Positions 1 to 64,000 of a stretch of DNA of 64,000 nt are shown in pieces (within the stretch, counting starts at the first letter, position 1; each line of letters starts with the position of its first letter). Under the pieces are notes generated by a model, which was not told the DNA's origin, did no database searches, and was given only the letters and a program-made list of their open reading frames with translations. Both the position numbers and the translations under genes were made by a program. The DNA comes from Stenotrophomonas maltophilia (GTDB taxonomy: Bacteria > Pseudomonadota > Gammaproteobacteria > Xanthomonadales > Xanthomonadaceae): assembly GCF_006974125.1 (NCBI RefSeq), contig NZ_CP037858.1, positions 2,666,001 through 2,730,000 on the forward strand, written 5' to 3'.

Positions 1-114
1 AAGTAGCCGATATCCATTGCGAATTTTCCCCAACGAAACGGCCGACGCCCGTTGCCAGCACGGTGTCGGCTTGACGACAATGGCCGTGAACCGACAACCG
101 GTACGGCCTCCCCA

Positions 115-504
115 ATGAAACGACTTAGCTTCGCACGAATGCGCCACAGCCTGTATGTGATGGCGTTTGCATTCGCACTGTCTGCCCCCGCCTGGGCGCA
201 GGATGGCGCGATGGAACTGGCCCAGGCCCGGCAGGCGGTCGACAAGGCCACCCAGGCCGATGCCGACCAGTACGCCCCGGACCTGATCGGGCTGGCCCGG
301 CAGGGGCTGGAGCAGGCCCAGCGCGCCGCCGGCGACCGCCGTGAGCGCAAGAACGCCCCGGCAATGGCCCTGCGTGCCGCCGCCGACGCCGACCTTGCCC
401 GCGTGCGCAGCGAGGAAGCCACCGTGACCGCCCAGCTGCAGCTGCGCCGCAACGAGGTCAACCAGCTGCAACGCCAGCTGTCGACCGGGGAGGATCGCCG
501 GTGA
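115..504 (+). CDS. DUF4398-type periplasmic protein
   Basis: Small exported protein of about 129 residues. Starting at the ATG at 115 gives a clear signal peptide (basic MKRLSFARMR, hydrophobic core, cleavage near APAWA-Q); an in-frame ATG at 52 would add 21 residues that bury the signal. The mature part is Ala/Gln/Arg-rich and helical, with heptad-like patterns (LAQARQAVDKA, LARQGLEQAQRAA), as in DUF4398 proteins. The stop overlaps the next gene's GTG by four bases, so the two are translationally coupled. I infer an envelope role beside the OmpA-like partner; the molecular function is unknown. Confidence 0.8.
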   Translation: MKRLSFARMRHSLYVMAFAFALSAPAWAQDGAMELAQARQAVDKATQADADQYAPDLIGLARQGLEQAQRAAGDRRERKNAPAMALRAAADADLARVRSEEATVTAQLQLRRNEVNQLQRQLSTGEDRR

Positions 505-1385
505 AGCCGATGACTGCCGCAACCCTGGCCGCGCTGCTGGCGCTGCCGACCCTGGCCGTGGCCGCCGACAACCCGATGGTGGCGCAGCTGAGCCAGCGCC
601 TGATGGCCATCCAGGCCAACCCGGATACCGCTGAGCTGGGCGCCTTCGAGCGCATGCAGGCCCAGCAGGCCATCGCCACCCTGGACAAGGCCAAGCGCCG
701 CGACCAGGAACTGGCCACCTACCTGGCCGAGCGCCGGGTGGAGATCGCCGAGACGGCCGTGCGTACCGCGCTGGCCGCCCGCGAGGTCGACCGCCTGGAG
801 CGGACCCGCAGCGACCTGCTGATCGAGGCCAGCCGCCGCGACGCCGCGCGCGCCCGCCAGGAAGCCGAACAGCTGCGCATGCAGGCACAGATGCAGGCCG
901 AGGAGGCTGAACGCCTGCGCCAGGCTGCCGAGGCCGAGACCCTGGCCCGCCAGGACGCCGAGAACGCCCTGACCAGCGTAGCCGGCAAGCAGCAGCAGCG
1001 CCTCAGCGCCGCCCAGCAGAACGCCGCCAAGCTGGCCCGCGAGGAAGCCGAGCTGGTGTCCGGTCAGAAGCTGCCGGGCTCGAAGTTCGATGGCCGCGGC
1101 GAGGTCTTCACCTTCCGTGGCGATGCGTTTGCCGCCGGCGCCTCCAGCCTGTCCGGCGGTGCCCGCAACCAGGCCAAGGCGTTGGCCGAGTACCTGAACA
1201 TCGGCAAGAAGGGCCGCCTGCGCATCGAGGCCTACGACAGTGCCAACGGCGTAGGCCAGAAGCGTGCCGAGGCCCTGCGTGACGCGCTGGTTGCTGCGGG
1301 TGTCGCGAGCAACCGGATCCAGCTCGCCGGCAAGAAGGCAGCCTCCACCCAGGCACGTTCGGCCGAGGTCATCATCGCCCCGTAA
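501..1385 (+). CDS. OmpA-family protein with DUF4398/coiled-coil N-terminus
   Basis: A 294-residue protein with a signal peptide (cleavage near AVAA-DNP), a long Ala/Glu/Arg-rich coiled coil (about residues 60-185) and a C-terminal OmpA-like peptidoglycan-binding domain (about 195-294: GEVFTFRGDAFAAGASSL, then the RIEAY-and-KRAEALRDAL region). It starts with GTG overlapping the previous stop, with a GGGGAGG ribosome site seven bases upstream. The OmpA fold binds diaminopimelate in the cell wall, so this probably tethers envelope components. Other proteins with a DUF4398-like N-terminus join the same domain, which supports the pair being functionally linked. A terminator follows at 1430-1460. 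Confidence 0.85.
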   Translation: MKPMTAATLAALLALPTLAVAADNPMVAQLSQRLMAIQANPDTAELGAFERMQAQQAIATLDKAKRRDQELATYLAERRVEIAETAVRTALAAREVDRLERTRSDLLIEASRRDAARARQEAEQLRMQAQMQAEEAERLRQAAEAETLARQDAENALTSVAGKQQQRLSAAQQNAAKLAREEAELVSGQKLPGSKFDGRGEVFTFRGDAFAAGASSLSGGARNQAKALAEYLNIGKKGRLRIEAYDSANGVGQKRAEALRDALVAAGVASNRIQLAGKKAASTQARSAEVIIAP

Positions 1386-1709
1386 TTGCTTGATATCGTT
1401 TGTTTTTCGTTGTGATGAGCATTCAGCCTGAACCCCGCCCCGGCGGGGTTCGGTCTTTTTGACGCAGGGGTCTTGTACCCCGCCTTGAGCAGGCGTAGGG
1501 TCAATCGTCCGGGACGCAATGCCGCGGACCGGACGATGGGAGGGCCGGGCCGATGCAAGCAGGGCGCGAACCGCAGCAGATCGACGTGCGCAGGCCAGTG
1601 CCGCAGGTCGTTGCAGGCGTCCAGGTGGCCATCGACCGGCGCTCCTCCATGAACAACGCCCCGTGCCTTGCGGCCGGGGCGTTCGTGTATCTGTCGAAGG
1701 AGGTCCATC
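1386..1709. other. Intergenic region with a hairpin before the YdcH-like gene
   Basis: After the terminator there is no convincing gene. A 9-bp stem (AACGCCCCG at 1655-1663 pairing with CGGGGCGTT at 1675-1683) lies just before the strong ribosome site of the next gene and could act as a leader structure or a weak terminator. A minus-strand open frame across 1232-1711 has no recognisable domain. Confidence 0.5.
1430..1460 (+). terminator. Rho-independent terminator after the OmpA-like gene
   Basis: A GC-rich inverted repeat (GAACCCCGCC/GGCGGGGTTC) begins 44 bases after the stop codon and runs into CGGTCTTTTT. The position and the T-tract fit an intrinsic terminator. Confidence 0.75.
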
Positions 1710-1946
1710 ATGTTTGAAGATCAGCCCCAGAGCGAGATCGACGCCCGTCGCGCGCGTGATCCGGAGTTCAGGGCACTCCATGACCAGCACCGCAAGTTGA
1801 ACAAGAAGTGCATGGACGCGGAGTTGGGTGTACTCCCGATCGATGATGTCACCCTGGGTCGCATGAAGCGCGAGAAGCTGCTGGCCAAGCAACGACTTCT
1901 GCGAATGTACGAAACACCGCTCCCAACGACGTCCCCCACGCTTTGA
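1710..1946 (+). CDS. YdcH/DUF465 family small protein
   Basis: A 78-residue acidic/basic helical protein. Its N-terminus reads RARDPEFRALHDQHRKLNKKCMDAE and its middle has LGRMKREKLLAKQRL, the hydrophilic two-helix pattern of the DUF465 (YdcH) family. The ATG at 1710 is chosen because GAAGGAGG sits about six bases upstream; an upstream in-frame ATG at 1668 lacks this. The biochemical role of the family is poorly known. The gene stands alone between two hairpin-containing intergenic stretches. Confidence 0.8.
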   Translation: MFEDQPQSEIDARRARDPEFRALHDQHRKLNKKCMDAELGVLPIDDVTLGRMKREKLLAKQRLLRMYETPLPTTSPTL

Positions 1947-2246
1947 CGCACCCCGTCACGCCCGGAACGGCGTGACCCGGCCATCGATGGCCCCGCCGGG
2001 CGCTCCTGCCCCGGCATCGCGGCACCGCCGATGAGGCGGCCGCGCCAAGGCACCACAGGCGGTGGTGCCTTGGCCTGCAGGCAAAACTCACCGATGCGGG
2101 CGGTACCGGTCTCCTCGTCGATCCGGGGCCGTCCGCATCTCTTTTTGCGGGCTTGTGGGCCGTCGCCGCGCCGACCTGACATTCATCGCCATCCGACGGA
2201 TAATCACCGGTCCGGCCCTCTGCGGCGCGAACCGAAAGTCCTCCGA
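1947..2246. other. Intergenic region with a strong 13-bp hairpin upstream of cbs
   Basis: No gene is seen in this 300-base stretch. It contains a perfect 13-bp stem (GCCAAGGCACCAC, 2044-2056, pairing with 2062-2074) with a five-base loop AGGCG and no T-tract. The cbs promoter follows at 2176-2204. Confidence 0.6.
2176..2204 (+). promoter_or_regulatory. Probable sigma-70-type promoter of cbs
   Basis: CTGACA (2176-2181) and GATAAT (2199-2204) are separated by 17 bases; each hexamer matches five of six consensus positions. The predicted transcription start near 2211 gives a leader of about 36 bases before the cbs ATG at 2247. Confidence 0.6.
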
Positions 2247-3617
<1,371 letters not shown>

Positions 3618-3707
3618 GCCGCTGATCGCAGACGTTCGCCGCTGAATCCCGGTTTATCCGCGTCAAAGGTCGTTAAGGCCGCGCTGGTAGACTTCCGCAC
3701 CTTCGAC

Positions 3708-3726
3708 GGCGCCGAGCTTCGGCGCC
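3708..3726 (+). promoter_or_regulatory. Hairpin directly before the metB ribosome site
   Basis: GGCGCCGA (3708-3715) pairs with TCGGCGCC (3719-3726) around a GCT loop. It ends five bases before AGGAAAG, the ribosome site of metB. It may influence translation or end some cbs transcripts, but there is no T-tract. Confidence 0.35.
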
Positions 3727-3740
3727 CCTCAGGAAAGAAC

Positions 3741-4913
3741 ATGTCCAACGCTACTTCCCAGGATCGCGCCCTGGCCCTGGCCACGCTGGCCATCCACGGC
3801 GGCCAGTCGCCAGACCCCAGCACCGGCGCGGTGATGCCGCCGATCTACGCCACCTCGACCTATGCGCAGTCCAGCCCGGGCGAGCACCAGGGCTTCGAGT
3901 ACTCGCGTACCCACAACCCGACCCGCTTCGCCTACGAGCGTTGCGTGGCGTCGCTGGAAGGCGGCACCCGCGGCTTCGCCTTCGCCTCGGGCATGGCGGC
4001 CAGCTCGACCGTGATCGAACTGCTGGACGCCGGCAGCCACGTGGTGGCGATGGATGACATCTACGGCGGCAGCTTCCGCCTGTTCGAGCGCGTGCGTCGC
4101 CGCACCGCCGGGCTGGATTTCAGCTTCGTCGACCTGACCGATCTGGCGGCCTTTGAAGCGTCCATCACGCCGAAGACGAAGATGGTGTGGATCGAGACCC
4201 CGACCAACCCGATGCTGAAGATCGTGGACATCGCCGCGGTCGCCGCCATCGCCAAGCGCCATGGGCTGATCGTGGTGGTCGACAACACCTTCGCCTCGCC
4301 GATGCTGCAGCGTCCGCTGGAGATGGGGGCGGACCTGGTGCTGCATTCGGCCACCAAATACCTCAACGGCCACTCGGACATGGTCGGTGGCATGGTGGTG
4401 GTCGGCGACAACGCCGAACTGGCCGAGCAGATGGCCTTCCTGCAGAACTCGGTGGGTGGCGTGCAGGGGCCGTTCGACAGCTTCCTGGCCCTGCGTGGCC
4501 TGAAGACCCTGCCGCTGCGCATGAAGGCGCATTGCGCCAACGCGCTGGCCCTGGCCCAGTGGCTGGAAAAGCACCCGGCGGTGGAGAAGGTGATCTACCC
4601 GGGCCTGCCGTCGCACCCGCAGCATGAGCTGGCGGGCAGGCAGATGGCCGGCTACGGCGGCATCGTCTCGATCGTGCTGAAGGGCGGTTTCGAGGCGGCC
4701 AAGCGCTTCTGCGAGAAGACCGAGCTGTTCACCCTGGCCGAGTCGCTGGGCGGCGTGGAAAGCCTGGTCAACCACCCGGCGGTGATGACGCATGCGTCGA
4801 TCCCGGTGGCGCGCCGCGAACAGCTGGGCATCAGCGATGCGCTGGTGCGGCTGAGCGTGGGCGTGGAGGATCTGGGGGATCTGCAGGTGGATCTGGGAGA
4901 GGCTTTGAAGTGA
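3741..4913 (+). CDS. metB: Cystathionine gamma-synthase/gamma-lyase
   Basis: A 390-residue Cys/Met-metabolism PLP enzyme. LHSATKYLNGH contains the PLP lysine K206; YSRTHNPTR and FASGMAA are other family motifs, and the C-terminus SVGVEDLGDLQVDLGEAL is typical. Family members either make cystathionine (MetB) or cleave it to cysteine (gamma-lyase); sequence inspection alone does not decide. Its position after cystathionine beta-synthase favours the lyase role, but the gene is called metB in xanthomonads, where it is the left border of the variable LPS locus. The stop codon overlaps the GTG start of wzm. Confidence 0.88.
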   Translation: MSNATSQDRALALATLAIHGGQSPDPSTGAVMPPIYATSTYAQSSPGEHQGFEYSRTHNPTRFAYERCVASLEGGTRGFAFASGMAASSTVIELLDAGSHVVAMDDIYGGSFRLFERVRRRTAGLDFSFVDLTDLAAFEASITPKTKMVWIETPTNPMLKIVDIAAVAAIAKRHGLIVVVDNTFASPMLQRPLEMGADLVLHSATKYLNGHSDMVGGMVVVGDNAELAEQMAFLQNSVGGVQGPFDSFLALRGLKTLPLRMKAHCANALALAQWLEKHPAVEKVIYPGLPSHPQHELAGRQMAGYGGIVSIVLKGGFEAAKRFCEKTELFTLAESLGGVESLVNHPAVMTHASIPVARREQLGISDALVRLSVGVEDLGDLQVDLGEALK

Positions 4914-5770
4914 ACAATGAAACGATTCTGAAGGCGGAAATTGCTCGCCGCCGAGTACGCATCAGCAGCCATGACACCCAGATGAAGGCGCTGCCTGCAT
5001 TCATCCGCGACGTTTCCGAGGGCATGGCTGCTTGGCGCGCATGGACGTCACTGGCGCTGCTGGATATCAAGCACAAGTATCGCCGTTCGGTGCTCGGGCC
5101 ATTCTGGATCACCATCAGCATGTTCGTGCTGATTCTGGGTATCGGCCTGCTCTACAGCCAGCTGTTCCGCATGAACCTGCGGGAGTACCTGCCCTACATC
5201 GCTCTGGGTGACATCGTCTGGATCTACATCTCGACGACCGTTCAGGAGGGCTGCACGACGTTCACTGCCTCCGAAAACCTGATCCGGTCGATGCGCCTGC
5301 CGATGACGCTGCATGTGATGCGGCTGGTGACGCGCACGTTCATCGTGTTCCTGCACGGCGCGATCGCCTACCTGCCGTTCGTCATCTTCCTCAAGATCGA
5401 ACCTGAACTGGTCTGGCTCCTTGCTCTGCCGGGTGTTGCCCTGATCGTGCTTGCGACGATTCCGGTCACGGCTATCTTTGGCCTGCTCTCGGCCCGCTTC
5501 CGTGACCTTCATCCTGCGATTGCGAATTTCATGCAGCTTGGTTTCTTCATGACGCCGATCATCTGGAAGGCGGACATGCTGGGTCCGCATCGTTGGGTTG
5601 CCGATATCAATCCGATCTACCACTTCATCCAGATCGTGCGCATGCCGCTGATGGGACAGGTTCCGGAAGCGCACTCGTACTACTTCGTACTGGCCTTCAT
5701 CGCTGCGGCGTTTGTAATCGCGCTTCCCTTCCTGGCGGCAAATCGCCACAAGATCTCGCTGTGGGTGTAA
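4910..5770 (+). CDS. wzm: O-antigen ABC transporter permease Wzm
   Basis: A 286-residue ABC-2 type permease. The cytoplasmic N-terminus is followed by about six membrane segments from residue 60 (ALLDIKHKYRRSVLGPFWITISM leads into the first). Family hallmarks include the RRSVLGPFW entry and GFFMTPIIWKADML before the last helices. It starts with GTG overlapping the metB stop, with GAGAGG upstream. With Wzt it moves undecaprenyl-linked O-polysaccharide across the inner membrane. Direct coupling to metB marks the left edge of the O-antigen island. Confidence 0.9.
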   Translation: MNNETILKAEIARRRVRISSHDTQMKALPAFIRDVSEGMAAWRAWTSLALLDIKHKYRRSVLGPFWITISMFVLILGIGLLYSQLFRMNLREYLPYIALGDIVWIYISTTVQEGCTTFTASENLIRSMRLPMTLHVMRLVTRTFIVFLHGAIAYLPFVIFLKIEPELVWLLALPGVALIVLATIPVTAIFGLLSARFRDLHPAIANFMQLGFFMTPIIWKADMLGPHRWVADINPIYHFIQIVRMPLMGQVPEAHSYYFVLAFIAAAFVIALPFLAANRHKISLWV

Positions 5771-5774
5771 CACC

Positions 5775-6500
5775 ATGACCTTCATTGAAGTGGTCGACTG
5801 CAGCGTCCAGCTGCCGATCTATGGCACCAACAACCGCTCCATGAAGGGAGCCATCATGTCCGCCGTTACCGGCGGGCGCGTGGCTCCCACCAGCCGCAAC
5901 GTGACCGTGGTGGATTCTCTCCAGAACGTCACCTTCAACCTGCGTGAGGGTGACAAGCTGGGTCTCGTCGGCCATAACGGGGCAGGCAAGACCACGTTGC
6001 TGAAAACACTTGCGGGCGTTTATGAGCCAACTTCTGGCTACATCCGCAGCCAGGGGCGCGTTGCCAATCTGCTGGACGTGACGATGGGCATGGATTTCGA
6101 AGCAACTGGCGTCGAGAACATCCGGTTGAAGGGGTTGCTGCATGGGCTTTCCCGTGCTGAGATCCAAAGCAAGATCCCGCAGATCTGCGAGTTCTCGGGC
6201 CTTGGCCCCTATGTGAACATGCCGGTGCGCGTGTACTCCAGTGGCATGATGGTGCGTCTGGCGTTCTCGATTGCCACCAGTTTCGATGCCGAGATCCTGC
6301 TGATGGACGAATGGTTGGGTGTCGGCGATGCGGACTTCAACGCCCGTGCTCAGCAACGCCTCGCCGAAATCGTACAGAAGGCCAGCATTCTGGTCCTGGC
6401 CAGCCACAATCAGGACATCATCGCCGCCAATTGCAATCGCATCATGCATCTTGAGCATGGGCGCATCACCAGCGATCAGCCGATAGAGGCCCGTGCCTGA
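5775..6500 (+). CDS. wzt: O-antigen ABC transporter ATPase Wzt, short form
   Basis: A 241-residue ATPase with Walker A GHNGAGKTT, signature YSSGMMVRLAF, Walker B ILLMDEWLGVGD and the switch histidine in LASHNQD. It ends just after the nucleotide-binding domain, so it lacks the C-terminal carbohydrate-binding module found in Wzt proteins (around 400 residues) that read a capped chain end. By analogy with short Wzt systems, export is probably not gated by cap recognition. It is followed without a gap by the methyltransferase-glycosyltransferase fusion. Confidence 0.9.
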   Translation: MTFIEVVDCSVQLPIYGTNNRSMKGAIMSAVTGGRVAPTSRNVTVVDSLQNVTFNLREGDKLGLVGHNGAGKTTLLKTLAGVYEPTSGYIRSQGRVANLLDVTMGMDFEATGVENIRLKGLLHGLSRAEIQSKIPQICEFSGLGPYVNMPVRVYSSGMMVRLAFSIATSFDAEILLMDEWLGVGDADFNARAQQRLAEIVQKASILVLASHNQDIIAANCNRIMHLEHGRITSDQPIEARA

Positions 6501-8741
6501 ATGAATACTCGTAACCGGGACTACTGGATCAACAGGAGCGGTGATCTCTATGCCGACCAGCAGAAGATCCGGCGTGAGGCGGGCAACAGCAATTACGCCC
6601 GGCAGGAAGCGTGGCTGGTGGGATTCCTCGCGGAGCGTTCCGAACAACTGGGGCGGCCGGTCCGGGTACTGGATTTCGGGGTGGGCTTCGGACGTCTTGC
6701 GCGGTTGCTGCCGCAGCATGCCTTCGTGGACTACTTCGGTTTCGATATCTCCCCTGCGATGGTGGAGCCGCTGCTGCGTGAACCGCCTGTTGAACTGGCC
6801 GCAGACATCGGGCGTCGCATCCGCGTCGGATCTTCGTTGGCCGAGGCCATGCAGGGGGAGCAGTTTGATGTGATCTTCACCGTCTCGGTGTTGATCCACA
6901 ACGACCGCGAACAGGCGGCAGACGTACTTGCACAGATGCGCGTGTTGCTGGCGCCCGGAGGGCGGCTGTGCTTCATCGAGAACCGGCCGGTGTCGATCAG
7001 CCTGCTGGCCAACCTGTGGCATGCAGGTTGCTGGAGTCATGATTTTGCCGGCACGTTGGCGCCGGACATGAATGTGGACGTCGAAGACGGAATCCTTTCG
7101 GACCATGCCATCTACATTCTGCATGAATCCGCCGCCGGGATCCCACGCCAGCTTCGTGTGCCGGGCGCCCGCGGGTTTGAACCGATCACCGCCGGTGACT
7201 ACCTGTTGCGGACGCTGGAAGCTACCACGGCTGTTGCGCGTGGCATGGAAGTGGAAAGTGCCACGCTTGGCGGCGACATCGCGCAGATGCGTGATGCGGT
7301 GGAACTCTATCGTCAGGCCGAAGAACACGCGCGAACGAATCTGGACATCGCGCGACAGCATCTAGGCGATGACGTGGGTCTGCTGGATGGCATAGGCCAT
7401 CTTACCGCCGCCATTGATGCGCTTCCGGCATTGGCGATGCGTATCGGCGTGCTGGGTGGCGAGACCTCCGTGCAGCACGCCCAGTCCTTGGGGCGGATCG
7501 AAGCGCTGCATGCGCGTGAAGCGACGCTTGTCGAATCGCTGGCGCAGCAGGAGCGAGAGCTTGAGCAGGCGCAGGCCAGGTTGGACGCTGCCCAAAGCGC
7601 CAACCAGCATCTGCAATGGCAGCAGGGCCTTCGTGAACAGGTTCGCCAGGCCCTGAGCAGCCGGATGGATGAGGGCGCCATGCCATACCTCGACGCGCCG
7701 GTGGGTGGCAGTGCATCGGTCGGTCAGCCGGTACCCTCGGTCTACGAGTTCAACGCCCGCCGTGACATGCGTTTCGCGCAGACTGTGGTCGGGCATGAGC
7801 GGGTCTGCCACATCATGCATCAGGAGTGGTTCGGTATCCGCGCGGCCTGCGGCTCGCTGCCGGGGCACAAGCTTGCGGTGACCAGTACCTCAGCGCCCGA
7901 CGCCGGTGATGTTGAGGAGGTGGCCCGTCTGCTTGCCGCCAACAAGGTGAATCGGCTGGTTATCCATGGATTCTCCGACGGCATGTTGCAATGGGTGAAA
8001 GGCCTCGCTGCGGCCGGATTCGACCGGATCTACATGGTCTGGCATGGCGCGCCCTCGATGTGGATCCATGCTGAAGAGCGGCGCCTGTTCGCACTGGCCT
8101 ACAAGGCGGTCCGCACTGGCCTGATCCGCAGGGTCAGTGTCATGCGCGCAGGTTCCCATGCGGCGCTCGCAGATGTAGCGGGCTGGCAGAGGCAGGTCTA
8201 CAACATGCCGCCAGCCTATACCGGCAAGCGCATTCCGCGGCGGGCGACCGGAGCCACCGTATTCATTCCGTCCTGGAATCTGATCCACAAGAACATCTTC
8301 ACGAACGCCGCGGCTGCGGCAGCGACCGGGGAAGTGGCAAACATCTGGCTGATGGCGGATGATTTCGCCTTGCCGTACCGGGTGGACAAGAATGTAAAGC
8401 GTCTTCCAAAACTCAGCCAGTTGCAGATGATGGAGGCGATGTCGCAAGCCGATGCAGTGATGAATGCCTCCATCGTCGACTGCCATCCGATGGTGGAGTT
8501 GGAGGCGCTTGCTGCAGGTACTCCCGCGCTGCGGGGGCGTCTGGGGATGGATGCGCTGGAAGACCATCCCTATGTCGAGATCACCCAGGTGGCCGATCCG
8601 CTCAGCGTTGCCGATGTACGCCAGACGCTGCGCCGGATGTTGGCGGCTCCCGCAGTAGAGATGGATGACATGATGTCGTCCTACTCGCGCCAGATGGTGG
8701 CGTTGTCCTTCGAGCGATACTCAGAATTTATGGAAATCTAA
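6501..8741 (+). CDS. Methyltransferase - coiled coil - glycosyltransferase fusion
   Basis: A 746-residue composite protein. Residues about 30-190 are a class I SAM methyltransferase (VLDFGVGFGRLARLL at 56-70, then FDVIFTVSVLIH). A helical region with heptads (about 255-290 and 320-395, rich in Glu/Gln/Ala) follows. The C-terminal half is a GT4-like glycosyltransferase with a nucleotide-sugar motif, MVELEALAAGTPAL (E666 and E668). It lies in the wzm-wzt operon, so it should act on the O-chain. Methyltransferase plus coiled coil recalls WbdD-type chain terminators; the fused GT is different. Specificity is unknown. Confidence 0.75.
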   Translation: MNTRNRDYWINRSGDLYADQQKIRREAGNSNYARQEAWLVGFLAERSEQLGRPVRVLDFGVGFGRLARLLPQHAFVDYFGFDISPAMVEPLLREPPVELAADIGRRIRVGSSLAEAMQGEQFDVIFTVSVLIHNDREQAADVLAQMRVLLAPGGRLCFIENRPVSISLLANLWHAGCWSHDFAGTLAPDMNVDVEDGILSDHAIYILHESAAGIPRQLRVPGARGFEPITAGDYLLRTLEATTAVARGMEVESATLGGDIAQMRDAVELYRQAEEHARTNLDIARQHLGDDVGLLDGIGHLTAAIDALPALAMRIGVLGGETSVQHAQSLGRIEALHAREATLVESLAQQERELEQAQARLDAAQSANQHLQWQQGLREQVRQALSSRMDEGAMPYLDAPVGGSASVGQPVPSVYEFNARRDMRFAQTVVGHERVCHIMHQEWFGIRAACGSLPGHKLAVTSTSAPDAGDVEEVARLLAANKVNRLVIHGFSDGMLQWVKGLAAAGFDRIYMVWHGAPSMWIHAEERRLFALAYKAVRTGLIRRVSVMRAGSHAALADVAGWQRQVYNMPPAYTGKRIPRRATGATVFIPSWNLIHKNIFTNAAAAAATGEVANIWLMADDFALPYRVDKNVKRLPKLSQLQMMEAMSQADAVMNASIVDCHPMVELEALAAGTPALRGRLGMDALEDHPYVEITQVADPLSVADVRQTLRRMLAAPAVEMDDMMSSYSRQMVALSFERYSEFMEI

Positions 8742-8743
8742 AA

Positions 8744-10915
8744 ATGGGCTTGAGGGTTTTTGTTACCCGCGAACTTTTCCCCTTTACCGCCGGTGGCATT
8801 GGACGCGTGATCGCGAACATGCTGATGACCGCGCCGGAAGAAGATCGCGCGGAGATGGCAGTACTTTACGTTGGCGACAACGTTGAAGCGGATGCGTTCG
8901 CGGTCGCCCACCCGGGCGTGACCTTCCTCGCGTGGCCGCACTCGCGCTTTCAACAAGTAGACGAGCGTGGGGAGATTTTCCCGCCAATGCCGGCGTTCAC
9001 CCACAGCATGCTGCACTGGGAATCGGTGCATGTGCTGCAGGGGCTGCTCGAGCTGGAACGTCTGAAAGGCCCGCTTGAGTATGTCGAGTTCGTGGACTGG
9101 GGGGCACCTGCGTTCGCCGCAACCCAGGAAAAGCTGCTTGGCAGCGCATTGACGACGGCCACGCTGGCCGTGCGCCTGCACACCACAGACAGCATCCTGG
9201 CCGATTTTGAGCCGCGCGTGCAGAGTGTGCACGGGTTGAATCTCTTTGACCTGGAACGAAAGGCGCTGGCCGATTGCGACCTTATCGTCGGTCAGATCGC
9301 ACCGGTTGCCGAGGCCTTCCGCGTGTTCTACGGTTTCAGCGAGGAGGAGTGGACTCCACGCCTGCGCCTGCATGCTCCGCCGGTGTTGCTGGATACGATG
9401 CAGCCGACCACGCAGACCACCGTGATCGATGATACAACGTCGCTGTTGTTCACTTCGAAACTGCAGGACATCAAGCGCCCGGATACTTTCATCCGTGGCT
9501 GCATCCAGTTCCTGCGGGACAGGCCGCGTTATCAGGGCAACATTGTTTTCCTGGCGCATTCTTTTGATGTGAGCTATCAGGAGTATGTCATCTCGCTGGT
9601 GCCGGAGGACCTGCGCAGCCGGGTGGTGTTTGCCCGTGGCGTAACCGGTGCGGCGCGCGAGAAGAGCATTTCTGGTGCGGTATGCGTATTCCCGTCTCCA
9701 TGGGAGTCGTTCTGCCTTGCTGCGTACGAGGCGTCGCTGTCAGGCGCAGCCTGCGTGCTCAACGCGCAGAATCCGGCTTTCGGGCCGGGCAGTCCGTGGC
9801 GGGATGGATACAACTGCAGCACGTTTGATGGCAGCGCCGAAGATCTGGCACGCGCGCTTTCCGGGCTGTTTGAAAGCGCCGTCGGCCGACTGTCGCCGGT
9901 CGAGGTGCCGAAGGACCCGCTTCCCTGGAAGGGGCTTGATCCGGTGGCGGTGCCTGCTGCGGTTCCCCTGGACAGGCAATTGACCGTAGTCGTCGTCAAC
10001 CGCGATAGCGCGGGCCGCGTGTTGAATTCGCTGGACAGCATCCTCGCGTCCAATCTGACGCTTGACAAGCTGATCGTGATTGACGACGCCTCGCGCGACC
10101 CACGCGATATCGCTGTGCTGGACCAGCTGGGCAGCAATGATCCACGTTTGTCCGTGCACCGGCTTGCGGTTCCCGTTGGTGACGCTGTAGCGCGCAACAT
10201 GGGCCTTGCGTTGGTTGAGACGCCGTTTGCTGGATTCGTGCGCGGTGGTGACCAGTTACTGCCGGGCTTCCTCAATGGCGCGGTGAGCGCATTGGCGTCG
10301 CACCCGGATTTTGATGTGGTCGTGGGGCAGGTGGGCGTGACCGTGGATCCCGATGATGTGATCGCCGGCAATGTCGCCCCGGATGGATTCCACATTTTCT
10401 ATGGTGAAGGACGCCTCGCAGGACTCTACGAGAACCGCCTGGCGCCGGAAAGCTACGTGATCCGGACCGAGGCCGCCAGGCGCTTCGCATTCGATCCCGT
10501 CATCCCTGCACTTGAAGTATGGGAAATGATGCTGCGCGCCTGCCAGTCGGGTGCACGCTTCATGGTGACTTCCGCCGTGAACGTGCTTGCACGGCATCAG
10601 GGGCAACCAGATGAACGGCACTTGGAGCAGATCCAGATCGCGATGCGCCGGCGCCTGCAGCGCAAGCGCGTGCGTGTCGGCTCACTGGAGGTACCTGCGT
10701 ACTTCATCTTCGGTGCGCATGTATCGCCGAGCGGGTTCATGGGGGATGCCTCCAACGCGGAAATGGCCTATCGGCTGCAGGCACTGATGGAAAGCGAGTC
10801 CGTGCGCTACACCCTGGCACTTGCCAGGCTTCTGCAGAAGCGGGCGCCATGGGTACTGCGCTTGGGTAAATGGTCGGTGCAGCGACTGGCGCCGATCTAT
10901 CGCCGATTGCGGTGA
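8744..10915 (+). CDS. Large composite glycosyltransferase (GT4 + degenerate GT2)
   Basis: A 723-residue protein whose N-terminal ~400 residues look like a GT4 enzyme (GGIGRVIANML near the start; FPSPWESFCLAAYEASLSGAA is the EX7E-type donor motif). A GT2-like fold follows from about residue 410 (LTVVVVNRDSAGRVLNSLDSIL, VIDDASRD). At the DXD position the GT2 domain has FVRGGDQ (R500-G501-G502) and at the catalytic ED position LEVWE (E591-V592), so the GT2 half is probably inactive or only binds ligand. It probably extends the O-chain; sugar specificity cannot be read. Confidence 0.75.
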   Translation: MGLRVFVTRELFPFTAGGIGRVIANMLMTAPEEDRAEMAVLYVGDNVEADAFAVAHPGVTFLAWPHSRFQQVDERGEIFPPMPAFTHSMLHWESVHVLQGLLELERLKGPLEYVEFVDWGAPAFAATQEKLLGSALTTATLAVRLHTTDSILADFEPRVQSVHGLNLFDLERKALADCDLIVGQIAPVAEAFRVFYGFSEEEWTPRLRLHAPPVLLDTMQPTTQTTVIDDTTSLLFTSKLQDIKRPDTFIRGCIQFLRDRPRYQGNIVFLAHSFDVSYQEYVISLVPEDLRSRVVFARGVTGAAREKSISGAVCVFPSPWESFCLAAYEASLSGAACVLNAQNPAFGPGSPWRDGYNCSTFDGSAEDLARALSGLFESAVGRLSPVEVPKDPLPWKGLDPVAVPAAVPLDRQLTVVVVNRDSAGRVLNSLDSILASNLTLDKLIVIDDASRDPRDIAVLDQLGSNDPRLSVHRLAVPVGDAVARNMGLALVETPFAGFVRGGDQLLPGFLNGAVSALASHPDFDVVVGQVGVTVDPDDVIAGNVAPDGFHIFYGEGRLAGLYENRLAPESYVIRTEAARRFAFDPVIPALEVWEMMLRACQSGARFMVTSAVNVLARHQGQPDERHLEQIQIAMRRRLQRKRVRVGSLEVPAYFIFGAHVSPSGFMGDASNAEMAYRLQALMESESVRYTLALARLLQKRAPWVLRLGKWSVQRLAPIYRRLR

Positions 10916-10934
10916 GCGTTCCGGGGCAGCATCG

Positions 10935-12959
10935 ATGCATGTGATCGTCATCCAGCTGGCGTGTTGGCGTGTTGGCGGAGAGCGGGCTGCATTGGCGCGT
11001 GCCCGCCTGCGCGCGATACCTGCTGCTTCGGTGCTGATCGTTGGCGAGGGAGCGCCGCCCGCCGACCTGCTCGAGGAGTGTACAGAGAGACGCAAACTGT
11101 GCGTGGATTCGCCTTTGCATGCGATGCAGGGCCGACGGTTGCCTGATGTCCGCCGCAGTGGTGACGCGGAGCAGCTCGGTTGGTCATTGGCGGTGATGGC
11201 GGCGCTTCGGGCGCTGCAGCAGGATGTGCACCTGGACTGTGTGGAGATTCCATCGTGTGGTGCGCTGGCCTACGCACTTCTCCAGGAGCGAGCTCTGTCA
11301 GAGGTGTTTGACACTACGCGCGTGATGTTGCGGTTTGACGGCATCCAGGCCATCGAAGTCCTGAGGCAGGGACGCAATGTCGAGATGGCTGCGCTGATGT
11401 TGATGGACATGGAGCGGATGTGCCTGGAGCAATGCGACCAGGTTCTGGTCGATAGTCAGGCGATCGCAGAATCCTTGCAGCGCTTCCTTCCAGGCAGCCA
11501 GAGGCCGCTTCACCTGCAGGCGACGCTGCCGGAGCCGGCCGGGCTCGTGTCGGAGCACCATGCAGTGGGTTCAGCACTGGCTTGCGTCGCAACCGAAGCG
11601 CCTGCTCTCAGGCAGTGCCTGCGGGCGATTTCCGGTTACCTGCAGCAGAACAATGATGGTCTGCTGCAGGTCTCGGTCGTCTGCCAGCCTGCGCTTCTAT
11701 CCGAAGTGCTGCATGTGGTGCCTGCTGCCCTGCGCCATCGTTTCCAGGAAGCGCCTGCGGATTGCCTGCGCGCTTCGCCCATGCGTGTGGTCATGCCTGA
11801 TCGCTGGTCTGCAGGCTCGGCTCTGGCGCGGGAGCTGCTTGCTCATGGCCATAGCCTGATTGTGGATGTCGCCAACCCGGCGCTGGCTGCCGCACAGGGG
11901 TGGGAACAGGGGCGGACCCATCTTGGCTACACGGATGCCCGTGGGCTGTTCGAAGCGCTGCGGGCTTCGCAGCAGTGGGTGCCCACCCGTCACCTGCGGA
12001 TGGGGCCTTCCCCGCCGCTGCCCAAGCTTGACGTTGGTACGCCGGGCCCCGCCAAGGTCTCCGTGGTCGTGCCCTGCTACAACATGGGCCGCTGGCTGCC
12101 GCAGACCTTGCGCAACATACAGCGGTTTTCATGGAGCGATCTGGAGGTCATCGTTGTTGACGATGGATCGACGGATCCCGGCACGGTGCAGCTCATCGAA
12201 GAGCTGGAAGCAAGCCCCACCGCTGGCCTGCGCGTGGTCCGTCTTGAGTTCAACCAGGGATTGTCTGCTGCCAGGAATGCCGGCGTTGCCGCAGCGCAGG
12301 GTGAGTTCACCCTGTGCCTGGACGCGGATGACCTGGTGTCGCCAGAGTTTGTTTCGATTGCTGTACGCGCACTGCAGCGACAGCCTGCGCACGACTTCGT
12401 TGTTCCCCGCTGCGCCTACTTCTTCGGTGACGAATCTGCGCTTGATGTGAACGAGTTGCGGCTCGGCCAGGGCTTGCCAATGGTTGGTGCGGCATTTGAT
12501 TCCGGTACGCTGGGCAATCGTTTCTCAACGGCGACCAGCCTGGCGCGAACTTCGGTACTGCGTGCACTCGGCTATGACGAAAGCCTGCGTTCCTATGAAG
12601 ACTGGCAGCTTTACCGGCGCGCGCTGCAGCAGGGCAGTCGTTTCGTTGTCACCAACGACGTTCATTTTTTCTACCGGCAGCGACCGGATTCAATGATCCA
12701 CGATCCGGCCATGCGCGCTCGCCACAGCCTGCTTTACGCGGAGATGGTGGGCGGAGCGACGTTGATCGGGCAGGGACCGGTGGTGTCGCCGAACCTGCTG
12801 GGAGCGCTGGCCGCTCCCCCGCGGATCGATGGGAGCTCGTCCGGGCTGTTGCTGGGGGGCGTTGTCGAGGCGCTCGACGAGATGCAGGCATTGCGCCGTA
12901 GTCGCATCGTCGGGCTGGGATACAGATTGTCGGCCCTGTTGCGGCGGCTACGTCGTTGA
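10935..12959 (+). CDS. Glycosyltransferase with C-terminal active-looking GT2 domain
   Basis: A 674-residue protein starting at MHVIVIQLACW, 19 bases after the previous stop; an earlier in-frame ATG at 10821 lies inside the upstream gene. The first ~360 residues resemble a GT4-like partner domain without clear motifs. From residue 374 there is a canonical GT2 domain: VSVVVPCYNMGRWL, VIVVDDGSTDPGT, DXD as D463-A464-D465, and the base motif SYEDW (E555-D556). It pairs naturally with the preceding protein, whose GT2 half is degenerate. It is convergent with galE and ends the plus-strand O-antigen block. Confidence 0.78.
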   Translation: MHVIVIQLACWRVGGERAALARARLRAIPAASVLIVGEGAPPADLLEECTERRKLCVDSPLHAMQGRRLPDVRRSGDAEQLGWSLAVMAALRALQQDVHLDCVEIPSCGALAYALLQERALSEVFDTTRVMLRFDGIQAIEVLRQGRNVEMAALMLMDMERMCLEQCDQVLVDSQAIAESLQRFLPGSQRPLHLQATLPEPAGLVSEHHAVGSALACVATEAPALRQCLRAISGYLQQNNDGLLQVSVVCQPALLSEVLHVVPAALRHRFQEAPADCLRASPMRVVMPDRWSAGSALARELLAHGHSLIVDVANPALAAAQGWEQGRTHLGYTDARGLFEALRASQQWVPTRHLRMGPSPPLPKLDVGTPGPAKVSVVVPCYNMGRWLPQTLRNIQRFSWSDLEVIVVDDGSTDPGTVQLIEELEASPTAGLRVVRLEFNQGLSAARNAGVAAAQGEFTLCLDADDLVSPEFVSIAVRALQRQPAHDFVVPRCAYFFGDESALDVNELRLGQGLPMVGAAFDSGTLGNRFSTATSLARTSVLRALGYDESLRSYEDWQLYRRALQQGSRFVVTNDVHFFYRQRPDSMIHDPAMRARHSLLYAEMVGGATLIGQGPVVSPNLLGALAAPPRIDGSSSGLLLGGVVEALDEMQALRRSRIVGLGYRLSALLRRLRR

Positions 12960-13005
12960 GATGCGTGGCAATACCATCGCATCTCAGTGGCTCACCCGGC
13001 AGAAG

Positions 13006-14016
13006 CTACTGCGATCTGCTCATCAGAATCTGTTGCCATCTCCAAGTATCCCGACACATCTTGGCCAGATCCAACTTCGCGCTCCAGCCCAGCCGGCATT
13101 CTGCAAGTGAGGGATCAGCCCAGCATTCACCGATATCGCCTGGTCTCCGGCCAACGATCTCGTAGGGTACCGGTCGTCCCGATGCTTCGCTGAAAGCCCT
13201 GATGACATCGAGTACCGAGTAGGGTATTCCGGTTCCCAGATTCAATGCGTTCAAACCGGAAAGATTAGGTAGTGCCTCCAGTGTTCGAATATGTGCTGTG
13301 GCCAGATCGCATACGTGGATGTAGTCCCGGATGCCGGTTCCATCAGTCGTCGGATAATCCGCACCGAATACCGAAACATGCGAGCGAAGCCCGGCTGCAA
13401 CCTGGGCGATATAGGGCATCAGATTGTTGGGAGTGCCACTGGGCTCTTCCCCCAGTAGCCCGGATTCATGTGCGCCCACCGGATTGAAGTAACGGAGATT
13501 GATCGCCTGCAGTAACGGGTCGGCCAGTTTTGCATCGTTGATGATCTGCTCGACGAAGAGCTTCGTGCGACCGTACGGGCTTGTCGCCGAAGTGGGGGCG
13601 CTTTCATTTATAGGGCAATGGGAAGAATTTCCATAAACCGTTGCCGATGAGCTGAAGACGAGCTTGTGACACGCATTGCGCTGCATGCATTGGAGCAGGT
13701 TGATCGTCCCAGCAACATTGACATCGTAGTAAGCCAGAGGCACAACTGCACTTTCTCCCACGGCCTTGAGAGCCGCGAAGTGCATGACGGCCTCGGGGCG
13801 CTGCTGAAGGAAGGCGCGGTCAAGGGTCGCGCGGTTCCTGATGTCGCCGGTGATGATGTTCACTACGCGGCCGGTGAGCATGTTGAGTCGTTCGCCCACG
13901 TCCGGCCGGGCATTGCTGAAGTCATCGACGACGGTGACTTCGTGCCCCCCAAGCAGAAGCTCGGCACAAACGTGGCTCCCTAGGTAGCCTGCTCCACCGG
14001 TGACCAAAACGCGCAT
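13006..14016 (-). CDS. galE: UDP-glucose 4-epimerase
   Basis: A 336-residue extended short-chain dehydrogenase interconverting UDP-glucose and UDP-galactose (or the N-acetyl forms). [15 protein letters not shown] holds the NAD loop; the YGRTK pair supplies the catalytic Tyr/Lys; NLRYFNPVGAHESGLLGE and GTGIRDYIHVCDLA are GalE hallmarks. The start is the ATG at 14016; 19 further upstream residues are open but lack family similarity. The gene is divergent from the GT-C gene and looks less GC-rich than its neighbours, consistent with exchange at O-antigen loci. It supplies a galactose-type precursor. Confidence 0.9.
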   Translation of the reverse strand: MRVLVTGGAGYLGSHVCAELLLGGHEVTVVDDFSNARPDVGERLNMLTGRVVNIITGDIRNRATLDRAFLQQRPEAVMHFAALKAVGESAVVPLAYYDVNVAGTINLLQCMQRNACHKLVFSSSATVYGNSSHCPINESAPTSATSPYGRTKLFVEQIINDAKLADPLLQAINLRYFNPVGAHESGLLGEEPSGTPNNLMPYIAQVAAGLRSHVSVFGADYPTTDGTGIRDYIHVCDLATAHIRTLEALPNLSGLNALNLGTGIPYSVLDVIRAFSEASGRPVPYEIVGRRPGDIGECWADPSLAECRLGWSAKLDLAKMCRDTWRWQQILMSRSQ

Positions 14017-14131
14017 TCTCTGATCCTGCAATCGGCAAGCTTCATTGTTGCATACAAGCCCTGCCAGGCTCACGCTAGTCTGTTGAGGCGTTGACTAGCC
14101 CCCTGTTTCCGGCTCAAAATCCGCAGTTAGC

Positions 14132-15796
14132 TTGAATTTATCTACCTTAGGCGACCCCGTGAATAGAACCCTACGCTTGCAACGAGTCAGAGCGCTGATG
14201 GCGACGCCCACAGCGCCATTGCTCAGATTGACCCTGCTGGGAGTCGGCCTGGTTCTGGTGCTCCTGCCTGGAGTGCTTCTGATGCGGGAGTTGCTGCACA
14301 TTGGCATGCAGGAAGACGCGATGATCGGACTGCGTCATCTGCGCAACATGCTCGAGGGCAGCGGATTCGTATACAACCGCGGTGAATCGGCACTCGGCGC
14401 GACAAATCCGCTTTTCTGGATCTTCTCGTTCCTTGCCATCAAGCCATTCTACTTGGCAAGTCCGTCCCTCGACGTGTTGGTGGCGCACTACTATTTCTGC
14501 GGGTTTGCGCTGCTGGCAGCGGCTATCGCCTTTGCAATGGCCGCGCCTTCGCGGACTCGCACTGTGTCGGTTGCTGCCATGGCGCTCCTGAGCGTCCTGT
14601 TCTTCTGGCCCCTGCGCTTCCTCTATCTGGGGCTTGAAGGGCCGTTCATGCTCGTATGTGTTGGCGTTCTTGGCCTGCTGGCTGTCCGATCTGTGGGCAC
14701 GCGGGATGGTCTGCTCGCAACACTGGTTGGCTTCCTGTCATGGAACCGGCCGGAAATTGCGCTCATTCTGATTCCTGCAGTCCTCTTCTATGCACTGCTG
14801 ATGTCGGATAAGTCGAGCCGTATCCGGGTCTCAGTCGGCTATCTGGCAGGCGCAGTGGCATTTCCGTTGATGCTGAAGCTCGTATCCGGCGCTTACATCG
14901 CGGGCACAGTGCAGGCGAAGGCATACTTCGGCAATCCCAGTCCACCGTACAATCTTGATTTCTTCGTGCAGCGGATCATCTATCTGGACTCGTTCATCGG
15001 TCTTGGTGGTGGGGTGACGGTGCTTCTGCTGGTGGGCATTTTTGCTTCTGCAATCATCGGCATCCTCGATTTCCTGCAAGGTGATCGCAAGCAGATGCCG
15101 TGGGTTCGAGGCGTGTACCCAGCGTTCGTCGCAGGATATTCGTGTTTCGTCCTGTTCATTCCTTCTCTGTGGGAATGGTATGTAACTTTCTGGCTTTCCT
15201 TCGCGCTGGTCCAGTATGGCGTTCTCATCAGTCGAGGAATCAATTGCTGCTTCTCAGTACTGCGTGGCAATGTAGGCGCAGCCATGCTGGGCGTCACAAT
15301 CGTGCTGTTGTCTACGAGCTGGTTGATGGGACACCGACTTGCAACCCAGCGCACGGAGATCGTCGGTTGGATTACCCAGGACGCGGGTTTCCGTGGCCGC
15401 TTGTCCAAGGAACTGAACGAGCGCTGGCATGCTCGCTCGGTCTGGATGGAGGCTGCTGGCTGGCAGGGTTATTTCAACAATGCGCGCATCTTCGACGAAG
15501 TCGGGCTGGTGGATGATGAAACACAGCCGCTGGCACAGAAGTACGGCTGCGCGTATTTCGTTTCCGCACTCAAGGAGTTGCAGCCACAATTCGTCATCAA
15601 GAGGCAGTTCGAGATGGACCGGAACGTGATGCTGACGCCTCCGCGCAGTTGCCCGAACGCGCCTCTCTTCTCGAATGATGCGGATCGACTCTGGTTTGAT
15701 TCCAACTATGAGGCCGTGGAGCACTACGGAACGCCCGCTCCCGGTTACTTCGGAGAGTATTCATTCCTCGTCCTCTACCGTAGCCGCAACAAGTAG
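14132..15796 (+). CDS. GT-C membrane glycosyltransferase, candidate arabinofuranosyltransferase
   Basis: A 554-residue protein with about ten or more membrane helices and a soluble C-terminal part (about 420-554). The first periplasmic loop has the acidic pair E61-D62 in MQEDAMIGLRHLRNMLEG, then GFVYNRGESALGATNPLFW, the loop pattern of AftB-like and TfpW-like GT-C enzymes that use polyprenyl-phospho-arabinofuranose. It lies beside the minus-strand operon that could make that donor. It probably adds a sugar to exported O-chain or to another envelope acceptor in the periplasm. The start may instead be the ATG at 14198. Substrate assignment is an inference. Confidence 0.72.
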   Translation: MNLSTLGDPVNRTLRLQRVRALMATPTAPLLRLTLLGVGLVLVLLPGVLLMRELLHIGMQEDAMIGLRHLRNMLEGSGFVYNRGESALGATNPLFWIFSFLAIKPFYLASPSLDVLVAHYYFCGFALLAAAIAFAMAAPSRTRTVSVAAMALLSVLFFWPLRFLYLGLEGPFMLVCVGVLGLLAVRSVGTRDGLLATLVGFLSWNRPEIALILIPAVLFYALLMSDKSSRIRVSVGYLAGAVAFPLMLKLVSGAYIAGTVQAKAYFGNPSPPYNLDFFVQRIIYLDSFIGLGGGVTVLLLVGIFASAIIGILDFLQGDRKQMPWVRGVYPAFVAGYSCFVLFIPSLWEWYVTFWLSFALVQYGVLISRGINCCFSVLRGNVGAAMLGVTIVLLSTSWLMGHRLATQRTEIVGWITQDAGFRGRLSKELNERWHARSVWMEAAGWQGYFNNARIFDEVGLVDDETQPLAQKYGCAYFVSALKELQPQFVIKRQFEMDRNVMLTPPRSCPNAPLFSNDADRLWFDSNYEAVEHYGTPAPGYFGEYSFLVLYRSRNK

Positions 15797-16157
15797 CGGA
15801 TACCCGCGCCCGGCTGGCGTCCGGCGGCTGCAGGGCAGCGGAGGCACCACAGCTTCCGCTGCGCCTCCAGGGACGATGATCTGCTCGATGGGGACACTAG
15901 TTGCTCGCTGTACCTAGGTCGTCTGTCGGCGCAGGGATTGACGCCCTTGCCACTGCCTCCGCTGGGGCGTCCCTTCAAGCATGACGGGGCCAGTCGCGAG
16001 CGGTAGGGGGAGGGGCAGATGCATGATCAATGATTGCGCAGGACAACGGCAGGCTGGGCTCCAGCAATTCTCCGGCCTACTGTGCCGCATGGGTGGGATA
16101 TTCCTCCCATGCGGCGGGCTGCATCGCCGGCAACGTGTCAGCTGGCGTCCGGCGCTC
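15797..16157. other. Intergenic region between convergent genes, with terminator-like hairpin
   Basis: No gene is recognised. GCCGCATGGG (16084-16093) pairs with CCCATGCGGC (16106-16115), a 10-bp stem between the convergent GT-C and GtrA genes. The rest has no recognisable transposase remnant in any frame. Confidence 0.5.
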
Positions 16158-16586
16158 TCATTCGTGACGACGGCCTGGCACCGCCGTCTTCTTGAAGACA
16201 AAGTGCGAATCAAGCCTGTACTTCACCGCGTAGCCGATGCTCAGGCCAATGATTCCTCCGACATACCTCATGGCGTCTCCTTCGAACATGAAATGGAAGG
16301 CAGCTTCGGTCCCCCAGAAAATCAGCGTCGTCGCCAGCCCCATAACTACATAAAGGGTGAATGTCTTTGCTTCTTGGGAGGCGCTCTCTGAGCTATGGCC
16401 GAAGATGAAGTGCTTGTCGAGGAAGTACTTGCACAACAGGCCTGTTGCAGTTCCAAGCACGACAGACGCCGGCACCGAATATGGTCCCTGATACAGAAGG
16501 ACAGCCAAGGCCTGGGTGCCGATGTTGACCAGAATGGAGGCGGCCGCAAAGCTCGAGTAGGCAAAGATCAAACGTGATCTGCTCAA
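16158..16586 (-). CDS. GtrA-like membrane protein of the arabinofuranose cassette
   Basis: A protein of about 142 residues with four predicted membrane helices. LGTATGLLCKYFLDKHFIF and LSIGYAVKYRLDSHFVF are the paired helix-end motifs of the GtrA family, implicated in moving polyprenyl-phosphate sugars or supporting their use. The start is taken as TTG at 16586, overlapping the TGA of the upstream gene; the longer open frame upstream runs antisense-like through the DprE2 gene and is rejected. It is the homologue, in type and position, of M. tuberculosis Rv3789, which lies beside dprE1/dprE2. Confidence 0.8.
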   Translation of the reverse strand: MSRSRLIFAYSSFAAASILVNIGTQALAVLLYQGPYSVPASVVLGTATGLLCKYFLDKHFIFGHSSESASQEAKTFTLYVVMGLATTLIFWGTEAAFHFMFEGDAMRYVGGIIGLSIGYAVKYRLDSHFVFKKTAVPGRRHE

Positions 16587-17314
16587 AGCTTGATCCTGCG
16601 GAAAATGAACTCTGGGATATTCTTGATGATCATCATTACTGCCCACCAGAAGCCAGGCAGGTAAGCCACGGATTTGCGCTTTCCAATTGCCTTGAGAATC
16701 CCATTGGCCACCTGTTCCGGTGTCGCCCAGAGTGCTCCCTTCTTGAACGCGGCTGTCATTGGTGTATCGACGAACCCAGGCTTGATGGCCAGTACATTGA
16801 CGCCGCTCGCGTGCAGGCGCTGGCCAAGCCCGCTTAGATAGGTAGTAACGGCGGCTTTTGCACTGCCGTACAGGTAGTTGCTGGCGCGACCGCGATCGCC
16901 CGCCACCGAGGAGATCACGGCCAGAGTAGCGCCATGCTGTAGACGCTGTGCAAGTGCAGCGGCAAGAGCGATCGTCGCGGTGGCATTTGTGGCGAACTCG
17001 TGTAGTGACAGGTCTACAGAGGCATCGCAGGCGGCCTGGTCCGGCAGAGTGCCGTGGGCGATTAGAACGGTATCGATGCCCCCCAACGCTGCCCATGCGT
17101 TGTCCAGCAGTCCACCGTGTGCGGCCACATCGTTCACGTCCAGAACCCCGGTCTCCACACGCTGGGCGCCGCGCACGCGTAGGTCGGCGGCAATGGCATC
17201 AAGCTTCCCGGCGCTACGGCCGACCAGATAGAGCGCCGCGGCACGTCCGGCGTATTGGCGTGCTACCGCCTCGGCGATGGCCGATGTCGCGCCGATGATC
17301 AGGATCTTCTGCAT
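16583..17314 (-). CDS. DprE2-like short-chain dehydrogenase
   Basis: A 243-residue SDR. ILIIGATSAIAEAVARQ is the cofactor loop, ISS holds the catalytic Ser and YGSAK the Tyr/Lys. In the DprE1-DprE2 pair the sugar 2'-keto intermediate made by DprE1 is reduced with NADH/NADPH by DprE2, completing epimerisation of polyprenyl-phosphoryl-ribose to arabinose. It begins two bases after the DprE1-like stop and overlaps the GtrA start, so all are translated together. Without the neighbours this would only be called an SDR; the context makes the assignment likely. Confidence 0.8.
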   Translation of the reverse strand: MQKILIIGATSAIAEAVARQYAGRAAALYLVGRSAGKLDAIAADLRVRGAQRVETGVLDVNDVAAHGGLLDNAWAALGGIDTVLIAHGTLPDQAACDASVDLSLHEFATNATATIALAAALAQRLQHGATLAVISSVAGDRGRASNYLYGSAKAAVTTYLSGLGQRLHASGVNVLAIKPGFVDTPMTAAFKKGALWATPEQVANGILKAIGKRKSVAYLPGFWWAVMMIIKNIPEFIFRRIKL

Positions 17315-17316
17315 GG

Positions 17317-18630
17317 TTACTCCATCACCCGACGCCAGAAGCCGGATGAGAATCGAGGGTCGATGAAATGGGAGAATTGCTCCCAGGCCGGATAGGCCTG
17401 GCGGAACAGCGCGCCGGACATGCGTGCGTCCTTGGCCGGATACACCGCGCCACCGGCGTCGCTGACAATGCGATCGAGGCGCTCCAGCATCGTAAGCAGG
17501 CCCGGGCCGTCATTGGGGAAATCGAGGGCTAGGGTTGTGCCTGGACGCGGGAATGAAAGCATCCCCGGCGACGGGATGTCGCCAAACTCCTTGAGAACAG
17601 CCAAGAACGAGCCGCGACCGCTGCGGGCGATTTCAGCCAGCAAGGCTGCTGCCGCATCGCGAGCGTGCGCAGGCGGCAACACGCACTGGTGCTGCAGGAA
17701 GCCTCGCGGTCCGTACATGCGGTTCCAGTGGTTGATGCCGTCCAATGGATAAAAATAGCTCTGGTAATGCGATACATGGCGTGCCCGATGCGCGGGCTGC
17801 CGCCAGTAGTACAGCGTGTTGAATGGACGCAGAGTAAGGCCGTTGACCAACGAGACCGGGGGGACCAACGGCATGCTGCGTCGTGGGGCTGAACTGGGCG
17901 TGGCCGCTTGAGCGTCGCCGGGTGCGTGGTCGCCGCGAAGGAAATGGCCACGGCCGAGGTTGCGCGCTTTGGCAAGGCAGTCGATCCAGGCCACCGTGTA
18001 CTCATAGCCTGCTGCAGAATCCCGGGAAAGCTCGAAGAATTCATCAAGATTGCCGAATCGGATCGACTCGGTTTCGATCCATGGGCCGGGTACCCGGCGA
18101 AGCTGCAGTTCGGCCCAGGTAATGAATCCGGTCAGGCCCAATCCCCCTGCGGTGGCCGCGAATAGTCCACTACTGTCAGCTGCCGTGAGTTGCTGGCGCG
18201 AACCATCGCTGCGTAGCAGTTCCAAGCGCAGCACATGATGGCAGAAGGTCCCGGCGCGATGGTGGTTCTTGCCGTGCACGTCATTGCCAATGGCGCCGCC
18301 AACGGTGGCGTAGCGTGTGCCCGGTGTCACGGGCAGGAACCAGCCACGTGGCAGTGCAATATCCAGTATGGAGGCCAAGGTTACGCCGGATTCGCAGCGC
18401 ACGACGCCGGTAGCGGGATCAAAATCGATGAATCGGTCCAGTCCGTGGCTGGTGAGCAGCGTGGCATCCGGGTTCAGGCAACTGTCGCCATAACTGCGGC
18501 CATTGCCGTGAGGCAGCACCGAGCCCCCATCGACAGGCAATGGCAGCGGAACGTCGCGGTCGAAAACCGGCACTATCCGCTGATTGACTCGCGGATAGCG
18601 CCCCCAGGATTGGCCGGCCGGTGCTCTCAT
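17317..18630 (-). CDS. DprE1-like FAD-dependent polyprenylphosphoryl-ribose 2'-oxidase
   Basis: A 437-residue flavoenzyme of the vanillyl-alcohol-oxidase type. PHGNGRSYGD (40-49) and GGAIGNDVHGKNHH (111-124, with H119) bind FAD; FLAVLKEFG, LSFPRPG and YPAKDAR (with K400) align with the mycobacterial DprE1 active-site region. The position of its benzothiazinone-target Cys is A368 (PGTTLALDFP). It oxidises the ribose 2'-OH in polyprenyl-phospho-arabinose synthesis. The start is MRAPAG at 18630 because its ATGA overlaps the stop of the UbiA gene; nine more residues are open upstream. Confidence 0.85.
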   Translation of the reverse strand: MRAPAGQSWGRYPRVNQRIVPVFDRDVPLPLPVDGGSVLPHGNGRSYGDSCLNPDATLLTSHGLDRFIDFDPATGVVRCESGVTLASILDIALPRGWFLPVTPGTRYATVGGAIGNDVHGKNHHRAGTFCHHVLRLELLRSDGSRQQLTAADSSGLFAATAGGLGLTGFITWAELQLRRVPGPWIETESIRFGNLDEFFELSRDSAAGYEYTVAWIDCLAKARNLGRGHFLRGDHAPGDAQAATPSSAPRRSMPLVPPVSLVNGLTLRPFNTLYYWRQPAHRARHVSHYQSYFYPLDGINHWNRMYGPRGFLQHQCVLPPAHARDAAAALLAEIARSGRGSFLAVLKEFGDIPSPGMLSFPRPGTTLALDFPNDGPGLLTMLERLDRIVSDAGGAVYPAKDARMSGALFRQAYPAWEQFSHFIDPRFSSGFWRRVME

Positions 18631-20045
18631 ATTGCGATCAGGACGATGAGGAGGCACAAGCCGATCACGATTTGACTACTACGGTCTGTCGCAGCGAATA
18701 CGATGGGATCGTCATGCATGTCGCCACGGTGAGAGACGATCCACATGCGGCTGATCCAGTACAACAGGATCGGACAAAGGAGCCATAGCAGTTTCGGGCT
18801 GGTGTATAGCTCCAGGCTTTCGGGGCTGTTGATGTACAGCGCGAATACCAGCACGCCTATGTAACCCGCGGCGGCTCCCAATGATTGCACCAGCGGCAGG
18901 TCGGCCACGGAGTAGCCACGGCCGATGGCCACTTCCTTGCCACTGGCCAGCGCCGAAGCCAGTTCCGTATAGCGCTTGAGCATGGCCAGGCTGAGGAACA
19001 CGAACATCGAGAAAGCCAACAGCCAGAACGAGAGTTCAGAGCTGATTGCCACTGCGCCGCCGATGATACGCACGGTGTACAGCGCCGCCAGCATTACGAC
19101 GTCAATCATCACAATGCGCTTGAGCTTGAGGGAGTAGCTCAGTGTCATTACGTAATAGCACAGCAACACGCCGGCGAAGGCTGGGCTACAGGCAAGGGCG
19201 AGTGCGAATCCGGCCAGCGTGATCAGCGGGGCTGCCAGCAGCCCGTGCAGCAATGGGAGCGTCCCGGCGGCAAATGGCCTCCGGCGCTTGCGCGGATGCA
19301 TACGATCGGGAGTCAAGTCCAGCAGGTCGTTGAGCAGGTAGACGCCTGACGCGCACAGGCCGAATGCCAGGAAGGCCACCCCGGCATCGACGACCGAGCC
19401 GAGGTCGAAGAAGCGGTGGGCAGTCAGCAAGGGCACCAGCACCAGCAGGTTCTTCAGCCACTGATAGACGCGAAGGGCCTTGATCCAGGTGAGCAGGCCT
19501 CCGTTCTGAGATGGCAGGTGGGCCAGGACTTCCGTCCGCGTGCTTGCCGCGCGGACCAGCCCATTGCCATTGTTGACAACAATGGCTCCTCCGGCGTGTG
19601 CCCAGACCTTCAGGTCGACCTGGCCGTTACCCATATAGTCGAAGCCGCGTTCACCGAAGCGCTCCGCCAATGCCTGCCCTTTGTTGGTGCCGGACAGGTT
19701 GGTGTACCCATCGCTGGCCATGACCTCTTCGAACAGGTCCAGATGGTCGGCAATGGGTTGGACCAGCAGCCGGTCCGATGCCGTACACAGTACGCGCGGC
19801 CGTTGCGTGGTGGTGCGTAGAATTTCCAGGACCCGCTCGTCATAAGGCAAAATTGCTGCGGGCAATTGCACGCGCGAGGCCAGTTGGCGCTTCACATACG
19901 CCTTGCCTTTCAACAGCCAGAAGGGAATCAGGAAGACATACAGTGGATTGTGCGCCAACAGCGCCAACAAGGACTCGTAGAGGATGTCAGAACGCAGTAG
20001 GGTTCCATCAAGATCCACGCAAAGCGGTCGATTGGAAGCCGTCAC
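18627..20045 (-). CDS. HAD phosphatase-UbiA prenyltransferase fusion (phosphoribosyl-lipid synthase candidate)
   Basis: A fusion of about 472 residues. The N-terminal ~190 residues are a HAD hydrolase (DLDGT near residue 11, TASDR, YMGNGQVD). The C-terminal ~290 residues are a UbiA prenyltransferase with the Mg-diphosphate motif NDLLDLTPDRMHPRKRRRP (from about residue 239) and about nine membrane helices. The mycobacterial UbiA Rv3806c joins PRPP to decaprenyl phosphate; the HAD part could then remove the 5-phosphate. A GTG at 20045 is chosen because it places DLDGT where this family has it; a TTG at 20138 would add 31 residues and neither has a strong ribosome site. Confidence 0.8.
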   Translation of the reverse strand: MTASNRPLCVDLDGTLLRSDILYESLLALLAHNPLYVFLIPFWLLKGKAYVKRQLASRVQLPAAILPYDERVLEILRTTTQRPRVLCTASDRLLVQPIADHLDLFEEVMASDGYTNLSGTNKGQALAERFGERGFDYMGNGQVDLKVWAHAGGAIVVNNGNGLVRAASTRTEVLAHLPSQNGGLLTWIKALRVYQWLKNLLVLVPLLTAHRFFDLGSVVDAGVAFLAFGLCASGVYLLNDLLDLTPDRMHPRKRRRPFAAGTLPLLHGLLAAPLITLAGFALALACSPAFAGVLLCYYVMTLSYSLKLKRIVMIDVVMLAALYTVRIIGGAVAISSELSFWLLAFSMFVFLSLAMLKRYTELASALASGKEVAIGRGYSVADLPLVQSLGAAAGYIGVLVFALYINSPESLELYTSPKLLWLLCPILLYWISRMWIVSHRGDMHDDPIVFAATDRSSQIVIGLCLLIVLIAI

Positions 20046-20423
20046 AGAGGAAAGCCCCGGTTCGTAGCCGCATTGTTTTGTCGCATTTTCATGCCTTTCA
20101 TGGTTACCGGTGACGAGGCCAATGATAGATGATGGCAACCTCGGTAATCGCTATCGAGATTCAGGCGCGAGGCTCGCGGTACGCGGGCTGCCGCTCATGT
20201 GCTTTACGGGGGGCGTTCAGCCCAGTCGTCGGGCTCATCCGTCCGAACGATAGGCAGTTATCCGTGATCCTGCGCCAGGAGGAGCGGGAGGGGCCGCCGG
20301 TCGGCTGTGCAGGAACGGAGTATCTGATCCAGACAGGTGCCCCGGCAACCCGGTTACGCACCGGGCTGCCATTGGGTGGTCTGGTCCCCCGGCAGTTGAT
20401 AGCGTACTTGCCGGGAGTGAGGC
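20046..20423. other. Intergenic region at the right edge of the O-antigen island
   Basis: No gene is seen between the HAD-UbiA gene and the etfA stop. The promoter of the four-gene minus-strand operon should lie in the part nearest 20046, but no clear hexamer pair stands out. Short GC-rich inverted repeats occur around 20340-20400. A plus-strand open frame across it shows no domain. Confidence 0.45.
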
Positions 20424-21362
20424 TTACAGCGCCTTTTCCAGCTCCGGCAGGATCGCAAACAGATCTCCCACCAGGCCGATATCGGCAATCTCAAAGATCG
20501 GCGCATCGCCGTCCTTGTTGATCGCGACGATGGTGCCGGCATCCTTGATGCCGGTCAGGTGCTGGATCGCGCCACTGATGCCGACCGCCACATACAGTTC
20601 CGGCGCGATGATCTTGCCGGTCTGGCCGACCTGCAGGTCGCTGGGCACATAGCCGGCATCAACTGCGGCACGCGAAGCACCGACGGCGGCACCGAGCTTG
20701 TCCGCCAGCTGGAAGATGACCTTGAAGTTCTCTTCCGAGCCGACGCCACGGCCGCCGGAGACCACGCGCTTGGCGCTCTGCAGGTCCGGGCGGTCGCTGG
20801 CACCGGCGGCCAGGCCGATGAAGCGGGTATGGGTCGGCAGGGCAGCATCGACGCTGGCCGCTTCAATGGCGGCAATGCCGCCCTGGGCGGCTTCCGGCCA
20901 CGAGGCGGCACGCACGGTGGCGACCACGATCTGGTCGGCAGGTGCTTCCACGGTGATGATCGCGTTGCCAGCGTAGATCGGGCGCTTGAAGGTGTGGCTG
21001 CCTTCGACGGTCATCAGGTCGGAGACCTGGTTGACGCCGAGCAGGGCGGCCACGCACGGCATCAGGTCCTTGCCGAAGGTGGTCGACGGTCCGAACACGT
21101 GGGTGTAGCCCTTGGCCAACTGCGCGATCTGCGGCGCGAGCACCTGGGCGATGGCCTGCGCGTTGGCGGCGTTGGCCACGGTCAGGACCTTGGCAACGCC
21201 GGCGATCTTCGCGGCCTCAGCAGCGACGGCGGCCGGATCGGCGGCCAGTACCACGACATCAATGCTGGCACCGCTGATGGCGGCGGCGGCACTGACGGTC
21301 TTGGCGGTGGCGGCGTTGAGCTTGCCGTCGTGGTGCTCGGCGATGACGAGAATCTTGCTCAT
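20424..21362 (-). CDS. etfA: Electron transfer flavoprotein alpha subunit
   Basis: A 312-residue FAD-binding subunit passing electrons from acyl-CoA and other dehydrogenases to ETF-ubiquinone oxidoreductase. [19 protein letters not shown] opens the N-terminal domain. The C-terminal FAD domain carries [39 protein letters not shown] and AINKD, all family signatures. It is the second gene of etfBA, with its ATG overlapping the etfB stop by one base. It is the conserved right border of the xanthomonad LPS locus. Confidence 0.95.
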
Positions 21363-22108
21363 TACAGCAACCCCTTCTGCTTGAGTGCGGCAACCAGTTC
21401 AGCCGCGTCCTTGACCATCACGCCCTTGCTGCGCTTGGACGGCGCGGCGTACTGGGTGGTCTTGAAGGTGTCGGCGGCTTCAACGCCGAGGTCGGCCAGC
21501 TGCAGGGTTTCCAGCGGCTTGGCCTTGGCCTTCATGATGTCCGGCAGCTTGATGAAGCGCGGCTCGTTCAGGCGCAGGTCGGTGGTGACCACGGCCGGCA
21601 GATCCACTTCCAGCGTTTCCAGGCCGGCGTCGACTTCACGGGTGACCGTGGCCTTGCCGTCGGCGATCTCGAGCTTGCTGGCGAAGGTCGCCTGCGGGCG
21701 GCCCCACAGCGTGGCCAGCATCTGGCCGGTCTGGTTGGCGTCGTCGTCGATGGCCTGCTTGCCGAGGATCACCAGGTCCGGCTGTTCCTTCTCGATCAGC
21801 TTGAGCAGGGTGCGCGAGGCGGTCAGCGGCTGGATGGCTTGGTCGGTGACGACGTGGATGGCACGGTTTGCGCCCATGGCCAGTCCGTTGCGCAGGTGCG
21901 CCTGGGCGTCGGCCGGGGCGATGGTGGCGACCACCACTTCGCTGGCGATGCCCTTGTCGCGCAGGCGCAGGGCTTCTTCCAGGGCGATTTCGTCGAAGGG
22001 GTTGGGGGACAGCTTGACGCCGTCGGTGACCACGCCGGAACCGTCCGGCTTGACCTGAATGCGGACGTTGTAGTCCACCACGCGCTTGTACGCGACGAGG
22101 ATTTTCAT
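21362..22108 (-). CDS. etfB: Electron transfer flavoprotein beta subunit
   Basis: A 248-residue AMP-binding subunit, partner of EtfA. MKILVAYKRVVDYNVRIQVKPDGSGV, the NPFDEIALEEALRL region and ILGKQAIDDDANQTGQML are classic EtfB motifs; the C-terminal anchor helix ends the chain. It is first in the operon. A TAGAAT-like -10 element lies upstream on the minus strand at 22183-22188, without a convincing -35. Confidence 0.95.
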   Translation of the reverse strand: MKILVAYKRVVDYNVRIQVKPDGSGVVTDGVKLSPNPFDEIALEEALRLRDKGIASEVVVATIAPADAQAHLRNGLAMGANRAIHVVTDQAIQPLTASRTLLKLIEKEQPDLVILGKQAIDDDANQTGQMLATLWGRPQATFASKLEIADGKATVTREVDAGLETLEVDLPAVVTTDLRLNEPRFIKLPDIMKAKAKPLETLQLADLGVEAADTFKTTQYAAPSKRSKGVMVKDAAELVAALKQKGLL

Positions 22109-22386
22109 CTGGTACGGGGTCCTTCAATAACGGTGAGAACGTCCGGTCCTCGCACAGCAACCGGTTCGGGGGTGGGATCTCGATTCTAGCTGGCTTGAGG
22201 GGACCATGCGAATGCGTATGGTTTGGTAGGGCCGCCACGGTGTCCCCGCGTTGGCGTGCTGCGCGTGCAGCAGGGGGGGGGGGCGGGTGAGGGCGCTATG
22301 CTCCGGAGGTCATTGAAGTTGCCACGATGTTTCCCGGGCCCGGGGAGAGCGGGTCATGCGAGTGTCAGAACCTGGAGACGATGTTG

Positions 22387-23283
22387 ATGGGATTCGATCA
22401 ATGTCCTGCCTGCGAGGGGCGGCTCAAGGCTGGGCTGCAGCCTTGGCATCTGCAATGCGGCCGGTGCAGTTATGAGGGAAGCTCGCTTCGCGTGGATATC
22501 GATGTGCAGGGGGATCGCGAGGTGCTGGACGAGGTACTTCGCGAAGAGGGGTTGAGTGACCTTCGACAGCGCAACTTCGCCGTGCTGGCCGAGGATCTGG
22601 CAGCGCGGTTTGCGCAGCGGGCGGAGGGGCGTCCGCGGCTGTTGGATGTCGGCTGTGCCCATGGTTGGTTTTTGCAGGCCACCGAGGGCCAATTCGAGGT
22701 CGTGGGCATCGAGCCCGACGCCCGCGTAGCCGATTCGGCCAGCGCGCGCGGCTTGCCCGTCCGCCGGGGGTTCTTCCCGGACGTGCTGCAGGTGGGTGAG
22801 AAATTTGACGTGATCGTCTTCAATGACGTCATGGAGCACATCCCCGACATCCTGTCTGCGATGCGGGCCTGCACGGCCGTCCTTCGCCCCGGGGGCGTGG
22901 TGGTGATCAATGCACCGGCACGAACGGGCGTGCTCTACCGGGTCGCGCGGGTGATGGCCCGGATGGGGGCACCTGCCAGCTTCGAGCGGTTGTGGCAGAA
23001 GGGGTTCCCGTCGCCACACGTGCATTACCTGGACGACGGCAGCATGCGCGCGATTGGTGCCCGTACCGGTTTGAGACTGTTGCGCGCCCGTACGCTGCCT
23101 TCCCTAAGCGTGAAAGGTCTGTACGCGCGCATCCGCTACGACCGGTCGGTGTCGACGGCCAAGGCCATGGCGCTCACGGCTGCGTTGAGTATGCTCGCGC
23201 CGGTGATGCGGCTGCTGCCTGCTGACATCAAGGTCTGGATGTTGCAGGTCGAGTCCGACCCTGTTGGCGGGATGGCCGGCTAG
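22387..23283 (+). CDS. Class I SAM methyltransferase with zinc-ribbon N-terminus
   Basis: About 298 residues. CPAC and CGRC near the N-terminus form a probable zinc ribbon. Then come LLDVGCAHGWFLQ (SAM loop), VVGIEPD, FDVIVFNDVMEHI and LRPGGVVVINAP, a Methyltransf_23-type domain. Such proteins methylate sugars or lipids in polysaccharide loci. The ATG at 22387 has GGAG nine bases upstream; the ATG at 22381 is equally in frame. It sits between etfB and rmlB, suggesting surface-sugar work, but the substrate is unknown. Confidence 0.75.
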   Translation: MGFDQCPACEGRLKAGLQPWHLQCGRCSYEGSSLRVDIDVQGDREVLDEVLREEGLSDLRQRNFAVLAEDLAARFAQRAEGRPRLLDVGCAHGWFLQATEGQFEVVGIEPDARVADSASARGLPVRRGFFPDVLQVGEKFDVIVFNDVMEHIPDILSAMRACTAVLRPGGVVVINAPARTGVLYRVARVMARMGAPASFERLWQKGFPSPHVHYLDDGSMRAIGARTGLRLLRARTLPSLSVKGLYARIRYDRSVSTAKAMALTAALSMLAPVMRLLPADIKVWMLQVESDPVGGMAG

Positions 23284-23400
23284 CGCCTGTTCATTCAGGT
23301 GTTGGGGGGGCGAGCGGCTGGGCATGTATCCTTGGCGGTCAACGTGCGGCGGGTTGCAGACACCGCCCGCAGATTTGTCCACTTCAAGGAGATGCCTTTC

Positions 23401-24456
23401 GTGCCCACTTGGCTCGTCACCGGCGGCGCCGGATTCATTGGCGGAAACTTCGTTCTCGAAGCCGTCGCCCGTGGCATCAAGGTCGTCAACCTCGATGTGC
23501 TCACCTATGCCGGCAACCTGAAGACTTTGTCCAGCGTGGAGGGGGATCCCAACCATCTGTTCGTGCAGGGCGATATCGGCGATCGGGCACTGGTCGCTGG
23601 TCTGCTGGCCGAACACCAACCGGACGCGGTGCTGAACTTCGCCGCCGAGAGCCATGTCGACCGCTCCATCGACGGCCCGGGCGCCTTCATCCAGACCAAC
23701 GTGGTCGGCACGCTGGGCCTGCTGGAAGCCGTGCGCGACTACTGGAAGGCACTGCCGGCCGAGCAGGGCGCGGCGTTCCGCTTCCTGCACGTGTCCACCG
23801 ACGAGGTGTACGGCACCCTGGGCGAGACCGGCAAGTTCAGCGAAACCACGCCGTACGCCCCGAATTCGCCGTACTCGGCGTCCAAGGCTGCCTCGGACCA
23901 CTTGGTGCGCGCGTTCCATCACACGTACGGGTTGCCGGTGCTGACCACCAACTGCTCGAACAATTACGGCCCGTACCACTTCCCCGAGAAGCTCATTCCG
24001 CTGGTGATCGCCAAGGCGCTGGCCGGCGAGCCGTTGCCGGTGTACGGCGATGGCAGGCAGGTGCGCGACTGGCTGTTCGTGTCCGACCACTGCGAAGCGA
24101 TCCGCACGGTGCTCGCGAAGGGCAAGGTTGGCGAGACCTACAATGTGGGTGGCAATTCGGAAAAGCAGAACATCGAAGTGGTGCAGGCCATCTGCGCACT
24201 GCTGGACCAGCGCCGCCCGCGCGCGGATGGCGAGCCGCGCAGCAGCCAGATCACCTACGTGGCCGACCGCCCGGGTCATGACCGCCGCTACGCGATCGAT
24301 GCGTCGAAGCTGAAGAGCGACCTGGGCTGGGAGCCGGCCTACACCTTCGAGCAGGGCATCACCCGCACCGTTGACTGGTACCTGGACAACCAGGAATGGG
24401 TGAACGGCGTGCTGGATGGCAGCTACCGCCTGCAGCGCATCGGTACGGCGGCCTGA
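23401..24456 (+). CDS. rmlB: dTDP-glucose 4,6-dehydratase
   Basis: A 351-residue extended SDR, second step of dTDP-L-rhamnose synthesis. [15 protein letters not shown] is the NAD loop, DEVYGTLGE the catalytic Asp-Glu, and [11 protein letters not shown] the Tyr/Lys. I choose GTG at 23401 because CAAGGAGAT ends seven bases before it and family members begin close to TWLVTGG; the ATG at 23392 would overlap that ribosome site. It leads a tight rmlBACD operon. Confidence 0.95.
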
Positions 24457-24470
24457 ACCCAGGAGATCTT

Positions 24471-25358
24471 ATGTCCCAGCGCAAGGGCATCATCCTCGCC
24501 GGCGGTTCCGGCACCCGGCTGTATCCGATCACCAAGGGCGTCAGCAAGCAGCTGCTGCCGGTGTACGACAAGCCGATGATCTACTACCCGCTCAGCGTGC
24601 TGATGCTGGCGGGCATCCGTGAAGTGCTCATCATCAATACCCCGCACGAGCAGGCCCTGTTCCAGCTGCTGCTGGGCGACGGTTCGCAGTGGGGCATGGA
24701 CATCCAGTACGCCGTGCAGCCGAGCCCGGATGGGCTGGCACAGGCCTACCTGATTGGCCGCGATTTCGTGGCCGGCAAGCCGAGCTGTCTGGTGCTGGGT
24801 GACAACATCTTCCATGGCCATGGGCTGAGTGAAATGCTGCGGCGCGCCGATGCCCGGGATCAGGGCGCCACGGTGTTCGGCTATTGGGTCAACGATCCCG
24901 AGCGCTATGGCGTGGCCGAGTTCGACGGCGGTGGCAAGGTCATTGACCTCGTCGAGAAACCGACCAATCCGCGTTCGAACTATGCGGTGACCGGCCTGTA
25001 CTTCTATGACGGCAACGCCAGCGATTACGCTGCCGAGCTGAAGCCCTCTGCGCGGGGCGAGCTGGAAATCACCGATCTCAACCGCAGATACCTGCAGCAG
25101 GGCAGCCTGCACCTTGAACCCTTGGGGCGCGGCTACGCATGGCTTGATACCGGCACCCACCAATCGTTGCTGGAAGCCTCCAACTTCATCGAGACCATCC
25201 AGACCCGCCAGGGCCTGCAGGTCTGCTGCCCGGAAGAAATCGCTTTCGGCAAGGGCTGGATCACTGCCGAGCAGCTGGAAGCCCTGGCTGCACCACTGAT
25301 CAAGAATGGCTACGGCCAGTACCTGCACAAGCTCGCCCTGCGTGGAGTTGTTCCGTGA
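24471..25358 (+). CDS. rmlA: Glucose-1-phosphate thymidylyltransferase
   Basis: A 295-residue nucleotidyltransferase making dTDP-glucose from dTTP and glucose-1-phosphate, the first step toward dTDP-L-rhamnose. [36 protein letters not shown] is unmistakable; VLGDNIF and the EKP motif follow. AGGAGAT lies just before the ATG at 24471. It overlaps rmlC by GTGA. Confidence 0.95.
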
Positions 25359-25912
25359 AAGTGATTGAAACCAGGTTGCCCGGCTGCGTGGTGATCGAAC
25401 CGGCCGTGTTCGGCGATGCCCGCGGCTATTTCTTCGAAACCTGGAACGCCGAGCGCTTCGCCGCGCTGGGCCTGCCGGATCGCTTCGTGCAGAGCAATGT
25501 GTCCACTTCGGCCAAGGGCGTGCTGCGTGGCCTGCATTACCAGTGGCCGCGTCCGCAGGGCAAGCTGGTGTCGGTGCTGGAGGGCGAGGTCTACGACGTC
25601 GCCGTGGACATTCGTCGCGGCTCGCCGACCTTCGGCCAGTGGGAAGCGGTGGTGCTGAGTGCGGAGAACAAGAAGCAGTTCTGGATTCCGGAAGGCTTTG
25701 CGCACGGCTTTGCGGTGTTGTCCGAGCGGGCGGTGTTCAGCTACCTGTGCACTGAGGTCTACCTGAAGGACTTCGACGCCGGCGTGTGCTGGAACGATGC
25801 CGACATTGCCGTGGACTGGCCGGTCAGTGCACCGACGCTGTCGGCCAAGGACGAGAACGCACCGTTCCTGAAGGACATTGCCGAAGACCGCCTGCCGGTC
25901 TACGTGCCATGA
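25355..25912 (+). CDS. rmlC: dTDP-4-dehydrorhamnose 3,5-epimerase
   Basis: A 185-residue cupin that epimerises C3 and C5 of the keto sugar. [31 protein letters not shown] (active-site His in GLHYQ), [13 protein letters not shown] and [11 protein letters not shown] are diagnostic. It starts with GTG overlapping the rmlA stop and overlaps rmlD by ATGA, so translation is coupled along the operon. Confidence 0.95.
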
Positions 25913-26802
25913 CCGTGCTGGTGTTCGGTGGCAACGGCCAGGTCGGCCAGGAGCTGCTGCGCGCGCTGGCACCGCTGGGCAAGGTGGTCGCGACCACCCG
26001 CAGTGGCGTCCTGCCCGACGGAAGTGCCTGTGAAACGGCCGATTTCGGCCAGCCCGACAGCCTGCCGGCATTGCTGGACCGCGTGCAGCCGTCGCTGGTG
26101 GTCAATGCGGCCGCTTACACCGCCGTTGACCGCGCAGAACAGGATGTTGATGCCGCCTTAGCCGCCAACGCGCAGGCGCCGGGCGTGATCGCGCACTGGT
26201 GTGCGGCGCATGGCGTGCCGTTCGTGCATTACTCCACAGACTACGTGTTCGATGGCCAGGGCACCGCGCCCTACCGCGAGGACGAGCCAACCGCACCGCT
26301 GGGTGTCTACGGCATCAGCAAGCGCGACGGCGAGGACGCCGTGCGCGCGGCCGGTGGTCGCCACCTGATCTTCCGCACGGCCTGGGTCTATGCCTCGCAT
26401 GGCGCGAACTTCCTGCGCACCATGCTGCGCGTGGGCGCCGAGCGCGATGTGTTGCGGGTGGTGGACGACCAGATCGGGACGCCCACGCCGGCGGCGCTGA
26501 TCGCCGACGTCACCGCGCTGGCGCTGCAGCATCCGCGCCACCTGTCGGGCACCTGGCACCTCACCGCCAGCGGCCAGACCAGCTGGCATGGCTTTGCCGA
26601 GGCGATCTTCGCCGAAGCGTTGGCCACTGGCGTGCTGGCCAAGGTGCCGACCGTCGAGGCGATTCCCAGTTCCGAATATCCGACCCCGGCCAAGCGCCCG
26701 GCCTGGTCGGCGCTGGACAACCGCAAGCTGCAACAGGATTTCGGCATCGTGCTGCCGGCATGGCAGGACGGCCTGAAGCGGGTGATGGCGGAGATGGCCT
26801 GA
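25909..26802 (+). CDS. rmlD: dTDP-4-dehydrorhamnose reductase
   Basis: A 297-residue SDR that finishes dTDP-L-rhamnose. [16 protein letters not shown] is the cofactor loop; VNAAAYTAVDRAE, YSTDYVFDG and YGISKRDGE (Tyr/Lys) are family motifs. The ATG at 25909 overlaps the rmlC stop; an earlier in-frame ATG lies inside rmlC. It is convergent with xanB, with a GTAG stem-loop between them. Confidence 0.95.
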   Translation: MTVLVFGGNGQVGQELLRALAPLGKVVATTRSGVLPDGSACETADFGQPDSLPALLDRVQPSLVVNAAAYTAVDRAEQDVDAALAANAQAPGVIAHWCAAHGVPFVHYSTDYVFDGQGTAPYREDEPTAPLGVYGISKRDGEDAVRAAGGRHLIFRTAWVYASHGANFLRTMLRVGAERDVLRVVDDQIGTPTPAALIADVTALALQHPRHLSGTWHLTASGQTSWHGFAEAIFAEALATGVLAKVPTVEAIPSSEYPTPAKRPAWSALDNRKLQQDFGIVLPAWQDGLKRVMAEMA

Positions 26803-26806
26803 CCCG

Positions 26807-26836
26807 GTAGGCGACGTGCCGACCAACGGTCGGCAT
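26807..26836. repeat. SMAG-type GTAG stem-loop
   Basis: GTAG (26807-26810) is followed by TGCCGACC/GGTCGGCA (26817-26824 and 26828-26835), between the convergent rmlD and xanB. Confidence 0.7.
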
Positions 26837-26854
26837 CCTCCAGCGGGCTTCGCG

Positions 26855-28258
26855 TCAGTTGCGCCCGTACGTATCCTCGAACCGCACGATGTCATCCTCG
26901 CCCAGATAACTGCCTGACTGCACTTCAATCAGTTCCAGCGGCAGCTTGCCCGGGTTGCGCAGGCGATGGGTCACGCCCAGTGGAATGTAGGTGCTCTGGT
27001 TCTCGCTGAGCAGGATCACCTCGTTGCCGCGGGTCACTTCAGCCGTACCGCTGACCACGATCCAGTGCTCGGCGCGGTGGTGATGCATCTGCAGGCTCAG
27101 CGTGCCGCCGGGCTTGACCGTGATCCGCTTGACCTGAAAGCGCTCGCCGTTGTCGATCGAATCGTAGGCACCCCACGGGCGATAGACCTTGCGATGCCAG
27201 GTGGCCTCGCTGCGGCCTTCGGCCTTGAGTTGCGCGACTACTGTCTTGACGTCCTGCATGCGGTCGGCCTTGCCGACCAGCACGGCATCGTCGGTTTCCA
27301 CCACCACCACATCGTCCAGCCCGACCAGCGCCACCAGGCGTTGTGCATAGGCATAGGTGTTGCGGCAATCGATGGCGATCACATCACCCTGGTGGGCATT
27401 GCCGTCGCCGTCCTGCTGCGAGACATCGCGCAGTGCGGTCCACGAGCCGACATCGTTCCAGCCGGCATCGAGCGGGATCACCACTGCATCGGCGGTCTTT
27501 TCCATCACCGCGTAGTCGATCGAGTCCGAGGGCACGGCGGTGAAGGCGTCCTTGTCCAGGCGGGTGAAGTCGGCATCGCGGCGAGCCTGCTGCCAGGCCT
27601 GGCGGCTGCTGGCCAGCATTTCCGGCTGGAAACGTTCCAGCTCCTGCAGGTAGCGCGACGCCTTGAACAGGAACATGCCGCTGTTCCAGTAGTACTGGCC
27701 GCTGGCGACATAGCCCGAGGCCGTCTCCAGATCGGGCTTCTCGACGAAGCGCTCGACGGCGCGCAGGCCCTGCCCATCGGCCGCCTTGATGTAGCCGTAT
27801 CCGGTTTCCGGGCCGGTCGGCACGATGCCGAAGGTCACCAGCTTGCCGGCCTCGGCGGCACCGGCAGCGGCCTGTACCGCACTGCGGAACGCCGCCTCGT
27901 CGGTGATTACATGGTCGGAGGGCAGCACCAGCAGCAGCGCGTCGGCACCGTCACGGGTGGCTTCCAACGCGGCTACGGCAATCGCCGGTGCAGTGTTGCG
28001 GCCCACCGGTTCCAGGATGATCGCGGCCGGCTCGGCCCCGACCTGCTGCAACTGCTCGGCAGCGACGAAACGGTGCTCTTCGTTGGCGATCACCAGCGGG
28101 CCACGCGCCGCAAGCGGGGCGACGCGCTGCCAGGTGGCCTGCAGCATCGTCAGCTCGCCGGCCAGCGGCAGGAACTGCTTCGGATACGCCTCGCGCGACA
28201 GCGGCCACAGGCGGGTTCCGGAGCCGCCGGAAAGGATGACGGGCTGGATGCTGCTCAT
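26855..28258 (-). CDS. xanB: Mannose-1-phosphate guanylyltransferase / mannose-6-phosphate isomerase
   Basis: A 467-residue bifunctional enzyme making GDP-mannose. The N-terminal transferase has [22 protein letters not shown] and [14 protein letters not shown]; the C-terminal cupin isomerase (about 350-467) has [22 protein letters not shown] and [12 protein letters not shown]. It is the second gene after xanA in a minus-strand pair. The name follows Xanthomonas usage; here GDP-mannose most likely feeds LPS sugars. Confidence 0.95.
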
Positions 28259-28269
28259 GCGGGCCTCGG

Positions 28270-29616
28270 TTACGACTGGATCAGGCGGGAGATGTCGTCG
28301 GTGCGCGCCTGCATCAGTGCAGCGTCACCACGCGATTCGACGTTCAGGCGCAGCAGCGGTTCGGTGTTGGAGCTGCGCAGGTTGAAGCGCCAGTTGCCGA
28401 AATCCGCGCTGATGCCATCGGTATGGTCCAGTGCCGGCGACTGTGCCGCGAAATGCTCCATCACCCGCGCCACTGCGGCCTTGGCATCGCCCACCTTGAA
28501 GTTGATCTCGCCGCTGCACGGATAGGCGGCCATCCGGTCTTCCACCCAGTCGGCCAGCGAACGGCCACTTTCGGAGACCAGCTGGGCGATCAGCAGCCAC
28601 GGAATCATCCCGGAGTCGGCGTAGGCGAATTCGCGGAAGTAGTGATGGGCGCTCATCTCGCCGCCATACACGGCATCCTCGGCCCGCATCTTTTCCTTGA
28701 TGAACGCATGCCCGCTCTTGCACTGCACCGCAACACCGCCGGCCTGCTCGACCATGTCCACCGTGTTCCAGACCAGGCGCGGGTCGTGCACGATCTTGCC
28801 GCCCGGATTGCGCGCCAGGATCGCCTTGGCCAGAAGGCCGACCAGGTAGTAGCCCTCGATGAAGCGGCCGGAATGATCGAAGAAGAAGCAGCGGTCGAAG
28901 TCGCCGTCCCATGCAATGCCGAAGTCGGCGCCATGCTCGCGCACCGCATCGGCCGTGGCGGCACGGTTCTCCGGCAGCAGCGGGTTGGGAATGCCGTTGG
29001 GGAAGCTGCCGTCCGGCGCGTGGCAGATGCGGATGAACTCGAACGGCAGGTGCGGTGCCAGCAGGTCGACGATGGCGCCTGCGCCGCCGTTGCCGGCATT
29101 GACCACCAGTTTCAGCGGCTTCAGCTTGCCGGCATCGACATAGCTCAGCAGGTGCTGGATGTAGGCGCTCTTGTCATACTGGGCGACCTGGCCGGCACGC
29201 GGCGGCTGGGCCTTGGCGGTGTCGGCGGCGACCGCATCGGAGATCGCGAACAGGCCGGTGTCGGAACTGATCGGCCGTGCGTTCTCCTTGACCAGCTTCA
29301 TGCCGTTGTAATCCATCGGGTTGTGGCTGGCGGTGACCATCACGCCGCCGGCCGCACCCAGGTGGTCGGTCTGGAAATAGACCTCCTCGGTGCCGCACAG
29401 GCCGATGTCGATCACTTCCCGGCCGGTGCCGCGCAGGCCTGCCGCCAGCGCGTCCTGCAGCGCCGGGCTGGTCAGGCGCACGTCATGGCCCAGCACCACC
29501 GGGCCCGGTGCGAGCTGGGCGGCCAGTGCCACACCGATGCGGCGGGCCAGGTCTTCGTTCAGTTCCTCGGGCACGCGGCCACGGATGTCATAGGCCTTGA
29601 AGGCGGGCAGGGGCAT
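28270..29616 (-). CDS. xanA: Phosphomannomutase/phosphoglucomutase
   Basis: A 448-residue alpha-D-phosphohexomutase interconverting mannose- and glucose-6-phosphate with the 1-phosphates, so it supplies both XanB and Rml[14 protein letters not shown] holds the phosphoserine, WDGDFDR the metal loop, [13 protein letters not shown] the sugar loop and RSSNTEP the phosphate site. Starting at [13 protein letters not shown] gives the size of Xanthomonas XanA; the frame is open a further 140 residues upstream with no similarity. Confidence 0.95.
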
Positions 29617-29850
29617 CGAACCAGTCCATCCGGATAGAGAAACCCGATTATAGCGGGAGGGTCTGCAAACGGCCGGTGAGCCAGGGGCGCCCGGCCAGTA
29701 GCGTTGGCATGGGAGTGGGGCCGGCCGATTCCCCGTCGATGGGCCATGGCCAGCAGGCAGTTCGCATACAATTGCGCGCTGACGACCGAGGACATGGCCC
29801 GAGTGGCCATCGCCGATTGGCCTGCTGTTCCAGAAGGATCGAGGTTTGCT

Positions 29851-30807
29851 TTGAAATTCACTCACGATCAGAAACGCGTGCTGGTGACCGGTGGCGCGGG
29901 CTTCCTCGGGTCGCATCTGTGCGATCGGCTCATCGCGGGCGGCCATGACGTCCTCTGCGTGGACAACTTCTACACCGGCAGCAAGGCGAACGTGGATGGG
30001 CTGCTGGGCCACCCACGGTTCGAGCTCATGCGCCATGACGTGACGTTCCCGCTCTATGTGGAAGTGGACCGGATCTTCAACCTGGCCTGCCCGGCGTCAC
30101 CGATCCACTACCAGCAGGACCCGGTGCAGACCACCAAGACCAGCGTGCATGGCGCAATCAACATGCTCGGCCTGGCCAAGCGCCTGCGCGCGCGTATCCT
30201 GCAGGCCAGCACCAGCGAGGTGTATGGCGATCCGGAAATCCACCCGCAGGTGGAAGGCTACTGGGGCCGGGTCAACCCGATCGGCATCCGCAGCTGCTAT
30301 GACGAGGGCAAGCGTTGCGCCGAAACGCTGTTCTTCGACTACTGGCGCCAGCACCAGCTGGAAATCAAGGTCATGCGCATCTTCAACACGTATGGCCCGC
30401 GCATGCATCCCAATGACGGCCGGGTGGTCAGCAACTTCATCGTGCAGGCGCTGAAGGGCGAGCCGATCACCATCTATGGCGATGGCAGCCAGACGCGCAG
30501 CTTCTGCTATGTCGATGACCTGATCGAAGGCATGTTGCGGCTGATGGACTCACCGGCTGATCTCACCGGTCCGATCAATATCGGCAATCCGTCCGAGTAC
30601 ACCATGCTGGAACTGGCCGAGACCGTGCTCCGCCTGGTCGGCGGCGCGTCGAAGATCGAGTACCGCCCGCTGCCCTCGGATGATCCACGCCAACGCCAGC
30701 CGGATATCAGCCTGGCCAAAGCGGATCTGGGCTGGGAGCCCAAGGTCGGCCTGGAGGACGGCCTGAAGGAGACCATCGCCTATTTCCGCCATCGCTTGCA
30801 GGCCTGA
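29851..30807 (+). CDS. uxs: UDP-glucuronate decarboxylase (UDP-xylose synthase)
   Basis: About 318 residues. [19 protein letters not shown] is the NAD loop; [53 protein letters not shown] (Tyr/Lys) and [18 protein letters not shown] are characteristic of Uxs, which makes UDP-xylose from UDP-glucuronate. A TACAAT at 29767-29772 suggests transcription from about 29779, which rules out the ATG at 29704. TTG at 29851 with GAGG six bases upstream fits the family length; the ATG at 29794 is the alternative. It heads a cluster with GT2, GtrA and GT-C-like genes. Confidence 0.88.
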
Positions 30808-30817
30808 GGTGGCGACG

Positions 30818-31762
30818 ATGCGCAAGATCGTGGTGATGCCGGTCTACGAGGACCTGGAAGCCTCCTCGAAGCTGTTCGTCGAGCTCGCCCGCACCCAGGG
30901 TCCGGACACCTATGTGGTGGCCGTGGACGACGGCTCGGTGCGGCAGCCATTGCCGATCAGCGCCATTGAGGCTTCGGGGCTGGAGGGCGTGGTGATCCGC
31001 CTGCGTCGCAATGTCGGGCATCAGCGTGCGATCGCCATCGGCCTGGGCTATGTGGCCGAGCACTTCGATGGCAATGACATTGTCGTGGTGATGGATTCCG
31101 ATGGCGAGGATACGCCGGAGAGCATCACCGAGCTGGTGGCGGGCCTGGATTCGGCCGATGTCGACGTGGTGGTGGCCAGCCGTCGCAGCCGGGTCGAATC
31201 GCTGAAGTTCAAGTCGTTCTACATCGTCTACAAGCTGCTGTTCTCGCTGCTCAGCGGGCGCCAGATCAGCTTCGGCAACTTCATGGCGGCGAAGATGCCG
31301 GCGGTGCGCCGGTTGGCATCGATGCAGGAGCTGTGGATCCACGTTGCCGCCTGCGTGCTGGGCTCGAAGCTGCGCGTGCAGACCTGTGCGCTGGATCGTG
31401 GTCCGCGTTATGCCGGCCGCAGCAAGATGAACTTCGTCGGCCTGGCCCTGCACGGATTCCGTGCACTGATGGTGTTTGCCGAGGATGTGCTGGTACGCGT
31501 GGGCATCGCCTGCACCCTGGTGGCGGCACTGTCGATCATCGGCGGCATCGTCGCCACCGGGCTGAAGATGCTGGGCTTTGCATCACAGGGCTGGTTCTCG
31601 CTGGCATTCGGTATTCTGGTGCTGGTGTTCCTGCAGACCGCGGCACTGACGCTGATCATCCTGATGTTGTCGGGGATGATGCGCGGCGGTGGCGTCATGA
31701 GCGTGGGCAGCTATCGCGAATTCGTCGACGAGGTCCTGCATGCCGGCCGCCGCAGTGGCTAA
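30818..31762 (+). CDS. GtrB-like polyprenyl-phosphate glycosyltransferase (GT2)
   Basis: A 314-residue GT2 enzyme. IVVMPVYED opens the fold, VMDSDGED supplies the metal motif (D93/D95), and the C-terminus has two membrane helices (about 225-290) as in GtrB/ArnC-type enzymes that load a sugar from its nucleotide onto undecaprenyl phosphate. The ATG at 30818 has GAGG eight bases upstream; GTG at 30809 is possible. It directly follows Uxs and overlaps a GtrA gene, so lipid-linked xylose is a reasonable guess. Confidence 0.85.
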   Translation: MRKIVVMPVYEDLEASSKLFVELARTQGPDTYVVAVDDGSVRQPLPISAIEASGLEGVVIRLRRNVGHQRAIAIGLGYVAEHFDGNDIVVVMDSDGEDTPESITELVAGLDSADVDVVVASRRSRVESLKFKSFYIVYKLLFSLLSGRQISFGNFMAAKMPAVRRLASMQELWIHVAACVLGSKLRVQTCALDRGPRYAGRSKMNFVGLALHGFRALMVFAEDVLVRVGIACTLVAALSIIGGIVATGLKMLGFASQGWFSLAFGILVLVFLQTAALTLIILMLSGMMRGGGVMSVGSYREFVDEVLHAGRRSG

Positions 31763-32144
31763 GGATGCGCTGGGCGGACAGGCCGTCCGCTACGTGATCA
31801 ATGGCCTGGTCGCCACCGCAGTGCACTATGGAGTGCTGCACTTCAACATCGAGGTGCTGCACGTCCCGCTGGCCGCGATGGCCAACGCGATTGCAGCGGT
31901 CTTTGGCATCACCGTGTCGTTCCTCGGCAGCCGCTACTTCGTTTTCCATGGCAGGCAGGGCAGCCTGGCACGGCAGGGTTCGCTGTTCCTGCTGATCTAC
32001 GCCGCGATCGCCGTCCTGCATGCGCTGGTGATGTACGTCTGGGCCGATCGATGGGGCCTGGACTACCGCGCAGGGTTCGTGCTGGCGACCGGAATGCAGA
32101 TGGCCGTCAGCTTCGTCGCCAACAAGTTCCTGGTGTTCAAATGA
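31740..32144 (+). CDS. GtrA family membrane protein
   Basis: A 134-residue protein with four membrane helices. VRYVINGLVATAVHYGVL, FGITVSFLGSRYFVFHG and MQMAVSFVANKFLVFK are the GtrA motifs. It overlaps the GT2 gene and, via ATGA, the next gene. In O-antigen modification systems GtrA is thought to flip the lipid-linked sugar made by GtrB. This is the second GtrA in the window. Confidence 0.88.
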   Translation: MPAAAVAKDALGGQAVRYVINGLVATAVHYGVLHFNIEVLHVPLAAMANAIAAVFGITVSFLGSRYFVFHGRQGSLARQGSLFLLIYAAIAVLHALVMYVWADRWGLDYRAGFVLATGMQMAVSFVANKFLVFK

Positions 32145-32740
32145 ACAAATATCTGCGTGCCGCGCTGGCAACCCTTGCATTCATTGCCGCCCTGCTGCTG
32201 GTCTACTACGTCCACATGCGCCAGTTCCGCGTGAACGTGGTGCTGTATGCCAGCATCCTCGACGCGGTGATCGCAGCGGTGGTGGTGTTTGCTGGCCTGT
32301 ACATGTTGAAGTGGTTCAGGGATTTCAGCCGCCTCGAGCTGATCCAGCTGGCCGCCATCTGGTTGCTGGGAGGCTATGTGTTCGCGATCTCGGTCCCGAC
32401 CGTCATCGACCGCTCGCTGTCCTTCTACATCCTGGAGAAGCTGCAACAGCGTGGTGGTGGGATACGCGAAGACGCGTTCCGCCAGGTGTTCACTGAAGAG
32501 TACGTCCGCGAGCATCACCTGGTGGAAGTGCGCCTGACCGAGCAGCTGCAGTCCGGAACCGTGCAGATCCATGATGGTTGTGTGCGGTTGACCGCGCGCG
32601 GCGAGCGCCTCGCATCGTTCGGCCGCTTCTACCGGCAGAACCTGCTGCCGACCCACCGCCTGCTGATGGGGCAGTACACCGATGCGCTCACTGATCCTTT
32701 CCGCGACAGCCGGATGCCGTCCGACTACCGTTGCCAATAG
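32141..32740 (+). CDS. Membrane protein with soluble helix-turn-helix-like tail
   Basis: A 199-residue protein not recognised from a named family. Three hydrophobic segments (about 5-25, 33-55 and 68-85) are followed by a soluble C-terminal part in which LTEQLQSGTVQIHDGCVRLTARGERLASF has the look of a winged helix (helix, wing, LTxxGxxLA). It is coupled to the GtrA gene by an ATGA overlap, so it is part of the lipid-linked-sugar cluster. It could be an accessory or regulator; the function is not known. Confidence 0.7.
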   Translation: MNKYLRAALATLAFIAALLLVYYVHMRQFRVNVVLYASILDAVIAAVVVFAGLYMLKWFRDFSRLELIQLAAIWLLGGYVFAISVPTVIDRSLSFYILEKLQQRGGGIREDAFRQVFTEEYVREHHLVEVRLTEQLQSGTVQIHDGCVRLTARGERLASFGRFYRQNLLPTHRLLMGQYTDALTDPFRDSRMPSDYRCQ

Positions 32741-32791
32741 CCCGGGTGCTGCTGGCGCATTGGTTTTTCCGTTGGTTCCCTGAAACGTTTC

Positions 32792-33217
32792 ATGGATGAC
32801 ATGACCTCCACCTCTTCCCCCCTGCGCACTACGCGCCGGGACCTGGCGATTGCCGGGATCCTGGTGCTGCTGTTGGCCGCTTCCCTCGTATCGGTCGCCA
32901 AGCGATCGGACTATCAGACGTCGCTGCTGCGCCAGGCCTTCGCTGAGGACGCGGGATTCGACGCATCCGTACCACGTGAGGTGGTGGATGCACGCGATCT
33001 GGTACGCGCGCAGCCGATCGCGCCTTCGCTGCTTTCGCTCGGGCAGGGGCTGAAGGACGATCCCTTGATCCAGCAACGCATGTGGGAGGCGCTGTATCCG
33101 GTCCGGTTCAGCGATACCGATACCCCGCAGCGCCTGCTTAGGGCCGGTGATCCGCTGGTTGACCAGTGCCACGTCCAGGGGAGGAGCGGAGATGTCGTTC
33201 TTGCTGACTGCCACTGA
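32792..33217 (+). CDS. Small single-span membrane protein, unknown function
   Basis: A 141-residue protein with a basic cytoplasmic start (SPLRTTRRDLA), one membrane helix (about 18-36) and a probable periplasmic remainder with an Asp/Val-rich region and two C-terminal cysteines (DQCHVQ, LADCH). An alternative ATG lies at 32801. Its end overlaps the next gene by 26 bases in another frame, which suggests joint expression with the GT-C-like protein. No family recognised. Confidence 0.65.
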   Translation: MDDMTSTSSPLRTTRRDLAIAGILVLLLAASLVSVAKRSDYQTSLLRQAFAEDAGFDASVPREVVDARDLVRAQPIAPSLLSLGQGLKDDPLIQQRMWEALYPVRFSDTDTPQRLLRAGDPLVDQCHVQGRSGDVVLADCH

Positions 33218-34397
33218 ACCAGGGCGCCGTGCGGCGCTGGCCATGCTGGTCTCCATTCTTTTCTGCTACGGCCTGGCCGCCGTGGGCCTGATGGGCTGGC
33301 CGGTACAGGTGGCATTCGGCGCGGTCGTGCTCAGCGCGCTGCTCGCCCTGCCAGCCGTGCGTGACCTGCGTACCGCACCTCTGGTCCTGGCCGTTCTGGT
33401 GCTGGTGTTGATCGCACTGGGAAGCCCCAGCGATGGCTGGGACCCGCGTTCAATCTGGCTCTTCCATGCCAAGCGGATCTACCTGGAGGGCACGTTGTAC
33501 GCCCAGCTGGATGATTACGCGCCGTGGAGCCACAACGACTATCCCGCGCTGGTTCCGTTGTTGATGGCCTGTGCAGCAGGTTTGGCCGGGCACTGGAACG
33601 AACTGCTGCCCAAGGCGGTGGCACCGCTGCTGCTGCTGCCGGCGCTGCTGCTGATCGTCCCGAGTTTCCGATGGCGCTGGTGCGGAGTGCTGTTCGCAGT
33701 GCTGCTGCTGCGCCTGGGGCGCGACATGCTGATCAACGGCTACATGGATCCGCTGGTGGCGGTCTACGCCGTCGCTGCCGTGGCGACAGCGATGCGTCAC
33801 CGCATGTCCGGGGAGCATGGTGGTGGTCGTGAGCTGGTCGCATTCACCTTGCTGGTGGCCGTGCTGTCGATGTTGAAGAACGAGGGCGCCGTGCTTGCGG
33901 CTCTGTTGACGGCCGTGGTGCTGGGCGAAGGCGTGCTGCGTGAGCGCCGTCTGGGCTGGCGCATCCTCCTGGCCGCGGTTGTGGCCCTGCTGCCATTGCT
34001 GGCATGGAAGCTGGCCGTCGGGCAGGCAGGGGTGGGCAATGACCTGGCGGGAAGTGACATGAAGGCGCAGCTGTTGGCGCGGCTTGGCAGCGAAGGCGGT
34101 ACCCTGCCGATCGTCGGTCGCCTGCTGCTGGATGTGTGGGTGCTGGTGCCGTTGCTGGTGCTGGCAGTGCTCTGGCGCCCGGTGCTGCGGGTTCCGGCGG
34201 CATCGGCCGCCGCGCTGGTGGCGCTGGCGTACGCAGCGGTGCTGTTCCTGGTCTACCTCGGAACACCGCATGACCTGGACTGGCACCTGCGCACCAGTGT
34301 CGACCGTGTCCGCATGCCGGTAACACTGTTGCTCGGGTTTGCGGTGCTGCTGGCGCTGGAACATCGCGTCGCGGCGAAGATGCCGCGCACCCGCTGA
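33192..34397 (+). CDS. GT-C-like polytopic membrane protein
   Basis: A 401-residue protein with about ten membrane helices. An acidic motif follows the early helices (DGWDPRSIW, D81 and D84), then HNDYPALVPLLM and a C-terminal TSVDRVRMPV, features of GT-C glycosyltransferases that use polyprenyl-phosphate sugars. GAGGAGCGGAG precedes the ATG at 33192. Placed after uxs-GT2-gtrA, it is the best candidate to transfer that lipid-linked sugar to its acceptor. Confidence 0.7.
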   Translation: MSFLLTATEPGRRAALAMLVSILFCYGLAAVGLMGWPVQVAFGAVVLSALLALPAVRDLRTAPLVLAVLVLVLIALGSPSDGWDPRSIWLFHAKRIYLEGTLYAQLDDYAPWSHNDYPALVPLLMACAAGLAGHWNELLPKAVAPLLLLPALLLIVPSFRWRWCGVLFAVLLLRLGRDMLINGYMDPLVAVYAVAAVATAMRHRMSGEHGGGRELVAFTLLVAVLSMLKNEGAVLAALLTAVVLGEGVLRERRLGWRILLAAVVALLPLLAWKLAVGQAGVGNDLAGSDMKAQLLARLGSEGGTLPIVGRLLLDVWVLVPLLVLAVLWRPVLRVPAASAAALVALAYAAVLFLVYLGTPHDLDWHLRTSVDRVRMPVTLLLGFAVLLALEHRVAAKMPRTR

Positions 34398-34493
34398 GTC
34401 GGAACGCGCCGTGGCGCCATGCTGCGGCGCATCCCAGCGGTAGGCAGGTGTAGCGCTAGAATGCGCTCATTCTTCCCGTGTGGGGCTGTAGAA

Positions 34494-35225
34494 ATGGAAC
34501 ACGTGACTTCCACCGGCAAGCGCAACAAGCGCTTCGCCAGCGCGGCGGAGGCCCTTCAGGGCGTCATCGCCGATGGCCAGACCCTGGCTGTCGGAGGCTT
34601 CGGCCTGTGCGGCATTCCCGAGGCGCTGATCGCCGCGCTGCGCGACAGCGGGGCAAAGGGCCTGACCGTGATCTCCAACAACGCGGGGGTCGATGGCTTC
34701 GGCCTGGGCCAGCTGCTGGAGACGCGGCAGATCAGGAAGATGATTTCGTCCTACGTGGGCGAGAACAAGGAGTTCGAGCGGCAGTTCCTGGCCGGCGAAC
34801 TGGAACTCGAATTCAATCCGCAGGGCACCCTGGCCGAGCGCCTGCGCGCCGGTGGCGCAGGCATCCCGGCATTCTTCACCGCCACCGGCTACGGCACGGT
34901 GGTGGCCGAAGGCAAGGAAACCCGCGAGTTCGACGGCAAGCACTACGTGATGGAAACCGCACTGCGCGCCGACGTGGCGCTGGTCAAGGCGTGGAAGGCC
35001 GACGAAGCCGGCAACCTGGTGTTCCGCAAGACCGCGCGCAACTTCAACCCGGCCTGCGCGATGGCCGGCAAGGTCTGCATCGTGGAGGTGGAGGAGGTGG
35101 TGCCGGTCGGCGACATCGATCCGGACCAGGTGCACCTGCCGGGCATCTACGTGCACCGCATCGTGCACAACGCGAACCCTGAAAAACGCATCGAACAGCG
35201 CACCATCCGTGCGGAGGGCAACTGA
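34494..35225 (+). CDS. scoA: Succinyl-CoA:3-ketoacid CoA-transferase subunit A
   Basis: A 243-residue alpha subunit. [13 protein letters not shown] and [15 protein letters not shown] are CoA-transferase family signatures; [23 protein letters not shown] is typical of the ScoA/AtoD branch. It transfers CoA between succinate and acetoacetate in ketone-body and branched-chain breakdown. A TAGAAT -10-like element at 34457-34462 lies upstream. The next gene follows immediately. Confidence 0.92.
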
Positions 35226-35226
35226 C

Positions 35227-35854
<628 letters not shown>

Positions 35855-35859
<5 letters not shown>

Positions 35860-35874
35860 GGCCGCGGCCTCAGC
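35855..35874. terminator. 20-bp palindrome carrying both convergent stop codons
   Basis: GCTGAGGCC at 35855-35863 is repeated in reverse complement at 35866-35874. The TGA of scoB (35857-35859) and the TGA of the minus-strand WbsX-like gene (35872-35870) are both inside it. It may act as a bidirectional transcript end, though no T-tract is present. Confidence 0.5.
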
Positions 35875-37930
35875 GTCCTCGGGCGTAAGCATATTCCGAG
35901 GAGGAAGCACGCGGGGGAGCGCCTTCCACCTCGGAGGTGTCGGCCACGGTGAACCCGGCAGCGGACACGACGGCTCCGGTCGCACGTTCGATGGCATGCG
36001 CAAGCGTGCCATCGATCTGCCCGGCTTCGGTGTCGAACATGCTCGGCAGTAGATGGGCATCGAGCAGGGGGCGCAGCGCCGGGAGGCGTACCCAGAACAT
36101 GCTGCCGGACGCGAACTGTCCATCGCCGGGTGCGCTGTCCAGGCCCAGCAATGCCCAGAGCCGCTCCATGCGCAGTGCATTGCCGCCGATGTAGTCGGCC
36201 ACGTTCAGCAGGTGGCCTGCTGGAGCCATCAGGCCGATACGTGGATCGGCCTGCAGATGTGCCAGGTTCGCAGCAGCCTGGGCAGTGCCCAGCAGCGCTT
36301 GGACCATCTCGCGCCGCCACTGGTCGCCGTTGTCGCGATGGCTGGAGCGCTTGGTATGCAGCTTCAGCACCAGTGATTCGTTCTGCTGCAGCAACCGGTC
36401 GGCTGCGTGCAGGAACGGCAGGATGTCACGGCCGTGGTTGTCGTAGACCCAGATTTCAGCGGTCAGGCCCTGCGCGTCGATGATCGACTGCACCTGCGCC
36501 TGGCGCTCCCCTGTGGTGGTGATGACCAGGCGTGCCTGTAGCCCGCTGTCCTTCACCGCCTGCAACAGCTCCGGCAGCGCATCCAGGTACCACGCGTGGA
36601 TGACGATGCAGGGACGCGACGGAGCGGCCTGCGAGGGGACCAACGCGCGCCGGGTGGCCTGCAGCCAGGCATGGCCGAGACGGGCATCCGGTTCAAGAAC
36701 CGCGCTTTCCGCCCATTCGTTCCAGGCATTGATGAACACCAGACGCCGAGCGGGCGCTACATCACGCAGGCGCTGGTGCACCGTGTCGTGCAACCAGTCG
36801 CTGTAGCCACGCGGCGAAGCATGCAGCAGCACGCGGCCGCGTCCCGGGCGGCGTGCTTCGTTGTCCCAGCCCGGGTTGACGCCTGGATACAACGGATAGT
36901 CCGCCAGTGGTGCACGGCGCATCTGTGCCGCCAGTTCACGCCAGTCGCGCACGTCGCCTTCGTACTCGGGATTGAGCAGGAACTGCGTGGTGTTCAGCTG
37001 GCGCGGGGCGGCAATGTTCGGTGGGAATTCCACCGCGGCATCGAAGCCGATATCGCGCGGATCCGGGCGTTCGAAACTCTGCACGTAGGCCAGATGAATC
37101 TCGCCGATGCCGTTGTCGCGGCACCAGCCACGCCAGCGCGCCGCCGTGGCCTTGGGATCGGGCAGCAACTGCGGCCGGTACAGCAACAGCACCGGTCGTC
37201 CCTCGACCTTCAATGCACGGGGGTCGCGCAGGTAATCGGCAACGTGGGCGATGAACGCCAGGTCATCCCCGGCACTGTGCTGTTGGCCGATCAGTACATC
37301 CTGGTTGCGCCCATCCCAGCGTCGGGTCCAGTTCTCGTTGGCCCAGCACAGGCAGAACGGCAGTTCAATCGTGCTGTCGGCCAGCCACTGGCGCAGGGGC
37401 TGCTCCATCAGCGTGTGGCCACTGAACCAGTAGAAATAGAAGCAGAATGCGCCGATGCCATGGTCGGCCGCCAACCGCGCCTGCGCGCGCAGCGTCTCGC
37501 CAACACGAAGGTCGTAGAAGCCCAGATCACCGGGCAGGCGCGGCTGCACATGTCCCTCGAACTGCGGCAGGGCACGGCTGACGTTGCGCCATTCGGTGAA
37601 GCCCTTGCCCCACCAGGCATCGTTCTCTTCGAACGGATGGAACTGCGGCAGGTAGAAGGCCACCAATGTCGCCGGCAGTGCTGCCGGCAGGGGCGCCTCT
37701 TCCGCAGCGGCGTAGCCGATCGCACGTTCATCGGCGCGCTGCAGTGGACGGATGCCGTCGGCAGTGGCGCCGATGCGACCACGCGGCGGAGGCGGACTCC
37801 AGCTGCCAATACGGTCCAGGCCCCGGTTGCGCAGCCGATCACGCAGCGACGCCGGCATCGGCAGGGCGCGGAACAGTGTGCGCAGGACCGAGAAGGTGAG
37901 CTGCCGGACTCCGGACGCCGCACCGCTCAT
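35870..37930 (-). CDS. WbsX (GH99-like) plus RgpF-like polysaccharide protein
   Basis: A 686-residue protein. Residues about 80-430 form a WbsX/GH99-like domain: AFYLPQFHPFEENDAWWGKGFTEW, GIGAFCFYFYWFSGHTLMEQP, FCLCWANENWTRRWDG and INAWNEWAESAVLEPD. The C-terminal region (about 450-670) resembles RgpF (rhamnan synthesis F): VYDNHGRDILPFL, LKLHTKRSSHRD and FASGSMFWVR. It begins at MSGAASG; the longer open frame upstream is not supported. Such fusions occur in O-antigen and rhamnan loci. It probably acts in a rhamnose-containing glycan, linking it to rmlBACD. Confidence 0.82.
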   Translation of the reverse strand: MSGAASGVRQLTFSVLRTLFRALPMPASLRDRLRNRGLDRIGSWSPPPPRGRIGATADGIRPLQRADERAIGYAAAEEAPLPAALPATLVAFYLPQFHPFEENDAWWGKGFTEWRNVSRALPQFEGHVQPRLPGDLGFYDLRVGETLRAQARLAADHGIGAFCFYFYWFSGHTLMEQPLRQWLADSTIELPFCLCWANENWTRRWDGRNQDVLIGQQHSAGDDLAFIAHVADYLRDPRALKVEGRPVLLLYRPQLLPDPKATAARWRGWCRDNGIGEIHLAYVQSFERPDPRDIGFDAAVEFPPNIAAPRQLNTTQFLLNPEYEGDVRDWRELAAQMRRAPLADYPLYPGVNPGWDNEARRPGRGRVLLHASPRGYSDWLHDTVHQRLRDVAPARRLVFINAWNEWAESAVLEPDARLGHAWLQATRRALVPSQAAPSRPCIVIHAWYLDALPELLQAVKDSGLQARLVITTTGERQAQVQSIIDAQGLTAEIWVYDNHGRDILPFLHAADRLLQQNESLVLKLHTKRSSHRDNGDQWRREMVQALLGTAQAAANLAHLQADPRIGLMAPAGHLLNVADYIGGNALRMERLWALLGLDSAPGDGQFASGSMFWVRLPALRPLLDAHLLPSMFDTEAGQIDGTLAHAIERATGAVVSAAGFTVADTSEVEGAPPRASSSEYAYARGR

Positions 37931-38046
37931 CGATGAAGCCTGGCAAGGGAAAGAGTGCGCATTGTTCGGGGCCAGCAGCGGGACTGTCCTCATTTTCCGG
38001 CAATCGCCGCTGCAACAGCAAATCCACCAGGTGCTACTGTGCCGCC

Positions 38047-38634
38047 ATGCTGTTCCCCCACGACCTTCCCGATGCCGACGTCCAGCACCGCCAGGCCTGG
38101 CTGTGTCCCGCCGAGGCCGATGCCTTGCAGCGCGATCTGCAGGCCGGCGTGCCGTGGGAGGTGCATCGCATCCGCATGTTCGGCAACTGGGTGGATTCGC
38201 CACGGTTGAGCTGCTGGATTGGCGACCCGCAGGCGCGTTATCGCTACTCGGGGGCGGAATTCGTGCCGCAGCCGTGGCCGCGGTCACTGCTGGGCATGCG
38301 CGAGCGCCTGCAGGACGATGGCCTCGGCCGCTTCAACAGCGTGCTGCTGAACCGCTATCGCGGCGGCGGCGACTACATGGGCTGGCACAGTGACGACGAG
38401 CCCGAACTGGGGCCGGCCCCGGTGATCGCCTCGTTGAGCCTGGGCGCGCCGCGGCGTTTCCTGCTGCGCCGGCGCGATGATCCGGCGCGCAAGGCGGAGT
38501 ATCTGCTTGGCCATGGCGACCTGTTGGTGATGGCCGGGCAGACCCAGCGTTATTACCAGCACGCGCTGCCGAAGATGGCGCGCGTGAAGGGCGAGCGGAT
38601 CAACCTGACGTTCCGCTGGATCACGCCGCGTTGA
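38047..38634 (+). CDS. alkB: AlkB-type 2-oxoglutarate/iron dioxygenase
   Basis: A 195-residue protein. The HxD...H iron site is GWHSDDEPE and QHALPK, and RINLTFR binds 2-oxoglutarate; FNSVLLNRYRGGGDYMGWH is a family hallmark. This branch repairs alkylated bases in DNA or RNA. The start is MLFPHDLPD at 38047; earlier in-frame codons run back into the upstream divergent gene. Confidence 0.9.
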   Translation: MLFPHDLPDADVQHRQAWLCPAEADALQRDLQAGVPWEVHRIRMFGNWVDSPRLSCWIGDPQARYRYSGAEFVPQPWPRSLLGMRERLQDDGLGRFNSVLLNRYRGGGDYMGWHSDDEPELGPAPVIASLSLGAPRRFLLRRRDDPARKAEYLLGHGDLLVMAGQTQRYYQHALPKMARVKGERINLTFRWITPR

Positions 38635-38646
38635 TACGGACGGGGG

Positions 38647-39288
38647 TCAGCGCTTGGCCGCCGTGGTGTCGTTCTGCCCGCTGACCAGCGTCCAGCCCAC
38701 CATGTCCTGCGCCAGCTGCTGCAGGCCGCGCTCGAAAGCGGCGGTCACGGCCGGCACATCGGTGCTGCCGACCGGCTGTGCCTGGCGGAAGGTGCGGTCG
38801 GCCACCACGCGCTGGTCGGCGACGTGGATCAGTTTGGCGTTGACCTCGATCACCACCGTCGGCGTCGCCTGGCCCTGGTAGTCCGATTCGAAGCGGCGTA
38901 CGTCGGTGGACAGCTTGTAGTCGGCGCGGATGCCGGCGGTACTGCGGGCCACGCCGCGGATGCGGCCGGAGTCCTCGAAGCCACGCAGCAGGGTGTCCTC
39001 GATCATGTCGGTGGCCGGCTGTGCCCAGCTGGCGCCCTTGTAGATCTCCAGCTGCGACGGGGTCGGCCGCACGTTGATGCGCGGGCTGTCGACCATGCGT
39101 GCGGCGCTGGGCTTGGCCAGTACCAGCTGCCAGCTGGCCTGCGGCCACGCCGGATCGGCCTTCACCTGCACGGCGGGCGAGTACAGCGTCACTGCGGTTT
39201 TCTCGCTGCTGCCAAGGATGGAGCAGCCGCCCAGCAGGGTGACCAGCGAAGCGGCCAGCAGCAGGCGCGGAAGGGGCATCGGGCTCAT
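38647..39288 (-). CDS. ABC-transport auxiliary lipoprotein of an Mla-like system
   Basis: A 213-residue lipoprotein (lipobox LLGGC at about 18-22) of the PqiC/ABC-type transport auxiliary family: VTLYSPAVQV, RMVDSPRINVRPTPSQLEIYKGASWA and a C-terminal AAFERGLQQLAQDMVGW. It probably links the MCE protein to the outer membrane for phospholipid movement. Its ATG overlaps the stop of the MCE gene by four bases. It is last of a four-gene operon. Confidence 0.85.
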   Translation of the reverse strand: MSPMPLPRLLLAASLVTLLGGCSILGSSEKTAVTLYSPAVQVKADPAWPQASWQLVLAKPSAARMVDSPRINVRPTPSQLEIYKGASWAQPATDMIEDTLLRGFEDSGRIRGVARSTAGIRADYKLSTDVRRFESDYQGQATPTVVIEVNAKLIHVADQRVVADRTFRQAQPVGSTDVPAVTAAFERGLQQLAQDMVGWTLVSGQNDTTAAKR

Positions 39289-40211
39289 TTGGGTTCGAAC
39301 TCCTTCGGTGCGTCGCGGCCCAGCAGATAGCGCGCGGGGTTGTTCTCGAGGCGGTCGCTGACCCGGCGCAGGTCGCGGATCAGGCCGCGCAGTTCGGTCA
39401 GCGTCGGGCCGAGCTGGCCGAGGCCATCGTTGGCGAAGCTGTTGATCGCGGCGCGGTTCTCGCCAAGGATCGAATCTGCATTGCCGGCGGCCGAGTCAAG
39501 CTTGGCCAGGGTGCCGTCCAGCTTGTCGATGATGCCCGGCAGCTGCTGCACCAGGTTCTTGTCCAGGCGCTCGATGGTGCCGTTGGTGGTCTTCAGCGTG
39601 GTGTCCAGGCTGCGTGCGGCATCGCGCGCGCTGAGCAGCAGCGCCTGGGTGCCCTGGTCGCGGTCGGCCAGGCCGCCGCTGATGGTCTCCAGGTTGGCCA
39701 GCGTGGCGTTGATCGAGGCCACGTTGCGGTCGCTGAGGATCTGGTCCATGCGCTCGACGATGCGGTTGGCGACGTCGGTGATGTTCTGCAGCGCCGATGG
39801 CGTGGTCGGGATGATCGGGGCCGGATCCTTGTTGACCGTGGTCAGCGCCGGCGACTGCGGCGTGCCGCCGCTGAGCTGGATGATCGATGGCCCGGTCAGG
39901 CTGGTGATCGCCAGCTTGGCACGGGTATCGGTCTTGACCGGGGTGGTCGAGTTCAGGCGGATGCGCGCGACCACTTGGCGCGGGTCGTCCGGCACCAGGT
40001 TCAGTTCGATGATCGAACCGACCGCGATGCCGTTGTACTGCACCGGACTGCCCACCGACAGGCCGGTCACCGCCTCGCGGAACACCACGCGGTATTCCTG
40101 CCAGGTGCGGTCGGAGGAGTACTTGGCCGCCCACAGGCCGAAGGCCAGCAGGGCCAGGCCGGTGATCAGGGTGAACGCGCCGATCAGCACGTAGTTGGCT
40201 TTGGTTTCCAT
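39285..40211 (-). CDS. MlaD-family MCE protein
   Basis: A 308-residue protein with one N-terminal membrane helix (about 8-27) and an MCE domain (about 38-120: VVFREAVTGLSVGSPVQYNGIAVGSI). A long helical tail follows (about 140-290, LSDRNVASINATLANLETIS, KLDGTLAKLDSAAGNADSIL) that would form a helical tube or coiled coil. It binds lipids between the ATPase-permease and the lipoprotein. ATG at 40211. Confidence 0.88.
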   Translation of the reverse strand: METKANYVLIGAFTLITGLALLAFGLWAAKYSSDRTWQEYRVVFREAVTGLSVGSPVQYNGIAVGSIIELNLVPDDPRQVVARIRLNSTTPVKTDTRAKLAITSLTGPSIIQLSGGTPQSPALTTVNKDPAPIIPTTPSALQNITDVANRIVERMDQILSDRNVASINATLANLETISGGLADRDQGTQALLLSARDAARSLDTTLKTTNGTIERLDKNLVQQLPGIIDKLDGTLAKLDSAAGNADSILGENRAAINSFANDGLGQLGPTLTELRGLIRDLRRVSDRLENNPARYLLGRDAPKEFEPK

Positions 40212-40214
40212 GGC

Positions 40215-41042
40215 TCAGGCACTCTCGATCTGTTCGCCGCGCGCGGCACGCGCACGCGGTCCGTGGAAGTATTCCTGGATCCACGGATGATCCAGTTTCT
40301 CGATGTCCGGCAGCGGCGCGTTGGCCACCACCCTGCGGTCGGCGATCACCGCCACCCGGTCGCAGATCGCATACAGCGTGTCCAGGTCGTGGGTGATCAG
40401 GAACACGGTCAGCCCCAGCGCTTCCTGCAGGGTCTTGATCAGGCGGTCAAATGCCGCCGCACCAATCGGGTCGAGGCCGGCAGTGGGTTCATCCAGGAAC
40501 AGCAGGGGTGGGTCCAGCGCCAGCGCCCGGGCCAGGCCCGCACGCTTGCGCATGCCGCCGGACAGCTGCGAGGGCAGCTTGTTGATCGCATCGGCGGGCA
40601 GGCCGGCCAGCTTCACTTTCAGCAGCGCCAGTTCGTAGTGCCAGCGCTCGGGCAGTTCGCGGTGGTGTTCCTTCAGCGGCACCTGCACGTTCTCGCCCAC
40701 GGTCAGCGACGAGAACAGGGCGCCGTCCTGGAACAGCACGCCGGTATTGCGCTCGATGTGCAGGCGGCTCTCGGCATCGTCGGCACGCGCATCGCGGCCG
40801 AGCACTTCGATCTGGCCGGCATCGGGCGTGCGCAGGCCGAGGATCGAACGCATCAGCACCGACTTGCCGGTGCCCGAGCCACCGACCACGCCCAGGATCT
40901 CGCCGCGGCGCACGTCCAGGTCCAGGTCTTCATGCACGGTCTGGCTGCCGAAGCGGTTGACCAGCCCGCGCACGCGGATGGCCAGGTCGTGTCCTTCGCC
41001 GTCCTGCATGGGGATTTCTTCGGGAGTCGTATGCGTGCTCAT
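40215..41042 (-). CDS. MlaF-like ABC transporter ATPase
   Basis: A 275-residue ATPase. GGSGTGKSVLMRSILGL is Walker A, LSGGMRKRAGLARALALDP the signature, LLFLDEPTAGLDPIGA Walker B and ITHDLDTL the switch. The MRKRAGLARAL form is typical of MlaF lipid importers/exporters. It starts one base after the permease stop and drives the adjacent MlaE-like permease. Confidence 0.92.
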   Translation of the reverse strand: MSTHTTPEEIPMQDGEGHDLAIRVRGLVNRFGSQTVHEDLDLDVRRGEILGVVGGSGTGKSVLMRSILGLRTPDAGQIEVLGRDARADDAESRLHIERNTGVLFQDGALFSSLTVGENVQVPLKEHHRELPERWHYELALLKVKLAGLPADAINKLPSQLSGGMRKRAGLARALALDPPLLFLDEPTAGLDPIGAAAFDRLIKTLQEALGLTVFLITHDLDTLYAICDRVAVIADRRVVANAPLPDIEKLDHPWIQEYFHGPRARAARGEQIESA

Positions 41043-41043
41043 G

Positions 41044-42165
41044 TCACCAGTCCATGTGCATGAACCACAACGCCGCGAAGGCGTCGATGATGATCACCAG
41101 CGAGATGGTCTGCACCACGCTGGAGGTGGTGCGTTCACCGACCGACTGCGCCGTGCCCTCCACCTTCAGGCCTTCCAGGCAGCCGATCAGGCCGATCACC
41201 AGTGCGAACACCGGCGCCTTCGACAGGCCGACCAGCATGTGCCGCACTTCCATGGTCTCGTGCATGCGCGCGATGTACATCTGCGGCGGGATGTCGAGGT
41301 CGAACGCGCCGACAGTGATACCGCCGGCCAGGCCAGCGACCATCGCGATGAAGGTCAGCAGGGGCAGGGTGACCAGCAGCGCCATCAAGCGTGGCAGCAC
41401 GAGCAGGTCGATCGGGTCCAGGCCCAGCGTGCGCATCGCATCGATTTCCTCACGCGCCTTCATGGCGCCGATCTGCGCGGTGAAGGCACTGGCGGTGCGG
41501 CCGGCCAGCACGATCGCGGTCAGCAGCACGGCGAACTCGCGCAGGAAGGCGATGTTGACCAGCTCGACCACGTAGATCTCGGCGCCGAAGTCGCGCAGGA
41601 TGGTCGAACCGAGGAAGGCGATCACCGCGCCGACCAGATACGACAGCAGCGCCACCAGTGGTACTGCGTCCAGCCCGACCTGCTCCATCTGGTGCACGGT
41701 CGCGGTCAGGCGGAAGCGACGGGGTTCCTTGACCAGCCGGGCCGCCTTGACCAGGTTTTCGCCGAGGAAACTGCACAGCGCCTTGATGTTGTGGCCAGTG
41801 GCATGGACGCTGACACCGAGCCGTTCCAGCGCGGCCAGCACGCCGAAATCGCGCTTGGGTCGGGGCCGGTCGTCGGCCACTTCCTCGATGGTGCACACCA
41901 GCGCCTGGTGATCCGGGCGGAACTGCAGTGCGTCCTCGCCAAGGTCGGCGCGATGGGCCACGCGCAGTACCTGCAGCACGCCGGCCGAATCCATCTTCTC
42001 GATGCCGGTGGCATCGATGCCGGTCAGCGTGTCGGGAACGCCGCGCAGGACTTCGGCCGCGGCCAGCGCGGTCTTCAAGGTCCAGGTGCCGGACAGGCGG
42101 ATCAGGCCCGGGTCATGGGCATCCTGTTCGAGCTGGGGGGCGTGGTTCGGGGTCACTTGGGCCAT
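41044..42165 (-). CDS. MlaE-like permease with N-terminal STAS domain
   Basis: A 373-residue fusion. Residues about 12-110 form a STAS-like domain (LIRLSGTWTLKTALAAAEVL, GIDATGIEKMDSAGVLQVLRVA), a job done in E. coli by the separate MlaB. The remainder is an MlaE permease (LLSYLVGAVIAFLGSTILRDFGAEIYVVELVNIAFLREFAVLLTAIVLAGRTASAF, EEIDAMRTLGLDPIDLLVLPR). It leads the operon; ATG at 42165, as the extra upstream frame has no similarity. Confidence 0.9.
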   Translation of the reverse strand: MAQVTPNHAPQLEQDAHDPGLIRLSGTWTLKTALAAAEVLRGVPDTLTGIDATGIEKMDSAGVLQVLRVAHRADLGEDALQFRPDHQALVCTIEEVADDRPRPKRDFGVLAALERLGVSVHATGHNIKALCSFLGENLVKAARLVKEPRRFRLTATVHQMEQVGLDAVPLVALLSYLVGAVIAFLGSTILRDFGAEIYVVELVNIAFLREFAVLLTAIVLAGRTASAFTAQIGAMKAREEIDAMRTLGLDPIDLLVLPRLMALLVTLPLLTFIAMVAGLAGGITVGAFDLDIPPQMYIARMHETMEVRHMLVGLSKAPVFALVIGLIGCLEGLKVEGTAQSVGERTTSSVVQTISLVIIIDAFAALWFMHMDW

Positions 42166-42257
42166 TCGGGTCGCAGCATAACCGTTCTGTATCGGGCTTC
42201 GCGTCGAACTCGGATGAATTTCTCCGGTAAGGCCCAGCCTAGGTAATACTACGGCGC

Positions 42258-43517
42258 ATGTCCGCAGACGCTCACACGATCCCCACGCCCCAGGCCACCT
42301 ACGCGCAGCGCGTGGCCTTCGTTTCCGAGATCGCCGGACGCCTGCACAGCTATGGCACAACGGCCCAGCGCCTGGAAACGGCGGTGGTGGCACTGGCCCG
42401 CCAGCTCGATCTGGATTGTGAACCGTGGTCGAATCCCACCGGTATCATCCTCAGCTTCAGCGACCCGGCGCAGGCGATCGGCTCCAGCGACATCACCCGC
42501 GTGATCCGCCTGGCACCCGGTGAGAATGACCTGCACAAGCTCAGTGTCGCCGACCACATCGCCGAGGAAGTGGCCAACGGGCGGATGAGCATTGCCCAGG
42601 GCCACACCGCGCTGCGCCAGCTGGACAAGGATCCGGGCCGGCGCGGCAAGCTGCGCACCATTCTTTCGTTCACCCTCGGCGCGGCCGGCGTGGCCGGCAT
42701 GTGGAAGCTGCCGTGGCTGGACATCGCGACCGCCGGAGTCATCGGCCTGATGATCGGCCTGCTCGGCATGGTCACCGACCGTCGCCCGGCCACCCGCGAA
42801 GCGGCCGAGGCGCTGGCGGCGCTGCTGGCCGGCATGGTCGCAACCCTGGTCGCGTCCTTTGTCGGCGCACTCAACCTCAACACGGTGATCATCGCCTCGC
42901 TGGTGGTGCTGCTGCCCGGCATGTCGCTGACCAATGCGGTCAATGAACTGGCCAGTCAGCACTGGGTATCGGGGACCGCGCGCTTCGCCGGTGCGCTGAC
43001 CACCATCATGAAGCTCAGCGTCGGCGCGATGATCGCGGTGACCCTGGCCGATGTGCTCGGCCTTGATCCGGTGATTCGTGCCACGCGGCCGCAGGGGCCG
43101 TGGGTGGAGTGGGGTTCACTGCTGACCGCGGCGTTTGCCTTCGCGATGCTGTTCAAGGCCAACCGCCGCGATTATCCGTGGGTGATCGCGGCCTCGGTGG
43201 CTGGTTATGCGATCTCCAAGTTCGGTGGCCACGCCTGGGGGGCGCCGGCCGGCATCTTCCTGTCGGCGATGCTGCTGACCGCCGGTGGCAATCTGTTTGG
43301 CCGCCTCGTTGGCCGCCCGGGTGCGATCATCCGCCTGCCCGGCATCATCATGATGGTGCCCGGCAGCACCAGCCTGCGCGGCGTACTGACCCTGGTCCAG
43401 CAGCAGGACGTGGGTGCCGGCCAGAGCGTGTTCCTCACCGTACTCAACGTGGTGATGGCGCTGGTGGCCGGCCTGCTGTTCGGCAACCTGCTGATGCCGG
43501 CCCGCAAGACGTTGTGA
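42258..43517 (+). CDS. ThrE-family threonine/serine exporter
   Basis: A 419-residue membrane protein with a cytoplasmic N-terminal ThrE domain (about 15-140, AGRLHSYGTTAQRLETAV, SFSDP, KLSVADHIAEEVANGRMSIAQGH) followed by about ten helices with LVVLLPGMSLTNAVNELAS and LPGIIMMVPGSTSLRG. Family members export threonine and serine by proton exchange; DUF1212/DUF3815 proteins share the fold. Its end is followed by SMAG repeats and a terminator. Confidence 0.85.
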   Translation: MSADAHTIPTPQATYAQRVAFVSEIAGRLHSYGTTAQRLETAVVALARQLDLDCEPWSNPTGIILSFSDPAQAIGSSDITRVIRLAPGENDLHKLSVADHIAEEVANGRMSIAQGHTALRQLDKDPGRRGKLRTILSFTLGAAGVAGMWKLPWLDIATAGVIGLMIGLLGMVTDRRPATREAAEALAALLAGMVATLVASFVGALNLNTVIIASLVVLLPGMSLTNAVNELASQHWVSGTARFAGALTTIMKLSVGAMIAVTLADVLGLDPVIRATRPQGPWVEWGSLLTAAFAFAMLFKANRRDYPWVIAASVAGYAISKFGGHAWGAPAGIFLSAMLLTAGGNLFGRLVGRPGAIIRLPGIIMMVPGSTSLRGVLTLVQQQDVGAGQSVFLTVLNVVMALVAGLLFGNLLMPARKTL

Positions 43518-43527
43518 TCGAAGGACG

Positions 43528-43598
43528 GTAGCGCCGGGCCGTGCCCGGCGGATCGGGAAACCAACCGCTGCGCTCGCCGGGCATGGCCCGGCGCTATC
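43528..43598. repeat. Facing pair of SMAG-type stem-loops
   Basis: The first unit begins GTAGCGCCGGGCC at 43528, the second is its inverted partner ending GGCCCGGCGCTATC around 43598 (ATAG variant). They lie between ThrE and the H-NS-like gene. Confidence 0.7.
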
Positions 43599-43603
43599 CA
43601 AGG

Positions 43604-43630
43604 AAAACGCCGGCTTTCGCCGGCGTTTTT
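43604..43630. terminator. Bidirectional intrinsic terminator
   Basis: AAAACGCCGGC (43604-43614) and GCCGGCGTTTTT (43619-43630) pair around a TTTC loop. A-rich left and T-rich right flanks would serve both the ThrE gene and the convergent H-NS-like gene. Confidence 0.85.
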
Positions 43631-43650
43631 CATTCCAACCCGATCCGCCC

Positions 43651-44034
43651 TCAGGCCTTCTTGATCAGGAAATCTTCCGGCTTCTTGTTGCCCTTGGCGG
43701 TCAGCTCGGCCATCCAGCGCGGCTGCTTGCCACGGCCGGTCCAGGTTTCCTTCGGGTTGGCCGGGTTGCGGTACTTCGGTGCAACCTTGCCCAGCTTGCG
43801 GCCGGCGGTCTTGGACGGTGCCTTGGCTGCCGGGGCGGCCTTGCGCGCGCGCGGGGCCGGGGCGCCGCCGAACAGCTCTTCGATGGTGTAACCCTCGGTC
43901 TTGGCCAGCTTGGACAGCTGGGCCCGGACCTTGGTGATCGGCCGGCGCTTGGCGACGATGGTCTGCTGCTTCTTGGCGGTGCGGATCAGGGCGCCCAGTT
44001 CGCGTGCCGACAGGCCGGTCAGGTCAATGCTCAT
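43651..44034 (-). CDS. H-NS-family nucleoid protein
   Basis: A 127-residue basic protein. The N-terminus is a short helical oligomerisation region (LSARELGALIRTAKKQQTIVAKRR), the middle an Ala/Pro/Lys linker, and the C-terminus the H-NS DNA-binding signature YRNPANPKETWTGRGKQPRWM. Xanthomonads have several such proteins that silence AT-rich genes, including surface and virulence loci. ATG at 44034. Confidence 0.88.
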   Translation of the reverse strand: MSIDLTGLSARELGALIRTAKKQQTIVAKRRPITKVRAQLSKLAKTEGYTIEELFGGAPAPRARKAAPAAKAPSKTAGRKLGKVAPKYRNPANPKETWTGRGKQPRWMAELTAKGNKKPEDFLIKKA

Positions 44035-44220
44035 TTACGGTTACTCCGGAAACTAATGTGTGGACGGGACGAGCCAGTCCATGGCGTCGCAGCACAGAAT
44101 AGAGATGAATTATTCCAAGCACAAATGCAGACGGGACAGGGCTTGGCGGCATGCCGGCTGCATCGCGTCGATTTTGACCGGATTATGTCCGCTGCAATAT
44201 CGGTGACGTGGCGGGAATGC

Positions 44221-44251
44221 AAAAAAAGACCGGGGCATGCCCCGGTCTTTC
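44221..44251 (-). terminator. Intrinsic terminator of proS
   Basis: AAAGACCGGGGC and GCCCCGGTCTTT form a 12-bp stem. On the minus strand, after the proS stop at 44257, the stem is followed by a run of Ts. Confidence 0.85.
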
Positions 44252-44256
44252 TACGA

Positions 44257-45960
44257 TCAGCCCTGCAGTCGCTGCAGCAGGGTGGCCTTGTCCAGGCTTT
44301 CCGCTTCGCTGGCGCGGCGCGAGCGGTACTCGTAGGTGCCGGCGGCCAGGCCGCGCTCGCTCACCACCACGCGGTGCGGGATGCCGATCAGTTCCATGTC
44401 GGCGAACATCGCGCCCGGGCGCAGGCCACGGTCGTCCAGCGCGGCGTCGAGGCCGGCGTCGCGAAGTTCCTGCAGCAGATTGGCAGCGGCGTCGGCCACG
44501 GCAGCGTCGCCCTTCGGGTTGATCACGCACACCACCACCTGCCACGGCGCCATCGCGTCGGGCCAGATGATGCCGGCATCGTCATGGTTCTGTTCGATCG
44601 CGGCAGCCACCACGCGCGAGATACCGATGCCATAGCAGCCCATCGCCATCACCGCGGCCTTGCCGTTCTCGTCCAGCACGGTGGCATCCAGCGCTTCGGC
44701 GTACTTGCGGCCGAGCTGGAATACGTGGCCGACTTCGATGCCGCGGGCGATCTTCAGTTCGCCGCCGTCCAGCGCGCGGTCACCGGCACGCACGTTGCGG
44801 ATGTCCGCCACTTCCGGTTCCGGCAGGTCACGGCCCCAGTTGACGCCGGCCAGATGGAAACCGGCCTCGTTGGCGCCGACGACGAAGTCGGACATCGCTG
44901 CCACTTCGCGGTCGGCCACCACGCGGATGGCCTTGGCCGGTGCGACCGGGCCGAGGAAGCCCGGCACGCTGCCCAGGTGATCGGCGATCTCCGCTTCGCT
45001 GGCGAAGCGCTGCTCGTCCAGGCCAGCAACCTTGGCCAGCTTGATCTCGTTGACCTCGTGGTCGCCGCGCACCAGCACCAGCACGAACTGCTGTGCCTCG
45101 CCTTCACCGGCGATCAGCGCCACCGACTTCACCGTGCGCTGCAGGTCGATGCCGAGCAGGGCGGCGACGTCCTCGCAGGTCTTCTGGGTGGGCGTGTCGA
45201 CCTTGCGCATTGCTTCGCTGGCGGCCGCACGGGGAGCCGGATCGGCCGCAATCGCCGCCTCCATGTTTGCTGCGTAGTCCGAGCCGGTGGAGAACACCAG
45301 CGCGTCTTCACCGGAATCGGCGATCACGTGGAATTCCTGCGAAGCATCACCGCCGATCGCACCGGAGTCGGCCTGCACCATGCGGAAATCCAGGCCGAGG
45401 CGGGTGAAGATGCGGCTGTAGGCCGATTTCATGTTCTCGTACTCGCGCACCAGGCATTCATCGTGCAGGTGGAACGAATAGGCGTCCTTCATCAGGAACT
45501 CGCGCGAACGCATCACACCGAAGCGCGGGCGGATCTCGTCGCGGAACTTGGTCTGCACCTGGTAGAAGTTCACCGGCAGCTGCTTGTAGCTGGACAGCTC
45601 GCTGCGCGCGAAGTCGCAGGCGGCTTCTTCGGCGGTCGGGCTGTAGCAGAACACCTGGTCCTTGCGGTCCTTGATCTTCAGCAGCTGCGGGCCAAACTTC
45701 TGCCAGCGACCGGTCTGCTCCCACAGTTCCTTCGGCTGGATGGTCGGGATCTGGAATTCCACGGCACCGGCACGGTCCATTTCCTCGCGCACGATGCGCT
45801 CGACCTTGCGCAGCACGCGCAGGCCCAGCGGCGACCAGGTGTAGAGGCCCGATGCCAGCTTGCGGATCATGCCCGCGCGCAGCATCAGCCGGTGGCTGGT
45901 GAGCTCGGCGTCGCTGGGGGTTTCCTTGGTGGTGTGCAGGTGGAACTGGGAGAGGCGCAT
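44257..45960 (-). CDS. proS: Prolyl-tRNA synthetase
   Basis: A 567-residue class II synthetase, bacterial type. The N-terminus is [42 protein letters not shown]; the core shows [26 protein letters not shown] (motif 2). A YbaK-like editing insertion (about 230-380: [29 protein letters not shown]) sits between motifs 2 and 3, and GCYGIGISR is the motif-3 region. It is followed by its own terminator. Confidence 0.96.
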
Positions 45961-46093
45961 CGTCGGCTTCGGATAACGGCAGAGACGCCTATTCTGCCAG
46001 CCCGGCCGGGGGGAGGGGTATCGGCAGGGCTGCGCCCTGCACCCGCCTCACGCAACGTCAACAGCAACAGCAACAGCGGGTTTCCCGTGGTAG

Positions 46094-46195
46094 GGCGGGG
46101 TGGGTCCGGTTGCGGGGGACGCCGTAAACCCATCCCTGGGGGCTTGGCCGCGGCATCCATGCCGCGGACACTCCCGCAACCGGACCCACCCCGCC
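46094..46195 (+). repeat. 102-bp palindromic repeat, copy A
   Basis: Perfect 23-bp arms at 46094-46116 and 46173-46195 flank a conserved core that includes CCGTAAACCC, CCTGGGGGCTTGG and CGCGGCATCCATGCCGCG. Same family as copies at 46347-46448, 62190-62293 and 62475-62576. Confidence 0.85.
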
Positions 46196-46232
46196 TTCGA
46201 CAGTTTCCTGCGAGCTATCGGAATGGCTCCGG

Positions 46233-46273
46233 GGGGTCAGATCCGTTTTCCGCAGGAAAACGGATCTGACCCC
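46233..46273. repeat. Perfect 19-bp inverted repeat
   Basis: GGGGTCAGATCCGTTTTCC (46233-46251) and its reverse complement (46255-46273) surround a GCA loop. It lies inside the spacer between palindrome copies A and D. Confidence 0.85.
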
Positions 46274-46300
46274 GGATTCAATTCGAGATCTGACAGATTT

Positions 46301-46324
46301 CATCCACGCATGGCGTGGATCTAC
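46301..46324 (-). repeat. SMAG-type stem-loop
   Basis: ATCCACGC/GCGTGGAT (46302-46309 and 46313-46320) with GTAG on the minus strand at 46324-46321. Confidence 0.7.
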
Positions 46325-46346
46325 TGGCCACCGGCCTACTGTCGAA

Positions 46347-46448
46347 GGCGGGGTACTGTGGGTTTGCGGGGTGTGAGCGGCATGGATGCCGCGACCAAGC
46401 CCCCATGGACGGGTTCACGGCGGCCCCGCAAACCCACAGTGCCCTGCC
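46347..46448 (-). repeat. 102-bp palindromic repeat, copy D (inverted)
   Basis: Arms 46347-46371 and 46424-46448 pair over 25 positions with two G.U pairs. Arm sequence (GTACTGTGGGTTTGCGGGG) differs from copies A-C, but the core matches the reverse complement of copy A. Confidence 0.8.
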
Positions 46449-46520
46449 ATCCCACGGAATGCCGCGTTTGACGTTGACGTTGCTTCGGCAGGTGCAGGGC
46501 TGCAAGCCCTGCCGATACCC

Positions 46521-46895
46521 TCACTCCGCCGGGCAGTACGCCTTGATGGCCGCTTCAGCCAATCCCTTCTGCGCGCTGCGCTGTTCCGGGGTCAACGCGG
46601 TATCGGCCTTGCCGTCGCCATTGGTGTCCTGCATCACCTGGCCGGAGCCTTCCAGCAGGGCCAGGTTGGCACGGGCGGTGCTGCACTGCTCCGGCACGGG
46701 TGTGGCCGGGGTCTCGGCACTGGCCGCGGCCTGCGGGCTGCGGGACTGCTCGCGGGTCTCGAACTTCTTGCCGGCCGGCGGGGTCTCCGAGTACTGGGTC
46801 ACGCCATTGGCGTCCTTCCATTTGTAGACCGGGCCGGCCACGGCGTTGGCACTGGCCAACAGCAGCAGGCATCCAAGGCAGGACAGGGCACGCAT
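46521..46895 (-). CDS. DUF4124-domain periplasmic protein
   Basis: About 124 residues. Signal peptide MRALSCLGCLLLLASANAVA; the mature start GPVYKWKDANGVTQYSETPPAGKKFETR is the DUF4124 signature. The C-terminal part (EQCSTARANLALLEGSG, DTNGDGKADTALTPEQR) includes two cysteines. The ATG at 46895 has GGAG seven bases upstream; ATGs at 46907 and 46937 are possible but worse. Function unknown. It is divergent from pssA. Confidence 0.8.
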   Translation of the reverse strand: MRALSCLGCLLLLASANAVAGPVYKWKDANGVTQYSETPPAGKKFETREQSRSPQAAASAETPATPVPEQCSTARANLALLEGSGQVMQDTNGDGKADTALTPEQRSAQKGLAEAAIKAYCPAE

Positions 46896-46975
46896 GGCAA
46901 ACTCCATGGAATGGGCGTAGAACGCCGATTGCAGCATTGGCGCCGAGCACTGGCAAGTCGATTAAACTGGATTCC

Positions 46976-47752
46976 ATGGACCCGATCACACCGCCGCCGC
47001 GTTCGCGCACGATTTACCTGCTGCCCAACCTGTTCACCACCGCTGGCCTGTTCGCCGGCTTCTACGCGATCATCGCCGCGGCCAACGGGGATTTCGTCAA
47101 TGCCAGCATCGCCGTGTTCGTGGCGGCGGTGATGGACGGCCTGGACGGGCGCGTGGCGCGCCTGACCGGCACCAGCAGCGAATTCGGCGTGCAGTACGAC
47201 TCCCTGGCCGACCTGGTCAGCTTCGGCATGGCCCCGGCACTGGTGATGTACCACTGGTCGCTGTCGTGGCTGAAGTTCGATGACCCGCTGCTCGGGCGGG
47301 TCGGCTGGGCGGTGGCGTTCCTGTATGCCGCCTGCGCGGCACTGCGCCTGGCCCGTTTCAACACCCAGGTGGCGGTGGTCGACAAGCGCTGGTTCGTCGG
47401 CCTGGCCAGCCCGGCTGCGGCAGGCCTGATGATGTCCTTCGTCTGGGCCTTTGCCGATGGCAACCTGGGCTGGGACGGCAACCAGCTGCGCTACGTGGCG
47501 CTGGCGGTGACGATCGTCGCGGCGTTGCTGATGGTCAGCCGCATCCGCTTCTGGAGCTTCAAGGGCGGTGCCGCCAAGGGCAGCCGTTCCGACCGTGTGC
47601 CATTCCTGGTGCTGGCCCTGGTGCCGGTGGCGATCGCCATCGCGGTCATTGATCTGCCGCGTGTGCTGTTCGTGGTGGGCATCCTGTACGCCTTGTCCGG
47701 CCCTGTGATGTGGGCCGTGCAGCGCCTGCGCAAGAAGCCCGAGGCCGCGTGA
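46976..47752 (+). CDS. pssA: CDP-diacylglycerol-serine O-phosphatidyltransferase
   Basis: A 258-residue integral membrane enzyme making phosphatidylserine, precursor of phosphatidylethanolamine. The CDP-alcohol phosphotransferase motif is DGLDGRVARLTG, then FGVQYDSLAD; about eight helices surround it. The N-terminus RTIYLLPNLFTTAGLFAGF is typical of the type II (Bacillus-like) family. The stop overlaps the GTG start of the next gene by GTGA. Confidence 0.92.
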   Translation: MDPITPPPRSRTIYLLPNLFTTAGLFAGFYAIIAAANGDFVNASIAVFVAAVMDGLDGRVARLTGTSSEFGVQYDSLADLVSFGMAPALVMYHWSLSWLKFDDPLLGRVGWAVAFLYAACAALRLARFNTQVAVVDKRWFVGLASPAAAGLMMSFVWAFADGNLGWDGNQLRYVALAVTIVAALLMVSRIRFWSFKGGAAKGSRSDRVPFLVLALVPVAIAIAVIDLPRVLFVVGILYALSGPVMWAVQRLRKKPEAA

Positions 47753-48258
47753 GCCAGGACCTGCCCGTGCTGTGGTCACCGGCCCAGCAGGCCTGGCTGC
47801 AGGCCATGGGCTACACCGTGTATCACGACGGCCAGCTGGCCGCCGAACTGGACGCCGCGCTGCAATTGAGCGTGGCCGAAGCCGATGCGGCCGCAGCGGC
47901 TTCGGCGGAGCCGGTGCGGGCGGGTTCGGCCTCCATGCGGGAACACCCTGCCGAAGCCGCACCCGCTCCTCGCCAGGAACGCCCGGCACCGCCGCGTCGC
48001 GAGACCCCCGTCACCGCACCGGATACCGCGCCGGCACCGGTCCGTCCGCTGCCGGGAGGCAATGCACGGCAACCGGTGGTGCGGCTCCCGGATCGCCTGC
48101 AGATCGCACTGCTGCGTGCCTCCGGCTGCAATCCCAGCGATCCCGCCACGCAGGCGCTGATGGACAGTTGGCCGCTGGACCAGCTGCGCCGGGATCCGGC
48201 CGCCAAGCGTGCGTTGTGGCCGCAGTTGCGTGCCCTGCGCAAGCGGGGCAGTGCATGA
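47749..48258 (+). CDS. Candidate divergent DNA polymerase III psi subunit (HolD-like)
   Basis: A 169-residue protein, not obviously annotated by family. The N-terminus WSPAQQAWLQAMGYTVY resembles the start of E. coli HolD (RDWQLQQLGITQW). A long Ala/Pro-rich linker (about 45-105) follows. The C-terminal part, LQIALLRASGCNPSD, then QLRRDPAAKRALWPQL (145-160), resembles the HolD end DLRANPTARAALWQQI. It lies directly upstream of rimI, as holD does in E. coli. Psi would join chi (holC, at 52817-53242) to the clamp loader. The assignment is my inference from motif and synteny. Confidence 0.6.
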   Translation: MSQDLPVLWSPAQQAWLQAMGYTVYHDGQLAAELDAALQLSVAEADAAAAASAEPVRAGSASMREHPAEAAPAPRQERPAPPRRETPVTAPDTAPAPVRPLPGGNARQPVVRLPDRLQIALLRASGCNPSDPATQALMDSWPLDQLRRDPAAKRALWPQLRALRKRGSA

Positions 48259-48752
48259 GCGCGGTCAGCCAGCCCGGCCCGGTCAGCCTGCGCGCATTGC
48301 GCGAGAGCGACCTCAATGCGGTGATGGCGATCGAAGTGCGTGGCTATCCGTTTCCATGGACCCGCGGCATCTTCGTTGATTGCCTGCGTGCCGGTTATCC
48401 CGGCCTGGCGATGGAGCGCGATGGCCAGCTGATCGGCTACGGCGTGCTCAGCATTGCCGCCGACGAGGCACATGTGTTGAACATCTGCATCGATCCGCTG
48501 GCGCAGTCGCGTGGGCTGGGTCGCCAACTGCTGCGCGCACTGGTGCAGCTGGCGGGCAACCGGGGTGCCCACCGCGTGTTCCTGGAAGTGCGTCCGTCCA
48601 ATACACCTGCGCTGGCCCTGTACCACAGCGAAGGTTTCAACGAGATCGGCCGCCGTCCACGCTACTACCCGGCGGCACAGGGCCGCGAGGATGCGGTGGT
48701 GATGGCGATCGAGCTGGTCGACGGCGACCTGCAGGCGATGCCGCCGTTGTAG
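48255..48752 (+). CDS. rimI: Ribosomal protein bS18 N-acetyltransferase
   Basis: A 165-residue GNAT enzyme. LRALRESDLNAVMAIEVRGYPFPWTRGIF and LNICIDPLAQSRGLGRQLL (acetyl-CoA loop Q/RGLGRQ), VFLEVRPSNTPALALYHSEGF and RRPRYYP are RimI hallmarks. It acetylates the N-terminal Ala of S18. It overlaps the HolD-like gene by ATGA; its TAG stop is the GTAG of a SMAG repeat. Confidence 0.9.
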   Translation: MSAVSQPGPVSLRALRESDLNAVMAIEVRGYPFPWTRGIFVDCLRAGYPGLAMERDGQLIGYGVLSIAADEAHVLNICIDPLAQSRGLGRQLLRALVQLAGNRGAHRVFLEVRPSNTPALALYHSEGFNEIGRRPRYYPAAQGREDAVVMAIELVDGDLQAMPPL

Positions 48753-48792
48753 TGGAGAAGGGTTGCCGGCCAGCGGCCGGCACAGCCTCTAC
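48749..48792. repeat. SMAG-type element spanning both stop codons
   Basis: GTAG at 48749-48752 and CTAC at 48789-48792 flank a TGCCGGCC/GGCCGGCA stem (48764-48782). The first gives the stop of rimI, the second the stop of the convergent EamA gene. Confidence 0.75.
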
Positions 48793-49610
48793 GCCAGCCG
48801 CAAGGCCAATACGCCGCCGACGATGAGCGACGCCGCCAGCCAGCGCGCACGCGGGATCCGCTCGCGCAGCAGGAACACCGAGATCAGCAGCGCGAACAGG
48901 ATCGACGATTCACGCAGTGCCGAGACCATCGCCACCGGGGCCTGGGTCATCGCCCACAAGGCCATCGCATAGGACGCCGTGGTGCCGATGCCGCCGGCCA
49001 GGCCCAGTGGCCAATGCTGGCGTGCATAGACCAACACCGCACCACGCCGGGTGTACAACGCCCACAGTGGCAGCGGAATGCCGGACAGCAGGAACAGCCA
49101 CAGCGTGTAACTGAGCGCGCTGCCGGACTGGCGCGCACCCTGCGCATCGACCAGGGTGTAGGTGGCGATCATTGCCGCGGTCAGCAGTGGCAGGCGCAGC
49201 TGGCCGCCCCGTGCACCCAGTGCCATGCACAGGATGCCGGTGCTCACCAGTACCACGCCCAGCCACGCGGCAGGTGGCAGTTGCTCGCCCAGCAGGGTGC
49301 CGGCCAGCGCAACCAGGATCGGCGCGCTGCCACGCATCAGCGGATAGGCCAGGCTCATGTCGACCTGCTGGTAGCAGCGTGCCACCAGGCCGTAATAGGT
49401 CACCTGCAGCAGCACGGATGCAGCCAGCCAGGGCCAGCTGTGCGCGGCCGGGAACGGCAGGAAGGGCAGGGCGGCCGCCGACAGCAGCGCGGCGCTGCCG
49501 GTGACCAGCACGGTGCCGAGGAACTTGTCCGGCCCGCGTTTGACGATCGCATTCCAGCTGGCGTGCAGGGCCGCCGCCGCGAGGACCAGCAGGAAGATGG
49601 AAAGAGGCAT
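48789..49610 (-). CDS. EamA/DMT-family transporter
   Basis: A 273-residue permease with ten predicted helices in two EamA repeats (residues about 3-130 and 145-270): HASWNAIVKRG, YPLMRGSAPILVALAGTLLGEQLP, ALRESSILFALLISVFLLRERI. The family exports metabolites such as amino acids; the substrate is not predictable. ATG at 49610. Confidence 0.85.
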   Translation of the reverse strand: MPLSIFLLVLAAAALHASWNAIVKRGPDKFLGTVLVTGSAALLSAAALPFLPFPAAHSWPWLAASVLLQVTYYGLVARCYQQVDMSLAYPLMRGSAPILVALAGTLLGEQLPPAAWLGVVLVSTGILCMALGARGGQLRLPLLTAAMIATYTLVDAQGARQSGSALSYTLWLFLLSGIPLPLWALYTRRGAVLVYARQHWPLGLAGGIGTTASYAMALWAMTQAPVAMVSALRESSILFALLISVFLLRERIPRARWLAASLIVGGVLALRLA

Positions 49611-49703
49611 CGGGCGATGATGCCATGCGGGGGAAATGGAAACGCCGGGCAATGCCCGGCGTTTCCGATTCCGCTTCGATGGGTGCCAACGTTTTCCACT
49701 GTG

Positions 49704-49727
49704 GTAGGTGCCAACCTTGGTTGGCAC
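49704..49727. repeat. SMAG-type stem-loop near valS end
   Basis: GTAG (49704-49707) followed by GTGCCAACC, TT and GGTTGGCAC. It lies between the EamA gene and the valS stop. Confidence 0.75.
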
Positions 49728-49743
49728 GCACCAGGGTGCGACG

Positions 49744-52572
<2,829 letters not shown>

Positions 52573-52605
52573 GCGGGGGAACCGGTAATCAAGGCGGAAG
52601 GGAGA

Positions 52606-52800
52606 TCAGCGCGACCCGAGGGCGCGCCGGATCTTCTGGTCGGTGTGGTACTGGCTGACCGCGTAGGCGGCCCAGATGGCGGCGGGCAACCAGCCGATCA
52701 GGGTGATCTGCAGGATCAGGCAGACGATCCCGGCCAGCGGCCGGCCGATGGTGAAAAAGGACAGCCAGGGAAGAATCAGGGCGATCAGCAGGCGCATCAA
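52606..52800 (-). CDS. YqaE/Pmp3-family small membrane protein
   Basis: A 64-residue protein with two membrane helices (about 3-20 and 24-47) and the PMP3 pattern FFTIGRPLAGIVCLILQITLIGWLPAAIWAAYAV. Family members help membrane stress tolerance. It lies between holC and valS, an unusual place compared with E. coli. Confidence 0.85.
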   Translation of the reverse strand: MMRLLIALILPWLSFFTIGRPLAGIVCLILQITLIGWLPAAIWAAYAVSQYHTDQKIRRALGSR

Positions 52801-52816
52801 GGGGTCCTCGCGGGAC

Positions 52817-53242
52817 TTACATGTCGTGCTTGTTCAGGTCGTAACCGGCGGCCTTGTACTGGCGCCAGCGCTCGCGCAGCGGTTCGCGCGCTTCCGGATC
52901 GGCCGGAACCACTTCCAGCACGCGCTCGCACTGGCCCAGCCAGGGCTCGTCGCGCAGGTTGATCACCAGCGGGCGCGCCGGTGCCTCGGTGCCGGGCACG
53001 GCGATCAGCACCAGGGCTTCTTCCTCGTCCATGTCCTCGCCGGCGATCTGGTGCGGGATGTAAGCGTCGTTGTCGAACGCCCACAACAGCTCGTCCAGCT
53101 CTTCGGCCTGGGCCTGGTCGCGGGCCAGCACCAGGGTGAACAGCCCGGCGTCGTTGGCCTTGCGTGCCAGCTCGCAGACCAAGCGCAACGGCTCGGTCAG
53201 GAAGCGGGGCTTGGCGATCAGGTAGAAGTCGGCGCGGGGCAT
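52817..53242 (-). CDS. holC: DNA polymerase III chi subunit
   Basis: A 141-residue protein that binds SSB and psi. MPRADFYLI and the C-terminal region with RYKAAGYDLN-like ending (QYKAAGYDLNKHDM) match HolC; LDELLWAFDNDAYIPHQIAGE and PLVINLRDEP are family blocks. It lies between pepA and valS as in E. coli. Confidence 0.92.
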   Translation of the reverse strand: MPRADFYLIAKPRFLTEPLRLVCELARKANDAGLFTLVLARDQAQAEELDELLWAFDNDAYIPHQIAGEDMDEEEALVLIAVPGTEAPARPLVINLRDEPWLGQCERVLEVVPADPEAREPLRERWRQYKAAGYDLNKHDM

Positions 53243-53324
53243 GGCAGGGTCCGGGTCAGGCAGGGTTCCGGCGGTGCCGGGCGAGGCCCCGGCCGGCGGG
53301 AGCCGGCCAGGGTCGGGTACGGCA

Positions 53325-54803
53325 TCAGGCGCGGGCGGCCTGGTCCAGCAGCCACTGGCTCAGCAGGCCGACCGGGCGGCCGGTGGCCATGCCACGCTTG
53401 CCTTCATCGCTGGCCACGCCGGCGATGTCCAGGTGGGCCCAACGCTGGCCTTCGGCGAAGCGCGACAGGAAGCAGCCAGCGGTGATCGCACCGGCCCAGC
53501 GGCCGCCGATGTTGTAGACGTCGGCGAAGGTCGAATCCAGCATCGGCTGGTACTCGTCCCACAGCGGCAGGCGCCAGGCGCGGTCGAACACGTGCTCGCC
53601 GGCGGCCAGCAGTTCGTTGGCCAGATCGTCGTGCTTGCTCATCAGGCCGGCGGTCTGGTGACCCAGGGCCACCATGCAGGCACCGGTCAGGGTGGCGACG
53701 TCGACCAGCGCGGCCGGTTCGAAGCGCTGCGCGTAGGTCAGTGCGTCGCACAGGATCAGGCGGCCTTCGGCGTCGGTGTTGCCGACTTCGATGGTCTTGC
53801 CCGACATCGAGGTGATCACGTCGGACGGGCGGTAGGCGTTGCCGTCGATGGCGTTTTCCACCGCCGGCACCACCACGACGAGGTTCAGCGGCAGCTTGGC
53901 CTTGACCGCGGCGACGAAGGTGCCGATGACGTTGGCGCCACCGCACATGTCGTACTTCATTTCCTCGATGCCGCCCTGGGTCTTCAGGTTGACGCCACCG
54001 GTATCGAAGGTGATGCCCTTGCCGACCAGCACATAGGGCTTGGCGTCGCCGGCACCGGTCCACTTCAGCACCACCAGGCGCGGGCGGTTGGCCGAACCAC
54101 GGGCCACGGCCAGCAGCGAGCCCATGCCCAGCGCTTCCATCTGATGCTCGTCGAGGATCTCGGCTTCGGCACCGTCGTGCTCGCCGGCGAACTTCACGCC
54201 CACTTCGGCCAGGTAGGCCGGGGTGCAGTAGTTCGGCGGCAGGTTGCCCAGCTCGCGGGCGAACTCGACACCGGCGGCGATGGCCTGGCCCTGGGCCAGG
54301 GCCTGGGCGTCGTCGCCGGCGATGGCCAGCTGGGCCAGGCCGGCGTCGTCGGCCTTCTTCTTGCCCAGGGTGGCGGTGTAGCGGTAGGCGGCATGATCGG
54401 CGGCGATCACCGCCTGGCGGATCGCCCAGGCCGCGTCGCGGTCCTTGATGGCCACTTCGGACAGGGTGAACAGTGCGCTGCGGGTAGCGCCGGCCTTCAG
54501 CGCGCGCACGGCGTCGCCAACGGCCTTCAGGTACTGCGGCACACCGAAGCGGGCGGCGTCGCCGAGGCCGACCACCAGCACGCGCGGGGCGGACACGCCC
54601 GGCAGGTCGTGCAGCAGGGTGGTGGCGCCGGTCTTGCCGGACAGGTCGCCGCGCTGGGCCAGCGAGGCCAGTCGGCCGCCGCTGGCAGCGTCCAGGGCCT
54701 GTGCGGCCGGGGTCAGGGTATGGTCGGCATACGCGCCGACCACCAGGCAATCAACGGTGGCGGCGGCCGGAGCAACGTGGTTCAGGGTGAATTCGAGGGC
54801 CAT
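53325..54803 (-). CDS. pepA: Leucyl aminopeptidase
   Basis: A 492-residue M17 metallopeptidase. [15 protein letters not shown] and [14 protein letters not shown] contain metal and active-site residues (K, D, D, E, R). PepA also binds DNA, for example in Xer recombination at ColE1 cer. The start is MALEFTLNH; ten more residues are open upstream. It is divergent from lptF, with TACAAT at 54829-54834 in the shared promoter region. Confidence 0.95.
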
Positions 54804-54907
54804 TGAGCAGATTCCATTGGCAAGTCCGTACAATCGCGGACCGTTTACGCCCAGACAGTAGACTGGGCGGCACCGCGAACGAACCCCAGAGTTTAAACCA
54901 CCGCCCC

Positions 54908-55990
54908 ATGTTGAAGCTCGACCGATACCTGCTGGGCGATTTCGTCCAGAGTTTCCTGGCTACCCTGATCGTCCTGCTGGTGGTCAGCGTGGGCGGCGTG
55001 CTGGTGGACATCCTCGGCAACATCGCCGACGGGCGCCTGCCGGCCAAGCTGCTGTTCTCCCAGCTGGGCCTGCAGTTCATCGCCTACCTGCCACTGATCC
55101 TGCCGCTGGCGCTGATGCTGGGCCTGCTGCTGGCGGTGGCCCGCCTCTACCGCGACTCGGAAATGGCCGTCATCACTGCCATTGGCGTGGGTCCCAGGCG
55201 CCTGCTGCGGCCGCTGCTGATGCTGGTGGTGCCGGTGGTGCTGCTGGTCGGCGCCTGCTCCTTGTGGCTGGGCCCATGGGCCGGCCGGGTGGCCGAGCAG
55301 ATGATCATCGAGGCCAATCGAAGCGTGCTGATGGCGGGTCTGGAGCCGGGCCGATTCACCCAGCTGCCCAATGGCGGCGTGGTCTACCTGTCTTCGATCT
55401 CGCCCGATGGTACCCAGCTGGGCCGGGTCTTCCTGCAGCGGCAGAAGGACGACCGCCTGGAAGTGGTGTCCGCCGCAGGGGGGCGCATGTTCTTCGAAGG
55501 CGCGCGCCAGCGCTTCCTGGAACTGGATGATGGCCACCAGGTGGAAGGCCCGGTGGCCGGGGGGCTGGATTACCGTCTGGCCACCTTCGCCCGCAACGAT
55601 GTGGCCCTGCCCGACGGTGCGCAGACCCGTACCGGGGATGATCCGGAACTGATGCCGACCACGCAGCTGTTCGGCGATGACCGGCCCGAGGCGCAGGCAC
55701 AGCTGCATCGCCGCCTTGCTCCGCCGTTGATCGCACTGGCATTTGCGCTGCTGACCGTGCCGCTGGGCCGCAGTTCGCCGCGCCAGCAGCGCTACGGGCG
55801 GATGATGCTGGCGCTGATGGCCTACATGGTCGGTACCAACCTGATGTTCATCGGCAGTGGCTGGATCGCCAACGGCAAGATTCCGCCTGCGCTCGGCCTC
55901 TGGTGGCTGACCCTGCCGCTGCTGGCGCTGGCGATCTGGATGTATGCACGTGATGGCCGCCTGGGCCGCCCGAAGGGAGCCCGCGCATGA
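54908..55990 (+). CDS. lptF: LPS export permease LptF
   Basis: A 360-residue YjgP/YjgQ protein. [26 protein letters not shown] is the first helix, six helices in all with a large periplasmic beta-jellyroll between helices 3 and 4 (about 125-270). With LptG and LptB it extracts LPS from the inner membrane. It overlaps lptG by ATGA. Confidence 0.94.
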
Positions 55991-57093
55991 GGCTGCGCCC
56001 GATGCGTTTCGACCTGTATCTTGGCCAGTCGGTGTTCACCACGGTGCTGCTGACCTGGGCCGTGCTGGTGGGCCTGGACGTGGTGATGGCGTTCTCCGGC
56101 GAGTTCAAGGACATCGGCAAGAACGGCTACACCCTGGGGCATGCTGCCGCCTGGGTGCTGTACACGGTGCCACGCCGTGCCTACACCATGTTCCCCACCG
56201 CTGCGGTGATTGGTGCGCTGATGGGGCTGGGCCAGCTGGCCGCGACCTCTGAGCTGACCGCGCTGCGTGCGCTGGGCCTGTCGCGCAAGCGCCTGAGCGT
56301 ATCGGTGGCCATCGCCCTGTCGCTGCTGACCGCCGTGATGGTGCTCAGCGCCGAGACGCTGGGCCCCTGGGGCCAGGACCGGGCCGACGCGCTGAAGTCC
56401 AGTGCCAAGTGGGGGCGCGACATCTCCACCACCCGCTATTCCGGCCTGTGGGCGCGCGAGGGCGATACCTTCCTCAGCGCTGCCGGTGGCGAAGAGCAGC
56501 TGGTGGGAGACAAGGGCACGCGGCTGATCCTGCGTGACGTGCGCCTGTATCGCATCGCCGAGGATGGTCGGATCGCCTCGCTGACCCATGCGGACACGGC
56601 CGAGCATGACCGTGACGGCTGGGTGCTGACCGGCGTGCGCCGCGATACCTTCGGTGAACGTTCGGCCACGCGCGAGGAAGTGGCGCGCGAGCCATGGAAC
56701 TCCAAGCTGGACGCCGGGGCGCTGGCCACCGGCATCGCCAAGCCGCGCAACCTCAGCGTGGCCGAACTGCGCACCAGCATCGAATACCGCGAGCGCAACG
56801 GTCTGGATGCGCGCGACTACGAAGATGTGTACTGGAGCCGCTGGTTCTACCCGGTGAACGTGCTGGCGCTGTGCCTGGCCGCGGTGCCGTTCGCGTTCGG
56901 CTCGCTGCGCAGTGGTGGCATGGGCAAGCGCCTGTTCCTCGGCATCCTGTTCGCGCTGGGCTTCTGGCTGCTGCAGCTGTTCTTCGGCCGCATGGCCGGC
57001 GCGTTGAAGTTCGATTACCGCATCGCCTACGCGTTGCCACCGATCGTGATGCTGGCAGTATCGGGATTGCTGTTCCGGCGGAAATCAGGCTGA
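55987..57093 (+). CDS. lptG: LPS export permease LptG
   Basis: A 368-residue partner of LptF. MRFDLYLGQSVFTTVLLTWAVLVGLDVV, then FPTAAVIGALMGLGQLAATSELTALRALGLS, the coupling-helix region. Six helices and one periplasmic domain (about 130-270). Two SMAG elements follow before the convergent RDD gene. Confidence 0.94.
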   Translation: MRLRPMRFDLYLGQSVFTTVLLTWAVLVGLDVVMAFSGEFKDIGKNGYTLGHAAAWVLYTVPRRAYTMFPTAAVIGALMGLGQLAATSELTALRALGLSRKRLSVSVAIALSLLTAVMVLSAETLGPWGQDRADALKSSAKWGRDISTTRYSGLWAREGDTFLSAAGGEEQLVGDKGTRLILRDVRLYRIAEDGRIASLTHADTAEHDRDGWVLTGVRRDTFGERSATREEVAREPWNSKLDAGALATGIAKPRNLSVAELRTSIEYRERNGLDARDYEDVYWSRWFYPVNVLALCLAAVPFAFGSLRSGGMGKRLFLGILFALGFWLLQLFFGRMAGALKFDYRIAYALPPIVMLAVSGLLFRRKSG

Positions 57094-57098
57094 TTCTG

Positions 57099-57125
57099 GT
57101 AGCGCGGGGCCATGCCCGGCGCTAC
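57099..57125. repeat. SMAG-type stem-loop
   Basis: GTAGCGC...GCGCTAC type unit (57099-57125) directly after lptG. Confidence 0.75.
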
Positions 57126-57193
57126 CGGGGCAATCCAGCGCTTCGGCATCCGCGCCAGGACCACCAGCATCCCGGCCCAGCGTGCTTGATTCT

Positions 57194-57262
57194 GTAGAGC
57201 CGAGCCCATGCTCGGCTGCTTTTTGCGCACCGCCTGCCAGCCGAGCATGGGCTCGGCTCTAC
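57194..57262. repeat. Inverted SMAG dimer with perfect 25-bp arms
   Basis: The unit at 57194-57218 (GTAGAGCCGAGCCCATG at its start) is exactly inverted at 57238-57262. Each can fold alone, and both together can make a long hairpin. It separates convergent lptG and the RDD gene. Confidence 0.8.
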
Positions 57263-57272
57263 AGATCGTGCA

Positions 57273-57764
57273 TCACCGTTTCGGTATACGCACCACGCGG
57301 GTGCCGCTGGCGCGGTCGTGCCAGGTCAGATGCTGGCGGTCGACCCACGCCCACCAGAATCCCAGTCCGCCCAGCAGCAGCGACAGCGTGCCGACGGCGA
57401 AACGCAGCCAAAGCTGTGCGCGGCGCAGGGGCGCGCCATCGCTCGATTCCAGCTTCAGCCGCCACGGCCGCATGCCGAGCGTCTGCCCGCCGCGGCGCCA
57501 GCTGGCCGTGGCATACCACCCCGTGATCAGCCAGCACACCGCCCACAGCAGCCACTGCCAGGCACTGAACGGTGCGATGTTCTCGCGCTGGGCGTGGCCG
57601 CTGAGGGTGTAGGCAAGGGTGAACAGGGTGCCGGCCAGCATCCACAGCGCCAGCACCGGCAGCGCGTCGTAGACCATCGCCAGCACGCGCCACAGCAGCA
57701 ATGCGCGCGGGCGGGGCAGCTCGGTCGCGGCCGCAGGGGCCGAATCAATGGCAGGGCGGGACAT
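57273..57764 (-). CDS. RDD-family membrane protein
   Basis: A 163-residue protein with three or four membrane segments. [25 protein letters not shown] holds the Arg/Asp pair of the RDD signature, and [16 protein letters not shown] and [13 protein letters not shown] complete it. Substrate or function is unknown. ATG at 57764; the frame runs farther upstream, overlapping xerD. Confidence 0.82.
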
Positions 57765-57820
57765 GCGCCGAGCATACGCAATGCTGGCCGCATCCGCAGT
57801 CGCCCTCGTATCCTGCACGC

Positions 57821-58798
57821 ATGGCCTCTGTTTCCACCCCCGCCGAACGCCGCCAGCTGGTGCAGCAACTGCCGGAACTGCGCGCCGATGACAGCGTGCG
57901 CATCCAGCGTTTCCTCGATGCGATCTGGGCCGAGAACGGTCTGGCCCGCGCCACCCTCGACAGCTACCGGCGCGATCTGGAAGGCCTGGCACGCTGGATG
58001 GACGGGCGCGATGGCGGCCTGGCCGGCATCGAACGTCCGGGATTGTTCGACTACCTGGCCTGGCGTACCCGTCATGGCTGGTCGCCGCGCAGCAATGCCC
58101 GCCTGATGTCGGCGTTGCGCGCGTTCTTCGCCGATGGCGTGCGACGGGGTGACCGCAGTGAAGACCCCAGCGCGCTGCTGGATCCCCCCAAGCTGCCTCG
58201 GCTGCTACCCAAGGCGCTGGCTGAGAGCCAGATCGACGCGCTGCTGGCGGCGCCGGATGTCGAGAGCCCGCTGGGCCTGCGCGATCGCGCCATGCTGGAG
58301 CTGATGTACGCCGCCGGCCTGCGCGTGAGCGAATTGGTGCTGCTGCCGGCCACCGCCGTCAACCTGCGCCAGGGCGTGCTGCGGGTCACCGGCAAGGGCA
58401 GCAAGGAACGGCTGGTGCCGCTGGGCGAGGAATCGCAGCACTGGCTGGAGCGCTACCTGCAGCAGTCGCGGCCGCAACTGGTCGGCAAGGGCAGGGTGCA
58501 GGCATTGGCGGATGGGCAGACGCCACTGTTCGTCGAGCCGACGCTGCATGCGCTGACCCGGCAGGCGTTCTGGCACCTAGTCAAGCGCCATGCGCAGGTG
58601 GCCGGCATCGACCCGGTGCGGATCAGCCCGCATGGCCTGCGCCACAGCTTCGCCACCCACCTGCTCAATCGTGGCGCCGATCTGCGCGCGCTGCAGATGC
58701 TGCTTGGCCACAGCTCGTTGTCGACCACCCAGATCTACACCCTGGTGGCGCGCGAGCACCTGCAGAAACTGCACGCTCGGCATCATCCGCGCGGTTGA
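57821..58798 (+). CDS. xerD: Tyrosine recombinase XerD
   Basis: A 325-residue recombinase resolving chromosome dimers at dif. The N-terminal SAM-like domain has [26 protein letters not shown]; the catalytic domain has [10 protein letters not shown] (Arg), [10 protein letters not shown] (Lys), [37 protein letters not shown] (His-Arg-His and Tyr). XerD rather than XerC is supported by [13 protein letters not shown] and by dsbC next door, as in E. coli. Confidence 0.93.
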
Positions 58799-58898
58799 GC
58801 CGCGGCCTGAACCCTGGCCCCGGGCGGTGCGCGGCGTCGCGGCCCGGTGCCGGTGGCTGTGTCAGAATCCGGGGTCTTCTTCTGTCGCGGACTGCTCC

Positions 58899-59684
58899 AT
58901 GCTCCGATTTGCCATCGCCGCCGTGTTCGGTGCGCTCAGCCTGACCGCCTGCGCCCAGCCGGCCCCGCCGGCCGCCAAGGCACCCGCCGCTGCTGCGGCC
59001 AAGGCCAGCCCGGCCGCGAATGCGCCCGCCGACCAGGCGGTACGCGCCGCGCTGACCGCGCTGAACCCCGGTTTCCAGGTGGATTACATCGGCGCCGCGC
59101 CGTTCCCCGGCTTCCGCGAGGTCGTCGTTTCCGGTCAGCTGCTGTACGTCTCCGACGACGGCCGCTACCTGTTCCAGTCGCAGCCGTACGACACCCGTGC
59201 CAAGGGCCCGGCCAACAGCGAAGGCCTGCTCGGCTACCGCCGTGATCTGCTGGCCAAGGCCAACCATGGCGACCGCATCGTGTTCGCCGCGCCGAACGCC
59301 AAGTACACCATCAGCGTGTTCACCGATATCGAGTGCGGTTACTGCCGCAAGCTGCACCAGGACATCGCCGAGCTCAACCGCAACGGCATCACCGTCGAGT
59401 ACCTGGCGTTTCCGCGCATGGGGCTGGGCAGCAAGGACTACACCGACATGATCTCGGTCTGGTGTGCGGCCGATCGTCGCCAGGCACTGACCAACGCCAA
59501 GCGCGGTGGCAGCGTGCCGGCCAAGAACTGCACCAACCCGGTGGCGATGCAGTACGCACTGGGCCAGCAGCTGGGCGTGAACGGCACGCCGGCGATCTTC
59601 GCGCCGGATGGCACCCAGCTGGGTGGTTACCTGCCGCCGGCGCAGCTGCGCGCGGCGCTGGACAAGCTGTCCGGGAAGCGCTGA
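58899..59684 (+). CDS. dsbC: Thiol:disulfide interchange protein DsbC, lipoprotein-like
   Basis: A 261-residue periplasmic disulfide isomerase. The dimerisation domain comes first (about 45-115), then the thioredoxin fold with CGYC (C146, C149) and cis-Pro in VNGTPAI; CAADRRQAL and KNCTNP form the second disulfide. The N-terminus ends in LSLTAC, a lipobox, followed by Ala/Pro-rich linker, so it may be lipid-anchored, unlike soluble DsbC. Its position after xerD is conserved. Confidence 0.9.
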   Translation: MLRFAIAAVFGALSLTACAQPAPPAAKAPAAAAAKASPAANAPADQAVRAALTALNPGFQVDYIGAAPFPGFREVVVSGQLLYVSDDGRYLFQSQPYDTRAKGPANSEGLLGYRRDLLAKANHGDRIVFAAPNAKYTISVFTDIECGYCRKLHQDIAELNRNGITVEYLAFPRMGLGSKDYTDMISVWCAADRRQALTNAKRGGSVPAKNCTNPVAMQYALGQQLGVNGTPAIFAPDGTQLGGYLPPAQLRAALDKLSGKR

Positions 59685-59693
59685 CGCGGAACG

Positions 59694-59800
59694 GCAGCGT
59701 CGAGCCACGCTCGACTGCGGTTCCACATGTGGCAGCCGAGCAGGGCTCGGCTCCACGGATTCGAGGCCGGGGATGCGTGTCGCATCCCCGGCTTTTTTTT
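59694..59800 (+). terminator. Stem-loop cluster and intrinsic terminator after dsbC
   Basis: Two REP-like hairpins (59694-59717 and 59733-59751) precede a 12-bp stem GCCGGGGATGCG/CGCATCCCCGGC (59766-59777 and 59781-59792) with eight Ts. The T-tract abuts the stop codon of the convergent chitinase gene. Confidence 0.85.
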
Positions 59801-61898
59801 ACTTCAGGCCATCACTGACCGCCTTGGTCAGCGTGCCCTGTGCATCGTCACCACTGAACTCCCAGACGAACGCGCCGCCCAGGCCCTGGGTCTTCACGTA
59901 GCCCATCTTGCGGGTGATGTTGGCCGGGGTGTCGAAGCTCCACAGCGTGCTGCCGTTGTAGATCCAGGTGGCGCCGGCGGTGTTGTCGGTGTAGCCCGGC
60001 CACGCCAGGTTCTTCAGCACCTTCCAGTCTTCGATGCCGGCCTCGTAGGTGCCCGGCGCGGCGCCGGTCGCGGTCTGGTACAGGCCGTTGTTGGCGTTGG
60101 CCACACCGGTCCAGCCGCGCCCGTAGTAGCCGATGCCCAGGTTGAGCTTGGCCGCAGGCACGCCTCGGCTGATGAAGGCCTCGATGGCGTCGTTGCTGTT
60201 GTACAGCTTCTGGTCGCCGGTGGACGGATCATTCGGCGAATCAAACAACGCCGACTGGTGATTGGTCTTCGTATCCCACGCGCCGTGGAAGTCGTAGGTC
60301 ATCACGTTGATGTAGTCCAGGTACGGGTGATACGCGGCCGGATCGGTGACGCGGATCTTGTCGATGCCGGCACCCACCGCCACCGTCAGCAACAGGCCTG
60401 GACGCACCGCATCGAGCTGGCGGCGGAACTCGGCCATCAGCGCGGTGAAGTTGGCGTTGTCTTCCGGCTTGCCGCATTCGATGCCGCACGCCACCGGGTA
60501 TTCCCAGTCGACGTCGATGCCGTCGAACACACCCAGTGCGGCACCGGCACCACCGGCACCGTCGGTTACCGGCAGGTTGCCCTTGATGTAGGCGTCGATG
60601 CACGAGGCGACGAAGGCCTGGCGGTTTTCCGGGCGCGCCGCGCTGGAGAAGCCACGCGACCAGGTCCAGCCGCCCAGCGAGATCAGCACCTTCATGCCCG
60701 GGTATTTGGCCTTGAGCTGCTTGAGCTGGTTCCAGTTGCCGCGCAGCGGCTGGTCCCAGGTATCGGCGCTGCCGCTGACACTCTCGGCGGCACTGAAGGC
60801 CTTGGTGTAATCGGCGAAGGCATCGCCACCGGCACCGCTGTTCGGATCCGACGGCTGGGTGATGCCCACTTCGCAGCGATTGTTGCGAACGTTGCCGAAC
60901 GCATAGTTGATGTGGGTCAGGCGCGCGGCCGAACCGCTGCTGTCGATGTTCTTGACCCGGTAGTTGCGGCCGTATATGCCCCACTGGGTGAAGTAGCCGA
61001 TGACCCGCTTGCCGGTGGTGCCGCCGTCGCCGGCCAGCGTGGTGGCGCTGATCTCGGTGCCCTGGGCGGACGCGTTGCCGGCGTTGTCGCGGGCACGCAC
61101 ACGGTAGCGGTAGGTGGTGGATGCAGTCAGCCCGCCATCGACGTAGCTGGCACTGGACGGCGAGCCGACCAGGCTGCCGTTGCGGTACACGTCGTAGCCG
61201 GCCACGCCGCTGCCCCCGGTGTTGTCGGTGGACGGGCTCCAGCTGAGCGCGATGCTGTTTGCGGTGCGGGTGCCGACCGCCAGCCCGCCCGGCACGCTCG
61301 GTGCGGTGGTATCGCCGCCGGCGGCGTTGACTGTGATGGTGATGGTCGCGGTGCTGCTGGTGGCGTTGTTGTTGTCGGTGGCTACCGCGCGCAGGGTGTG
61401 GCTGCCGGCGCTGGCATTGGCCCAGCTGGCCGCATACGGCGCACTGGTGGCCACGCCCAGCGTGCTGCCATCGCGGAAGAACTCGACCTTGGCGACGCTG
61501 CCGTCCGGATCACTGGCGGTGGCGGTCACGTTGACCGTGCTGCCGGCACTGAAGGTGGCGCCGTTGGCCGGCGAGGTCAGGCTGACCACCGGCGGCTGGT
61601 TGGCGCCGCTGCCATCACAGGCGCCGAGGTTGGTGTAGTAGGGCGCACCGGCCGGATGGTCCGGCGGCGCGTTCCAGATGTCCTGGTTCGCCCGATAGAG
61701 GACGCCTCCTTTCTGCAGGGTATCGCCGGCCCGGTAGATCTTGGCCTGGTCCCACTGGGCCACCCCGGCACAGCTGGCGGCCTGCGCCAGGCCGGGCAGG
61801 GCGGCGGTACCGGCGGCCAGGGCAAGCAGCCAGGCCAGGCGGCGGGGACGACAGCTTCGGGTCGAACGTTCGGCACTGCGCACAATCGGGTCGTACAT
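59799..61898 (-). CDS. chiA: Secreted multidomain GH18 chitinase
   Basis: A 699-residue enzyme. A signal region (basic RRLAWLLALAAGTAALPGLAQA) precedes a chitin-binding type-5/12-like module (about 43-95, WDQAKIYRAGDTLQKGGVLYRAN), a PKD/Big-type module (about 100-190), an fibronectin III module (about 195-285) and the GH18 barrel (about 295-699) with DGIDVDWEYP (catalytic E466). This layout matches S. maltophilia StmChiA. It breaks down extracellular chitin. Start at 61898; earlier codons lack a signal peptide. Confidence 0.92.
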   Translation of the reverse strand: MYDPIVRSAERSTRSCRPRRLAWLLALAAGTAALPGLAQAASCAGVAQWDQAKIYRAGDTLQKGGVLYRANQDIWNAPPDHPAGAPYYTNLGACDGSGANQPPVVSLTSPANGATFSAGSTVNVTATASDPDGSVAKVEFFRDGSTLGVATSAPYAASWANASAGSHTLRAVATDNNNATSSTATITITVNAAGGDTTAPSVPGGLAVGTRTANSIALSWSPSTDNTGGSGVAGYDVYRNGSLVGSPSSASYVDGGLTASTTYRYRVRARDNAGNASAQGTEISATTLAGDGGTTGKRVIGYFTQWGIYGRNYRVKNIDSSGSAARLTHINYAFGNVRNNRCEVGITQPSDPNSGAGGDAFADYTKAFSAAESVSGSADTWDQPLRGNWNQLKQLKAKYPGMKVLISLGGWTWSRGFSSAARPENRQAFVASCIDAYIKGNLPVTDGAGGAGAALGVFDGIDVDWEYPVACGIECGKPEDNANFTALMAEFRRQLDAVRPGLLLTVAVGAGIDKIRVTDPAAYHPYLDYINVMTYDFHGAWDTKTNHQSALFDSPNDPSTGDQKLYNSNDAIEAFISRGVPAAKLNLGIGYYGRGWTGVANANNGLYQTATGAAPGTYEAGIEDWKVLKNLAWPGYTDNTAGATWIYNGSTLWSFDTPANITRKMGYVKTQGLGGAFVWEFSGDDAQGTLTKAVSDGLK

Positions 61899-62038
61899 GG
61901 GTAAGTCTCCGATCAAAGGGCGCGCGGGCCCCGATGGCGCCGCGCGTGACGCAGGTCCGGGCGTCGCCCGGGAAGGCGACGGAGGGGGGCGGACGGAGGT
62001 ACCTGGGAGGCCGGGGAGAGAGTCCGGCACCAGGTGGG

Positions 62039-62050
62039 GACAACGTTGTC
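62039..62050. promoter_or_regulatory. Candidate LacI-type operator upstream of chiA
   Basis: GACAACGTTGTC is a perfect 12-bp palindrome with a central CG, the shape of LacI-family operators. It lies 141 bases upstream of the chiA start, with TTGACC on the minus strand at 62067-62062 as a possible -35 element. Confidence 0.4.
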
Positions 62051-62189
62051 ATCAATCGTGTGGTCAATCCGTGAGCAAGCGCATGGTTCCGGGATTCGGG
62101 CGGAGAGCGGCGCTGCGCGCGGTCGGCGGCCATCGGCGGAGCCCCCCTCGTGGCTGGGATGGGTCGCTTACAGCGGGGTTCTGAGGTTT

Positions 62190-62293
62190 GGCCGGGTGGG
62201 TGGGGTCAGGCGGGGACGCCGTGAACCCGTCCCTGGGGGCTTGGCCGCGGCATCCATGCCGCGGACACCCCGCCTGACCCCACCCACCCGGCC
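62190..62293 (+). repeat. 104-bp palindromic repeat, copy B
   Basis: Perfect 26-bp arms at 62190-62215 and 62268-62293 surround the same core as copy A (CCGTGAACCC, CCTGGGGGCTTGG, CGCGGCATCCATGCCGCG). Arm sequence is different from A, C and D. Confidence 0.85.
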
Positions 62294-62390
62294 CTTGACA
62301 GGTTCCTGCGCGGCCAGCCACGAAAGACAGAACAAAAAATCAAAAGCAGAAGCCGGTCGCTTCGCTCTCCAATGCCTGACTTCTGGGATT

Positions 62391-62425
62391 TCCCTGGTTG
62401 CCGGCCAGCGGCCGGCAACCAGGGA
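62391..62425. repeat. Perfect 16-bp hairpin
   Basis: TCCCTGGTTGCCGGCC (62391-62406) pairs with 62410-62425 around AGC; the inner part matches the SMAG-like stem at 48764-48782. Confidence 0.8.
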
Positions 62426-62427
62426 GC

Positions 62428-62450
62428 ATCCACACATGGTGTGGATCTAC
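62428..62450 (-). repeat. SMAG-type stem-loop
   Basis: ATCCACAC/GTGTGGAT with GTAG on the minus strand (62450-62447), nearly identical to the unit at 46301-46324. Confidence 0.7.
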
Positions 62451-62474
62451 CGCAGATCGCGGAAATCTGTCGAA

Positions 62475-62576
62475 GGCGGGGTGGGTCCGGTTGCGGGGGT
62501 GTCAGCCGCATGGATGCGGCTGCCAAGCCCCCAGGGACGGGTTTACGGCGTCCCCCGCAACCGGACCCACCCCGCC
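62475..62576 (-). repeat. 102-bp palindromic repeat, copy C (inverted)
   Basis: Perfect 25-bp arms at 62475-62499 and 62552-62576 match the arms of copy A, while the core is in reverse orientation, as in copy D. Confidence 0.85.
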
Positions 62577-62680
62577 ATCCCACGGGAACCCAGCTTTTGC
62601 TTTGGCCGTTGCCGTTGCCGTTGCCTTGGCCTCGGCGGGTGCCGGGCGCCGCCCGGCCAAAGCCCATCCCCCGCTTCCGG

Positions 62681-62686
62681 TACAAT
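62681..62686 (+). promoter_or_regulatory. purL -10 element
   Basis: TACAAT lies 35 bases before the purL ATG, giving a leader near 28 bases. The -35 position is poorly conserved. Confidence 0.45.
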
Positions 62687-62720
62687 GTCGGGCCCGTTTC
62701 CCAACTACGGTTCCCCGGAC

Positions 62721-64000
62721 ATGATGGTCCTCGAGGGCGCGCCCGCCCTGTCGCCGTTCCGCCGCGAACGTCTTGAATCCCGCCTGCAGTCCATCGCTCC
62801 CTCCCTGCGCATCAGTGGTGCCTGGCACGTCTACTTCGTGCAGCCCGAAGGCAGCGCCACTCCCGACCTCGCCACCCTGTGCCGCATCCTCGAAGCTGCG
62901 CCGCAGGCCGAGGCCGTGGCCGAAGGCGCGGTCAGCCGAATCGTGGTGCCGCGCCTGGGTACGCTGTCGCCGTGGTCGAGCAAGGCCACCGAACTGGTCC
63001 GCGGTGCCGGCCAGCCGGTGAGCCGGGTCGAGCGAGGCCTGCGCATCGACGTGCAGGGCTGGCCGGCCGATGCCGACGTGCAGCAGGCGCTGGTCAAGGC
63101 GCTGCACGACCCGATGACGCAGTCGGTGCTGGAGACCGTGCAGCAGGGCCAGGCGCTGTTCTCGGCGCCCGCCCGTGGCGAACTGGAACGCGTGCCGGTG
63201 GACCAGCTGGAGGCCGCCAACGAGCGCCTCGGCCTGGCCATGGCCCAGGACGAGATCGATTACCTGCGCGAACGCTTCACCGCGCTGGGCCGCTCGCCGT
63301 CGGACGTCGAACTGATGATGTTCGCGCAGGCCAATTCCGAGCACTGCCGCCACAAGATCTTCAACGCCAGCTGGACCATCGACGGCCAGGAGCAGGACCG
63401 CTCGCTGTTCCGGATGATCAAGAACACCCACCAGCAGACCCCGCAGCACACGCTCAGCGCGTACAGCGACAACGCCGCGGTGATCGAAGGCCATCCGGCC
63501 TCGCGCTACCGCCCGGATCCGGCCAGCGGCGAGTACCGTCGTGAACCGCAGGTGCCCAGCGCGTTCCAGATCAAGGTGGAGACCCACAACCACCCGACCG
63601 CCATCGCACCGTTCCCGGGCGCCTCGACCGGCGCCGGTGGTGAAATCCGCGATGAAGGCGCGACCGGCCGCGGCGGCAAGCCGAAGGCGGGCCTGACCGG
63701 GTTCTCGGTCTCGCACCTGCGCATTCCCGAGCTGCCGCAGCCGTGGGAGGCGCCGCGCGCGCTGAATCCGCGCATGGCGCCGGCGCTTGAAATCATGACC
63801 GATGGCCCGCTCGGCGGCGCCGCGTTCAACAACGAGTTCGGCCGCCCGAACCTGCTCGGCTACTTCCGCAGCTTCGAGCTGCCTGAAGGCGCCGGCCTGG
63901 TCCGCGCCTACGACAAGCCGATCATGCTGGCCGGTGGCCTCGGCGCCATCGACCGCGTGCAGGTGGACAAGATCCAGCTGCAGGCCGGTGATGCGGTGAT
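62721..64000 (+). CDS. purL: Phosphoribosylformylglycinamidine synthase, N-terminal part
   Basis: The first 426 residues of the long single-chain PurL (about 1290 residues in gammaproteobacteria), running off the window. It makes FGAM from FGAR, ATP and glutamine in purine synthesis. The N-terminal domain (about 1-150, [15 protein letters not shown]) is followed by [40 protein letters not shown] and [32 protein letters not shown], the ATP/substrate motifs. The start may be either of two adjacent ATGs (62721 or 62724). Confidence 0.95.

Follow-up and report, generated by a model that had tools for sequence, protein, structure and literature searches.

The window, by which we mean the whole 64-kb stretch of DNA analysed here, carries an island between metB and etfA, beside the genes of an ABC-exporter O-antigen system (Table 1). 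Genes for a HAD-UbiA fusion, a DprE1-like protein, a DprE2-like protein and a GtrA protein form a coupled operon, and a GT-C gene faces it. A preliminary description of this DNA had reported these five genes, the four on the minus strand as an operon with overlapping or near-touching genes, and all five are confirmed in position and strand. The HAD-UbiA stop and the DprE1-like start overlap in an ATGA, a gap of 2 bp separates the DprE1-like from the DprE2-like gene, and the end of the latter overlaps the TTG start of the GtrA gene by 4 bases. The genome has a single match each for HAD-UbiA, GT-C and DprE1. The closely related copies in genome G039 are 97-99% identical for the four cassette genes and 99% for the GT-C. 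The etfA-etfB side of the island is described as a boundary of the xanthomonad LPS locus (PMC2238763); etfA is 89-99% identical in the fetched Stenotrophomonas islands with a full-length match, and 82-85% in eight islands of other genera.

Table 1. Features of the island in window coordinates, with predicted roles and the evidence for them
Feature	Position	Strand	Predicted role	Evidence
HAD-UbiA fusion	18627..20045	-	predicted PRPP:undecaprenyl-phosphate phosphoribosyltransferase with N-terminal HAD phosphatase removing the 5-phosphate	NF006088, 8j8j, motifs
DprE1-like FAD oxidase	17317..18630	-	predicted C2 oxidation of undecaprenyl-P-ribofuranose	4aut, motifs
DprE2-like SDR reductase	16583..17314	-	predicted reduction to the arabino configuration	NF053786, NF005489, YGSAK
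GtrA-family membrane protein	16158..16586	-	candidate flippase for undecaprenyl-P-Araf	NF037976, PF04138
AftB-related GT-C	14198..15796 (open frame from 14132)	+	predicted O-antigen arabinofuranosyltransferase	
GalE	13006..14016 (open frame to 14073)	-		TIGR01179 409.6 bits, cut-off 262.3
wzm-wzt (Wzt 241 aa)	4910..6500	+	ABC exporter of O-polysaccharide	PF12698 E 3.8e-6 but under its own cut-off; PF00005 69.3 bits
Backbone genes: 746-aa methyltransferase-containing protein (MT746), 723-aa and 712-aa glycosyltransferases (GT723, GT712)	6501..12959	+		PF08242, PF00535
etfA-etfB (named by eye)	20424..22108	-	conserved boundary of xanthomonad LPS locus	identity; boundary in PMC2238763

The family and PDB matches are far above chance; the exception is the GT-C, which matches AftB only modestly in sequence. 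The HAD-UbiA fusion scores 679.5 bits against NF006088/PRK08238 (cut-off 351) and matches the solved Rv3806c (PDB 8j8j) at E 2.4e-27. Its motifs are intact (DLDGT at 11, NDLLDLTPDRMHPRKRRRP at 239 and KRYTEL at 357), and those of the UbiA part are uniformly shifted by 8 positions relative to residues N247, D248, D251, D255, R366 and E369 named for Citrobacter ORF15 (PMC11127046). Position 20045, where the preliminary description ends, is a GTG codon; the matches of most relatives begin nearby, at residues 23-36 of a longer frame, and those of some of the nearest relatives at residues 1-14. The protein has the make-up of the HAD-UbiA polyprenyl phosphoribose synthases of the system of Kelly et al. 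(2024).

The two epimerase halves are recognizable homologs that fall short of the equivalog cut-offs. The best PDB match of the DprE1-like protein is DprE1 itself (4aut, E 7e-76), and the FAD-binding fold and the HGKNHH, GFLQxQ and AKD motifs are as in the solved enzyme; its score against the DprE1 NCBIfam equivalog is 364.4 bits, under the cut-off of 500. Thr375 and Ala377 stand where the mycobacterial Asn and Cys align, in 31 of 31 sequences, so that an Ala replaces the Cys at index 394 of M. smegmatis DprE1, the target of the benzothiazinones. The DprE2-like protein has a YGSAK motif at 149 and exceeds the cut-off of NF005489 (329.2 bits against 267); against the DprE2 equivalog NF053786 it reaches 182.7 bits, under the cut-off of 250. 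According to PMC11127046, DprE1/E2 homologs occur where the glycan contains Araf, and the window has both.

The GtrA protein scores 173.9 bits against NF037976 (cut-off 50) and 34.3 bits against PF04138 (cut-off 26.1). Among the island proteins scanned no MATE flippase was matched, and the GtrA gene is present instead; SMR-type flippases are mentioned for related systems in PMC11127046. The window also holds a second gtrA. A HAD-UbiA match is present in 35 Stenotrophomonas genomes; in addition to the window we compared islands from 33 of them, leaving out G087, with 31% identity. Both DprE1 and DprE2 are found in 23 of the 33, and neither in the other 10. A GtrA-type gene is present in all 23 islands with DprE1 and DprE2 and in 0/10 without, and an ArnF/SMR-type gene in 0/23 and 10/10, respectively. 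The close GtrA type of the window is limited to L063, L084 and L106, the last fetched for its GT-C. Gene calling misses genes in a few islands, e.g. those for the FAD and SDR proteins in L089, and the family counts were repeated by tblastn; the FAD plus SDR count rose from 20 by called genes to 21 of 23 and the others were unchanged. The seven islands L096-L102 come from other genera; they were picked from DprE1 matches and hence are not a sample.

The open frame of the GT-C runs from 14132 to 15796, P0001 starts at the ATG at 14198 and pLDDT is low ahead of this codon, which is probably the true start. No Pfam or NCBIfam family was matched at E 0.001, and a PDB search with the single sequence gave nothing informative. 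With a profile, AftB is the sole PDB match (E 2.8e-4). AftB is also the top match in the structure-based search that the preliminary description had proposed for this protein. By comparison, AftB was not found with five other island GT-C queries, and it ranked low for a folded control. All five mappable catalytic or donor-contact residues of AftB are kept: Asp62, Thr91, Glu172, Arg221 and Thr274 correspond to D62, T91, E169, R206 and T259 of the window GT-C. Within the family, T91, E169 and R206 are conserved in 15/15, D62 in 14/14 (one row is gapped) and T259 in 14/15. The phosphate contact Arg372 of AftB falls beyond the aligned stretch, and the DD motif of AftB is ED in 14/14 family rows with residues there. 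The resemblance to arabinofuranosyltransferases noted earlier is real and points to AftB, of which the GT-C is a distant homolog by profile, fold and residues. As AftB is a retaining enzyme, the kinship suggests that the added Araf would be beta-linked.

The neighbourhood of these genes in other genomes is also informative. The unit is retained, in order and in mirrored orientation, in G365, a member of another genus of the family, and homologs of MT746, GT723 and GT712 lie alongside the GT-C in G365, G452 and G512. In two myxobacterial genomes the GT-C occurs with homologs of the same three genes, and DprE1 is located elsewhere. Conversely, the four-gene cassette recurs in L084 without any match to the window GT-C, whose position is taken by a different membrane protein of 768 aa. 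The GT-C keeps to the backbone genes rather than to those for the donor. For the myxobacterial family, finding the GT-C together with DprE1 is uninformative, because 90 of the 96 genomes there have DprE1 (E <=1e-40).

We consider it likely that the island makes undecaprenyl-phospho-D-Araf, flips it by GtrA and uses the AftB-related GT-C to add D-Araf to an O-antigen exported by Wzm/Wzt. Read from the sequences, the HAD-UbiA protein would join PRPP and undecaprenyl phosphate to a phosphoribosyl lipid, from which its HAD domain would strip the 5-phosphate. The DprE1-like enzyme would then oxidize undecaprenyl-P-ribofuranose at C2, and the DprE2-like enzyme would reduce the product to the arabino configuration. 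GtrA may bring the lipid-linked sugar to the periplasmic face of the membrane, where the GT-C would transfer D-Araf to the exported O-polysaccharide. The family and PDB matches, the active-site motifs, the joint presence or absence of DprE1 and DprE2, the AftB homology of the GT-C and the biochemical precedent in Citrobacter (PMC11127046) support a polyprenyl-phospho-D-Araf route inside an ABC-transporter O-antigen island, as had been suggested; the enzyme activities, the flippase role, the sugar, its linkage and the acceptor are the predicted parts.

The same donor could be put to another use. P. paraeruginosa places D-Araf on pilin (PMC12369383) and Azorhizobium on Nod factors (PMC2443382), and here it might go to type IV pilin, another glycoprotein or the LPS core. 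We think this unlikely: the genome's only match to the window GT-C is in the O-antigen island, and in G365, G452 and G512 its relatives adjoin backbone glycosyltransferase genes. That the cassette is silent or decayed is very improbable, given four open and tightly packed genes, their identity to the G039 copies and intact catalytic motifs.

The identity of the sugar and its linkage are further points to weigh. Thr375 and Ala377 could mark a DprE1-like pocket that differs from the mycobacterial one, neither DprE protein reaches its equivalog cut-off, and Citrobacter ORF12 is described as taking Ribf and Xylf donors (PMC11127046); the cassette might then make another pentofuranose, with Ribf used directly or a different epimer formed. 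We regard this as quite unlikely. DprE1/E2 are not a default part of such systems, because HAD-UbiA systems without them exist in the genus; their homologs go with Araf glycans (PMC11127046), and the GT-C retains the residue by which AftB contacts C2 of the analog. A variant of the D-Araf O-antigen reading is well within the possible, if short of probable: the GT-C may be inverting and the linkage alpha, with AftB kinship telling of the donor and not of the linkage. With a single exception, the pentofuranose side chains in PMC11127046 are alpha-linked, and the catalytic Asp is common to inverting and retaining GT-C enzymes (PMC12041299).

Several known systems resemble the one proposed here. 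Kelly et al. (2024; PMC11127046) describe periplasmic addition of pentofuranose to O-antigens by HAD-UbiA, a flippase and a GT-C, assign DprE1/E2 homologs to Araf and predict Gram-negative use of D-Araf in Araf-containing glycans, O-antigens included. Their Citrobacter youngae O1/O2 system shares with the window a HAD domain fused N-terminally to UbiA, a flippase gene, a GT-C and an ABC-exported O-antigen. The window differs in having GtrA instead of a MATE flippase, in the presence of DprE1/DprE2 and, probably, in its AftB-related GT-C, the Citrobacter enzyme being ORF12 (GT136). With the mycobacterial pathway (Rv3806c, DprE1, DprE2, Rv3789 and AftB) it shares homologs of the phosphoribosyltransferase, both epimerase halves and AftB; it differs in a phosphatase that is a fused HAD domain, in an acceptor that is probably O-antigen, and in a DprE1-like protein without the drug-binding Cys, with both DprE proteins under the equivalog cut-offs. 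P. paraeruginosa (PSPA7_6245-6251/TfpW) likewise uses a UbiA-type D-Araf pathway in a Gram-negative, with alpha-1,5 oligomers on pilin (PMC12369383) and, per PMC11127046, no fused phosphatase. Azorhizobium noeCHOP provides Gram-negative D-arabinosylation of the Nod factor with genes similar to the mycobacterial ones (PMC2443382). Of the likenesses first drawn, those to Rv3806c, DprE1 and DprE2 hold; the fusion resembles Citrobacter ORF15 and not the P. aeruginosa enzyme, described in PMC11127046 as without a phosphatase domain.

The separate Gram-negative use of this pathway that was first proposed is not novel: such use is already published for P. paraeruginosa and Azorhizobium and predicted by Kelly et al. 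The general pathway is known, and novelty lies in the type of transferase, which is AftB-related. The island is a concrete Gram-negative system that pairs lipid-linked Araf donor genes with such an enzyme, and makes AftB-type linkage and GtrA as a pentose-lipid flippase testable outside mycobacteria. More tentatively, an AftB-type retaining arabinofuranosyltransferase may work outside Actinobacteria and use beta-D-Araf to cap or branch an O-antigen that a Gram-negative exports by an ABC transporter; Kelly et al. found no such linkage in other known side chains. As an exchangeable acceptor module, this enzyme type may be common to Stenotrophomonas, Xanthomonas and myxobacteria.

Patil et al. 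(2007; PMC2238763) described LPS loci of S. maltophilia R551-3, Xoo BXO8 and Xac 306 at the same chromosomal site. The 15.3-kb locus of R551-3 comprises wzm and wzt, five unrelated genes, and orthologs of the SDR, the oxidoreductase and the membrane protein. It is probably the same island, although 10 ORFs are listed there and 11 counted here; their account of this locus, as drawn on here, gives it no sugar function. BXO8 and Xac have a longer cassette, of which the window shows no remnant (the best tblastn match, at E 0.002, covers a 35-residue methyltransferase stretch). The genus has what look like matched Ribf-, Xylf- and Araf-type loci, which mostly share one chromosomal site and form a natural series for work on surface-antigen switching by exchange of epimerase, flippase and GT-C genes.

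Finally, we rejected GalE as a lipid-pentose epimerase. It is over the UDP-glucose 4-epimerase equivalog cut-off (Table 1), and the myxobacterial GT-C loci give only ~27% SDR matches to it. The window GalE is the second strong UDP-glucose 4-epimerase match of the genome (the other copy, G000:C1:1086832, is 54% identical); it is retained in the G365 island and probably serves a backbone sugar.

In this work, we have found that the island system is real, intact and of a known kind, but that it contains a type of transferase for which we have found no description in systems of that kind. As the preliminary description had claimed, a cassette predicted to make polyprenyl-phospho-D-arabinofuranose lies within the O-antigen island, and its four minus-strand genes overlap or almost touch. 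The host genome is a single contig of 4.55 Mb. After metB the plus strand carries wzm, wzt, a gene for a 746-aa methyltransferase protein (MT746) and two large glycosyltransferase genes (GT723 and GT712). These are followed by galE on the minus strand, the GT-C gene on the plus strand and then GtrA, DprE2-like, DprE1-like and HAD-UbiA genes on the minus strand, in that order. The etfB, rmlB and rmlA genes were identified by eye, and rmlC, rmlD and a ManC-type gene beyond etfAB have Pfam matches. L-rhamnose is thus available, and it may form part of the backbone. GC content is 0.57-0.58 across 2-kb windows between 13001 and 17000, whereas the left edge has 0.66-0.68 and the part beyond 20000 has 0.63-0.70, a dip that is compatible with an imported block.

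Coordinates of features in the window and in compared loci
Feature	Position	Remarks
metB	3741-4913	left island border; named by eye
Ala377 codon, DprE1-like gene	17527-17529	aligned to M. smegmatis Cys index 394
etfA	from 20424	right island border; named by eye
Second gtr-type set	29704-34397	SDR epimerase, GtrB-like GT2, GtrA
GtrA of second set	31740-32144	
Longer cassette	L064-L083, L089, L096-L102 (e.g. L101:6898-9166); L131:8297-15234	fetched loci

The idea that this is a separate Gram-negative use of a mycobacterial pathway is not new. The concept of Gram-negative pentofuranose systems is covered in the available excerpts of PMC11127046, which assign DprE1/E2 homologs to Araf, list Stenotrophomonas with groups that have alpha-Ribf in LPS and describe Xanthomonas systems as more elaborate. 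The excerpts of PMC2238763 place an R551-3 LPS locus at the same site, with orthologs of the SDR, the oxidoreductase and the membrane protein, and give no sugar function for it. We call the transferase type undescribed solely because the papers listed by a literature search on this combination gave no mention of O-antigen loci with an AftB homolog. What is new and most useful here is the kinship to AftB, together with the match in residues, and the way in which flippase-type genes divide according to DprE1.

The proposed resemblance of the GT-C to arabinofuranosyltransferases takes the form of kinship with AftB, with 53 identical among 205 aligned positions. In AftB, according to the excerpts of PMC12041299, D62 is catalytic, R221, R372 and T91 contact phosphate, E172 touches the C5 hydroxyl and T274 touches the fluorine of a 2-fluoro-arabinofuranose analog. 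R372 lies beyond the aligned stretch; the five mappable residues all have counterparts, D62, T91, E169, R206 and T259. In the GT-C family these are conserved in 14/14 (one row has no residue there), 15/15, 15/15, 15/15 and 14/15 sequences, respectively. Where AftB has its DD motif, the window protein has ED. Because AftB works with retention and its product is beta-D-Araf, a beta-Araf branch or cap is predicted for the window GT-C, a bold prediction that we regard as possible, if somewhat doubtful.

The cassette enzymes are also as described. In the HAD-UbiA protein, DLDGT represents the HAD motif, and NDLLDLTPD and KRYTEL represent those of UbiA. The latter two differ in position by a uniform 8 from the mutation-tested residues of the Citrobacter protein ORF15 quoted in the excerpts of PMC11127046, as expected of a collinear protein. 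The match of HAD-UbiA to M. tuberculosis Rv3806c spans the UbiA part. In another genome, G089, two additional partial HAD-UbiA matches (78%; G089:C25:166484-167414, in L066) accompany the full one and look like fragments of a further copy. The DprE1-like flavoenzyme aligns with the solved DprE1 along most of its sequence (E 7e-76). In an alignment of 31 sequences (the window and 30 fetched loci), HGKNHH, GFLQxQ (x is H in 26, Y in 5) and AKD are conserved, except for one P replacing the final His. All 31 have Ala at the position of M. smegmatis Cys index 394, the benzothiazinone target, and Thr two residues earlier; covalent binding by this inhibitor class would thus not be expected. The DprE1-like and DprE2-like proteins each score below their own NCBIfam equivalog cut-off, and on sequence are homologs that fall outside the curated mycobacterial equivalogs. 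The genome has three GtrA matches, two of them within the window; a 416-aa open frame further along the second gtr-type set has no Pfam match.

HAD-UbiA occurs in 35 of 91 Stenotrophomonas genomes, including this one (and G087, at 31% only), and the GT-C in two, this one and G039. Among 33 other Stenotrophomonas islands that were fetched, DprE1 and DprE2 occur together in 23 and are both missing from 10. A GtrA-type gene is found in 23/23 islands with DprE1 and 0/10 without, and an ArnF/SMR-type gene in 0/23 and 10/10 (tblastn-confirmed; these counts ignore kinship). The ten islands that lack DprE1 resemble the Ribf or Xylf systems of Citrobacter. Four of them (L085-L088) share one GT-C type, c45, and their GT-C, ArnF-type and HAD-UbiA genes are related to one another. 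An SDR gene separates the GT-C from the ArnF-type gene in L085 and L087 and is missing there in L086 and L088; the GT-Cs of L086 and L087 are 83% identical. The difference resembles the Xylf/Ribf switch seen in Citrobacter O2/O1. In the wider family, 40/297 sampled genomes have full-length DprE1 matches (E below 1e-100), the remaining matches among the 141 genomes reported being weak FAD-family hits.

Comparisons further afield tie the GT-C to the acceptor genes. Genome G365 (genus g7), which is probably a Xanthomonas (the homolog P0005 bears the name X. sacchari), has the mirror order etfB, etfA, HAD-UbiA, DprE1, DprE2, GtrA, GT-C, galE, GT712, GT723, MT746, wzt, where the fetched stretch stops. 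Identities to the window are 34-85%, etfAB excluded. L084 has the same GtrA-DprE2-DprE1-HAD-UbiA set with other neighbours and a different 768-aa membrane protein. In one myxobacterial family, 2/96 genomes (G452 and G512) have strong GT-C matches and eight more have weak, partial ones. In both, the GT-C adjoins MT746, GT723 and GT712 homologs while DprE1 is elsewhere, on a different contig with HAD-UbiA and DprE2 (G452) or ~2.4 Mb away (G512), which argues for the tie. Co-occurrence of GT-C and DprE1 proves nothing in this family, as 90/96 genomes have DprE1 homologs (E 1e-40 or better); an Araf-type pathway would be near-universal there (loci L119-L128 and L130 and the family of G452). In G452, HAD-UbiA and DprE2 lie beside DprE1.

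The longer cassette adds a FAD protein (PRK07233) and an extended SDR to DprE1, DprE2 and HAD-UbiA, often with a methyltransferase and an LPG-synthase-TM protein. Of the 23 Stenotrophomonas islands with DprE1, 21 are of this type and carry another kind of GtrA. The FAD and SDR pair is present in 21/23 islands with DprE1 and 0/10 without (the SDR match is partial in L089), and in 7/7 islands selected from other genera. L-xylose and D-arabinose are C4 epimers, and the pair might convert lipid-linked Araf to L-xylose. Ralstonia O-antigen contains non-stoichiometric beta-L-xylose, according to the excerpts of PMC10450222. The pair is also found on a Burkholderia stagnalis plasmid, adjoining isonitrile synthase genes.
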